Positions 1 through 64,000 of a stretch of DNA of 64,000 bases are shown here, in pieces. The stretch comes from Fidelibacterota bacterium (GTDB taxonomy: Bacteria; Fidelibacterota; Marinisomatia; SCGC-AAA003-L08; D37C17): NCBI GenBank assembly GCA_002717625.1, contig PBEF01000011.1, forward strand, positions 1 to 64,000, written 5' to 3'. A model generated the notes under the pieces. The model searched no databases. It was not told the DNA's origin and saw nothing but the letters and a program-made list of their open reading frames with translations. Each line of letters begins with the position of its first letter. Position 1 is the stretch's first letter. The position numbers and the translations under genes were made by a program.

Positions 1-3000
1 ACAATTACTATTACTGTAACAGACGCAAATGACCTTCCTGTGTTTACATCGGTAGAGAATATAGAATTTGTTGAGGATGAGCAAAATCAGGAATCACTTA
101 CATTAAATGTTACTGCAACAGACCCTGATATTGATGATACTTTAGTATTTGCTTGTGCGCGTGTAGGTCAAGGTGAGATAACCTGTGCAGTTGGGAATGA
201 AGATGGTGATCCAACAGGTGCTTCTGCTGATATTATATTTACAGCTCCTGCAGATTATTATAATAAAAGAGAAAATGATCCTGGTTATGAAATTGATGCT
301 CCTGAAACATTTACAATTACTGTAACAGATGATAGTGGTGTTCCTGTACAGCAGGATATGACTGTTACCGTAACCTCTTTTAATGATGCTCCTGTTGTTG
401 TAAATAATGATCCATTTTATGAAATGGATGAGGATACTACATTTGATGTTGATTTAACTCTAACAACAACTGATGTGGATCATGATCTTGCAGACTTAAC
501 CTATACACTTGTTGGTGATGGCCCAGAAAATGGAGTAATTATTAATAATAATGATGGAACTGCAACATATACTCCAAATCAAGATTTTGTTGGTGATAAT
601 ACATTTACATACTCGGTAAGTGATGGTGATCTTAGTTCAGAGACTGCGACAATTACTATTACTGTTATTGGTGGAGAAGATGCTCCTGTGCTTACATCTC
701 CTACAGAATTTAGTTTTGATGAAGATGAAGAGGATGAGGCGGAGCGTACAATAGCTGTAACAGCAACAGATATTGATCAAGATGATCTTGCATTTTCATG
801 CTCTTCTAGTGCTAACATTACTTGTGTTGTAAATGAAACAGAAGATGGATCAGGAGCAAATGTTGTTTTATCTACCCCTCAAGATTGGAATGGAGCAGAA
901 ACAATAACAATAACTGTAACTGATGTTGTTAATCGTGGTAGGGGTAATGATTTTGAAGATGTTTTAGTAACCGTTAATCCTATAAATGATATTCCTGTTG
1001 TTGCTGATATGCCTGATGAAACTACAAATGAAGATGTTAATTTAGATATTGTGTTACAAGGCTCAGATGTAGATGGCGATCCATTAACGTATGAAATTGT
1101 TGCTGACCCTGTAGCTGAAGCTGGAATAATTACTAATAATGATGATGGTACTGTTACATATACACCTGCTGAAGATTTTTCAGGAGAACTTACTTTTACA
1201 TATAGAGCTAATGATGGAACTGAGTATTCAGCTGATCCTCCTGCAACGGTAACTATCAATGTTACAGATACAAATGATCCTCCTGTAGCTAATGATATTT
1301 TTAAAGTTATGAATGAAGGAGAGTCTATAACATTTGATTTGCTTGGTACTGATGTAGATGGTGATCCATTAACGTATGAAATTGTTGCTCCAGGTCCTTT
1401 GGATGGAGAAGTTGTTATCAATGAAGATGGAATAACTGCAACATATACACCTGATGAAAATCATTATGGAAATGAAGTTTTTACCTATACTGCTAATGAT
1501 GGTGAATTTTATTCTGATCCAGGAGAAATTAGTATTGCAATCATTCCAGTGAATGATCCCCCATTATTAGATAATATTGCTCATGTTACATTTAATGAAG
1601 ATGAATCTATAGAGATTACTGTATCGGCAACAGATCCTGAAGGTGATGCTATCACATATGGATGTACTGGTTTAACAAATCTTCAATGTGTTGTAGATGG
1701 TGATAAAATCACATTTAGCAATTTCACAGAGCATTATAATCAGCAATTTGATAGTCACTTAGGTTTAGGATTTGAAATTGCAACAATTACGGCTGTTGAT
1801 GCCAATGGTATAGGTGGAACAGATTATGAAGATTCTCATCAAAATATTATCGTTGTAGCAATACCCGTTAATGATGATCTAACTGCTAATGAAATAAATT
1901 TACAAACACCTGAAGAAACAGTTGTTACAGTTGATTTATATGAACACATTATCAATGTTGATGATATTGGAGAATATATTGAGTCTGTTACGTATACACT
2001 TGGAAATACAAGTCCTACTAATGGAGAGTGTACTATTAATGGTTCTATATTAACATACACCCCAAATGACAATTTCCCTGATAATAATAATGCATCTGGT
2101 AATGATGTTTGTTCTTATCGTGTTTTAGATAATATCTATGTATCTGATGATGCTTTGGTTAATATTGAAGTTACTCCTGTTAATGATGCCCCTATAACTG
2201 AGAGCAGTGACGCTACTATAGATGAGGATGCTACTGCAGATGATGTGGATAATCCTGCTGCAGTATTTGACTTATCTACGCTTACAACTGATGCGGATAA
2301 TGACCCTTTAACCTATTCTATCCTAGCTGCAGGAAGTAATGGAACGTGCACTTTGGATGGTACGATTGTAACTTATGTTCCAAATGCTGACTATCCAGAT
2401 AAAAATGATCCTGCTGAAGGTGAGAATGTAGATACATGTACTTTCCAAGCTAATGATGGTACTGCTGGAGATACAGCTGATTCTAATATATCAACCTTAA
2501 CAATTACAGTTAATCCTATTAATGATTCTCCTGTAACTATTGATAGTGAACAAATAATTCATGAAGGTGAGATTGCTATATTTGATTTATTAGGACTTAC
2601 CACAGATGTGGATCAAACCGATACATTTACATTTACACTTGTTGATGATGCAGCAAATGGAGTATGTGTGATTGTAGATGGTACTCTAACATATACACCA
2701 AATGAAAATTATCCAAATATAGATCAGCTTCCAGGAATTAATACATGTACATTCTATGCTACGGATAATATGGGTGAAGATAATTCAGATTCTAATGTAT
2801 CAACTCTAACAATCACAGTTGAGCCTATTAATGATGCCCCCGTAACTGAGAATAGTGAGGCTACTATAAATGAGGATGCTACAGTAGATGATGTAGATAA
2901 TCCAGCTCCAACATTTGATTTATCTACACTGACAACAGATGTTGATAATGATCCTTTAACTTACTTATTATTAACTACAGGAGATAATGGAACGTGTACT

Positions 3001-6000
3001 TTGGATGAAGACACTGGTACGATTGTAACTTATGTTCCAAATGCTGATTATCCACATACCAATGATGCTTCAGGTGTAGATACATGCACTTTTCAAGCTA
3101 ATGATGGCACAGGCGAAGAGACAGCTGATTCTAATATATCAACCTTAACAATTACAGTAGACCCTATAAATGATGCTCCTGTAACTATTGATAGTGAGCA
3201 GACAATAGATGAGGATACAGTAGCAATATTTGATTTGAATGCTTTGACAACAGATGTTGATTTAACAGATACATTTACATTTGCACTTGTTGATGATGCA
3301 ATAAATGGAGAATGTGTGATTGTAGATGGCACTCTAACATATACACCAAATGAAAATTATCCTGATACAAATGATGCTCCAGGAGTTAATACGTGTACAT
3401 TCTATGCAATAGACAATATAGGTTTAGATAATTCAGATAATGTATCAACTCTAACAATTACAGTAGATCCAGTTAATGATATACCTATCTTAGATGAACC
3501 TTTAACAGATTGCGTTGGAACTGATTTTTGTGATATGCAAGTAAATGATATTGAATTTTTTGAGGATGAGTCTGCAACAATTACAGTATCTGCAACTGAT
3601 GCAGATGGTGATCCTTTAATATATTCATGTATTAATGATGATCATCCTGAAATTTTATGTGATATTACTGATAATGAGATTGTTATATCAAGTGTACCTA
3701 ATTATTATAATACTGGATCTGAGTATATTACTATTGTTGTAGATGATGGCCAAGAAGGACAAGATACCCAAGACGTTCTTGTGCATGTAGTTCTTGTTAA
3801 TGATGATCCTGTATTACTTGAGATTGATCCTCAAGAATTTTTTGAAGATGAATCCGTTGAATTTGATATTCAAGCAACTGATGGTGATCCTGAAGATCAA
3901 CTAACGTTTTCTTGTCAGAACTCAGATAATGTTTTCTGTGTAGTACAAGATTCAGGCCCTTTCCAAAATAATCCGGAACAAACGCCTATACAGTCAAGTG
4001 TTGTAGTGACTGCTAATCAAGATTTTAATGGTACAGAGGAAATTGTAGTTAGTGTAAGTGATGGTCATGAGAGAATTTTAATATCTTTAAATGTCCCTAT
4101 TACCATAGTCCCAGTTAATGATCCTCCAGTGACTGTTGATGGTGAGCAAATAATAGATGAGGATACAACCGCTGATTTTGATTTAACAACACTTACAACT
4201 GATGTTGATAATGATGTTTTAACTGATTTGACTTACACTGTTGTTGAACAGCCATTACAAGGAAGTTGTAGCATAGGTGAGGATGGTATAACGCTTACCT
4301 ATACTCCAAGCCCTGATTATCCTTTTACTAATGATCCTCCTCCAGGAGAGGAAATTTGTTCATTCCAAGCAAGTGATAATAGTCTTTTTACACCTGACTC
4401 TAATGTATCAACATTGACAATTACAGTTAATCCTATTAATGATGCTCCTGTGACTGTTGGTAGTGACCAAACAATAAATGAGGATACGGTGGCAACATTT
4501 GATTTAAATACCTTAACAACAGATGTTGATCAAACAGATACATTTACATTTACGCTTGTTGATAATGCAATAAATGGAACATGTGTGATTGAAAATGAAA
4601 TTTTAACATATACTCCTAATCAAGACTATCCAGGAACTAATGATGATTCCGGTACTGATTCATGTTCTTTTTATGCAACGGATAATATGAATGTAGAAAC
4701 TTCAGATTCTAATACATCGGATCTTATAATTACTATTTTACCTGTTAATGATCCTCCTGTTTTAGATGAACCTTTAACAGATTGTCTTGAAAGTGATTTT
4801 TGTGATATAGATGTAAATGATGTTGAGTTTCTTGAGGATGAGTCTGTAACAATTACAGTCTCTGCAACTGATGCTGATGGCGATCCTATAACATATTTAT
4901 GTAATAATGATCAGCATCCTGATGTCTTATGTAGTATTGATGGTGACCAACTGACAATTTCAGGTTCATCTAATTATTATAATGATGAAGGATTCGATGA
5001 TGAACAGCCTGTTTTCATTACAGTAATTGCTGATGATGGTTATGAGGATGGTCAAGATTCTAAGCCTATTTATGTTCATGTTATTCCTCTTAATGATCCT
5101 CCTGTATTAAGTGAAATTGATGAACAACAGTTTTTAGAAGACAGTACATTAGAATTTGAGGTAAGTGCATTTGATCCAGATCCTGGAGACTTATTAACCT
5201 TTACTTGTACTGGTTCAGATAATATTTTATGTGATTCAATAGATGCTCCCCAAAATTCAAATGCTGTTGATGATATATTTTCAAATCTTATATTAACAGC
5301 AAGTCCTAATTTTTATGGAACAGAAACAATTACAGTTACTGTGAGTGATGGTGATGATGAAGATTCCTATACGGATACTCAACCTGTAGTTGTTACTGTT
5401 ATTGGAGTTAATGATATTCCTAAAATTAAACCACTCTCTTATACTGTAGATGCGCAGGAGTCTTTATTTGAGAATATCGATATTAATTCTGTTACTTTTG
5501 ATGAAGGGCAAGAGTTTACTATTCTGTTTGAAGTGAGTGAGCCAGATTCACTAGATAGTCCAGATGAGCTTTTAATTGCATATGAAAATTTTGGTTTTGT
5601 TGATCCACAGTCTAGCAATCAAAATATGAATTTTGATGTATGTTCATTTGATACAGTTGATGAATGTAGTTTTATAGCAAATAGTGATAATGTTGATGAA
5701 ACTGATAGCAATAATAGATACAGATGTACTTTATTATGCCACCAAAATTTTAATGCATCCTTTTTTGGAGATTTTAAGGTAGATGACCAGATGACTGAAT
5801 ATGATGAAAATGATGAAGCCTTTAATGGAATGGTTGCTCAATTAGAGCTAAATATAAAGCAAATTAATGATTTAGTTAACCCTATAGTTTTAAATGAAAA
5901 TATATCTATGTATTGGGATGATATTCCTATTGAAGATTTACAAGGATCTATAAGTATTAACTCAGATATTTATTTGGATCAAACTAAATTTTTTAATAAT

Positions 6001-7629
6001 ACAACACTTAAGACCCCAAGTGTGATTCCTGAAGTTTTTAATATGAATGATATTTATAGTTATAGAACAGATATTACTCAAGTAGAGCCATCTTTTTATT
6101 TTATATGGAATAGAGATGAATTTCCCTATCAAACAGATGTCGATACAGATCCTACATTAAATGAAGTCCCATATGATTTGTTCTACCGTTTAGAGTTGGT
6201 TGAAAATGATAACGTTTATGTTATTAAAGACAATATAGAAGATGCTTCATTTACAGGAGATTATGCCTATGCACTTGCAGTTCTTCATCCTGATTCTTTA
6301 TACTCCCATTATGCTAATGGAGATTTATATATTCCAGGAGAGCATATAGCATCTATATCAGATCTTCCTGAAGATAATAAATCTAATCTTTTAAATTATA
6401 ATGGTGATGAATATGTATGGCGTGTAGTTGCACAAAATTATAGAGTTGAGTATAGTTATGATGAAGCTGCATGTGATGGTGAAAATGAACGTTGGCTAGA
6501 AGGAGATAACGGTCAGTATTGCGCTGAATTTGAAGATGAAAGTGTTATTTCTGTTAATCAATCAAATCCAATCAATATAGATATAAAACATACAGAAGGG
6601 GAGTTCCATTATACAATAAATCCACTTTATGTTGATTATTATGATATGTATTTTGTTCCTGATGATCAATGTGCTTTAAATCAATTTGGTTATGAGAATG
6701 AAGCATATGTTAATTATATCATTGATGCTGCAAGTTATACCATTGATGAAACTGAATCTATTAACTTGTTAGAAGATATAGATGGTTCATCATATGATCT
6801 TGGTACTGATATATTACATGCAAATGGTACTTTAGACTTTTTTGGAGGGGAGGATCCTTATATAACTTTACATACATTAGTTATTACTGTTGATCAACAT
6901 CAGAATGCTTATGTTAATATAGGTTCTTTTGTATATGCAGAAATTACTCCTGGAGAGGTTACTGTGATGAGCTCTCCATCTAATAATATTAGCGTTGAAT
7001 TTGATTCAGATACTTTTGATTCTGGTCGTACTACTATTATTATGTATGAAACTCCATATAATCTCACAGATCAATTATTAAAAAGCGATTATCGTATTGT
7101 ATCAGATTATTTGAATATTAAATCAAATAATTTTAACCTTAATTCAGATTTTTCAATTTATTTTAATCAAAATAGTATTATTGGAGATTATTATGATCTT
7201 GAAAAGATTAAAGTCAGTAAAGATGATGAACAGATTATTACATTTCCTAGTTATTTAGAAGATGATTATATTACAGCAAAAGTGAATCAATTTGGTAAAT
7301 ATATGCTAACTTATAATGTTAATCCTGCATCGGATGATATTGCTATCCCTCAAACTTTTGGAATAAAATCTTGCTATCCAAATCCATTTAATCCAAGTGT
7401 ATCAATAGATTATAGTTTAGAGAAAGATTCAAATGTAAGAGTATCAATATATAATATATTAGGACAAAAAATTAAAGAGATAGAAAATTCTTATAAAGTG
7501 GCAGGATCATATACGTCAATTTGGAATGGTCTTAATAATCAAGGCAGTCAAATGCCATCAGGCGTATATATAGTAGAAGTTAATAATAAAGAAGAAAAAT
7601 CAATTAAATTTGTAACACTATTAAAATGA
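1..7629 (+). CDS. Giant secreted repeat protein (tandem cadherin/Ig-like VND-[IAP]P repeats) with C-terminal T9SS type A-like sorting domain; 5' partial
   Basis: Frame 1 is open from base 1 (TITITVTDANDLPVFTS...). The track start at 40 is an internal GTG. Many ~100-aa repeats with 'NDAPV..DEDT..FDL..LTTDVDND.LTY' motifs. C-terminus YPNPFNPSVSIDYSLEKDSNVRVSIYNILGQKIKEI...SGVYIVEVNNKEEKSIKFVTLLK resembles a type A sorting domain. Confidence 0.9.
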   Translation, partial: TITITVTDANDLPVFTSVENIEFVEDEQNQESLTLNVTATDPDIDDTLVFACARVGQGEITCAVGNEDGDPTGASADIIFTAPADYYNKRENDPGYEIDAPETFTITVTDDSGVPVQQDMTVTVTSFNDAPVVVNNDPFYEMDEDTTFDVDLTLTTTDVDHDLADLTYTLVGDGPENGVIINNNDGTATYTPNQDFVGDNTFTYSVSDGDLSSETATITITVIGGEDAPVLTSPTEFSFDEDEEDEAERTIAVTATDIDQDDLAFSCSSSANITCVVNETEDGSGANVVLSTPQDWNGAETITITVTDVVNRGRGNDFEDVLVTVNPINDIPVVADMPDETTNEDVNLDIVLQGSDVDGDPLTYEIVADPVAEAGIITNNDDGTVTYTPAEDFSGELTFTYRANDGTEYSADPPATVTINVTDTNDPPVANDIFKVMNEGESITFDLLGTDVDGDPLTYEIVAPGPLDGEVVINEDGITATYTPDENHYGNEVFTYTANDGEFYSDPGEISIAIIPVNDPPLLDNIAHVTFNEDESIEITVSATDPEGDAITYGCTGLTNLQCVVDGDKITFSNFTEHYNQQFDSHLGLGFEIATITAVDANGIGGTDYEDSHQNIIVVAIPVNDDLTANEINLQTPEETVVTVDLYEHIINVDDIGEYIESVTYTLGNTSPTNGECTINGSILTYTPNDNFPDNNNASGNDVCSYRVLDNIYVSDDALVNIEVTPVNDAPITESSDATIDEDATADDVDNPAAVFDLSTLTTDADNDPLTYSILAAGSNGTCTLDGTIVTYVPNADYPDKNDPAEGENVDTCTFQANDGTAGDTADSNISTLTITVNPINDSPVTIDSEQIIHEGEIAIFDLLGLTTDVDQTDTFTFTLVDDAANGVCVIVDGTLTYTPNENYPNIDQLPGINTCTFYATDNMGEDNSDSNVSTLTITVEPINDAPVTENSEATINEDATVDDVDNPAPTFDLSTLTTDVDNDPLTYLLLTTGDNGTCTLDEDTGTIVTYVPNADYPHTNDASGVDTCTFQANDGTGEETADSNISTLTITVDPINDAPVTIDSEQTIDEDTVAIFDLNALTTDVDLTDTFTFALVDDAINGECVIVDGTLTYTPNENYPDTNDAPGVNTCTFYAIDNIGLDNSDNVSTLTITVDPVNDIPILDEPLTDCVGTDFCDMQVNDIEFFEDESATITVSATDADGDPLIYSCINDDHPEILCDITDNEIVISSVPNYYNTGSEYITIVVDDGQEGQDTQDVLVHVVLVNDDPVLLEIDPQEFFEDESVEFDIQATDGDPEDQLTFSCQNSDNVFCVVQDSGPFQNNPEQTPIQSSVVVTANQDFNGTEEIVVSVSDGHERILISLNVPITIVPVNDPPVTVDGEQIIDEDTTADFDLTTLTTDVDNDVLTDLTYTVVEQPLQGSCSIGEDGITLTYTPSPDYPFTNDPPPGEEICSFQASDNSLFTPDSNVSTLTITVNPINDAPVTVGSDQTINEDTVATFDLNTLTTDVDQTDTFTFTLVDNAINGTCVIENEILTYTPNQDYPGTNDDSGTDSCSFYATDNMNVETSDSNTSDLIITILPVNDPPVLDEPLTDCLESDFCDIDVNDVEFLEDESVTITVSATDADGDPITYLCNNDQHPDVLCSIDGDQLTISGSSNYYNDEGFDDEQPVFITVIADDGYEDGQDSKPIYVHVIPLNDPPVLSEIDEQQFLEDSTLEFEVSAFDPDPGDLLTFTCTGSDNILCDSIDAPQNSNAVDDIFSNLILTASPNFYGTETITVTVSDGDDEDSYTDTQPVVVTVIGVNDIPKIKPLSYTVDAQESLFENIDINSVTFDEGQEFTILFEVSEPDSLDSPDELLIAYENFGFVDPQSSNQNMNFDVCSFDTVDECSFIANSDNVDETDSNNRYRCTLLCHQNFNASFFGDFKVDDQMTEYDENDEAFNGMVAQLELNIKQINDLVNPIVLNENISMYWDDIPIEDLQGSISINSDIYLDQTKFFNNTTLKTPSVIPEVFNMNDIYSYRTDITQVEPSFYFIWNRDEFPYQTDVDTDPTLNEVPYDLFYRLELVENDNVYVIKDNIEDASFTGDYAYALAVLHPDSLYSHYANGDLYIPGEHIASISDLPEDNKSNLLNYNGDEYVWRVVAQNYRVEYSYDEAACDGENERWLEGDNGQYCAEFEDESVISVNQSNPINIDIKHTEGEFHYTINPLYVDYYDMYFVPDDQCALNQFGYENEAYVNYIIDAASYTIDETESINLLEDIDGSSYDLGTDILHANGTLDFFGGEDPYITLHTLVITVDQHQNAYVNIGSFVYAEITPGEVTVMSSPSNNISVEFDSDTFDSGRTTIIMYETPYNLTDQLLKSDYRIVSDYLNIKSNNFNLNSDFSIYFNQNSIIGDYYDLEKIKVSKDDEQIITFPSYLEDDYITAKVNQFGKYMLTYNVNPASDDIAIPQTFGIKSCYPNPFNPSVSIDYSLEKDSNVRVSIYNILGQKIKEIENSYKVAGSYTSIWNGLNNQGSQMPSGVYIVEVNNKEEKSIKFVTLLK

Positions 7630-8435
7630 AGAAATTACTTTATATATTTATAGTTATCTTTATGTCTTGTGAGAGTTTTGGTGAACTCAAAGAACAAAGC
7701 GGTATATCTTATTATGATGCTGTTGCATTTGGTTGGCAGGCCTTTTTTGATAATGATTATGAACTTGCTTTAAATTGGTTTAATACAGCATACGAAGCTA
7801 TTGATCAAGACTTGCATAATTCAGCTCATGTTGGAATTGCATGGACATATCATTTTATAGCAAATTATGGCACAGAAGAGCAGTTGGTTCTTTGTGGTGG
7901 AGGAGTTGATGAATGCAGAAATGCTGCTTTTGAAGAGTTTTTATATGATACTGATGAGGCTGAAGCAGTAGAATCATATGATGAAAATTGTATATATTTT
8001 GAATTTTGCTGTGATGATTGTTTCGTTAACGATAGAGGCTTAGGATTATCTTTTCATTATATTAAAGAGGCTATAGATACAGATAATGATATTTTATTAT
8101 CAGAGCAGATTGTCGTTTTGCAAGAATTTTTAGATAGCAATACCATCCCTCAAGTTGATTCTGATTATATGTTTATGGCAGGCAAGCCAACAGGTACTCT
8201 TGGTGAAACTGTCATATGGGATTCAAATACAATAGCTGTTTATTTAGCAGGCTTATATTTGAGAACAAATCAAATTAATGAAACTACAGATAATTCTAAG
8301 GCTTGTGAATTATTATTAGAGCATGAATTATCTTGTGATATTACTAGCTGTGAAGATGCTGATTATTATTATCATGATTTAATTCAATGCATTGAGCAGC
8401 AAAGCCTTGAAAATCAAGTTCCTTTCAGCGAGTAA
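7626..8435 (+). CDS. Putative Cys-rich lipoprotein with TPR-like N-terminal half
   Basis: Starts MKKLLYIFIVIFMSCES (lipobox-like). Overlaps the preceding CDS by 4 nt, suggesting translational coupling. Confidence 0.6.
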   Translation: MKKLLYIFIVIFMSCESFGELKEQSGISYYDAVAFGWQAFFDNDYELALNWFNTAYEAIDQDLHNSAHVGIAWTYHFIANYGTEEQLVLCGGGVDECRNAAFEEFLYDTDEAEAVESYDENCIYFEFCCDDCFVNDRGLGLSFHYIKEAIDTDNDILLSEQIVVLQEFLDSNTIPQVDSDYMFMAGKPTGTLGETVIWDSNTIAVYLAGLYLRTNQINETTDNSKACELLLEHELSCDITSCEDADYYYHDLIQCIEQQSLENQVPFSE

Positions 8436-8517
8436 ATACTATACAATTTGTTACAGAATTTAAGAGTACTCTTTCCTGTGAAAAATAATATATTAAAAAG
8501 TAATATAAGAGGTATAT

Positions 8518-9795
8518 ATGAGCATAATTATAGTTATGACTTTTTTATCAGTGATTTTATGTGCTGATACTAATGAACTTCCAATTGGTTTTACTGAAGG
8601 GGAGTTAAAAAATAAAAATTTAATTTATGATATGGGCACAAGGACTGATCCTCCTATTGGTCCAGTTCGTAATATAGCTGAATATGAGCCTATGCAGGGA
8701 GTTTTGATTAGATATCCATTTGGAATCTCTACTTCTTTGATAGCTTCAATGTCTGAAGATGTTATTATATATTGTTTAGTTTCTAATAATTTGCAAAACT
8801 CAGCATACAATTCAATGAATAATGGTGGCGTTAATATGAATAATGTAGAGTTTATATTAGGCTCTACAGATTCTTATTGGACTAGAGATTATGGTCCTTG
8901 GTGGGTTGTGGATGGTAATGGAGATGTTGGGGTAGTTGATTTTACTTATAATAGACCACGACCAAATGATAATCAAGCTCCATCAAAGGTAGCTAATCAT
9001 TTAAATGTCCCTTATTATTCTGCAGATTTTGTAAGCACTGGAGGAAATTATATGACTGATGGTTTTGGTATTGCAGCATCGACCCATATAGCATACACTG
9101 AACAAGATGAATGTAATACATCAAATGAATATAGTGTTCCTCTTCCAGGATGTTCTTATGTTGATGATATCTTAGAAGAATATTATGGTATAAATACTTA
9201 TCATGTGGTTGCTGATCCTAATAATGAATATATTGATCATATTGATTGTTGGGGAAAATTTTTATCACCAACTAAAATACTTATAAGAGAAGTTCCTATT
9301 AGTCATAGTCAATATGATGAGATTGAAGAAGTTGCAGATTATTTTTCATCAGTTCTAACATCAGAGGGGACACCTTGGGAAGTATTTAGAATAAATACTC
9401 CAAATGATCAACCATATACTAATTCTTTAATTTTAAATAATAAGGTTTATGTCCCTATTATGAACAGCTCTTGGGATGGTCCTGCATTAGAGGCTTATGA
9501 AGCTGCTATGCCAGATTATATTATCGAGCCGTTTACAGGATCTTGGCAACCAACAGATGCCCTTCATTGTAGGGTAAAAGGGATTCCAGATTTAACACCT
9601 ATGCCTCAATTTGATCTTGGTGATGTTAATATGGATAATCAAATTAATGTTTTAGATATTGTTAATGTAGTTAACTATGTACTTGGGCTAGTTGATTTTA
9701 CTACCTCACAATCCCAGTTATCTGATATGAATGAAGATGGAACAGTTAATATATTAGATATTATATCAATTGTAAATATTATTACAGGGAGTTAA
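8518..9795 (+). CDS. Secreted peptidylarginine/agmatine deiminase family protein with C-terminal dockerin-like repeats
   Basis: Motifs YWTRDYGPWW, HIDCWGKF (HxD) and ALHCRVKGIPD (catalytic Cys-like); N-terminal hydrophobic signal; C-terminal GDVNMDNQINVLDIVNVVNYVLG...DMNEDGTVNILDIISIVNIITG. Confidence 0.85.
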   Translation: MSIIIVMTFLSVILCADTNELPIGFTEGELKNKNLIYDMGTRTDPPIGPVRNIAEYEPMQGVLIRYPFGISTSLIASMSEDVIIYCLVSNNLQNSAYNSMNNGGVNMNNVEFILGSTDSYWTRDYGPWWVVDGNGDVGVVDFTYNRPRPNDNQAPSKVANHLNVPYYSADFVSTGGNYMTDGFGIAASTHIAYTEQDECNTSNEYSVPLPGCSYVDDILEEYYGINTYHVVADPNNEYIDHIDCWGKFLSPTKILIREVPISHSQYDEIEEVADYFSSVLTSEGTPWEVFRINTPNDQPYTNSLILNNKVYVPIMNSSWDGPALEAYEAAMPDYIIEPFTGSWQPTDALHCRVKGIPDLTPMPQFDLGDVNMDNQINVLDIVNVVNYVLGLVDFTTSQSQLSDMNEDGTVNILDIISIVNIITGS

Positions 9796-9800
9796 TTAAT

Positions 9801-12104
9801 ATGAATATAACTTTTTTTATATTATTTCTTTTATCATCTCTTTTTTCTAGGGATTTATATAAGGAAATTAGAATTGAAAATATTCCTTCATCTACTATTG
9901 CCTACTTGAATGTATTGGGTATAGATGTAGATCATATTCATCAAGAAGATGGTTTTATTCAATTTGCTATTTCAAGTCATGATTTAGATAAATTAGATTT
10001 TCATAATGTTAATTATCATGTTATACATGAAAATCTTGAAGAATTTTATGCGCAAAGATTAGATCCTGATTATGAAAGTCGAGATTTTGAACTAGGCTCA
10101 ATGGGGGGATATTATACATTCGATGAAATTGAAAATAGATTAAATGAAATACATGATCAATATCCTTCATTAACTCAATTAGAAGTAATAGGAAATACGC
10201 TAGAAGGTAGAAATATATGGGCTCTTAAGATCAGTGATAATGCATCTTCTTTTGAACAAGAGGAACCTGAAGTTTTATATACAGGTTTACATCATGCAAG
10301 AGAGCCAATGAGTTATATGAATTTATTTTATTTTATGGATTGGCTGTTTGAAAATTATAATGTGGATAATTTAGCTACACATTTAATTAATAATAGACAG
10401 TTATGGTTTATTCCTGCAATTAATCCTGATGGTTTAGTGTATAATCAACAAATTGCTCCAAATGGTGGGGGAATGCAAAGAAAGAATATGTTACCAACAT
10501 GTTCTGGTGGTGTTAATGGTGTTGATTTAAATAGAAATTACAGTTATATGTGGGCTTATGATAATGAAGGCTCTAGTCCTGATGGCTGTAGCGAAACATA
10601 TAGGGGGACTAGTCCTTTTTCAGAACCAGAAACACAGGTTGTTAGAGATTTTGTTCAATCACATAATTTCCCAATAGCTTTTAATTATCATAGCTATAGT
10701 AATTTGATGATTTATCCTTTAGGCTATGAGTATGATAATCCTATATCTGATGAAGATTTAGAAATATTTATAGAATATGGTGAAGATATGGTTCAGTATA
10801 ATGGATATGCATTAGGCTCTGGACCTGATTTGTTATATCCTGTAAATGGAGAAGCTTGTGATTGGATGTATGGAGCTGAAAATATTTTTGCTTATACTCC
10901 TGAGATAGGAGCTGGAAGTGATGGTTTTTGGCCATCTACAAGCAGAATAGTTCCTCTTGCTGAAGAAAATTTATATCCAAATCAATTTTTAGCACTTGTG
11001 GCTGGTTCAAAGTACAAGTTGAACATCAATGTTGATGAGGGTCCATATACTTCTGATAATGCTTATCCTTTATATATTTCTATATTGAATCAAGGTTTAA
11101 CTTCTTCAAATGGAGATGTATATGTGGATATTATTAGTTCAGATAATTTGTCTTTTGAATTAGAACAAATCACTTTAGATGGAGGATTAGGCGCAAGAGA
11201 GTTATTAGATTTAGGAGGAATTAGTTATTTTAGCGTTAATGCTGTACAAGGCTCTATTGCAGAAATTATAGTTAAGGTTTATGATGATGATGGATATATT
11301 TATGAAGAAAATCTACAGTTAATTGTAGGTGAAACTGAGGTTGTTGTAAATCAGGATTTTGAGGGCGGTAATAATTGGACTGTTGGATCTTTTGATGATA
11401 GTGCAACAGCTGGTATTTGGGAACTTGGCATCCCATTGGTTACATATGATGAACTGGGTAATGTTGTACAACCTTCTTCAGATCATACAGATGATGGAGT
11501 AAATTGTTTTTTTACTGGTAATTCAAGTAATCCGAATTCTCCTGGTCAAGGTGATGTTGATGGTGGGAAAACAACATTATTCTCTCCTGTATATAATCTG
11601 TCTGAATATTCTGGTGCTATAATTAGTTATTGGAAATGGTATACAAATAATCTAGGCAATAATCCTGGAACTGATACTTGGAGAGTTGATGTATCTGGTA
11701 ATAATGGTCAGGCTTGGATTGAATTAGAAAATTCAACTTCATCTAATAATTCTTGGCAATTTAAACAGTTTTATTTAAATGATTATATCAGTGATTTTAC
11801 ATCTGTTCAATTCAGATTTATTGCTGAGGATGTGTACAATGAAGGTGACTTCGGTTCTGGAGGGTCATTAATTGAAGCAGCAATTGATGATTTTATGATT
11901 CAAGTTTTTTCTAATACTGAATGTATGTTAGGAGATTTTAATCAAGATGCTGATGTAAATATTCAAGATATTATATTTATGATTAATGTAATATTAGGCC
12001 CTGTTGAAGAAATTGATAATTATTTGTGTTCCGGAGATTTCAATCAAGATGCTGCATTAAATATTCAGGATGTTATTCTTATTGTTAATTTTATTTTAGA
12101 TTAA
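9801..12104 (+). CDS. M14 family zinc carboxypeptidase with C-terminal dockerin-like repeats
   Basis: HHAREPMS (HxxE), NYHSYSNLMIYP (third zinc ligand) and YTPEIGAG (catalytic Glu); signal peptide; C-terminal GDFNQDADVNIQDIIFMINVILG...GDFNQDAALNIQDVILIVNFILD. Confidence 0.9.
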   Translation: MNITFFILFLLSSLFSRDLYKEIRIENIPSSTIAYLNVLGIDVDHIHQEDGFIQFAISSHDLDKLDFHNVNYHVIHENLEEFYAQRLDPDYESRDFELGSMGGYYTFDEIENRLNEIHDQYPSLTQLEVIGNTLEGRNIWALKISDNASSFEQEEPEVLYTGLHHAREPMSYMNLFYFMDWLFENYNVDNLATHLINNRQLWFIPAINPDGLVYNQQIAPNGGGMQRKNMLPTCSGGVNGVDLNRNYSYMWAYDNEGSSPDGCSETYRGTSPFSEPETQVVRDFVQSHNFPIAFNYHSYSNLMIYPLGYEYDNPISDEDLEIFIEYGEDMVQYNGYALGSGPDLLYPVNGEACDWMYGAENIFAYTPEIGAGSDGFWPSTSRIVPLAEENLYPNQFLALVAGSKYKLNINVDEGPYTSDNAYPLYISILNQGLTSSNGDVYVDIISSDNLSFELEQITLDGGLGARELLDLGGISYFSVNAVQGSIAEIIVKVYDDDGYIYEENLQLIVGETEVVVNQDFEGGNNWTVGSFDDSATAGIWELGIPLVTYDELGNVVQPSSDHTDDGVNCFFTGNSSNPNSPGQGDVDGGKTTLFSPVYNLSEYSGAIISYWKWYTNNLGNNPGTDTWRVDVSGNNGQAWIELENSTSSNNSWQFKQFYLNDYISDFTSVQFRFIAEDVYNEGDFGSGGSLIEAAIDDFMIQVFSNTECMLGDFNQDADVNIQDIIFMINVILGPVEEIDNYLCSGDFNQDAALNIQDVILIVNFILD

Positions 12105-12742
12105 ACTCCTTTTTTATCAGGATCCCATATTTCTTTATGTAGTTGAATTTGAAATCTAACGTTTAGATTATCTCTTAATATCCAATCAACTATTTTTTTA
12201 GATTCTATTTCATTATAAGCAGGTGACATTAGTATGTTTGATTTTTTTGTTAATTCATATTCAGATATTTTATTTTTAGCCCAAACATAATCTTCCTTAT
12301 CTGCAATAACAAATTTAATCTCATCATCTTTCTTTAAATAGTTAATATTTTCCCATAAGTTCTTTTTTACCATTTTGCTACTAGGGCATTTAAAATCAAT
12401 AATATTAATAACTTGTTTAGGGACTGATTCTATCGATAGAGATCCACTTGTTTCTAATAACACTTCATATTTATTTTCTACAAGTTTTTGCAGCAGTATA
12501 ATGCAGTTTTTTTGAAATAAGGGTTCTCCTCCTGTAACTTCAACTAGGTTGCAGGGATATTCCTTTATTTTTTCTAATATTTCTTCGATTGTTAATTCTT
12601 CTCCTTCATAAAATGTATGTTCTGAATCACAATATGAACACCTAAGATTACAATACGTTAATCTGATAAATATACAAGGCCTCCCACTATATGAAGATTC
12701 TCCTTGAATACTGTGATAAATCTCATTAATCATTAATTTCAT
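12101..12742 (-). CDS. queE: 7-carboxy-7-deazaguanine synthase (radical SAM)
   Basis: IYHSIQGESSYSGRPCIFIRLTYCNLRCSYCDSEHTF (CxxxCxxC cluster) and VEVTGGEPLFQ. Confidence 0.88.
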   Translation of the reverse strand: MKLMINEIYHSIQGESSYSGRPCIFIRLTYCNLRCSYCDSEHTFYEGEELTIEEILEKIKEYPCNLVEVTGGEPLFQKNCIILLQKLVENKYEVLLETSGSLSIESVPKQVINIIDFKCPSSKMVKKNLWENINYLKKDDEIKFVIADKEDYVWAKNKISEYELTKKSNILMSPAYNEIESKKIVDWILRDNLNVRFQIQLHKEIWDPDKKGV

Positions 12743-12812
12743 AGGTTTATAAATTATTTAAAATCTGATTTAAAACATATTAATATTAATATATCTCTTT
12801 TTTAATTAAATT

Positions 12813-13922
12813 ATGGACGGTGTATTTTATATAAAACAACAGGATAATAAATTGCAAAAGTCTCCAAAATTGTTTATTCCAGGTCCTACTCATGTATCAG
12901 AGACCATTATGGATGTTTTTTCTACAAAGCAAATAGGTCATAGAACTCCTGAAATTTCTGATTTGATTTCATTTATAGTTAAAGGTATTCAAAATATATT
13001 ATACACTAAAAACCATATTTATCTAGCTTCTCATGCGGCAACAGGATTGTGGGAGATGGCAACAAAAAACAGTGTTAAAAAATCTGTATTGCATGCTGTT
13101 AATGGAGCCTTTAGTTCTAAATGGGCTTTATCATCTGAACAATTAGAATATGATGTTAAGCGTATTGACTTTGAATGGGGTCATGGAATTGATGTAGATA
13201 AACTTGACAAAGAATTATCAACAGGTAAATATGATGTATTTGCTATGGTCCATAATGAAACTTCAACAGGGGCAATGAGTGATTTAAATGCTATATCTAG
13301 TTTGCTCAAAACAAAATACCCAGATATAATATGGCTTGTTGATGCTGTTAGTTCAATGGCTGGTGTTAAAATTGAGGTAGATAAGCTTGGTATTGATTTT
13401 ATTTTATCATCAACGCAGAAAGCATGGGGATTACCAGCAGGTTTCTCAATATGTGCAGTATCTAATAGAATGATTAGACGTTCTCTTGATATTAAAGGTA
13501 AGGGTTATTTTCTAGATTTACAAACTTATGAGAAATATTACATTAAAAATCAAACACCTACTACACCTTCTATCCCTCATATGTATGGGTTGAAGAAAGT
13601 TTTAGAATTAATTGATGAAGAAGGTTTAGATAATAGATGGAAAAGACATAATGAAATGGCTGGATTTACTAGAAATTGGGCTATTGAACATGGGCAAAAA
13701 TTGTTTACTCATAGAGATGCTTTATCTTACACCCTTACATGTATAGATAATGTTCAAAAATGGGATATAAAAAAAATTAATGAAAATCTTTTAAATCAAG
13801 GATTTAGGATGGATAGAGGTTATGGTAAATTTAGATATAAGGCGTTTAGAATACCTCATATGGGTAATATTTATATGGAAGATTTAAAAGAATACTTAAA
13901 TGCATTCAATGAATTAATATGA
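12813..13922 (+). CDS. Class V PLP aminotransferase (serine-pyruvate / phosphoserine aminotransferase-like)
   Basis: KLFIPGPTHVSETIMDVF...GHRTPEISDL; VHNETSTGAMSDL; SSTQKAWGLPAGF (PLP lysine). Directly coupled to serA. Confidence 0.8.
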   Translation: MDGVFYIKQQDNKLQKSPKLFIPGPTHVSETIMDVFSTKQIGHRTPEISDLISFIVKGIQNILYTKNHIYLASHAATGLWEMATKNSVKKSVLHAVNGAFSSKWALSSEQLEYDVKRIDFEWGHGIDVDKLDKELSTGKYDVFAMVHNETSTGAMSDLNAISSLLKTKYPDIIWLVDAVSSMAGVKIEVDKLGIDFILSSTQKAWGLPAGFSICAVSNRMIRRSLDIKGKGYFLDLQTYEKYYIKNQTPTTPSIPHMYGLKKVLELIDEEGLDNRWKRHNEMAGFTRNWAIEHGQKLFTHRDALSYTLTCIDNVQKWDIKKINENLLNQGFRMDRGYGKFRYKAFRIPHMGNIYMEDLKEYLNAFNELI

Positions 13923-15496
13923 TAAAAATTTTAATAACAGACCCTTTATCAGATAAAGGTATTAATAAGCTTAAGAATGCAGGATTTGAAGTTATCTATA
14001 AACCTGATACATCTAATGATGAATTATTATCTCTTATTAGCAATATTGATGGTTGGATTATTAGAAGTGGAACAAAAATTACTCAAGAATTACTTGAAGA
14101 TTCAAAAAAATTACAAATTATTGGAAGAGCTGGTGTTGGAACAGATAATATTGATATAGATTATGCAACAACAAAAGGCGTGATTGTTATGAATGTTCCA
14201 GATGGAAATACTATTTCAGCTGCTGAACATACAACCGCAATGATGCTAGCGTTATCTCGAAATATTTATGAAGGACATTCAAGCTTAATGAGAGGTGAAT
14301 GGAATCGTAGCTCTTTAGTTGGTAATGAATTAAGAGATAAAGTTCTTGGTGTTGTTGGACTTGGGAAAATTGGTAGAGAGGTTATTAAAAGATCCTTATC
14401 CTATGATATGAAAATTTTAGGTTATGATCCATATGTTAATAAAGATCAATTCAATAAAGATGAAGTAAAAGTAGTGGAATTAGATTATCTAGTAAAAAAT
14501 AGTGACTTTATAACATTACATTTACCTATTAATGATAATACTCGAAACTTATTTGATTACTCTAAAATTAGTAAAATGAAGAAAACAGCTAGATTAATTA
14601 ATGTTGCTAGGGGTGGAATAATTAATGAAACAGATTTAGCAAAAGCTCTAAATGGAAATATTATTTCAGGTGCAGCTATTGATGTGTTTGAAAATGAACC
14701 AATATCAAGTGATAATAAACTTGTACAAGCTGATAATGTGTTGTTAACTCCTCATTTAGGAGCTTCAACAATAGAGGCTAAAGAGGGAGTTACTGACTCC
14801 GTATGCCAACAAATGATTGATTATTTCAATATTAATAAGTTATCTAATGCATTAAATATTCCAATATCAGATCCAGCTTTATTGAGTAAGCTTTCTTCAT
14901 ATTATGAACTTGCAGAATTAATGGGTTCTTTGCAATCTCAATTAATTAAAGGAGCTATCGAAAAAACTGAAATATATTGTTATGGTGAAGCTGAAGATAG
15001 TAAATCAATTTCATTATCTTTTTTAAAAGGAGTTTTATCTAATATAACTGATAACAGGGTTAATTTTTTAAATGCTTTATCTATAGCAAATGAAAGAGGT
15101 ATTATTCATTCTCATTCTTATAGTACAGATAAAATTCCTTATACAAATAAAATTCGTTCAGTTATTTATTCTGGAGATCAAAAATTTTCTGTTTCAGGTA
15201 GTGTTTTTGGTGATAATTTTATAAGAATTACTGAAATAATGGGATTTGAAGTTGACCTTAAACCTGAAGGTAGGATGCTGTTTATAAAGAATAAAGATGT
15301 TCCTGGAGTTATAGGTGAAATAGGTACGATATTAGGTAAGAAAAACATTAATATTTCTGGTTATCTTTTAAGTAAAGTAGAAGATAAGAATTTTGCTTAT
15401 TCTATTATTAGGGTAGATGATCGTATATCAGAGGATGTCCTTTCTATTTTACTTCAGATAGAAAATTTGATTGATATAAAGCAACTTAATCTATAG
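13919..15496 (+). CDS. serA: D-3-phosphoglycerate dehydrogenase
   Basis: IIGRAGVGTDNIDIDYATTKGVIVMNVPDGN; GVVGLGKIGREV; INVARGGIINE; C-terminal ACT-like domain; 525 aa. Confidence 0.93.
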   Translation: MIKILITDPLSDKGINKLKNAGFEVIYKPDTSNDELLSLISNIDGWIIRSGTKITQELLEDSKKLQIIGRAGVGTDNIDIDYATTKGVIVMNVPDGNTISAAEHTTAMMLALSRNIYEGHSSLMRGEWNRSSLVGNELRDKVLGVVGLGKIGREVIKRSLSYDMKILGYDPYVNKDQFNKDEVKVVELDYLVKNSDFITLHLPINDNTRNLFDYSKISKMKKTARLINVARGGIINETDLAKALNGNIISGAAIDVFENEPISSDNKLVQADNVLLTPHLGASTIEAKEGVTDSVCQQMIDYFNINKLSNALNIPISDPALLSKLSSYYELAELMGSLQSQLIKGAIEKTEIYCYGEAEDSKSISLSFLKGVLSNITDNRVNFLNALSIANERGIIHSHSYSTDKIPYTNKIRSVIYSGDQKFSVSGSVFGDNFIRITEIMGFEVDLKPEGRMLFIKNKDVPGVIGEIGTILGKKNINISGYLLSKVEDKNFAYSIIRVDDRISEDVLSILLQIENLIDIKQLNL

Positions 15497-15500
15497 TAAT

Positions 15501-15818
15501 ATGGCTGATATTCTAGATAATTATATTAATAAAGTCAATAAATTAGAAATACAAAAGAAAGTAGAACGTTATTATGATGCTGCTGTTGCATATAAGGATA
15601 AATTTTTAAAACTAATTGTTATGAGATTTGAAGTTTTAAAAATTAAATTTGAGTTAAAGAAGAATTATATTGAATTAGGTCAATTTGTTTCTAAAAGCTA
15701 TAGTAAAGAAAAAACAGTTGATTTTTCTTATAAAGAAGATTTTTTCTCTCTAAATCATGATATAAAGAAAAATATACGTTATATAAATAAAATAAAGAGT
15801 TATTATAAACAGAAATAA
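15501..15818 (+). CDS. Hypothetical protein, helical/coiled-coil
   Basis: Intact ORF packed between serA and the M23 peptidase gene; Lys-rich helical composition. Confidence 0.5.
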   Translation: MADILDNYINKVNKLEIQKKVERYYDAAVAYKDKFLKLIVMRFEVLKIKFELKKNYIELGQFVSKSYSKEKTVDFSYKEDFFSLNHDIKKNIRYINKIKSYYKQK

Positions 15819-15822
15819 TTTT

Positions 15823-16743
15823 ATGTTTAAGAAAATGAAAGATTATAAAATAATTTTGCTTAAGAAAAATAATCTTAGTGTAAGAGAATTTAATATTTTT
15901 ACATTATTTTTATTTGGTGCTATTTTATTTATTTTTATATCTATTTCAATTTATTCTACAGAAGTTAAAGACATGTTATCTTTTTATGATTTACGTAGAA
16001 ATCAAAAAAACAATAGAATATTAGAACAGCAAATAAAAGCTCAGCAAAATAAAATAGATGTATTGCTTGAAGAAATTAACTCTTTAAAAGAGAGAGATGA
16101 GAGTATGAGAAAATTATTGAAAATTCCTTCTATTAATGATGATGTTAGAAAATTAGGTGTAGGTGGTTCTGATTCTATTAGAAGTTTAAATGATTTAAAT
16201 TATTTATTACCAAATAAATTTGATTTAGATAAGTTACCTAGAGATCTTGCTTTTATAGAGAGAAGTATTAATCTGGAAAAATTAAGTTATAATCAGATTG
16301 AGTCTATAGCAAATGAAAAATTAGACTATTATTTACATTATCCTGCTATTTATCCAGTTTCTCTAAAAGAGGCAAGAAGAACATCTCGATATGGATATAG
16401 AAGGGATCCTTTTACTAAATCTAGAAGATTTCATGAGGGAGATGATTTTTCAGGTCCAATTGGAGTTGATGTTTATGCTACTGCTGATGGTAAGGTTGTA
16501 TCATCAAAAAGATATGGGTCCTTTGGAAATTATATAGAGATTAATCATGGTAATGGATATATGACAGTTTATGCACATCTTTCAACAAGAGAGGTACGTA
16601 GAGGAGATAAAGTAGAGAGAGGACAGAAAATAGGAGAGATTGGTAATACTGGTAGATCAACAGCTCCTCATCTTCATTATGAAGTTATATATAATGATAA
16701 ACATACTAATCCTAATAAATATTATTTTAAAGTTAAATCATGA
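15823..16743 (+). CDS. M23 family metallopeptidase with N-terminal TM and coiled coil
   Basis: RFHEGDDFSGPIGVDVYATADGKVVSS...GNYIEINHGNGYMTVYAHLS...PHLHYEV. Confidence 0.9.
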   Translation: MFKKMKDYKIILLKKNNLSVREFNIFTLFLFGAILFIFISISIYSTEVKDMLSFYDLRRNQKNNRILEQQIKAQQNKIDVLLEEINSLKERDESMRKLLKIPSINDDVRKLGVGGSDSIRSLNDLNYLLPNKFDLDKLPRDLAFIERSINLEKLSYNQIESIANEKLDYYLHYPAIYPVSLKEARRTSRYGYRRDPFTKSRRFHEGDDFSGPIGVDVYATADGKVVSSKRYGSFGNYIEINHGNGYMTVYAHLSTREVRRGDKVERGQKIGEIGNTGRSTAPHLHYEVIYNDKHTNPNKYYFKVKS

Positions 16744-18077
16744 ATAGAAAAAAATATTATATAGAAACCTATGGTTGCCAGATGAATGTATATGATTCTG
16801 AATTAGTTGAAAATCAATTAATTAAAACAGGTTATAAGCAAACGAATAGTATAGAGTCAGCAGATCTTATTTTTTTAAATACATGTGCAATTCGAGAAAA
16901 GGCAGAAGAAACTGTGCATAATAGGTTGACAAGTCTTGCTTATTTAAAGAAGAGGAATCCTAATTTAATTATTGGTGTTTTAGGGTGTATGGCTCAAAAT
17001 TTAAAAGATGATTTGTTAAAAGATAAGCCATATGTTGATGTGATTTTAGGACCTGATTCTTATAGAAGAATACCCGAAATTATTACTAATAGAAATAAAG
17101 AATTAAATAATATTGTTGATACTAAATTATCAAAATATGAAATTTATAATGATTTGTTTCCATCTAGGAAAGAAGGTGTTAATGCTTGGATATCAATTAT
17201 GCGAGGTTGTGATAAATTTTGTACTTTTTGTATAGTCCCATTTACTAGGGGAAGAGAGAGGAGTCGTTCTATTGAATCTGTTATTGAAGAAGTAAAACAT
17301 GCTGTTGAAGATGGTTTTGTAGAAATTACGCTTTTAGGACAGAATGTAAATTCATATAGAACATCTGATGGAAGTTTTTCTTGTTTATTAGAGAAAGTAG
17401 CACAGGTAGAGGGAGTGAAAAGAATAAGGTATACTTCACCTCATCCGCAAGATTTTGATGAAAATTTATTAGAAGTAATGAGCCGCTATGATAATATATG
17501 TAACTACATTCATTTACCATTACAATCAGGTTCAAATAGCATACTTAAAAAAATGAATAGAACATATAGTAAAGAAGAATTTATTGATTTGGTAGCAAAA
17601 ATTCGTGATTATATACCTGGTTGTTCTATTAGCACAGATGTAATTGTTGGTTTTCCAGGAGAAACAGATGCTGATTTTCAGGATACTTTAGATATGATGA
17701 AAAAAATTAAATTTAATTTTGCTTATATGTTTAAATATTCATCAAGGCCAGGGACTAAGGCTGCTGAGTATGATAATCAGCTCCCCGAAGATATTAAACA
17801 GAATAGATTAGAACAACTTATTGAATTGCAATCTTCAATTACATTGGAAAATAATATAGAAAAAATTAATTCTGTTCAGTATATTTTAATTGAGAAAGAA
17901 AGTAAAAAGTCTAATAACTATTGGTCTGGTAGAACTGATGGGAATACTTGGACGATAGTAAAAAAGAATAAAGAAAATGTTAAAGAAGTTATTCCCGTAA
18001 AAATTATAGATGCTAAAGGTGTTACTCTATTTGGAGAGGCATTAACAAAAAAGGAACTTTTATATGAAACTAATTAA
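16740..18077 (+). CDS. miaB: tRNA-2-methylthio-N6-dimethylallyladenosine synthase
   Basis: YIETYGCQMNVYDSE; LNTCAIREKAEETV; GCMAQ; RGCDKFCTFCIVPFTRGRERSR radical-SAM motif. Confidence 0.95.
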   Translation: MNRKKYYIETYGCQMNVYDSELVENQLIKTGYKQTNSIESADLIFLNTCAIREKAEETVHNRLTSLAYLKKRNPNLIIGVLGCMAQNLKDDLLKDKPYVDVILGPDSYRRIPEIITNRNKELNNIVDTKLSKYEIYNDLFPSRKEGVNAWISIMRGCDKFCTFCIVPFTRGRERSRSIESVIEEVKHAVEDGFVEITLLGQNVNSYRTSDGSFSCLLEKVAQVEGVKRIRYTSPHPQDFDENLLEVMSRYDNICNYIHLPLQSGSNSILKKMNRTYSKEEFIDLVAKIRDYIPGCSISTDVIVGFPGETDADFQDTLDMMKKIKFNFAYMFKYSSRPGTKAAEYDNQLPEDIKQNRLEQLIELQSSITLENNIEKINSVQYILIEKESKKSNNYWSGRTDGNTWTIVKKNKENVKEVIPVKIIDAKGVTLFGEALTKKELLYETN

Positions 18078-18429
18078 GTATATTTTGTTTATAATTATAT
18101 TAATTGCAAGTGTTGTATTTATAAAGGAGTTAGATTCCATTAATGTGCTAAATGATGGTACTCCAATAAAAGTCAAAATTCCCTATTTGACAACTGCTAT
18201 TGGTTTTGAGGATGGTTTGAAAACATGGCAGGCTATTATTTTTACGTTATCAATAGGTGTTTTTATCGGTTTTATAATTGCTTTAATTCAAATAATCTCA
18301 CAAAAAGCAGAAATGATTTCTTTGAAATCCAATTTAAGAAAAGCTAATGACGAACTTGATATTCTTAGAAATCAAAATTTAGATGATGATTTAGAATTAG
18401 TTGATGAAAATATAGATGATGAATTATAA
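18064..18429 (+). CDS. LapA-like domain membrane protein
   Basis: Two TM segments followed by a short coiled coil; sits next to a LapB-like TPR protein. Confidence 0.6.
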   Translation: MKLIKYILFIIILIASVVFIKELDSINVLNDGTPIKVKIPYLTTAIGFEDGLKTWQAIIFTLSIGVFIGFIIALIQIISQKAEMISLKSNLRKANDELDILRNQNLDDDLELVDENIDDEL

Positions 18430-19647
18430 ATGGAAATAATTTTTTATTTATTTTTAATTGTTCTTATAGTTAGTATTCCCATTAGTTTACATTATTTTAA
18501 AAAGCCTAATCATAATGCTTCTATAAAAGATTTATATGCAGAAGGTCTAGATATGCTTGTAATGGGAAAAAGAAAAAAAGCATATAAAAATTTCAAACTA
18601 ATTATTGATAAAGATTCAAATAATATTAAAGCATATCTTTATTTAGGTAGAGTTGTAAGAGATGGAGGTAATCCTAAAAAAGCTTTAGAGATACATCAAT
18701 CATTAATACATCGTAAGGATATTAATAATTATGATAAAGTAGAACTGTATAAAAATCTTTCCTTAGATTATTACAAAATGAGTAATATTGATCAATCAAT
18801 ACATTTTGCTAAAAAAATTTTAATACTTGAAAAACATAATGAATGGAGTATCAACCATTTAATAAAGTTATGTAAACTAAATGATAATTGGGAAGATGCT
18901 GCAAAATATTTAAAAATATTATTTGAAATAAATAACCATCAAGATAATACTAAGTTAGCATTATATAAAATACAGCAGGGAAGAGTTTTGTTAAAGAATA
19001 ATGAATTCAATTTATCTAGAGAAAAATTTGAAGATTCGTTTAGTATTGATGAAAATTTAAGTATATGCTATTATTTTATAGGCAATGCATTTGCTGATGA
19101 AAGTAATGCTATTTATGATCAAGCCATTAAATTAGATAGTGAAATTGAAGGCAGTCTTGAAAAAAATGAACAAAGTCAAAAGCTTAAAGTAGATGCGGAA
19201 CATATTTTAGCTAAAGCTATAACTATGTGGGGACATTTTATAGAAAATATGCCTGAATATTCTTGGATGATATTACCGACTCTAAAAGATGCTCTTCAAG
19301 CTTTACATCGATATGATGATATTGAAAAATTACTTATTCAAACTGGAGATAAAAATCAAGATAACCTTGATATAGTATCTCATTTGGCTGATTTTTATGC
19401 GAATAAAGGGGATGTTGATAAAGCGCTTAAAACAATTAATAAGGCACTAGAGAAGAATAAAGATTCATTGATAGCTCAATTGAAAAAACTTAAAATTATA
19501 TGCTTGAAAAATAAAGAAAGTTCTTTATCTGTTCAAATCGATAAATTGATAGTTTCTTTAATGAGAGATCAAAGATACTTGAAATATAAACAAAGTTATA
19601 ATGATCAAAATATGAGGTGGCTATTTGAATCAAATAATATTAAATAA
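18430..19647 (+). CDS. TPR-repeat membrane protein, LapB-like
   Basis: N-terminal TM; DLYAEGLDMLVMGKRKKAYKNFKLIIDKDSNNIKAYLYLGRVVRDGGNPKKALEIHQ TPR pattern. Confidence 0.65.
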   Translation: MEIIFYLFLIVLIVSIPISLHYFKKPNHNASIKDLYAEGLDMLVMGKRKKAYKNFKLIIDKDSNNIKAYLYLGRVVRDGGNPKKALEIHQSLIHRKDINNYDKVELYKNLSLDYYKMSNIDQSIHFAKKILILEKHNEWSINHLIKLCKLNDNWEDAAKYLKILFEINNHQDNTKLALYKIQQGRVLLKNNEFNLSREKFEDSFSIDENLSICYYFIGNAFADESNAIYDQAIKLDSEIEGSLEKNEQSQKLKVDAEHILAKAITMWGHFIENMPEYSWMILPTLKDALQALHRYDDIEKLLIQTGDKNQDNLDIVSHLADFYANKGDVDKALKTINKALEKNKDSLIAQLKKLKIICLKNKESSLSVQIDKLIVSLMRDQRYLKYKQSYNDQNMRWLFESNNIK

Positions 19648-20419
19648 TGTTATTAAAATTATTTTTTTCTCTTTGCTTTTATCTGACCAAACTGATAAAA
19701 TGATTAATAGTTTAATAAAAGGTAAGGGAATATATTCATTTGATCAAATGAAATCTTATGCAGAAAATAAATCCTTAAAAAAGGATAATAAATTTATATT
19801 GCAAGGATTATTAGAAATAAAGGGAGAAAAGTCTGTTTCCTACTTTGAAACTTATATTGAAAACAATCAAGAAGGACCTTATTCTGCTTTAGCTTTATCC
19901 AAGATAGCTGATTATTATTATACCGAAGGTTTGTATACGAAATCTTCGCAATCATATCAAAGGTTATTATTCAATTTTAATGATATAGAAAATGTAGTGC
20001 CAACAATTAATTATTTTATTAATTCTCTTTCTGTATCAGGTAATTTAGATTCTGCAAAATATTATACAGAGTTATTAAATGAAAAATATCCTAAATTGAA
20101 TTTTAATCAAAATTTTTATTCACAAAATAATAGTTTAGAAGATACTAGATTAAAGAAGAACAGCTCTAATGTGAGTGAAGGAAATTACTATGTGCAGATT
20201 GGTTTATATAAGCGTTATAGTGATGCTACATATAATAGAAGTATTTTACTTTCTTCTGGTTTTTTATCAAGAATTGATGAAATATTATTAGATGGAAATA
20301 ATAAAATGTATGCACTTAGAGTAGGATACTATTCTGATATAAAAAAAGCAGAGAATATTAAAAGACGAATTCGTTCTAGATTAGGTTTAACTGAATTAGA
20401 AATTATAGAATTAAGGTAA
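19625..20419 (+). CDS. TPR / SPOR-domain protein
   Basis: C-terminal YYVQIGLYKRYSDATYNRSILLSSGF...MYALRVGYYSDIKKAENIKRRIRSRLG (SPOR-like). Confidence 0.65.
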   Translation: MNQIILNNVIKIIFFSLLLSDQTDKMINSLIKGKGIYSFDQMKSYAENKSLKKDNKFILQGLLEIKGEKSVSYFETYIENNQEGPYSALALSKIADYYYTEGLYTKSSQSYQRLLFNFNDIENVVPTINYFINSLSVSGNLDSAKYYTELLNEKYPKLNFNQNFYSQNNSLEDTRLKKNSSNVSEGNYYVQIGLYKRYSDATYNRSILLSSGFLSRIDEILLDGNNKMYALRVGYYSDIKKAENIKRRIRSRLGLTELEIIELR

Positions 20420-20432
20420 TTAATAATTTAAT

Positions 20433-20524
20433 GGAAGCGAATGCAATCCTGGTGGATGCCACAGCCTTCAAAGCTGCTGTCCTGATGAAAATTGGGAGGT
20501 GGGTTCGATTCCCACACGTTTCCG
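20433..20524 (+). tRNA. selC: tRNA-Sec, anticodon TCA (20468-20470)
   Basis: 92 nt. Acceptor GGAAGCG/CGTTTCC; D stem GC(A)ATCC-TGGT-GGATGC; anticodon loop CTTCAAA; long variable arm TCCTGAT-GAAA-ATTGGGA (7 bp, GAAA loop); T arm GTGGG-TTCGATT-CCCAC; discriminator G; CCA not encoded. Confidence 0.93.
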
Positions 20525-20534
20525 CAAAATTAAT

Positions 20535-21107
20535 ATGCTGAAAATGTTATATATATTATATTTTTCTTGTTTGATATCTCAGGGAATATATGCTGATAAA
20601 AAAGATCCTATTATTTATTCATTAAATATAAAATATAATTCTGAAGATAATTCTATATTAAATACTAGTGAAGATTATTGGAATGTTGGTTTATCTTCTG
20701 TTCTAAAAGGTATAAATGAATATGGCCTTAATTATCAAAAGAAAAAAGAATATAAATCATTTGAAACTTTTTATAATTATTATATTAAACCTGATTTTTA
20801 TTTAAAGATGTCTTATGGAATTTCATATATGTTTATAGATAAATATGATGATGGATCTAATATCAATCGTTATGGCACTAGGCTATCTTTTTATGGTGAT
20901 AATAAAAATAGTAAGGGTGATTTGAAATTTTACCCTATACTTAGTTATGAATATTTTTCCGATCAAGATGATAGTTATGATATTTTAACATTAGGTTTAT
21001 CTGTTTTATTTAATGATATTGGATTTGAACCATCACTATCATATATATCAGAAGATATTAAGGAATTTTCTGTTAAACTTTATTTGTGGGAGTTTAGTAC
21101 TTATTAA
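20535..21107 (+). CDS. Hypothetical exported protein, possible small outer-membrane beta-barrel
   Basis: The track start at 20499 lies inside the tRNA-Sec; a plausible start is ATG 20535 (MLKMLYILYFSCLISQGIYADKK, signal peptide). Alternating aromatic beta-strand-like sequence. Confidence 0.6.
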   Translation: MLKMLYILYFSCLISQGIYADKKDPIIYSLNIKYNSEDNSILNTSEDYWNVGLSSVLKGINEYGLNYQKKKEYKSFETFYNYYIKPDFYLKMSYGISYMFIDKYDDGSNINRYGTRLSFYGDNKNSKGDLKFYPILSYEYFSDQDDSYDILTLGLSVLFNDIGFEPSLSYISEDIKEFSVKLYLWEFSTY

Positions 21108-22582
21108 TGTCTATCCCCTAGTACAACATTGACTAATGTTACTACATCTAGTATATTGACAATTCCATCATTATTTAAATCTGCAGATCCAGTAGGCTCT
21201 GATGTTCCTAGTATTATATTAATACATGTAATAATATCAAGTATATTAATAATAGAATCATTATTAATATCACCACTTAAAGATGTACTATCAAATTGAT
21301 CATAAGTATATCTTTCTGCTCTAGCAATCATTGCCATATTGCTAGGATAATCATAGTCCCACACTTTTTCTCCAGAAGGAGTTACTTCAAAAATATATGA
21401 TTCTGTTGCTTCTGTTATAAGAGTATTTCCATTAGCTAATCTAAATGATCCGCCTTGAGCCATGGAGTTAAAGCCTCCTGTATATATCCATGTATAGCTA
21501 TCTGGTCCAAAAGGTTCATCGTCTTCTATAAAATAAGTTCCATCATTATTAATTGGTGTAATGATTTCAAGAACTGCAGCCGAATTATTAGTATGAAAAT
21601 TATTAAATAAAATAAGGTTCCCAGCACCAGGGTAACCTTCTGGTATCCAATTTACAGAATGTTGGTCTGCTAAAATGTGATTATTACTATTTCCTCTATC
21701 ATAGTTTTGAGGATTTCCCCATCGATATAAAAAATCTCCTCCCATACCATATAATCCACCAGAATGAGAAGCAGCTTCTTCCGTAGTTGTACTATGGTCA
21801 ATAATATATAGTTCATCTCGATGCCTAGATGAAAGTACAATTTGATCTAAATGTTCATTGTAGTGGACTGCATTAATATGCATCCAGTCTCCATGGGCTT
21901 GACCACCAGGACCTCCATTAGAACCAACATTTCCACAGTTAATATCCATAAGCTCAGGATGCTCTGATATTTGGCCATAAAAGGCATCATATTCAGGGCC
22001 TCTATCTTGAATTAAATGATCTTTAATAGACCATTCCCAAATAATATTAGCATCTCCAGTATTAAAATCAGGTTCAATTTCAAATATTATAGTAAACCAC
22101 ATTTGATTTAATGAATTATTTACTGATGTACGTCCTAAAGCACTCCATTCACTTGAATATGTTCTTTCCCATGCAAGAATTAGGAAATTTCCATTTGGTA
22201 ATGGTTCTATATCATGGTGATGTTGATAATCGTTATTAGATAAATCATATTGCCATAGTAAACTTCCTTCCCAGTTGTAAATTTCTACCCGACCTCCAAC
22301 GCCTCCATTTTGCATTGTAGGATTAGAAACTTGACATGGATAATAAAGTAGTGTATTCTCAAAGCCCGGTTCTTCACCAGGAACAAGATAAGGTAAACTT
22401 GCAGGCCCTGTAGAATGAGACCAGCTATTATAAATACTTCCATCGATATCTTTTAAATATGTTGTTGCACTTCCTCCTCCACCTGGAGTATAAAGAGTAT
22501 ATCCTGGAGAAGGCTCTTGCGCAAATAATATAGAAACTACAAAAATTAGTAAGTAGTTGAACATTTTACATTTATACTCCAA
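21104..22582 (-). CDS. Arylsulfotransferase (ASST)-like secreted protein with C-terminal dockerin-like repeats
   Basis: HHHDIEPLPNGNFLILAWER; GDWMHINAVHYNEHLDQIVLSSRHRDELYIIDHST; ADQHSVNWIPEGYPGAGNLILFNN; C-terminal SGDINNDSIINILDIITCINIILG...DLNNDGIVNILDVVTLVNVVLG. Confidence 0.8.
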   Translation of the reverse strand: MEYKCKMFNYLLIFVVSILFAQEPSPGYTLYTPGGGGSATTYLKDIDGSIYNSWSHSTGPASLPYLVPGEEPGFENTLLYYPCQVSNPTMQNGGVGGRVEIYNWEGSLLWQYDLSNNDYQHHHDIEPLPNGNFLILAWERTYSSEWSALGRTSVNNSLNQMWFTIIFEIEPDFNTGDANIIWEWSIKDHLIQDRGPEYDAFYGQISEHPELMDINCGNVGSNGGPGGQAHGDWMHINAVHYNEHLDQIVLSSRHRDELYIIDHSTTTEEAASHSGGLYGMGGDFLYRWGNPQNYDRGNSNNHILADQHSVNWIPEGYPGAGNLILFNNFHTNNSAAVLEIITPINNDGTYFIEDDEPFGPDSYTWIYTGGFNSMAQGGSFRLANGNTLITEATESYIFEVTPSGEKVWDYDYPSNMAMIARAERYTYDQFDSTSLSGDINNDSIINILDIITCINIILGTSEPTGSADLNNDGIVNILDVVTLVNVVLGDRH

Positions 22583-22708
22583 TTAGTTAATAAAATAATT
22601 ATTCATAAATTAGTCTTTAATATAGCGATTCAGAAAATAATAAATGTAATACTTTGTAAAGCGATGTATGTATATAAAGATATTATATATAAATTAACAT
22701 AGTCTATT

Positions 22709-23803
22709 ATGAAAATTTCAGTGATAAAGAGAATATTAAAAGTTTATTTTATAATGGGTAGAACATTTAGTACATGGATACCTTTTATTGTTTTACCTTT
22801 ATTATTATTACTATTAAGGTGTATTGTTGGATTTTTTATGATTCTTGATAATATTTTTTTTCCATCAATAATTAATCAGAAAATTAAAAGTCCAATTACT
22901 ATTGTTGGAAATCCTAGGTCAGGAACAACTTTTTTACATCGCTATTTAATTAAAAATAATATAGGCGCTGGTTCTCAATTATGGCAATTAATATATACGT
23001 CAGTTACTCTTCAAAAAATGATAAAGCCATTGTTGCCTATTCTAGAACGTTTTAGTCCTACAAAATATCATTCAACAGATGCACATAAAACAAGTTTAAT
23101 ATCAATAGAAACTGATGATGCTTCAATGCTTTTTCGTTTTTTTGATGGCTTTTTTTTATATGGCTTTTTTTTAACATGGTCAAAAGATGATTTGTTTGAT
23201 TGGGTAGATCCTAAAAAAAGAGATAATTCAATACGAGATTTTAATTGGTTTGAGTCTATGTGGAAAAGAACATTAACATTTCATAATAGTGATAGAATGA
23301 TTGCAAAACTTTTTTCTGTTAGTGCTAATGCTCCTGCATATCAAAGTAAGTTTAAAGATGGAAAAATTTTATATATGGTTAGAGATCCATTAAGTGTTAT
23401 TCCATCAGGTTTAAGTCTTGTTACTGGTGTATTGGATAAAAGTTTTAATTTTTGGTCAATGCCAATTGATTCTAGACAACGTTTTATAGAAAAATTATAT
23501 AGAGCTTTAATTGAACTATTACTCCGTTTTGAAGATGATTGGAGCAATGATAGAATAGATAAGAGTAGAGTGATGATTGTTAGATTTGATAGAATGATGT
23601 CAGATTTTGATGGCTTAATGAATGAAATATTAGATTTTATTGATTATGAACCATCAGAGGATTTTTTATCTAACATTAATAAGACAGCGGATGAGCAAAA
23701 GAATTTTAAAAGTGGACATAAGTATGATTTGAAAAAATTTGGTTTAACTGAAGAAAGGATTAAAGCTGATTGCTCTGTTATATATACTACATTTTTAAAT
23801 TAA
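22709..23803 (+). CDS. PAPS-dependent-type sulfotransferase family protein
   Basis: ITIVGNPRSGTTFLHRYL (5'-PSB loop type motif); YMVRDPLSVIPSG; VMIVRFDRMMSDFDGLMNEILDFI. Confidence 0.8.
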   Translation: MKISVIKRILKVYFIMGRTFSTWIPFIVLPLLLLLLRCIVGFFMILDNIFFPSIINQKIKSPITIVGNPRSGTTFLHRYLIKNNIGAGSQLWQLIYTSVTLQKMIKPLLPILERFSPTKYHSTDAHKTSLISIETDDASMLFRFFDGFFLYGFFLTWSKDDLFDWVDPKKRDNSIRDFNWFESMWKRTLTFHNSDRMIAKLFSVSANAPAYQSKFKDGKILYMVRDPLSVIPSGLSLVTGVLDKSFNFWSMPIDSRQRFIEKLYRALIELLLRFEDDWSNDRIDKSRVMIVRFDRMMSDFDGLMNEILDFIDYEPSEDFLSNINKTADEQKNFKSGHKYDLKKFGLTEERIKADCSVIYTTFLN

Positions 23804-23809
23804 TTATTA

Positions 23810-24384
23810 TGAATAAATATATTATAGCATTATTTCTAAATTGTTTTTTGTTTGCTGATATTAATTGGCAAATATTGAAAGATAAAGAAATCTTAATAAA
23901 AGTATTTAAACAAGACTATCCTCAATGTAGAGCTGAAATTACTATTAATCATCCAATAGATGTAGTCTTGGATGTGATTGAGGATGTAGAAAATTATAAA
24001 TATTTTTTTACTTCAATAGTAATATCAGATATTAATGACTCTAATGACGTCCGATTAGCAATTAATATGCCTTTTCCTTTCTCAGATAGAGATTATACTG
24101 TTAAATTTAAGCCTGTAAAAGATGATGGGAAAGTAAGCTATCTATATGAACCTATTATTACAGAAGAATTTCCTGAATCTAAAGATTATATACGTTTAGT
24201 TGATGCAAGAGGAGGTTGGACTTTAATGTCTTTAGATAATAAAAATACTTTAGTTAGGTATGAATGGAATGGTGATATGAGAGGAGACTTCCCTAAATGG
24301 GCTTATAGCCAAGCATGGGTTAGGCAAGGTACAGAAATAATGTTAGATTTAAAAAAAGAAATAAACAAAAGGAATCCTGAATGA
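23810..24384 (+). CDS. START/polyketide-cyclase-like lipid-binding domain protein, exported
   Basis: Likely start ATG 23810 (MNKYIIALFLNCFLFADINWQ signal); CRAEITINHPIDVVLDVIEDVENYKYFFTSIV...PFPFSDRDYTVKF; ARGGWTLMSL. Confidence 0.7.
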
Positions 24385-25979
24385 AAATATATAATTATTT
24401 ATTAGCATTAGTTTTTAGTATAGCAATAATCATTCCAGCTTCAACTAATATTAGTGGACAAGCGGAATATTTTTATATGGTTACATTAAAAGATATAAAG
24501 TTAGTTAATATTCCATTTAGATTATTAAATCTTGATGTTCAGCATCAAGTAAGCGATAATTTTAATGTTTTTGGAAATTTAGGTGTTGAATATAGAAATA
24601 GAAGAGATACAGATTTTATGACAGACTCTAATTTAGAAGATTTTTTATTAGATATTAGAGAATTATATATGTCTTATTATTTTAATAATAGTGAAATTAG
24701 AATAGGTAAACAGGTTCATAGTTGGGGTAGTGTAGATGAAAATAGTCCTATTGATAATTTAAATGGATATGATTATTATTATTTATTACTAGGAGGATCA
24801 GAAAAAAAATTAGGAGCATATTCTCTTGCGTATGATGTTGAAACTGATTATTTCTACGACTTATTAGGAGCTACTCATAAAATATCTTTTGTTTATTCTC
24901 CAATGCATAATACTAATAGAATTCCTGTGAATGATCCAGATTATCCTATAGGTTTGCCTTCTGGTTCATCTCCTACAGAAGAAACTACTATTTTGAATGA
25001 TAATAATCCAGCAGAGTATGGCCTTAATATTAAATCATCTTTTAATTTTGGAGATATTTCACTTTCATATTTAGGTTTATATGATAGACTATTTAATTTA
25101 TCAGGTTTAACAATATATACAGATGAAGCTTTTACAGGTGGCGTAGTTGAGCCTGTCCCAAGATATTCTTATAGATATACAGACGTATATGCTTTAGGTG
25201 CTATGTTATTATTTGATGACTTTACCTTTAGTTTTGATTATGCTTTATTTGAGTCAAATGATACGAATGATTTGGATACTTTTAATAATTTGGAAGAAAA
25301 TCCTTATTATATAAGCTCTCCTGAGGATGATGTTTTTGGCGCTCCTGCTTTATGGATAGAACAAACACGTGCATTTGAAGAAAAGGTTAAATATTCACAA
25401 CTTGCAGTTCAGTTTGAGATGCCATTTGAAAATAACCTGAGAGTGAATAGTCAGTATTTTAAACATGAAATTATAGAATATAGTTCTAATCCATTAGGAT
25501 TAAGTTGTCTGACTTTAGCTGGATATGATAGTGATGGTGATGGTTCTTCTACAACACCTAATTGGCATCCTAATTGGGATGGTGGTGATATTCCTGGTCC
25601 ATTACCTTTATTTACTCCTGCAGATTGTGAGGATTTAGAATCTGGTTTAGGTATGACATTGGATGATTTTGAGCCGCAAAATCTTTTTATTCCAGGTGTT
25701 GGAACTCCTTATGCTATGATAACATCAGAAGGAATGTTAATTAATATTGAGAAGGCTTTTCCAGATAAAAGCTTAACTGTTGATATTAATGGATTTTTTG
25801 ATGCTGCTAATGGTGATGGTAGGCTAATATCTTTAGAAACAGAGTATGAACTTGAAAGTGGTGTAGAACTTGGATTTGGGATTACAAAGATTTATGGAGA
25901 TGATACGATGGAAAATTATAATTTTAATAATATGGAATCATTTTCTTCATTTAGATCAAGATTAACTTACTATTTTTAA
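24381..25979 (+). CDS. Outer-membrane beta-barrel protein (DUF1302/alginate-export-like)
   Basis: ELYMSYYFNNSEIRIGKQVHSWGSVDENSPIDNLN; alternating beta-strand pattern; C-terminal FRSRLTYYF. Confidence 0.65.
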   Translation: MKIYNYLLALVFSIAIIIPASTNISGQAEYFYMVTLKDIKLVNIPFRLLNLDVQHQVSDNFNVFGNLGVEYRNRRDTDFMTDSNLEDFLLDIRELYMSYYFNNSEIRIGKQVHSWGSVDENSPIDNLNGYDYYYLLLGGSEKKLGAYSLAYDVETDYFYDLLGATHKISFVYSPMHNTNRIPVNDPDYPIGLPSGSSPTEETTILNDNNPAEYGLNIKSSFNFGDISLSYLGLYDRLFNLSGLTIYTDEAFTGGVVEPVPRYSYRYTDVYALGAMLLFDDFTFSFDYALFESNDTNDLDTFNNLEENPYYISSPEDDVFGAPALWIEQTRAFEEKVKYSQLAVQFEMPFENNLRVNSQYFKHEIIEYSSNPLGLSCLTLAGYDSDGDGSSTTPNWHPNWDGGDIPGPLPLFTPADCEDLESGLGMTLDDFEPQNLFIPGVGTPYAMITSEGMLINIEKAFPDKSLTVDINGFFDAANGDGRLISLETEYELESGVELGFGITKIYGDDTMENYNFNNMESFSSFRSRLTYYF

Positions 25980-26956
25980 TGTCTAAAGTAATATCATGTT
26001 TTAAGATTACGGGATATGGTAGTTATCTTCCACCTAATATTCAAACATCTAAAGATTTATCTAAAATTATAGATAAAACAGAAGATTGGATTATTAATCA
26101 TACAGGTGTTTATGAAAGAAGAGTTTCTGATATAGATGTTGATCAAATGGGAGCTATTGCTGCGAAAGAGGCAATAGGGAATAAAGAAAAGCCAGATTTA
26201 ATTATTAATGCTTCAGGTGTTCCCAAACAAACACTACCTGATACATCTGTTTTTATACAAAAAGAGTTAGGCTTTAATTCTATCCCATCATTTAGCATCC
26301 ATAGTACATGTCTGTCTTTTATTGTGGCTTTAAATTCTGCAGCAGCGTTATTACAAACAAATTTATATAAAAAAATATTAATTGTTTCATCAGATAGAGG
26401 AACGAGAGGACGAAATTTTGATGAACCTGAAAGTTCTTCTTTATTAGGAGATGCAGCTGCAGCAATATATTTAGAAAAGTCTAATGATAAAAATAATGGT
26501 ATTATAAGTTATAATATGAATACTTATCCTGATGGTGCTTTATTAACCGAAGTAAGAGGCGGTGGAACACATTTGCATCCTCAAGATACAGGAACTAAAA
26601 AATCTGATAATTTGTTTTCTATGAATGGTCCTCAAGTATATAGGATGGCAAGAAAGAAAGTTTATGATTTAATTAAGAAAGACTTAGAAAAAAATAATTT
26701 AGAAACAACTGATATAAATCTAGTAATTCCACATCAAGCATCTGGAATGGCTGTTAAAGCTTATTCTAAATATGGAGGGTTTAATGTAAATAATGTTGTA
26801 GATATTATTGATAAAACAGGTAACTGTGTTGCGGCATCTATTCCTTTGGCTTTGGTATTAGCTTATAAAGATAATAGGATTAAACAAGGAGATTTACTTT
26901 ATTTGGTTGGTACTGGGGCAGGGCTGTCTATAGCATCATGTATTATAAGAATATAA
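25979..26956 (+). CDS. 3-oxoacyl-ACP synthase III (KAS III/FabH) family protein
   Basis: IHSTCLSFIVALN (Cys), IPHQASGMAVKA (His) and DKTGNCVAASIP (Asn) form the KAS III triad. Confidence 0.88.
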   Translation: MSKVISCFKITGYGSYLPPNIQTSKDLSKIIDKTEDWIINHTGVYERRVSDIDVDQMGAIAAKEAIGNKEKPDLIINASGVPKQTLPDTSVFIQKELGFNSIPSFSIHSTCLSFIVALNSAAALLQTNLYKKILIVSSDRGTRGRNFDEPESSSLLGDAAAAIYLEKSNDKNNGIISYNMNTYPDGALLTEVRGGGTHLHPQDTGTKKSDNLFSMNGPQVYRMARKKVYDLIKKDLEKNNLETTDINLVIPHQASGMAVKAYSKYGGFNVNNVVDIIDKTGNCVAASIPLALVLAYKDNRIKQGDLLYLVGTGAGLSIASCIIRI

Positions 26957-26959
26957 TTT

Positions 26960-29824
26960 CTAGATTCCAGTTCCAAGAATTGTATTAACAAGAGCAACAA
27001 TATCAATTACATTTAAGATTCCATCAGCATTAACATCATGAGAACATAATTGTTCATCTGTTATTTCTTCTCCTGATAAAATTGTATTAACAAGAGAAAT
27101 AATATCAATTACATTTATAACCCCATCCATGTTAACATCCATTTGTCCTCCACATTCACAGTCTTGTTCAACTGTGATTAAAAATGAATAATACAGAGGG
27201 TCGATCGAAGTATTAATATTTTCACTATTAGCTACGCAAGAAGGTAATTCTCCGCATAGCATATTACCGCCTGAGCCAAAATAGGGAAGAAAATTATAAT
27301 CAAGTCCATTCCAATTTAAATCTAGATTACAAATAGATTCAGGTAGCTCTGATAAATTATTATTAAATATCCATAAATAATTTATTAGACTAAACTCTCC
27401 AATACTTTCAGGAATTGACTCTAAGCTATTATATCCAAGATCTAACCAAATCATATTACTTAGATTTCCAATATTTTCAGGAAGGTGTGTTAATTGATTA
27501 AACGAAAGAACTAAATAAATTAAATTTGTAAGATTTGTTATACTATCAGGAAGAGATGTTAACTCATTGTAATTAAAATATAGTATAGCAATATTAGGTA
27601 AGTCCCCAATAGATTCAGGTAGGTTTGTTAAAGTAACATTCCCGCCATCGTAAAAATTTCCTATTGTTAATCTTGTTAGATGTCCGTTGAACCAATTTTG
27701 AGTTCCAATTTCAATCGGATTAATATCAAGGCTGTTAATTGTTATAATATCTTGTAATACAGATAAATCAATATTGCTGAAACATTGGCTTTGATCAAGC
27801 ACAATGGTAGAGCTTGGAAGATCATTTAGTTCAAAATAAGTAAAATTGTCTTCACATTGTCCTGTGGATGAACAATCGTTTTCATTGCATACGAATGTTC
27901 CATCATTACATTCAAATTCGGGACCAGAGCCTTCACACTCACCGCACTCATCTAACGCTGCATTACCACCACATTCACCAGAACAGTCTAGTATATTTCC
28001 ATCACAATCACATTCCCCTATATTAATATAAGTACAAGAATTATCCTCTTCTGTTGCTTGAGGATTATAGTTGCATGCCTCTATATCCATACATCCTTGT
28101 ATTTGATTTGATGATTCACCTATGTATACTGTAATTTCTTTAGATAAATCTTGTCTATGTATAGGAATAATTTCAATTTCAACTACATTGGTATTTATTG
28201 CAATAGGCATATTTAGATATGCAATTTGATTAGGCTCAAGGTGTATATTCTCATCGATTAATGGAATGTAGAAAGTTTCATCTCTTGAACCATTATTATG
28301 CAATTGTATAGCACAGGTATTATCTACAGTAATATTACCATTTTCTCCAATATACATATTTTCAACAATAACGCTAAAAGCTACAGGATGCAAGCCTGGT
28401 AATCTATTAGCTCGATATACAGCTCCATTTGGAAAAGATAAATTGTAATTTGCCTCCCAAATTATTTCATTGTTATCGGGATTTACTTCTATACTCGTTC
28501 CACCATCTCCAACGGTTGTAATTAAGTAATTGCCATTATTAAGTTTTTGTATATTTCCTGATGCAAATCCAAATAAAGACTCTGGTAAGTCATAATCCCA
28601 TACTATAGTAGCATCACATGAATTATCTGATTCATCAACTTGAATTTCAAGTCCTCTTGATGTAGGGTAGTCTGTATCATTAAGGGTCGTACTCAGATTT
28701 CCATTATCAAAAGTAATAAGATTTCCATTATCTAATTGCATTATACTATGTTGGAAAGAAAACCCTAATTCTTGCCCGCAATCAACATCTCCTGATGGCA
28801 TTGCAAGCCCCATATTCCATATAACGTCACCTGTAGTATAATCAATTTTTGTAATTCTTGATAAATGCCGTACTGAAAAATATATTGCATTTTCTTGCTC
28901 AGAAAACCAAAATGCATTAGCATGTGTCCAATCAAATCTTCCATCATTAAATGCAGCTGCCCATGTTCCAGCAATATAATCATAATCAAGTTGACTGTAA
29001 TAATCAAAAGTATTCCAACTCCATACTTCATTTCCATCAGCATCCCACTCGACAATTCTATCTCCAACCCATGGGAATTCTGAGGTAAATCCATCTACAG
29101 TATAGCCTAAAAATTGGAATAAAAGAGATAGGTTGTCAGGTAAATTTGTAGGGATAGGGCCAAGTCTTATATCTTCTACTATTGACATATAATTTCCATT
29201 TGGAAGCTGAATCATTTCATGGTGAGCAAAATGTTCGTTTGGTTCTTGAAATATTATAGTATTATCAATATTAAATTCAATAGCAGGAAGATTGTTCTGT
29301 AAGGTGTAATCATATTGTGCTCCAAATAATTGACCGTAATAATCAGTATTATAAAAAATTAAATTTTCATTTTGAGAATTCCAAATTTCATTTCCATCTT
29401 TATCTATAGCAGCGCTATAGTAATCTAAAAATGAGCTAAAGATTGTAATCTCATTTCCTGTATAAGAGCCTGTTACTGATACATTTGACCTTGAATCACT
29501 TATACTAAAAGATAAATATGTATTACCATCAGAGTCTTGCATAGAGCCCTGAGATCCATCTTCAAATATTGGTGTTACATACCATGAATATGATGTATTC
29601 CAATTAAAAAAAGTATTATTTATATAGATTAAAGATTCAACATTTTCATTTATATATTCTCCAGTTGATTCATCATAAATAGTTACTGTATAGTTTATAG
29701 CATCTGGCACCTGTTCCCATTCAAATTTAACATGTGTAGTATGTAGTGTTACTCCATTCTCAGGTGATAGTAAATCTGCAAATGACATTGATAATAATAA
29801 AATTGATATAAGATATTTTTTCAT
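26960..29824 (-). CDS. ASST-like secreted protein fused to a Cys-rich segment, leucine-rich repeats and dockerin-like C-terminus
   Basis: True start probably MKKYLISILLLSMSFA at 29824. EHFAHHEMIQLPNGNYMSIVED...LGFSFQHSIMQLDNGNLITFDNGN; GCMDIEACNYNPQATEEDNSCTYI; LRRs LPESIGDLPNIAILYFNYNELTSLPDSITNLTNLIYLVLS; C-terminal DVNMDGVINVIDIISLVNTILS...HDVNADGILNVIDIVALVNTILG. Confidence 0.8.
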   Translation of the reverse strand: MKKYLISILLLSMSFADLLSPENGVTLHTTHVKFEWEQVPDAINYTVTIYDESTGEYINENVESLIYINNTFFNWNTSYSWYVTPIFEDGSQGSMQDSDGNTYLSFSISDSRSNVSVTGSYTGNEITIFSSFLDYYSAAIDKDGNEIWNSQNENLIFYNTDYYGQLFGAQYDYTLQNNLPAIEFNIDNTIIFQEPNEHFAHHEMIQLPNGNYMSIVEDIRLGPIPTNLPDNLSLLFQFLGYTVDGFTSEFPWVGDRIVEWDADGNEVWSWNTFDYYSQLDYDYIAGTWAAAFNDGRFDWTHANAFWFSEQENAIYFSVRHLSRITKIDYTTGDVIWNMGLAMPSGDVDCGQELGFSFQHSIMQLDNGNLITFDNGNLSTTLNDTDYPTSRGLEIQVDESDNSCDATIVWDYDLPESLFGFASGNIQKLNNGNYLITTVGDGGTSIEVNPDNNEIIWEANYNLSFPNGAVYRANRLPGLHPVAFSVIVENMYIGENGNITVDNTCAIQLHNNGSRDETFYIPLIDENIHLEPNQIAYLNMPIAINTNVVEIEIIPIHRQDLSKEITVYIGESSNQIQGCMDIEACNYNPQATEEDNSCTYINIGECDCDGNILDCSGECGGNAALDECGECEGSGPEFECNDGTFVCNENDCSSTGQCEDNFTYFELNDLPSSTIVLDQSQCFSNIDLSVLQDIITINSLDINPIEIGTQNWFNGHLTRLTIGNFYDGGNVTLTNLPESIGDLPNIAILYFNYNELTSLPDSITNLTNLIYLVLSFNQLTHLPENIGNLSNMIWLDLGYNSLESIPESIGEFSLINYLWIFNNNLSELPESICNLDLNWNGLDYNFLPYFGSGGNMLCGELPSCVANSENINTSIDPLYYSFLITVEQDCECGGQMDVNMDGVINVIDIISLVNTILSGEEITDEQLCSHDVNADGILNVIDIVALVNTILGTGI

Positions 29825-29832
29825 AATAATTC

Positions 29833-30609
29833 CTAACTGCAATCTACTAAAAATTCAGGATTTAATAAATTAGCTTTATTATACATTAGTTCATTTTTAC
29901 TATTTAAATCATAAATATTTCCACCTGCATATTTAACTACAGCATGAGCTGCAGCAGTATCCCATTCCATAGTAGGGCCAAGACGCGGATAAATATGAGC
30001 TGAGCCATCTGCAACTAGACATATTTTAATAGAACTTCCCATTTTGACAAGTTCATGATTTGGATAGCCCTTTAAAAATACATTTAATTTTGGATTATTA
30101 GCATGAGATCTAGATGTTACAACTTTGACAGTATCATTTGGAATAATCACATTAATTTTATTAGCAGATTCATTTTTTGATATTTTATATGAACCTTGAT
30201 TAATTAATCCATACCATACAGTATTAAGAACAGGAGCATAAACAACCCCTAATATTGGAGTCCCTTGTGATATAAGGGCAATATTCACTGTGAATTCTCC
30301 ATTCTTTTTAATGAACTCTTTAGTCCCATCAAGAGGATCTATTAACCAAAACATATTCCATTTTTCTCGTTCATTATAGTCTATGCTTTTTCCCTCTTCA
30401 GATAAAATGGGAATATCAGGTGTAATTTTTTTAAGTGAATGTTCAATAACATCATTAGATGCTTTATCTGCAAGTGTAAGAGGTGTTTTATCATCTTTAT
30501 ACGTTACTCCTAAATCTTTATTTTGATAGATCTTTAATATTGCATTTCCAGCTTCTCTAGAAATAGCTAAAATATTATCACACAGTATTTTATAGTTTAA
30601 AGATTCCAT
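29833..30609 (-). CDS. cysQ: 3'(2'),5'-bisphosphate nucleotidase (CysQ)
   Basis: LSEEGKSIDY; WLIDPLDGTKEFIKKNGEFTVNIALI; MEWDTAAAHAVVKYAGG inositol-monophosphatase-family motifs. Confidence 0.9.
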   Translation of the reverse strand: MESLNYKILCDNILAISREAGNAILKIYQNKDLGVTYKDDKTPLTLADKASNDVIEHSLKKITPDIPILSEEGKSIDYNEREKWNMFWLIDPLDGTKEFIKKNGEFTVNIALISQGTPILGVVYAPVLNTVWYGLINQGSYKISKNESANKINVIIPNDTVKVVTSRSHANNPKLNVFLKGYPNHELVKMGSSIKICLVADGSAHIYPRLGPTMEWDTAAAHAVVKYAGGNIYDLNSKNELMYNKANLLNPEFLVDCS

Positions 30610-32249
30610 TATTTAACAAATCCTTTTTGTTCTAAATAAAGCATAACCTCCTGCACAGCTTGTTCAGGAGAAATATCTGTAGTATCAATATTTATCTCTG
30701 ATGTTCTAGGTTCTTCAAAAGGGTCATCTATTCCTGTGAATCCTTTTAGAACTCCAGCTCTTGCTTTAGCATATAAACCTTTAACATCTCGCCTTTCACA
30801 CTCGGATAAAGGTGTTGAAACATAAACTTGGATATATGTTCCACATTGATTAATTAAAGCCCTATTAAATTGTCTTGAATCTTGAAATGGAGCAATTGGT
30901 GCACAAATAGCAATCCCCCCGTTCTTTGTGATTTCGCTTGCTACATAACCTATTCTTTTAACATTAATTTCTCTATGTTCTTTAGAAAAACCAAGTTCAC
31001 TAGATAAATGTGTCCTTACAATGTCTCCATCAAGTAAAGTAACTCTTCTATTTCCATGTTCAAGTAGTTTCACTAAAAGTCCATTAGCAATTGTTGATTT
31101 TCCAGATCCTGATAAACCAGAGAAAAATACTGTAAAGCCTTGTTTGTTTATTGGTGGATATACTTTGTGTAGTTCATCTACAATATCAGGGTAAGAAAAC
31201 CATTCAGGGATTTCTTGATTGTTCTCTAATCGATGTCTAAGATCAGATCCTGATATAAATAGTGTTTTATATTCTTTTGGAACCTTGTCAATCTCCATAT
31301 AGTCATCGATATCTTGTACATAAACCATCATTTTGAATGGAACCATTTTAATACCTATATCTTTTTCATGTTTTGCTACAAGTTCTTGAGCCTCATATGG
31401 ATCATAATAAGGATTACCATCTTTATCAGATCCTGGTCCTGCATGATCTCTCCCAATGATTATATGAGTACATCCATAATTTTTTCTTATAAGTGCATGC
31501 CAGAGTGCTTCCCTTGGACCGGCCATTCTCATTGCAAGTGGTAGTAAACTAAGCATTGTAGTTCCCTCTGGAAAATATTTTAAAATTTTCTGATAACATC
31601 TAACTCTTGTATAATGGTCAATATCTCCTGGTTTAGTAGGTCCTACAACAGGATGTAATAATAAATTTGCGCCATTTTCTTTTGCTGCTCTAAAAGAAAT
31701 TTCTTTATGGGCACGATGCATTGGATTTCTAGTTTGAAATGCAACGACTTTGTCCCAACCCATTTTTTTAAACTGAGTTTTTAATTCTTCAGGAGTATGA
31801 CGTAAAAGTTGATAATCATAATGCTTAGGAAGTTCAGATAATTCTAATTGCCCTCCTATATAATAGTCTTGAATGTGATTGTATAGGTAGTTAACACCAG
31901 GATGATTCTCATCTGTTGTTTTATATATCGATTTGGCTTCTTTTGTTTTATCAGGCTTCCAAATATCTGTAATATTTAAAATAGCAACTAGAAACCCTTC
32001 ATGGTCTCTTAGTGCAATCCTAGAACCAGATTTCAAATCATTATTCTCTTTAGTTTCTTTGTTTATATCAAGTATAATTGGAATGGGCCATAATTCACCA
32101 TTTGATAAACACATATTATCTAGAACAGAATCATAATCTTTTTTTGTCATGAATCCATCTAGGGGATTAAATGCTCCATTTAAAAGAAGTTCTAAATCAC
32201 AAATTTGTCTTTCATTTAAAACAAAATTATATAAATTTACATCTGACAT
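30609..32249 (-). CDS. Bifunctional sulfate adenylyltransferase / adenylylsulfate kinase
   Basis: FQTRNPMHRAHKEI and IIGRDHAGPG (Sat); FFSGLSGSGKSTIANGLL and LDGDIVRTHLSSELGFSKEHREINVKRIGYVA (CysC). Confidence 0.94.
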   Translation of the reverse strand: MSDVNLYNFVLNERQICDLELLLNGAFNPLDGFMTKKDYDSVLDNMCLSNGELWPIPIILDINKETKENNDLKSGSRIALRDHEGFLVAILNITDIWKPDKTKEAKSIYKTTDENHPGVNYLYNHIQDYYIGGQLELSELPKHYDYQLLRHTPEELKTQFKKMGWDKVVAFQTRNPMHRAHKEISFRAAKENGANLLLHPVVGPTKPGDIDHYTRVRCYQKILKYFPEGTTMLSLLPLAMRMAGPREALWHALIRKNYGCTHIIIGRDHAGPGSDKDGNPYYDPYEAQELVAKHEKDIGIKMVPFKMMVYVQDIDDYMEIDKVPKEYKTLFISGSDLRHRLENNQEIPEWFSYPDIVDELHKVYPPINKQGFTVFFSGLSGSGKSTIANGLLVKLLEHGNRRVTLLDGDIVRTHLSSELGFSKEHREINVKRIGYVASEITKNGGIAICAPIAPFQDSRQFNRALINQCGTYIQVYVSTPLSECERRDVKGLYAKARAGVLKGFTGIDDPFEEPRTSEINIDTTDISPEQAVQEVMLYLEQKGFVK

Positions 32250-32341
32250 TTCTTAACCTTTATTCAAATCTGAATTTGCTTGTTTTTTTTAATAATCAAA
32301 ACAAATATAAGTTATCATATTGTAACGGTGTAAATTTAAGC

Positions 32342-33517
32342 ATGAAAAAAACTATATTAATAGTTATTATAAATTTTATTAGTGCACAATTATATCTAGA
32401 ATTATTAGGACAAGATTTTGATAAACCTATATATGTTACCACAAGTCCTATTAATTCAAATGTTTTTTATATCGTTGAACAAGATGGATATATATGGATA
32501 GTTGATGATGGTAAAGAACTCAGCACCCCTTTTTTAGATATTACGGATAGGGTACATAAGCCATTATTCCCTGCTGATGAGATGGGATTATTGGGATTTG
32601 CTTTTGATCCAAATTTTACTGATAACGGTTTTATATACATTAATTATAATGATAAAGATGACAATACTATTATATCTCGATTTAAGGCTGAAAGTAATAA
32701 AGTTGATATTAATACAGAACAGTATATTCTAAGATTTAAACAACCCTATTCAAATCATAATGGAGGACATATTGCCTTTGACTCTGAAGGTTATTTTTAT
32801 ATTTCAGTAGGTGATGGAGGTTCTGCCGGAGATCCTGATAATAGAGCTCAGGATTTAACGAATTTATTTGGTTCAATTTTAAGAATAAAATTAAATGATG
32901 ATGGTTCTTATTCTATTCCTAAGGATAATCCTTTTTTGAAAGATAATTATATGAAAGAAATATGGTTGTATGGCTTGAGAAATGTATGGAGATTTTCATT
33001 TGATAGATTAAATAATGATATGTATTTGGGAGATGTTGGCCAAAATGCATGGGAAGAAATTAATTATATTTCTCATGATTCTAAAGGAGGCCTTAATTTC
33101 GGATGGAATATAATGGAAGCTTCTAGTGTTTTTTTAAGAGATTATAACGATTCTACCCTTCATCATTATCAATTACCTGTATTTGAATATCCTAATGATG
33201 CTAAATATGTTAGAACTATATTAGGTATTAAACAGAAAGATGTTCATGGCTGCTCTGTTACTGGAGGCTATGTTTATAGAGGATCTAGAATTCCTGAGTT
33301 ATATGGTCGTTATTTTTTTGGAGATTATTGTACTGGAAAAATTTGGAGTTTTTATCTTAATGATGGAAAAGCTATAGATTTTAGAAATCATACTAATGAA
33401 CTTTTAGGTAGTATTAATAAAAATAAATTTTATTTATCTTCATTTGGAGAATCAGAAAATGGAGAACTATTGTTAGTAGATTATAGTGGTAGTATTTATA
33501 GAATATCTAAAAAATAA
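32342..33517 (+). CDS. PQQ-dependent sugar (aldose) dehydrogenase-like protein, exported
   Basis: Track start at 32171 extends into the 5' part of the opposite-strand sat-cysC; likely start ATG 32342 with signal peptide. NHNGGHIAFDSEGYFYISVGDGGSAGDPDNRAQD; WLYGLRNVWRFSFDR...LGDVGQNAWEEIN. Confidence 0.85.
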   Translation: MKKTILIVIINFISAQLYLELLGQDFDKPIYVTTSPINSNVFYIVEQDGYIWIVDDGKELSTPFLDITDRVHKPLFPADEMGLLGFAFDPNFTDNGFIYINYNDKDDNTIISRFKAESNKVDINTEQYILRFKQPYSNHNGGHIAFDSEGYFYISVGDGGSAGDPDNRAQDLTNLFGSILRIKLNDDGSYSIPKDNPFLKDNYMKEIWLYGLRNVWRFSFDRLNNDMYLGDVGQNAWEEINYISHDSKGGLNFGWNIMEASSVFLRDYNDSTLHHYQLPVFEYPNDAKYVRTILGIKQKDVHGCSVTGGYVYRGSRIPELYGRYFFGDYCTGKIWSFYLNDGKAIDFRNHTNELLGSINKNKFYLSSFGESENGELLLVDYSGSIYRISKK

Positions 33518-33531
33518 TTTAAGGTTTTATT

Positions 33532-34962
33532 ATGCATAATATAAAAACAAAAATTGTAGCAACAGTTGGTCCAGCAACATCTAATAAATCAATGATATCT
33601 AAATTGATAGATTCAGGTGTGAACGTTATGCGTATTAATATGTCTCATTTTAGTACAATTAATAGTTTTGAAACTATCGTTAGTATTATTAGAAATGAAT
33701 CTTCAGTTCAAAATAAACATGTAGGTATTCTGATGGATTTAGCAGGTCCTAAGATTAGGCTTGATTTAAAGCATCTAGATGGTAAATCAATTCAAATAAA
33801 AAAGAATAGACAATATACTTTAGGTTATTCTGATGATAATGATTTGAAGATAAATTCAAATATAAAGTTTGGGTTAATTGATTCTAAAAATTCATTTGTT
33901 AAAATTGATGATGGAAAAGTTATATTTAAAATAATTGATAAAAATAATAATAATTTAGTTATTGAAGCAGAAAATGATGGAATTGTTTTAAATAGAAAAG
34001 GAGTCAATTTCCCTGGAGTTAGTTTAGATATTGATCCTTTAACAGAGAAAGATATTGAGCATATTGTTTTGGGAATCAAAAATAATATTGATTGGCTTGC
34101 TTTATCTTTTGTTAGAGAAAGTAATGATATAGACCCTATACTTAAAATCTATAAAAAAGAAAAATATACAATTCCTATTATAGCTAAAATTGAGAAACCT
34201 GAAGCTATAGATAATTTAGATTCTATTATAGATATATTTGATGGAATCTTGATAGCTAGGGGAGATTTAGGCGTTGAAGTAAGCTTATCTAAATTACCGG
34301 GATTACAAAAATTGGTGATAGAAAAATGTAGAAAATTTAAGAAGCCTGTAATTGTAGCTACTCAGATGTTAGAATCTATGGTAGAAAACCCAAGCCCTAC
34401 AAGAGCTGAGGTAAATGATGTTGCAAATGCTGTTTATGAGAATACTGATGCTGTTATGTTGTCAGGAGAAACAGCTGTTGGAAAGTATCCCATTGAAGCA
34501 GTAGAAATAATGCGTGATATTTTAATGAATACTGAAAATGAAATGATGGAAAATAATACTGAAAATACAATATCTTTTGATGCAGATAAAGATATGAGAT
34601 CAGCTATAGGTGAATCTGTTAAATTAATATCACAGCATTTAAATATAGATGCAATTGTAGTTATGACTGAATCAGGTAGTACTGGTATTATTGTATCACA
34701 CTACAGGCCTAGTAGTGCTTTATTTGCACTTACTCCTAATAAAAATATTTGTAATAGATTATCTTTAGTTTGGGGTATTTCATCCATTTTGATTCCTGAA
34801 TATGAATCAACAGATCAAATGATAGAAGAAGCACAAAAAATATTAGTAGATAATAAGCTGCTAAATTATGGTGATACTTTTGTTTTAACAGCAGGGGTTC
34901 CTGTTGGAATTATAGGTAGCACTAATATGTTAAAAATTCACAAGGTCCAAAAGGACAATTAA
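33532..34962 (+). CDS. pyk: Pyruvate kinase
   Basis: TKIVATVGPATSNKSMISKLIDSGVNVMRINMSH; GILIARGDLGVE; VIVATQMLESM; ENTDAVMLSGETAVGKYP. Confidence 0.96.
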   Translation: MHNIKTKIVATVGPATSNKSMISKLIDSGVNVMRINMSHFSTINSFETIVSIIRNESSVQNKHVGILMDLAGPKIRLDLKHLDGKSIQIKKNRQYTLGYSDDNDLKINSNIKFGLIDSKNSFVKIDDGKVIFKIIDKNNNNLVIEAENDGIVLNRKGVNFPGVSLDIDPLTEKDIEHIVLGIKNNIDWLALSFVRESNDIDPILKIYKKEKYTIPIIAKIEKPEAIDNLDSIIDIFDGILIARGDLGVEVSLSKLPGLQKLVIEKCRKFKKPVIVATQMLESMVENPSPTRAEVNDVANAVYENTDAVMLSGETAVGKYPIEAVEIMRDILMNTENEMMENNTENTISFDADKDMRSAIGESVKLISQHLNIDAIVVMTESGSTGIIVSHYRPSSALFALTPNKNICNRLSLVWGISSILIPEYESTDQMIEEAQKILVDNKLLNYGDTFVLTAGVPVGIIGSTNMLKIHKVQKDN

Positions 34963-35876
34963 ACATAGGTTAACCAAGAATCATATTGATTATTTTTTCC
35001 TCTAACTATATTGTAGTATAGTTCTTGTATTTTTAATGTTAATTCTCCTGCTCTTCCTCCGGAGAATTCATGGTTGTCAATTTTCCTGATAGGTGTTATT
35101 TCTGATGCGCTACCTGTAAAGAATGCTTCATCTGCATTGTACAAGTCTTCTTGAGTAATATCTTCTATTTTATATTCCATTCCAAGATCTTTAATTAATG
35201 TTAATACGGTTTCTCTTGTGATTCCCATAAGAATATTTGCATTCTTATCATTGGTATGAAAAATTCCATCTTTAATAATAAAGAAATTTTGGCCAGAACC
35301 TTCAGCTATAGTTTCATCTAAATTTAAAAGTAAAGCTTCATCAAATCCTCTGCTTTTAGCATCTTGTACTGCTAGTAATGAATTAAGATAAGTTCCAGAT
35401 GATTTGGTGCTTGCTGGAAATGATTTTGATTGATATTTTTTCCATGGACTAATTGTTATATGTGCTCCCCTTTTAAGAGCATCTTTACCAACGTATGCAC
35501 CCCAGTCTAATGTTCCAATTGCTACATCTACAGGACAATTTTTTGGATGTACTCCTAATGTATCATATCCATAGTATGCAATTGGTCTTATGTATGAATT
35601 TTTCAAATTATTAGCTTTGATTAATTCTTTAGTTCCACTGCATAATTCTTGCACAGAATATGGTATTTTCATATTGTAATTGTTACCAGAATTAATCAAT
35701 CTTTCCATATGCTCTTTTAAGCGGAATATAGCAGGTCCTTTAGGAGTATCGTAGCACTTTATACCTTCAAAAACTCCTGTTCCATAATGAATGCAATGTG
35801 ATAATATATGAATTTGTCCTTTTTCAAATGGAACAACTTCACCATTAAACCATATGTTTTTTGAATAATTTGACAT
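34959..35876 (-). CDS. ilvE: Branched-chain amino acid aminotransferase
   Basis: HCIHYGTGVFEGIKCY; RPIAYYGYDTLGV; EALLLNLDETIAEGSGQNFF; EAFFTGSASEITPIRKID. Confidence 0.93.
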   Translation of the reverse strand: MSNYSKNIWFNGEVVPFEKGQIHILSHCIHYGTGVFEGIKCYDTPKGPAIFRLKEHMERLINSGNNYNMKIPYSVQELCSGTKELIKANNLKNSYIRPIAYYGYDTLGVHPKNCPVDVAIGTLDWGAYVGKDALKRGAHITISPWKKYQSKSFPASTKSSGTYLNSLLAVQDAKSRGFDEALLLNLDETIAEGSGQNFFIIKDGIFHTNDKNANILMGITRETVLTLIKDLGMEYKIEDITQEDLYNADEAFFTGSASEITPIRKIDNHEFSGGRAGELTLKIQELYYNIVRGKNNQYDSWLTYV

Positions 35877-35998
35877 AAAAATAGTGTTTTAATTTAAGTT
35901 TATTTTGTTGCAATTAAAAATATTAATTAGAAATAAAAATATATAAAATGATTAAATTAAACTGATTTTAAGTAAAGAATTAATAAGGAAATTTGAAT

Positions 35999-37015
35999 AT
36001 GGAAGCATTGAATATTATTGCAAATAAAATGGTTGCTAAAGGTAAAGGTATTTTGGCTGCGGATGAAAGTACTCCAACGTGCTCAAAAAGGTTTGAATCT
36101 ATAGGTGTTGAATCAACATATGAAAATAGAAATGAATATAGAGATATGTTGTTAACTACAGAAGGTTTAAATGAGTATATAAGTGGGGTTATTATGTTTG
36201 ATGAAACTCTTAGACAATCAACTACTTGTAAAGATAAGATTCCCTTTACAGATTATTTAGATTCAAAAGGAATTTTACCAGGTATAAAAGTTGATACTGG
36301 AGCTAAGGAGTTTGCCGGTTTTACTAATGAAAAGATAACTGAAGGTCTTGATGGTTTAAGAGACAGATTGAAAGAATATTATAAATTAGGGGCAAGATTT
36401 GCAAAATGGAGAGCAGTTATTACTATCGGTGATATGATTCCTTCAGATGCATGTATCTATTCTAATGCACATGGCTTAGCTCGTTATGCTTCATTATGTC
36501 AGGAAAATGGTTTAGTCCCAATTGTAGAACCTGAAATTTTAATGAATGGTTCTCATACAATAGAAGATTGTTATGAGGTATCACAAAGAACTTTGAATGT
36601 TGTTTTTGAGCAACTTATTATGCATCATGTTTTATTAGATGGGATTGTTTTGAAACCTAATATGATAATATCTGGTTTAGACTGTAATGAGCAGGCTAGT
36701 GTTGAAAAAGTATCAGAATTAACATTTAAATGTTTGAAAGATAATGTTCCTTCTGATGTTCCTGGTATTGCTTTTTTATCTGGAGGTCAAAGCAGCGATT
36801 TAGCAACAGCTCATTTAAATACTATGAATGAAAAATATATTGATAATATGCCTTGGAACTTAACTTTTTCTTATGGAAGGGCTTTACAAGAGGATGCATT
36901 AAAAGCATGGGCTGGTTCTAATAGACTAGATGCACAAAAAGCATTAATGTTTAGATCTCGTTCAAATAGTTTAGCAACCAAGGGGATGGCTGCTGATATG
37001 ATGCAGAATTTATAA
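35999..37015 (+). CDS. Class I fructose-bisphosphate aldolase
   Basis: GKGILAADESTPTCSKRF; VDTGAKEFAGF; ARFAKWRAVI; LDGIVLKPNMIISG (Schiff-base Lys); GIAFLSGGQSS. The track start at 35993 is a TTG two codons upstream of ATG. Confidence 0.92.
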   Translation: MEALNIIANKMVAKGKGILAADESTPTCSKRFESIGVESTYENRNEYRDMLLTTEGLNEYISGVIMFDETLRQSTTCKDKIPFTDYLDSKGILPGIKVDTGAKEFAGFTNEKITEGLDGLRDRLKEYYKLGARFAKWRAVITIGDMIPSDACIYSNAHGLARYASLCQENGLVPIVEPEILMNGSHTIEDCYEVSQRTLNVVFEQLIMHHVLLDGIVLKPNMIISGLDCNEQASVEKVSELTFKCLKDNVPSDVPGIAFLSGGQSSDLATAHLNTMNEKYIDNMPWNLTFSYGRALQEDALKAWAGSNRLDAQKALMFRSRSNSLATKGMAADMMQNL

Positions 37016-37027
37016 AATATAATTTTT

Positions 37028-37945
37028 ATGGATAGAATTAAAATTCATGCACCTGCAACAGTTGCTAATTTATCATGTGGTTTTGATGTTTTAGGACTCT
37101 GTCTTAATCACCCTTATGATGAAATAGAGGTTAGTAAAATATTAGAAAGAAAAGTAACTCTTGAAATTTTAGAGTCTCCTTATAGTAATATTCCAGATAA
37201 TCCAAATGATAATACGGGAGGAGTCCCTGCTCAGTTAATTCAGAAAGATTTAGATTTTGGTTTTCATATTAAAATCAAGAAAGGAATTCCGCTTTGTGGC
37301 GGGCTAGGGTCTAGTGCTGCAACTTCTGTAGGAGTAGTATATGCTATTAATTGTTTATTAGATAGCAAATTAAGTCAGAAACAAATGCTGGAATATGCAT
37401 TAGAGGGAGAAAAGATTTCTGCTTCTAATCCTCATGCAGACAATATAGCTCCATGTCTTTTAGGTGGATTAACTTTAATTAGAGATACTAAGTCTTTAGA
37501 TGTTATAAATATTCCTGTAGAAAATTATTATGTCGCATTAATACATCCGCACATAGAAATAAAAACTGAGCAAGCACGTAATATTTTACCTAAAAATGTA
37601 AAATTAGATATAGCGATTAAACAATGGGGAAATGTAGGTGCCCTTATATTTGGATTATCATCTAATAATAAAGAACTTATTAAAAGGTCTATGGAAGATT
37701 TTATTGTTGAACCTGTGCGGTCAAATCTAATAGAAGGATTTTATACTATTAAAAATAATGCTATTAAATTAGGTTCTATTGGTTCAGGAATATCAGGTTC
37801 AGGACCAACGATTTTTGCAATATGTGAATCAAAGATTATTGCTACTGAAATATTAGAGTTTTCGAATTCCTATTATAAGTCTTTAAATATAGGGTGTGAT
37901 GTTTTTTTATCAAAAATCAATGATAGTGGACCTATAATTGTATAG
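37028..37945 (+). CDS. thrB: Homoserine kinase
   Basis: APATVANLSCGFDVLGLCL; GIPLCGGLGSSAATSVG (GHMP motif); SGISGSGPTIFA. Confidence 0.93.
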   Translation: MDRIKIHAPATVANLSCGFDVLGLCLNHPYDEIEVSKILERKVTLEILESPYSNIPDNPNDNTGGVPAQLIQKDLDFGFHIKIKKGIPLCGGLGSSAATSVGVVYAINCLLDSKLSQKQMLEYALEGEKISASNPHADNIAPCLLGGLTLIRDTKSLDVINIPVENYYVALIHPHIEIKTEQARNILPKNVKLDIAIKQWGNVGALIFGLSSNNKELIKRSMEDFIVEPVRSNLIEGFYTIKNNAIKLGSIGSGISGSGPTIFAICESKIIATEILEFSNSYYKSLNIGCDVFLSKINDSGPIIV

Positions 37946-39247
37946 ATGAAATTTTATAGCACAAACGGACAATCTAATCCAGTTAGTTTTAAAGATGCTT
38001 TATTAACTGGAATGCCTCAAGATAAAGGCCTCTATATGCCAGAGAGTATTCCTGATTTATCAAGTATATTTAAGCAGGATAATGATTTAACTTTTCAAGA
38101 AATATCCTTTTTAATATCGTCTGAATTTATAGATAAAGAATTATCAGTTTCGCAGGTTCAAGATATTATTGAAAAGTGTATTACATTTGAAGCCCCTAAT
38201 TATAATATTTTTGACAATGTTTATTGTTTAGAATTATTTTATGGGCCAACTCTTGCATTTAAAGATTTTGGAGCGCGTTTTATGGCTCGTTGTATGGAAT
38301 CTTTTATTCAAAGTGCAAATAAAGAAATTAATATCTTAGTTGCTACATCAGGAGATACGGGAAGTGCTGTTGCTCATGGTTTTTATGATGTTGAGGGAAT
38401 TAATGTAATTATTTTATATCCTAAAGGTAAAGTTAGTAATATCCAAGAAAAGCAGTTGACTACATTGGATAAAAATATTTATGTTTTAGAAATAGATGGT
38501 ACTTTTGATGATTGCCAAAAGTTAGTTAAAAAAGCTTTTTTAGATAAAAGTTTAAAAGATAAAATTAATTTATCTTCTGCAAATTCTATTAATATAGCTA
38601 GGCTTATTCCTCAGATTTTTTATTATGCATATTCATATTTACAATTAGAAAACAAGTCTCTTCCAACTGTTTTTTCTGTTCCATGTGGAAATTTTGGAAA
38701 TATTACAGCAGGTATGATAGGCAAAAACATAGGTATTCCGATATATCAATTTATTGGGGCAACAAATTCAAACGATATTGTTCCTAATTATTTAATTACA
38801 GAGAAATATAAACCCAAGCCTTCTGTCCAAACGATATCTAACGCAATGGATGTTGGGAATCCTAGTAATTTGGTAAGAATTATTGATTTATATTCTGATA
38901 TAGACAGTATTAGGAGTAATCTGCTGAGCTGGTCCTTTAATGATGATGAAACTTCGATTATGATATCTGATATAAGCAAAAAATATGATTATGTAATGTG
39001 TCCGCATAGTTCCATTGGCCTTTTAGGTTTATTAAAGTATATGAGCATGCAGTCAAATCATATGAATAATGTGTTTTTAGGTACTGCTCATCCTGGAAAA
39101 TTTTCAGATATCGTTAATCCTATTATAAATGATACTATAGAGTTGCCAAAAAGATTAAAAGATGTTTTATTGTTAGAAAAGAAATCAGTGGAATTAAATA
39201 ATGATTATAATGAATTTTATGATTATTTATTAAGAACTTTTGAATAA
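37946..39247 (+). CDS. thrC: Threonine synthase
   Basis: FYGPTLAFKDFGARFMA (PLP Lys); LVATSGDTGSAVAHGF; VPCGNFGNITAGMIGK. Confidence 0.94.
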   Translation: MKFYSTNGQSNPVSFKDALLTGMPQDKGLYMPESIPDLSSIFKQDNDLTFQEISFLISSEFIDKELSVSQVQDIIEKCITFEAPNYNIFDNVYCLELFYGPTLAFKDFGARFMARCMESFIQSANKEINILVATSGDTGSAVAHGFYDVEGINVIILYPKGKVSNIQEKQLTTLDKNIYVLEIDGTFDDCQKLVKKAFLDKSLKDKINLSSANSINIARLIPQIFYYAYSYLQLENKSLPTVFSVPCGNFGNITAGMIGKNIGIPIYQFIGATNSNDIVPNYLITEKYKPKPSVQTISNAMDVGNPSNLVRIIDLYSDIDSIRSNLLSWSFNDDETSIMISDISKKYDYVMCPHSSIGLLGLLKYMSMQSNHMNNVFLGTAHPGKFSDIVNPIINDTIELPKRLKDVLLLEKKSVELNNDYNEFYDYLLRTFE

Positions 39248-39288
39248 ATTATAAATCTTAAAATTATATAAAATGAAAGGAACTTGAA

Positions 39289-40431
39289 TTGAAATTAGAT
39301 ACTAAAATTGTAAGAGCATCTTCTAAACCAGATAAAACTACAGGAGCTGTTGTTCCTCCTATATATCAAACAGCAACATATGTTCTAGAGGAGGTTGGTA
39401 AAGATAAAGGTTTTGATTATACAAGAGCATCTAATCCTAGTCGTCAATTATTAGAAGAACATTTAGCTGCTATCGAGGGAGCAAAATATGGCGTATGTTT
39501 TTCAAGTGGAATGTCTGCAGTGGATAGTATTATGAAATTACTGAAAGTAGGTGATCATGTTATTTGTTCAGATGATGTTTATGGTGGTGTTTCTAGACAT
39601 TTCAATCAAGTTTTAGTTCATTATGGTTTAGAGTTTACGTATGTTAATTCATCTAATCCTGAAAGTGTAAAAAATGCTATAAAAGATAATACAAAATTAT
39701 TGTGGATTGAAACTCCCACTAATCCATTATTGAAAATAACAGATTTAAATGCAATGAATCAAATTGCTAAGGATAATAATTTATTATTCGGAGTAGATTC
39801 AACATTTTCTACGCCTGTTTTTTTGAGACCCCTTGAATTTGGGGCAGATATTGCAATGCATAGTACTACTAAGTATTTAAGCGGACATAATCAAATTATT
39901 GGTGGAGCAATTTTAACTAATAATCAAGAAATTTTTGATAAGATGAAATTTATTCAAAAAACAATTGGTGCTGTTTCAAGTCCTTTTGATTGTTATTTAA
40001 CAATGCTTGGACTTAGGACATTGCACTTAAGAATGGAACGCCATGCAGAAAATGCTCAAGCAGTTGCAGAGTTTTTAGAAAGTCATCCTAAAGTATCAAG
40101 AGTTGCATATCCAGGGCTTCCTTCTGATCCAGGATATGATATAGCAAAGCAGCAAATGCTTGGTTTTTCTGGAATGATTTCGTTTGAATTAAGTGGTGGT
40201 ATTCCAGCGGGGAAACATGTCATGAATAATGTGAAACTTTGTTTCTTAGCTGAAAGTTTAGGTGCTGTAGAAACTATGATTACTCATCCCGCAACAATGA
40301 CTCATGCTGAAGTTCCAGAACAAGAAAGACATGCTAGAGGGCTGACTGATGGTTTGGTTCGATTATCTGTAGGGATAGAACATAAACAGGATATTATTAA
40401 TGACCTTTCGCAAGCTTTAGAAGGAGCTTGA
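39289..40431 (+). CDS. Cys/Met metabolism PLP enzyme (cystathionine gamma-synthase/beta-lyase-like)
   Basis: TTG start after AAAGGAAC. YTRASNPSRQLLEEHLAAIEGAKYGVCFSSGMSA; ADIAMHSTTKYLSGHNQIIGGAIL; MITHPATMTHAEVP. Confidence 0.9.
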   Translation: MKLDTKIVRASSKPDKTTGAVVPPIYQTATYVLEEVGKDKGFDYTRASNPSRQLLEEHLAAIEGAKYGVCFSSGMSAVDSIMKLLKVGDHVICSDDVYGGVSRHFNQVLVHYGLEFTYVNSSNPESVKNAIKDNTKLLWIETPTNPLLKITDLNAMNQIAKDNNLLFGVDSTFSTPVFLRPLEFGADIAMHSTTKYLSGHNQIIGGAILTNNQEIFDKMKFIQKTIGAVSSPFDCYLTMLGLRTLHLRMERHAENAQAVAEFLESHPKVSRVAYPGLPSDPGYDIAKQQMLGFSGMISFELSGGIPAGKHVMNNVKLCFLAESLGAVETMITHPATMTHAEVPEQERHARGLTDGLVRLSVGIEHKQDIINDLSQALEGA

Positions 40432-40476
40432 TTTTTTCTTTTAAATATTTTTTCCTTCTATTAAATTACATATAAT

Positions 40477-50271: not shown

Positions 50272-51385
50272 GTCTTATACTCCAGGATTAAAAGTTGTAA
50301 GAGATGCTAAAGTATCAAAAGAGAGGCGTTTGCCTTTAAAGGGCAATGTGCATGTAAATATAGATGATATAGTTAGTTCTGATACTATTATAGCCTCAAC
50401 AGAAATTCCAGGTAATGTGCAAATGATTAATATTGCTAATCAGTTGAATATTGATCCTAATCAAATAGAAAATTGTATGCTAGTTAAAATAAATGACAAT
50501 GTTGAAAAAAATCAATTGATAGCTCAAAGCAAAGGACTTTTTGGAATGTTTAAAACAGATGTTAAATCTCCTATTGATGGAAAAATTATTAATGTTTCTA
50601 ATATTACAGGTCAAGTTGTTGTTTCAGAGCATCCTATACCTATTAATGTTGATGCTTATATACCAGGTAAAGTAAAAGATGTTTATAATAATGAAGGTAT
50701 ATTAATTGACTCTATAGGAACTTTTGTTCAGGGCATTATTGGTATTGGTGGTGAGAAGCAAGGCAAAATGCATGTTTTAGTTGACAACCCATCAGATAAA
50801 GTCAAAATTTCATCTATTACAAATAGCTTGAAAGATAAAATTGTCGTATGTGGTTCTTATATAGATTTGGAAATATATAAAAAAGCAAAAAGTATTGGTG
50901 TAAAGGGGATAGTTTGTGGGGGCATTGATTATAATGTCATTTCTGAAATTCTAGGTTATTCTTTAGGTGTAGCTATCACAGGAACTGAGGATACTACAAC
51001 ATTAATTTTAACTGAAGGTTTTGGAAATATTAATATGGCATTAAAAACATTTAATATTCTAAAAGAAAATAATAATAAGGATGTTTCTATAAATGGGGCT
51101 ACTCAAATTCGAGCAGGTGTTCTTAGACCTGAAATTTTCATTAAATCAGATGGCTCTGGAGAGAGTAAGGATTTCAAAGAAAATGATTTAGTTATTTCTA
51201 TAGGTTCTATTGTTAGGGTTATTAGGGAACCATATTTCGGCAAGATTGGAAAGATTTCATCATTGCCATATGAATTAGATCAAATGGAGTCTGAAACAAA
51301 AGTTAGAGTAGCAGAAGTTAAATTTGAGGATAGTACTAAAAAAATAATTCCTAGAGCTAATTTAGAAGTTATTTTGTCTAGTTAA
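50264..51385 (+). CDS. Uncharacterised protein with lipoyl/KOW-like beta segments
   Basis: ATEIPGNVQMINIANQLNIDPNQIENCMLVKINDNVEKNQLIAQSKGLFGMFKTDVKSPIDGKIINVS (hybrid/lipoyl-like); C-terminal SIVRVIREPYFGKIGKISSLP (KOW-like). Overlaps the mutL-like CDS by 8 nt. Confidence 0.6.
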   Translation: MSKSYTPGLKVVRDAKVSKERRLPLKGNVHVNIDDIVSSDTIIASTEIPGNVQMINIANQLNIDPNQIENCMLVKINDNVEKNQLIAQSKGLFGMFKTDVKSPIDGKIINVSNITGQVVVSEHPIPINVDAYIPGKVKDVYNNEGILIDSIGTFVQGIIGIGGEKQGKMHVLVDNPSDKVKISSITNSLKDKIVVCGSYIDLEIYKKAKSIGVKGIVCGGIDYNVISEILGYSLGVAITGTEDTTTLILTEGFGNINMALKTFNILKENNNKDVSINGATQIRAGVLRPEIFIKSDGSGESKDFKENDLVISIGSIVRVIREPYFGKIGKISSLPYELDQMESETKVRVAEVKFEDSTKKIIPRANLEVILSS

Positions 51386-51401
51386 AGTTTATTAAAATAC
51401 A

Positions 51402-51668
51402 ATGATGAAAAATGCTGAAAAAACTACTTTAACTGAATTTGCAAAAAAAATTGTTGATAAGAGGGTATCTGTATTAGCAATTTTTTTATTAGAAAGCACA
51501 AAACATATATCTTTTATTGCAGGCCAAACATTAATATTTTTTGGACCAATATTGACACTGTTTGTTAAGGATAAGAAATATTATGATTTTATTAATTTAT
51601 TGGAAGAAAGAAAGAATATCGAATTTTTAATATCTGAAATTGAATGTTTGCATTTTAAAACTAAGTGA
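51402..51668 (+). CDS. Small hypothetical protein
   Basis: Intact 88-aa ORF inside the MutL-like cluster, one hydrophobic segment. Confidence 0.45.
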   Translation: MMKNAEKTTLTEFAKKIVDKRVSVLAIFLLESTKHISFIAGQTLIFFGPILTLFVKDKKYYDFINLLEERKNIEFLISEIECLHFKTK

Positions 51669-51674
51669 TAGTAT

Positions 51675-52550
51675 ATGAGTAATCTGAAACAATATATTTA
51701 TTTTTTAATTATACCATTAATTATTCTTATAATTTATTTTTTAAATCCATTTGATGTATTTGTTGATGGAAATCAATTGTCCTTTGTATCCATGCTAATT
51801 TCATGTTTTATGATTGAGTATTTTATTCAAAAAGCTAAAAGTGGTGAAGAAATATATATGCGTCCAATTCCAGCTATGAAGGCTATGGAGGAAGCTGTTG
51901 GAAGAGCTACGGAAATGGGATCTTCAGTTTTATATGTACCCGGAATCCAAGGACTTGATGAAATTGACACTATATCAGGAATTATTATTTTAGGTCATGT
52001 TGCAGGAATGACAGCTGAATATGAATCAGATTTACATGTTCCTTGTTGTGTTCCTATTGTTATGGAAGCTGCACGTGAATCATGTAAAGAAGCTTATTTG
52101 AAAAAAGGGAGACCTGATTTATATAATGATAGGATGGTTCATTATGTTACAGATGATCAATTTGCATATGCTGCTGGAGTTAATGGTATTATGTTGAGAG
52201 AAAAGCCAGCGGCAGTTTTTTATCAAGGAAAATTTTATGCTGAATCATTAATATTAGCAGAAACTGGAAACTCTGTAGGAGCAATTCAAGTAGCCGGAAC
52301 CGGCTCATCATCACAAATTCCATTTTTTGTTACAGCCTGTGATTATGTTTTGATTGGAGAAGAATTCTATGCTGCTAGTGCATATTTATCAGGTAGCTCA
52401 GAAATGATAGGTAGTATAAAAGGTCAAGATTATGTGAAATTATTATGCATGTTTTTTATAGGTATAGTATTTTTATCTTCAATTTTTAATTATTTCGGGA
52501 TTTTTGTATTTGATATAATGAGTTTATTTAAAATAAATATAATTAACTAA
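51675..52550 (+). CDS. Uncharacterised membrane protein (DUF6754-like)
   Basis: N-terminal TM segments, soluble domain MRPIPAMKAMEEAVGRATEMGSSVLYVPGIQGLDEIDTISGIIILGHVAGMTAEYES, C-terminal TM. The family name is from memory. Confidence 0.6.
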   Translation: MSNLKQYIYFLIIPLIILIIYFLNPFDVFVDGNQLSFVSMLISCFMIEYFIQKAKSGEEIYMRPIPAMKAMEEAVGRATEMGSSVLYVPGIQGLDEIDTISGIIILGHVAGMTAEYESDLHVPCCVPIVMEAARESCKEAYLKKGRPDLYNDRMVHYVTDDQFAYAAGVNGIMLREKPAAVFYQGKFYAESLILAETGNSVGAIQVAGTGSSSQIPFFVTACDYVLIGEEFYAASAYLSGSSEMIGSIKGQDYVKLLCMFFIGIVFLSSIFNYFGIFVFDIMSLFKINIIN

Positions 52551-53365
52551 TGTTTATAAAGAGACAATTAGCCATAATAGTAATGATGTCTATGGGATTT
52601 CTTGCTTTATCTGGTTATTTTTTAAATTTTTCTGTTTTGAGAGAATTTACCGATAGAGATGCTCCGCAATGGTATATGATTATAGCAGGATTTGCTGCTT
52701 TTTTAGGATGTTTAAATTTACTTCAGTTACATATCCAAAAAGTGGTTAATAAACAAAAAAATTGGCAATATAGTATTTTTACATTGTTAGGTTTTATAAT
52801 TATGATAGTTTTTGCTTTTGTTTATAAAAATGTTGATACACCCTGGGGTCCTCATTTAAAAGATGAAAATTCATCATTTTATTGGATGTATAATTTTATA
52901 TATCTTCCATTAGCTTCAACAATGTTTGCATTATTAGCTTTTTTTGTTGCTTCAGCATCTTATAGGGCTTTTAGAATAAGAAATTTTGAGGCGACACTTT
53001 TATTGATTTCTGGAGTTCTACTAATGTTAGGGAGAGTTCCAATTGGGGCTATTATTCCATGGTGGGTAGTTGTTATTATGTATGTTTCTTTTCTATTTGC
53101 TATGATTGCATCTAAAATAAAAAATAGAAAAGTTTTTTTTATTTCATTTATTTGTGTAAATCTTCTTTGTTTGTTCCTAGGCTTTCAATTAGAATGGAAT
53201 ACATCTACGCCACTATTTCTATTAATACCTTCTATACAAGAATGGATTATGGCTGTACCTGCAACCGCAGGTTCTAGAGCTATAATGATTGGTATTGCTT
53301 TAGGTATTGTCGCGCAATCATTTAGAATAATTACAGGTAGAGAACGCTCTATCTTAGGAGATTAA
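52550..53365 (+). CDS. Uncharacterised polytopic membrane protein
   Basis: Multiple hydrophobic segments; tightly packed in the MutL-like cluster. Confidence 0.6.
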   Translation: MFIKRQLAIIVMMSMGFLALSGYFLNFSVLREFTDRDAPQWYMIIAGFAAFLGCLNLLQLHIQKVVNKQKNWQYSIFTLLGFIIMIVFAFVYKNVDTPWGPHLKDENSSFYWMYNFIYLPLASTMFALLAFFVASASYRAFRIRNFEATLLLISGVLLMLGRVPIGAIIPWWVVVIMYVSFLFAMIASKIKNRKVFFISFICVNLLCLFLGFQLEWNTSTPLFLLIPSIQEWIMAVPATAGSRAIMIGIALGIVAQSFRIITGRERSILGD

Positions 53366-54265
53366 TTGGAAAGATTTTTTACTATATTTGGATCAATAGA
53401 TCGAAGAGTAATTTTTTTACTGATTGGATTATCAGTTTTAATTCCTCTTATTAAACCTGATTGGGTAGAGTTGCCAATTAAAATTGATAATAATACACAA
53501 ATAGTATATGATTCTATAGCAGACCTTAATGAAGGCGATAGAGTTTTATTATCTTTTGAGTATGGAGCTAGTACTAAACCTGAAGTGCATCCTATGGCTG
53601 TTGCTGTTTTAAAACATTTATTTTCAAAAGGGATTAAGGTATACATTGTATCTTTATGGCCTGAGGGACCTATTATGGCAAAGTTAGCTATGGATGAAAT
53701 TATTGCTTCTAATTTATTTAATATTGAGGATGGAAAAGATTATGTAATGTTTGATTATAAAGTAGGTGGATCAATTGTTATAAAAAATATTGCTGATGAT
53801 TTCAGAGGTATTTACAAGCAAGATTATAACAAAATACCAATTGAAACATTACCGATTATGCAAGGAATTTACAATGTACAAGACTTTGATTTTGTTTTTG
53901 ATTTTTCAGCTGGTGTTCCAGGTAATGCTGAATGGGTCCAATATGCTTGTGACCCCAAGGAAGTTCCACTTTCATCAGGTTGCACCTCTATTATGGTTAC
54001 TGATGCGATTCCATATGTTGAATCTGGACAACTTAGAGGAATTTTGGCAGGTATGCCAGGTGCAGCAGAATATGAAAAAATGGTTTATGAATATCTAAGT
54101 AATGAGTTGGTAAATAATAATAAATATATTAATCAAAATGCTAATATAGATAAAGGTAAGGCTTTTGCTAGAATGTCTGCTCAATCTGTAGCTCATTTAT
54201 TAATGGTTATTTTTATTATTTTAGGGAATTTATCTTACTATTATGAAAGAAGAAAAAAAGGTTAA
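53366..54265 (+). CDS. Uncharacterised membrane-anchored protein
   Basis: TTG start; N- and C-terminal TM segments around a soluble domain (LSFEYGASTKPEVHPMAVAVLKHLFSKGIKVYIVSLWPEGPIMAKLAMDEI). Confidence 0.6.
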   Translation: MERFFTIFGSIDRRVIFLLIGLSVLIPLIKPDWVELPIKIDNNTQIVYDSIADLNEGDRVLLSFEYGASTKPEVHPMAVAVLKHLFSKGIKVYIVSLWPEGPIMAKLAMDEIIASNLFNIEDGKDYVMFDYKVGGSIVIKNIADDFRGIYKQDYNKIPIETLPIMQGIYNVQDFDFVFDFSAGVPGNAEWVQYACDPKEVPLSSGCTSIMVTDAIPYVESGQLRGILAGMPGAAEYEKMVYEYLSNELVNNNKYINQNANIDKGKAFARMSAQSVAHLLMVIFIILGNLSYYYERRKKG

Positions 54266-54268
54266 GTA

Positions 54269-54997
54269 TTGATGATATTTAATTTTGAGATAATTGGTGT
54301 TTGGGTATTGGTTTTGATGACTTTATGCATTTTGAGTTATTTATATGGAGATAATCCATTTTATAAAATATCAGAACATATTTTTGTAGGTGTTTCAGCA
54401 GGATATGTCTTTGCTCTTGTTTGGTGGGACCAAATATGGCCTAATCTATTTGGAAGATTATTCCCTGAATATGTAGGTGCTGGTTTTGAGTTTTCTCCAA
54501 TTTATATTATTCCTTTAATTTTGGGTATATTTATGCTATTTAGATTGATTCCATCTTTAAGTTGGTTAGCTAGGATAGCGATTGCATATATTGTTGGAAT
54601 GGCAGCAGGGTTAAAATTTTATGTATATATTAATTCTAATATTTTAATGCAAATTCAAAATTCAGCAATTGATTTGAGTAAAAGTGGTGGAGAAATTTTT
54701 AATCATATTTTAATACTTTTGGGAGTTTTCTCTGCTCTTGTGTATTTTTTCTTTTCAAAAGAACATAAGGGGACAGTCGGAGCTATTAGTAAAATTGGAA
54801 TTTATTTTTTAATGATTAAATTTGGAGCATCGTTTGGATTTGCTGTTATGGGGAGAATATCTTTATTGATTGGAAGATTTGAAGATCTTATAAGCTATTC
54901 AAGTTATCAATATAATTATGCTACTCCAATAATATTGATTTCTATGATAGTTATATTAGGAATTTGGTCATTTCAAAGTAGTGAAACTAAAAAATAA
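54269..54997 (+). CDS. Uncharacterised polytopic membrane protein
   Basis: Multiple TM segments; last gene of the cluster. Confidence 0.6.
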   Translation: MMIFNFEIIGVWVLVLMTLCILSYLYGDNPFYKISEHIFVGVSAGYVFALVWWDQIWPNLFGRLFPEYVGAGFEFSPIYIIPLILGIFMLFRLIPSLSWLARIAIAYIVGMAAGLKFYVYINSNILMQIQNSAIDLSKSGGEIFNHILILLGVFSALVYFFFSKEHKGTVGAISKIGIYFLMIKFGASFGFAVMGRISLLIGRFEDLISYSSYQYNYATPIILISMIVILGIWSFQSSETKK

Positions 54998-55011
54998 TTA
55001 AGAGGAAATAA

Positions 55012-56532
55012 ATGAATAATATATTAGAAAAATTAGGTGTTAAAGAAATTAATTATGGTGCCTGTATTGGTGGTGATAAATGGATAGAATCAAATGACTC
55101 AGGTCCAATTGAATCTATTAATCCAACGAATCATAAATTGTTAGCAAAGGTTAATAAATGTAATGAAGAGGATTATGAATTAGTTATACAGGAATCATTA
55201 AAAGCATTTGAAGATTGGAGGATGGTTCCTGCTCCTGTTAGAGGACAATTAATTTTAGAAATGGCTAATGAATTAAGAAATAAAAAAGATTTATTGGGAA
55301 GTTTAGTCGCATTGGAAATGGGTAAAATTAAAGCTGAAGGTGATGGTGAAGTTCAGGAAATGATAGATATAGCTGATTTTGCTGTTGGTTTATCAAGACA
55401 GCTTTATGGTTTGACTATGCATTCAGAGAGGCCTGAACATAGGATGTATGAGCAATGGCATCCATTAGGAAATGTTGGAATAATTTCAGCATTTAATTTT
55501 CCCGTAGCTGTGTGGGCATGGAATGCATTTATAGCTGCAATATGTGGTAATGTAAGCATTTGGAAGCCTTCTTCAAAGACACCTTTATGTGCTATTGCTG
55601 TACAGAATATTTGTAATAATGTATTAGAAAAGAATGGATATAAAGGAATATTTAATTTGATAATAGGTAGAGGCTCTATTATTGGAGAAAAATTTATAAA
55701 TGATTCTAGAGTTCCTCTTATATCTGCAACAGGATCAACAGCTATGGGTATAAAGGTTGCAAAAGCTGTTGGTGCAAGATTAGGTAAGACTATATTAGAA
55801 TTAGGTGGAAATAATGCTATTATTGTTGATGAAACAGCTAATATGGATTTGGCTATACCTGGTATTGTATTTGGTTCTGTCGGAACTGCGGGTCAGCGTT
55901 GTACTTCAACAAGACGAATAATTGCACATTCATTAATTTTTGACGATTTAGTTAATAGCTTAATTAAAGCATATAAACAAGTAAGGATTGGAGACCCTCT
56001 AGACTCTAATACATTAATGGGGCCTTTGATTGATCAGTCCGCTGTTGAAGATTATTTGGCAGCATTAAAAAAAGTTAAAGCAGCAGGTGGTGAGATTTTA
56101 TATGGTGGCAATGTTATTGATAGCTCAGGATCATTTGTTGAACCAACAATTGTAAGAGCTGAAAATCATTATCAAATAGTTCAAGATGAAACATTTGCTC
56201 CCATTTTATATGTTATGAAATATGATACTTTAGATGAAGCTATTAAATTACATAATTCTGTACCTCAAGGTTTATCCTCTTCAATTTTTACTAATAGTAT
56301 GATAAATGCAGAAACATTCTTATCTCATAGAGGTAGTGATTGTGGTATCGCTAATGTAAATATAGGAACATCAGGAGCAGAAATTGGTGGAGCATTTGGA
56401 GGAGAAAAAGAAACTGGTGGTGGTAGAGAATCTGGTTCAGATGCTTGGAAAGCTTATATGAGGCGACAAACCAACACCTTGAATTGGGGTTCAGATTTAC
56501 CTCTAGCTCAGGGAATTGAATTTGATATTTAA
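55012..56532 (+). CDS. Aldehyde dehydrogenase, ALDH7 / aminoadipate-semialdehyde dehydrogenase-like
   Basis: ILELGGNNAIIVDETANMDLAIPGIVFGSVGTAGQRCTSTRR; GGAFGGEKETGGGRESGSDAWKAYMRRQTNTLNWG. Confidence 0.85.
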   Translation: MNNILEKLGVKEINYGACIGGDKWIESNDSGPIESINPTNHKLLAKVNKCNEEDYELVIQESLKAFEDWRMVPAPVRGQLILEMANELRNKKDLLGSLVALEMGKIKAEGDGEVQEMIDIADFAVGLSRQLYGLTMHSERPEHRMYEQWHPLGNVGIISAFNFPVAVWAWNAFIAAICGNVSIWKPSSKTPLCAIAVQNICNNVLEKNGYKGIFNLIIGRGSIIGEKFINDSRVPLISATGSTAMGIKVAKAVGARLGKTILELGGNNAIIVDETANMDLAIPGIVFGSVGTAGQRCTSTRRIIAHSLIFDDLVNSLIKAYKQVRIGDPLDSNTLMGPLIDQSAVEDYLAALKKVKAAGGEILYGGNVIDSSGSFVEPTIVRAENHYQIVQDETFAPILYVMKYDTLDEAIKLHNSVPQGLSSSIFTNSMINAETFLSHRGSDCGIANVNIGTSGAEIGGAFGGEKETGGGRESGSDAWKAYMRRQTNTLNWGSDLPLAQGIEFDI

Positions 56533-56546
56533 AGAAAAGGAATTTT

Positions 56547-57863
56547 ATGAAAATTGAACCTAAAAATGTAAGAAAAATACTAGATAGAAATATATTGGCT
56601 GATGGTTTTGAACCAATTATTGACTTAAATAAAAGTCATGGTTCTTATTTAGTTGATCAAAGAAATGGCGATGAATATTTAGATATGTTTTCAATGTATG
56701 CATCTGGAGCTGTAGGTTATAATCATCCCTATATATTAAAGCATAAAGATATATTAGGTGATATTGCTGTAAATAAAACAACTCTTTCAGATATTTATAA
56801 TGTTTATTATGCAGATTTTATAGAAACATTTAGTAAATATGCAATGCCAGATTATCTTAGTAAAGTTTTTTTTATTGATGGCGGTTCATTGGCTGTTGAA
56901 AATGCATTGAAGGCTGCATTTGATTGGAAAAAAAGAAAAAATTTAAAAAGTGGTTTTAAGCAAGAAGGTGATAAAGTTATTTATTTTAATCAATCTTTTC
57001 ATGGAAGATCTGGATATACATTAACTTTAACTAATACATCCGACCCAAGAAAAACAATGTATTTTCCAAAGTTCCCATGGTTTAAAGTAGATAATCCAAA
57101 ATTGTCTTTTCCTATTAATAATGATATTTTAGCTGATGTGGCTGGTAAAGAAAAAAAAGTTATTAATCATATAAATAATATTATTTCTGAAAACCCTAAT
57201 GATGTAGCTGCTATAATTATTGAACCCATACAAGGAGAAGGAGGCGACAATCATTTCAGAAATGATTTTATGGTAAAAATAAGAGAAATATGTGATAATA
57301 ATGATATCATTTTTATTTTGGATGAAGTTCAAACAGGAATTGGTATTACCGGTAAAATGTGGGCCCATGAACATTTCTCTGTTAAGCCAGACATTATTTC
57401 ATTTGGTAAAAAAACTCAAGTATGTGGTATGATGGCTTCTAATAGAATTTATGAATTTGATAAAAATGTATTTAAAGAATCTAGTAGAATCAATTCTACA
57501 TTTGGTGGGAATCTTGTTGATATGTATAGATTTAAGCTAATATTAGAAATTATGTGTAATGAAAATTTATTTAGCAATGTACAAGAAATGGGTCATCATC
57601 TTTTAGAACAAATTAATAGGTTGGCAGATCAATTTCCAGGCTATGTTACAAATCCAAGAGGTCAAGGTTTGTTCTGTGCGTTTGATTTGCCATCAACAAT
57701 TGAAAGAGATAAAATGATTGCTGAGTTATTAGATAGAAAATTGATAATTTTAGGCTCTGGTGATAATAGTATTAGATTTAGACCGCATCTGAATGTAGCA
57801 AAGCAAGATATAGATATTGCAATTGAAAAAATAACAGATGTAATTCAACTAATGTTGAACTGA
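56547..57863 (+). CDS. L-lysine 6-transaminase-like class III aminotransferase
   Basis: AAIIIEPIQGEGGDNHFRNDFMVKIREICDNNDIIFILDEVQTGIGITGKMWAHEH; DIISFGKKTQVCGMMAS (PLP Lys). Confidence 0.85.
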   Translation: MKIEPKNVRKILDRNILADGFEPIIDLNKSHGSYLVDQRNGDEYLDMFSMYASGAVGYNHPYILKHKDILGDIAVNKTTLSDIYNVYYADFIETFSKYAMPDYLSKVFFIDGGSLAVENALKAAFDWKKRKNLKSGFKQEGDKVIYFNQSFHGRSGYTLTLTNTSDPRKTMYFPKFPWFKVDNPKLSFPINNDILADVAGKEKKVINHINNIISENPNDVAAIIIEPIQGEGGDNHFRNDFMVKIREICDNNDIIFILDEVQTGIGITGKMWAHEHFSVKPDIISFGKKTQVCGMMASNRIYEFDKNVFKESSRINSTFGGNLVDMYRFKLILEIMCNENLFSNVQEMGHHLLEQINRLADQFPGYVTNPRGQGLFCAFDLPSTIERDKMIAELLDRKLIILGSGDNSIRFRPHLNVAKQDIDIAIEKITDVIQLMLN

Positions 57864-57865
57864 TT

Positions 57866-58549
57866 TTGGCTGGTTCTTTATATATAGTATCAACTCCGAT
57901 TGGCAATTTGCAGGATTTCACAAAACGTTCAATTGAAATTTTGAAAGATGTTGATTTGGTTGCAGCGGAAGATACGCGTGTTACAAAAAAAATTTTCAAT
58001 CATTATAATATAAAGAATAGTATTATTAGTTATAATGATTATAATGAAAACCAGAAATATCAATATCTATTAGAAGTATTAAAAAGTAATAAAGATATTG
58101 CTCTTGTATCAGATGCGGGTACTCCTTGTATTAGTGATCCCGGTTATAGGATTGTTAATGCTGCTAATATGTTAGGTATTAATGTAGTTTCAGTCCCTGG
58201 TCCTAGCTCAGTAATAGCAGCTCTTTCAGTATCAGGTCTTCCCAGTGATTCATTTTATTTTGAAGGCTTTTTACCTAAAAAGAAGGGACGCACTAAGAGA
58301 TTGAATTATTTAAAACAATTAGATTGTACAATTGTAATTTTTGAGTCTCCAAAAAGATTGCTTAAAACTTTAAATGATATACTCTCTATATTGGGTAATA
58401 GGGTTGTTTCTCTATGTAAAGAATTAACAAAATTACATGAAAATGTCAAGCTAGGTTATTTAAATAATATCATTAAAGAAATTGATTTAGGTGTAAAAGG
58501 AGAATATGTAGTGTTGATTGCTAAACAAAAATATAGTATAGATGAATAA
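57866..58549 (+). CDS. rsmI: 16S rRNA (cytidine1402-2'-O)-methyltransferase
   Basis: TTG start; LYIVSTPIGNLQDFTKRSIEILKDVDLVAAEDTRVTKKIFNHY; LVSDAGTPCISDPGYRIVNAA; VPGPSSVIAALSVSGLP. Confidence 0.94.
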   Translation: MAGSLYIVSTPIGNLQDFTKRSIEILKDVDLVAAEDTRVTKKIFNHYNIKNSIISYNDYNENQKYQYLLEVLKSNKDIALVSDAGTPCISDPGYRIVNAANMLGINVVSVPGPSSVIAALSVSGLPSDSFYFEGFLPKKKGRTKRLNYLKQLDCTIVIFESPKRLLKTLNDILSILGNRVVSLCKELTKLHENVKLGYLNNIIKEIDLGVKGEYVVLIAKQKYSIDE

Positions 58550-59162
58550 ATTTATAACATTTGAAGGAATAGATGGTTGTGGAAAAACTACTCAGATTAA
58601 TTTGCTATCTAAATATTTAGATTCTAAAAAACAAGATAACGTTATAGTTAGAGAACCTGGTGGAACAAAAATATCAGAAAAAATAAGAGCAATATTGCTA
58701 GATAAAGGTAATGATATTAATTCTTATACAGAGACATTATTGTTTTTATCTTCACGGTCTCAATTGGTTAATGAAATTATAAAAAAGAATATCGAACAGA
58801 ATAAATTTGTATTATGTGATCGTTTTACAGATAGTACACTTGCATATCAAGGTTATGGTCGGGGGCTTAATATTCAATTATTAAATGATTTAAATAATTT
58901 TGCGACACAAAACATTTCTCCAGATTTAACATTTGTATTAGATATCAATTTATCAGAATCGAATAAACGTATTAATAAAAGAAATATTGATAGAATGGAA
59001 CAGTCAGGTAAAGAATTTTTAAATAAGGTTAAAATTGGGTATCAAAAAATTTCAAATATAGATAAAGATAGATATATATTTATCGATTGTTGTGGAAAAG
59101 ACATTGATAGTATACACTTTAGTATTGTAAAAAGTATTAATGAACGTTATAAAATTAATTAA
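58542..59162 (+). CDS. tmk: Thymidylate kinase
   Basis: FITFEGIDGCGKTTQINLL; REPGGTKISEKIR; CDRFTDSTLAYQGYGRG. Confidence 0.95.
   Translation: MNKFITFEGIDGCGKTTQINLLSKYLDSKKQDNVIVREPGGTKISEKIRAILLDKGNDINSYTETLLFLSSRSQLVNEIIKKNIEQNKFVLCDRFTDSTLAYQGYGRGLNIQLLNDLNNFATQNISPDLTFVLDINLSESNKRINKRNIDRMEQSGKEFLNKVKIGYQKISNIDKDRYIFIDCCGKDIDSIHFSIVKSINERYKIN

Positions 59163-64000: not shown

Follow-up and report, generated by a model that had tools for sequence, protein, structure and literature searches.

A conserved sulfation gene cluster in Ca. Neomarinimicrobiota and a possible sulfate relay to surface arylsulfate sulfotransferases

Gene content and organization of the locus

Between positions 21104 and 32249 of the window (the whole 64,000-nucleotide stretch of DNA that was analysed), eight genes were assigned, all of them named and correctly placed in an earlier note on this DNA. 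The host is an uncultured bacterium; its phylum is marine and has few cultured members, one isolate being Fidelibacter multiformis (PMC11652737). The genes are:

21104..22582, minus strand: ASST1, secreted arylsulfate sulfotransferase-like beta-propeller with a C-terminal dockerin-type repeat (PF05935, 73.8 bits; PF14269; PF00404)
22709..23803, plus strand: ST, PAPS-type sulfotransferase (PF13469, 56.4 bits; PF00685, 35.1 bits)
23809..24384, plus strand: START-like lipid-binding protein with an N-terminal signal-like segment (weak PF03364; profile match to 3qsz)
24381..25979, plus strand: OMP, predicted outer-membrane beta-barrel, porin-like (AlphaFold model and PDB fold comparison)
25979..26956, plus strand: KAS III of an MxnB/CorB-like clade (PF08541/PF08545; PDB profile matches)
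26960..29842, minus strand: ASST2, with an ASST domain, an LRR segment and a dockerin-type tail (PF05935, 94.4 bits; LRR; PF00404)
29833..30609, minus strand: CysQ, 3'(2'),5'-bisphosphate nucleotidase, which clears PAP (TIGR01331, 298.7 bits)
30609..32249, minus strand: Sat-CysC, fusion of ATP sulfurylase and APS kinase, which makes PAPS (NF004040, 878 bits)

ASST1 and ST are divergent and separated by 126 bases. The START-like gene was assigned the ATG at 23809 (the listed open reading frame begins with TTG at 23770), the OMP gene starts 4 bases inside it, and the first base of KAS III is the last of OMP. The start candidates of ASST2 are ATG at 29824 and TTG at 29842, and Sat-CysC overlaps CysQ by one base, so that Sat-CysC, CysQ and ASST2, in that order, are likely to form a single operon. 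Both CysQ and Sat-CysC score above their family cut-offs (298.7 versus 228.8 bits and 878 versus 669 bits, respectively).

The ST is predicted to be PAPS-dependent from its family (PF13469, above cut-off) and its PAPS-site motifs; the 5'-phosphosulfate loop GNPRSGTT and the 3'-phosphate motif R225..S233 are kept across 24 orthologues, and a hydrophobic segment lies near the N-terminus (about residues 24-53). The START-like protein matched PF03364 weakly, under its cut-off, and a profile of 29 orthologues matched the STAR-related lipid transfer protein 3qsz (E 1.6e-8). No Pfam family matched the OMP; its AlphaFold model (pLDDT 80) is all-beta and predicts a beta-barrel, with the porins OmpT, MOMP and OmpF as nearest PDB folds (E about 7e-11), a C-terminus of ...LTYYF, and DUF1302 proteins as the distant relatives matched by its profile. 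Because the resemblance is to general porins, a role for the OMP in lipid export is a guess.

Conservation of the core across relatives and other phyla

The core, ASST1, then ST-START-OMP-KAS III, then ASST2, recurs in 40 neighbourhoods of relatives (Ca. Neomarinimicrobiota), with STs 53-72% identical, and its order is kept in six or more families of the class. START lies directly downstream of ST in all 40 loci, OMP is present in 39 (in the last, a contig end cuts it), and a divergent ASST1 adjoins ST in 38. The grouping of the locus genes is far beyond chance. The earlier note had said that a lack of conserved neighbours in relatives would refute its reading, and the neighbours proved to be conserved. 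MMPL and LolA-like genes adjoin the cluster in relatives. Orthologues of the ST were found in 50 of 151 relatives; the host genome has one, together with five ASST matches.

Outside the phylum, tandem ASSTs surround the same pair of KAS III and ST in Ignavibacteria and KSB1; the order in Ignavibacteria is ASST-ASST-KAS III-ST-CysC-ASST x4, APS kinase included. The pair also occurs in Myxococcota; many Myxococcota and Deltaproteobacteria loci had no ASST within 9 kb of the ST, in sequences whose gene calling is poor because GC is high. In the library searched, which was also queried for Marinimicrobia with sulfotransferase or ASST, no paper on the cluster was found.

The KAS III is closest to MxnB and CorB

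On sequence comparison, the KAS III is MxnB/CorB-like and not an ordinary FabH. Its best PDB profile matches were MxnB (4v2p, 249 bits) and CorB (4yuc, 247 bits), with FabHs at 205 bits or less, and it falls under the FabH cut-offs (TIGR00747, 215 versus 292 bits; NF006829, 228 versus 249). It grouped with MxnB/CorB at 100/100, apart from FabH, in a 39-sequence tree that has few outgroups and carries a long-branch warning. The CLSF and RGGG motifs are shared with MxnB/CorB, Cys111-His252-Asn282 is invariant, and Ile, Leu or Val occupies the position of PpyS Glu105 in all cluster and distant members. An OleA/PpyS-type ketosynthase was considered and set aside because Ile/Leu stands in place of this catalytic Glu. 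The host genome also has another, distinct KAS III.

Of the 37 genomes found to have the clade, 35 also have ST (Fisher p 5e-20, shared ancestry uncorrected), and the clade is retained even where relocated to another contig. It is absent from 15 of the 50 ST genomes, mainly genera g24 and g29 of family f8 and family f17. In genera without it, the neighbours are beta-oxidation, phosphate transport, MMPL, LolA-like and TetR genes, and a search beside the cluster there for another pyrone- or phenol-forming enzyme returned none, and no PKS.

The ASSTs keep active-site residues, are multi-copy and have Cpz4 as nearest solved relative

ASSTs take sulfate from phenol-like sulfate esters. They are PAPS-independent, and known members accept many exogenous donors; according to a 2026 review, little is known of what bacterial ASSTs act on in nature or of their physiological role, Cpz4 being the exception (PMC13426309). 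Both locus proteins exceed the PF05935 cut-off of 24.2 bits (73.8 bits for ASST1, 94.4 for ASST2) and have the propeller fold. The HHHD, DWxHxN, SSR and QH motifs are invariant in the ASST1 family, and by Foldseek the ASST1 model (pLDDT 83) is nearest to Cpz4 (9kf6, E 1e-14) and then to E. coli ASST. The ASST2 profile also matched Cpz4 (9kf6, E 2e-15), and the His, Asn, Arg and catalytic His residues align, making Cpz4 the nearest solved relative of both. The catalytic His is His308 in ASST1 and His365 in ASST2.

In most relatives, ASST2 corresponds to two genes, an ASST and an LRR protein, each with a T9SS tail; TIGR04183 (the T9SS type A tail) was above cut-off in the ASST2 relatives at L061, L042 and L048, the window ASST2 ends in a dockerin-type repeat, and SprA was found in the host genome. 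All 50 ST genomes have ASSTs, with at least two matches each, and the mean number of matches is 4.1 in ST genomes versus 0.38 in ST-negative ones; 24 relatives have ASSTs without an ST orthologue. The ASSTs often form arrays of four to six around one ST, and 22 of the 23 tandem-array ASSTs of other phyla keep both catalytic histidines.

PAPS supply and sulfate assimilation

Statements about the whole host genome come from targeted searches of an assembly that is 89.7% complete. Within it, the sole PF01507 match is TilS-like and was rejected as CysH, so that no CysH/APS reductase was found, and PF01077 returned no sulfite reductase; the pair of functions that marks assimilatory sulfate reduction is thus missing from the searched genome, as the earlier note had remarked for the window. 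PF00884 sulfatases were also absent from the host genome, and a sulfatase-linked salvage reading was dropped for that reason.

In several genera Sat-CysC and CysQ join the core, away from assimilatory genes. In one genome (G012) they lie on contig C3, and sulfite reductase and a CysNC-size protein lie on C30; the earlier note had held that finding the pair with assimilatory genes elsewhere while the ST travels alone would refute a dedicated locus, and what was found is an adjacent pair apart from sulfite reductase. Sat-CysC also adjoins the cluster in genus g36 of family f13, CysC is beside ST in Ignavibacteria, and CysQ is above cut-off only in family f1. Of the whole neighbourhood, the genes for PAPS supply are conserved least. 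APS kinase and ATP sulfurylase are both absent from the bins of 21 of the 50 ST genomes, six of them >90% complete; ST-positive genera that seem to lack PAPS genes include g9, g39 and g46. APS kinase does not track ST (28 of 50 ST genomes versus 50 of 101 others, p 0.28), and the simple argument that PAPS genes travel with ST therefore fails outside f1, g36 and Ignavibacteria. Most ST genomes lack a cytoplasmic PAPS user such as sulfite reductase, including 24 of the 28 with APS kinase.

A proposed sulfate relay and its alternatives

We lean, somewhat beyond even chances, towards a two-stage sulfate (sulfuryl) relay from the cytoplasm to the cell surface, with the ASSTs drawing on the ST product as their natural donor. 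Sat-CysC would make PAPS and CysQ remove PAP, for which the family assignments are strong. KAS III, judging from its relatedness, may condense acyl chains to an enolic lipid, likeliest an alpha-pyrone or related beta-diketo lipid, and the membrane-associated ST, with its PAPS-site motifs, would move the PAPS sulfate onto an enol- or phenol-like hydroxyl. The START-like protein could then ferry this sulfated product through the periplasm, and the OMP could bring it to the outer membrane or past it, perhaps assisted in relatives by the adjoining MMPL and LolA-like genes. Surface ASSTs, whose active-site residues are present, would receive the sulfate on the catalytic histidine and hand it on to acceptors outside the cell, e.g., surface glycans, lipids or proteins. 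We infer this relay, with its pyrone chemistry and acceptor, because the core order is conserved over at least six families, both ASSTs are nearest to the ASST of a described two-step sulfation, the KAS III is nearest to pyrone formers, the KAS III clade and ST co-occur and every ST genome has ASSTs, tandem ASST arrays of other phyla contain the KAS III-ST pair, T9SS type A tails occur on ASST2 relatives, and the host genome has SprA. Against it stand the ST genomes without PAPS-synthesis genes (21 of 50) or the KAS III clade (15 of 50), the many Myxococcota and Deltaproteobacteria STs with no ASST within 9 kb, the few outgroups and long-branch warning of the KAS III tree, and the likeness of the OMP to general porins.

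A sulfated lipid might instead be the end product, KAS III and ST building a sulfolipid for the surface, START and OMP exporting it, and the ASSTs remodelling it or reflecting operon history. The hydrophobic N-terminus of the ST, the START and OMP genes and the MMPL/LolA-like neighbours suit lipid export, and the adp cluster of Streptomyces likewise combines a PAPS cassette, a lipid-forming PKS and an ST (PMC12135136), but this account leaves unexplained both the ever-present ASSTs with intact active sites, often four to six per ST, and the double match to Cpz4 and pyrone synthases, and we regard it as unlikely. The earlier note had proposed a PAPS-centred locus making a sulfated lipid or surface metabolite; its dedicated sulfation, in which lipid-type functions accompany the making and use of PAPS and the clearing of PAP, is supported, whereas the lipid as end product is not supported as stated because the ASSTs are PAPS-independent and occur in every ST genome and the KAS III is MxnB/CorB-like. 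A sulfated lipid as ASST donor fits better.

Were the ASSTs instead to scavenge or exchange the sulfate of sea-water phenolic sulfates, independently of an ST that makes a separate sulfated metabolite, the breadth of exogenous donors of known ASSTs (PMC13426309), the 24 relatives with ASSTs and no ST orthologue and the ST genomes without PAPS genes would be accommodated; the tight clustering conserved in several phyla, and the fact that multi-copy ASSTs are nearly missing from ST-negative genomes, make this improbable. An inward relay, with surface ASSTs loading the lipid from environmental esters and the ST forming PAPS in reverse after its import, would suit the 21 ST genomes that lack PAPS synthesis and still keep the ST PAPS-site motifs, yet it is very improbable given that most ST genomes lack a cytoplasmic PAPS user and that Sat-CysC and CysQ, operonic with ASST2 in the window, point outward. 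Least credible is a role of Sat-CysC and CysQ in ordinary assimilatory sulfate reduction, their place next to the cluster being accidental. Sat, CysC and CysQ are classically assimilatory, but the reductases are missing from the host genome, sulfite reductase is missing from most ST genomes with APS kinase, and PAPS genes adjoin the cluster in g36 and Ignavibacteria.

Comparison with known sulfation systems

In the two-step sulfation of caprazamycin by Cpz6, Cpz8 and Cpz4, a pyrone is made and acquires a sulfate group from PAPS, and this group is then moved by an ASST (PMC4257720); structures of Cpz4 are available (9kf4/9kf6). The present locus similarly appears to unite a ketosynthase-type enzyme for a small enolic or phenolic acceptor, a PAPS sulfotransferase and an ASST with its catalytic His. 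It differs in that the ketosynthase is a KAS III (PF08541/PF08545) of MxnB/CorB type and not a type III PKS, at least two putatively surface-targeted ASSTs accompany each ST in a Gram-negative cell, START, OMP and its own PAPS genes are included, the system is spread over several phyla, and the acceptor is, as far as seen, no liponucleoside antibiotic. With MxnB and CorB of myxopyronin and corallopyronin (PMC5724707, PMC4578411), the KAS III shares its triad, motifs and best profile matches and an aliphatic residue at the V94/E105 position (PMC4578411), but it lies outside an antibiotic PKS cluster and a long branch separates them. The adp cluster of Streptomyces davaonensis (AdpST) also brings together a lipid-type polyketide, a PAPS ST and a dedicated PAPS cassette; its product is a sulfated alkylresorcinol, made by a type III PKS rather than a KAS III, and no ASST step is presented (PMC12135136).

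A multi-phylum carrier system, in which a pyrone-like lipid enol is sulfated inside and exported as a high-energy donor for surface ASST families, is plausible at a little under even chances. With the same tentativeness, such a lipid carrier might parallel the undecaprenyl-linked sugars used for glycosylation beyond the cytoplasm, in places without nucleotide donors. The relay, if true, would supply the long-missing natural sulfate donor of bacterial ASSTs, and it suggests a route for Gram-negative surface sulfation without PAPS outside the cytoplasm. The E. coli CFT073 ASST (3elq, 3ets) shares PF05935, the beta-propeller, the active-site His, Asn and Arg and the transferable-sulfate His with the locus ASSTs; it is periplasmic, and the review reports neither an ST nor a ketosynthase linked to it (PMC13426309), whereas the locus ASSTs are genetically linked to a specific putative donor-making pathway, which makes the ASST donor question testable with named genes.

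Organization of the sulfation locus

An earlier note had described a PAPS-centered locus here, and the presence and coordinates of all the genes it named were confirmed, with Pfam and NCBIfam scores agreeing with the names; the observation also proved larger than first reported.

Genes of the sulfation locus
21104-22582, minus strand: arylsulfate sulfotransferase ASST1 (PF05935, with a dockerin-type repeat)
22709-23803, plus strand: PAPS-type sulfotransferase, ST (PF13469, PF00685)
ATG at 23809, plus strand: START-like protein, directly 3′ of ST
24381-25979, plus strand: predicted outer-membrane beta-barrel, OMP, starting four bases inside the START-like gene
25979-26956, plus strand: KAS III, its first base being the last base of OMP
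26960-29842, minus strand: ASST2
29833-30609, minus strand: CysQ
30609-32249, minus strand: Sat-CysC

Because Sat-CysC, CysQ, and ASST2 overlap or nearly touch on their shared strand, they were read as one operon, and gene spacing makes it likely that the locus comprises two, ST-START-OMP-KAS III and Sat-CysC-CysQ-ASST2, with ASST1 divergent from ST.

Conservation among relatives and in other phyla

Orthologs of ST (>300 bits) were recovered from 50 of the 151 relatives searched, and 40 neighborhoods were fetched and gene-mapped. START directly followed ST in all 40, OMP was present in 39 (the remaining one ends at a contig edge), and ASST1 lay divergent beside ST in 38; ASST2 and KAS III shifted position and remained within the cluster, ASST2 falling between START and OMP in several genera of family f13 and KAS III being inverted in family f4. 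Since the proteins are only 50–70% identical, this gene order does not merely reflect recent ancestry. PAPS genes border the cluster in two groups: family f1, with both Sat-CysC and CysQ, and the f13 genus g36, with Sat-CysC alone. CysQ exceeded its curated cut-off only in f1 (window 29833-32249 and relatives), usually next to Sat-CysC, including in genomes whose Sat-CysC/CysQ pair lies away from the ST cluster (G012, G016, G022). In f13, a beta-oxidation set (3HCDH/ECH fusion, thiolase, and acyl-CoA dehydrogenase) occurs near the cluster (left flanks of loci L041, L049, L051, and L060) and could provide the ketosynthase with beta-ketoacyl substrates.

One scan of named genomes recovered ST orthologs with 47–56% identity from Ignavibacteria, KSB1, Myxococcota, Deltaproteobacteria, and others, with KAS III adjacent to ST in 13 of about 32 loci. 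Two Ignavibacteria loci read ASST-ASST-KAS III-ST-CysC-ASST-ASST-ASST-ASST, and two KSB1 loci place KAS III-ST amid four to six ASSTs, with CysC not in view. The sampled ASSTs belong to PF05935 by Pfam, with full or marginal T9SS tails, and 22 of 23 copies in these arrays keep both catalytic histidines; the protein at L150:3988-6378, in an Ignavibacteria array, has Asn at both positions and is probably inactive. No ASST was detected near ST in many high-GC Myxococcota loci, where gene calls are unreliable.

Sulfate assimilation and PAPS supply

In the genome carrying the window (1.49 Mb, 89.7% complete), sulfite reductase (PF01077) was absent, and the sole PF01507 match, considered as a CysH-type candidate, was a TilS-like protein. 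Sulfite reductase was likewise absent from 24 of the 28 relatives with both an ST ortholog and APS kinase. In G012, from the same family, it lies on contig C30 with a CysNC-size protein, and Sat-CysC and CysQ sit together on C3. Of the earlier proposal of a dedicated sulfated lipid or surface metabolite rather than assimilation, the dedicated sulfation function stands, but the role given to the sulfated lipid is probably wrong.

Neither APS kinase nor ATP sulfurylase was found in 21 of the 50 ST genomes, six of which are >90% complete. The 21 include all three genomes of genus g9 (G010, G014, G018); G077, G093, G023, and G006 are further cases. Gaps in draft assemblies can hardly account for every one of these absences, and the STs concerned retain intact PAPS motifs. 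The KAS III clade is absent from 15 of the 50, so the acceptor lipid may derive from another enzyme there.

Ketosynthase, arylsulfate sulfotransferases, and a proposed two-step sulfation

KAS III scored under curated FabH cut-offs, and its family profile ranked MxnB (4v2p, 249 bits) and CorB (4yuc, 247 bits), the enzymes that form the alpha-pyrones in myxopyronin and corallopyronin, above every FabH (≤205 bits). Common to KAS III and these two, and lacking in the aligned FabHs, are CLSF surrounding the catalytic Cys and a GGG(T/S)xxxP..DN segment; a 39-sequence tree (midpoint root, long-branch warning) grouped KAS III with MxnB/CorB at 100/100, apart from six FabH-type sequences. The position of catalytic Glu105 in the ketosynthase PpyS is Ile/Leu in the KAS III clade (Val in one distant member) and Val in MxnB/CorB (PMC4578411). 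Scores across the 151 genomes were bimodal, the clade reaching ≥377 bits in 37 genomes and all other KAS III ≤172 bits; 35 of the 37 also have ST (p 5e-20 by Fisher test, with no correction for ancestry), and in seven of these the two genes lie on different contigs.

ASSTs move sulfate between phenol-like compounds via a histidine, independently of PAPS; the E. coli active site comprises His252, His356, Asn358, Arg374, Thr501, and sulfated His436 (PMC13426309). The motifs HHHD, DWxHxN, SSR, and QH are invariant across aligned ASST1-family sequences, as are HH[DE], DWTHxN, SxRH, and QH in ASST2, and the two sets superpose in a profile-profile alignment. By sequence profile search, the nearest solved relative of ASST2 is Cpz4 (9kf6, E 2e-15), with which its conserved His, Asn, Arg, and His align; the AlphaFold model of ASST1 (pLDDT 83) also matched Cpz4 best (E 1e-14, TM 0.54), then E. 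coli ASST.

In caprazamycin synthesis, the type III PKS Cpz6 makes triketide pyrones. The PAPS enzyme Cpz8 sulfates the pyrones, which then act as donors for the ASST Cpz4 (PMC4257720). The window locus has the same logical parts but a different ketosynthase, and each part points independently to this precedent. Gene content, conservation, active-site residues, and nearest relatives are the observed part of the case, from which we infer that the locus is a variant of two-step sulfation. The ketosynthase would make a pyrone-like lipid for ST to sulfate; the START-like protein (closest by profile to a STAR lipid-transfer protein, and with an N-terminus that looks signal-like on inspection), the OMP barrel, and MMPL/LolA-like neighbors in relatives could together link the inner membrane to the cell surface, where the sulfated lipid would act as donor for the ASSTs, which would pass the sulfate to an acceptor. 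This reading is open to clear experimental test. A LolA-like gene (PF17131) adjoins an MMPL transporter (PF03176) on contig C10 of the window's genome (L156:8185-11244), and homologs lie directly beside the ASST1 end of the cluster in many relatives.

Most relatives encode the ASST and LRR portions of ASST2 in separate genes, and both products end in a T9SS type A tail; in the window the two are fused. An LRR protein gene accompanies ASST2 in 29 loci, so its product is probably a partner of ASST2. The T9SS component SprA is present in the window's genome. Several secreted proteins of the window genus end in dockerin-type repeats (21104-22582, 26960-29842, 8518-9795, 9801-12104), at the position occupied by T9SS tails in ASST2 relatives; the repeats may be an alternative surface-anchoring tail. 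The protein at 8518-9795 is a secreted peptidyl-arginine deiminase-like protein (PF04371), and 40-7629 encodes a 2529-residue protein with repeated Ig/cadherin-like domains and a T9SS tail.
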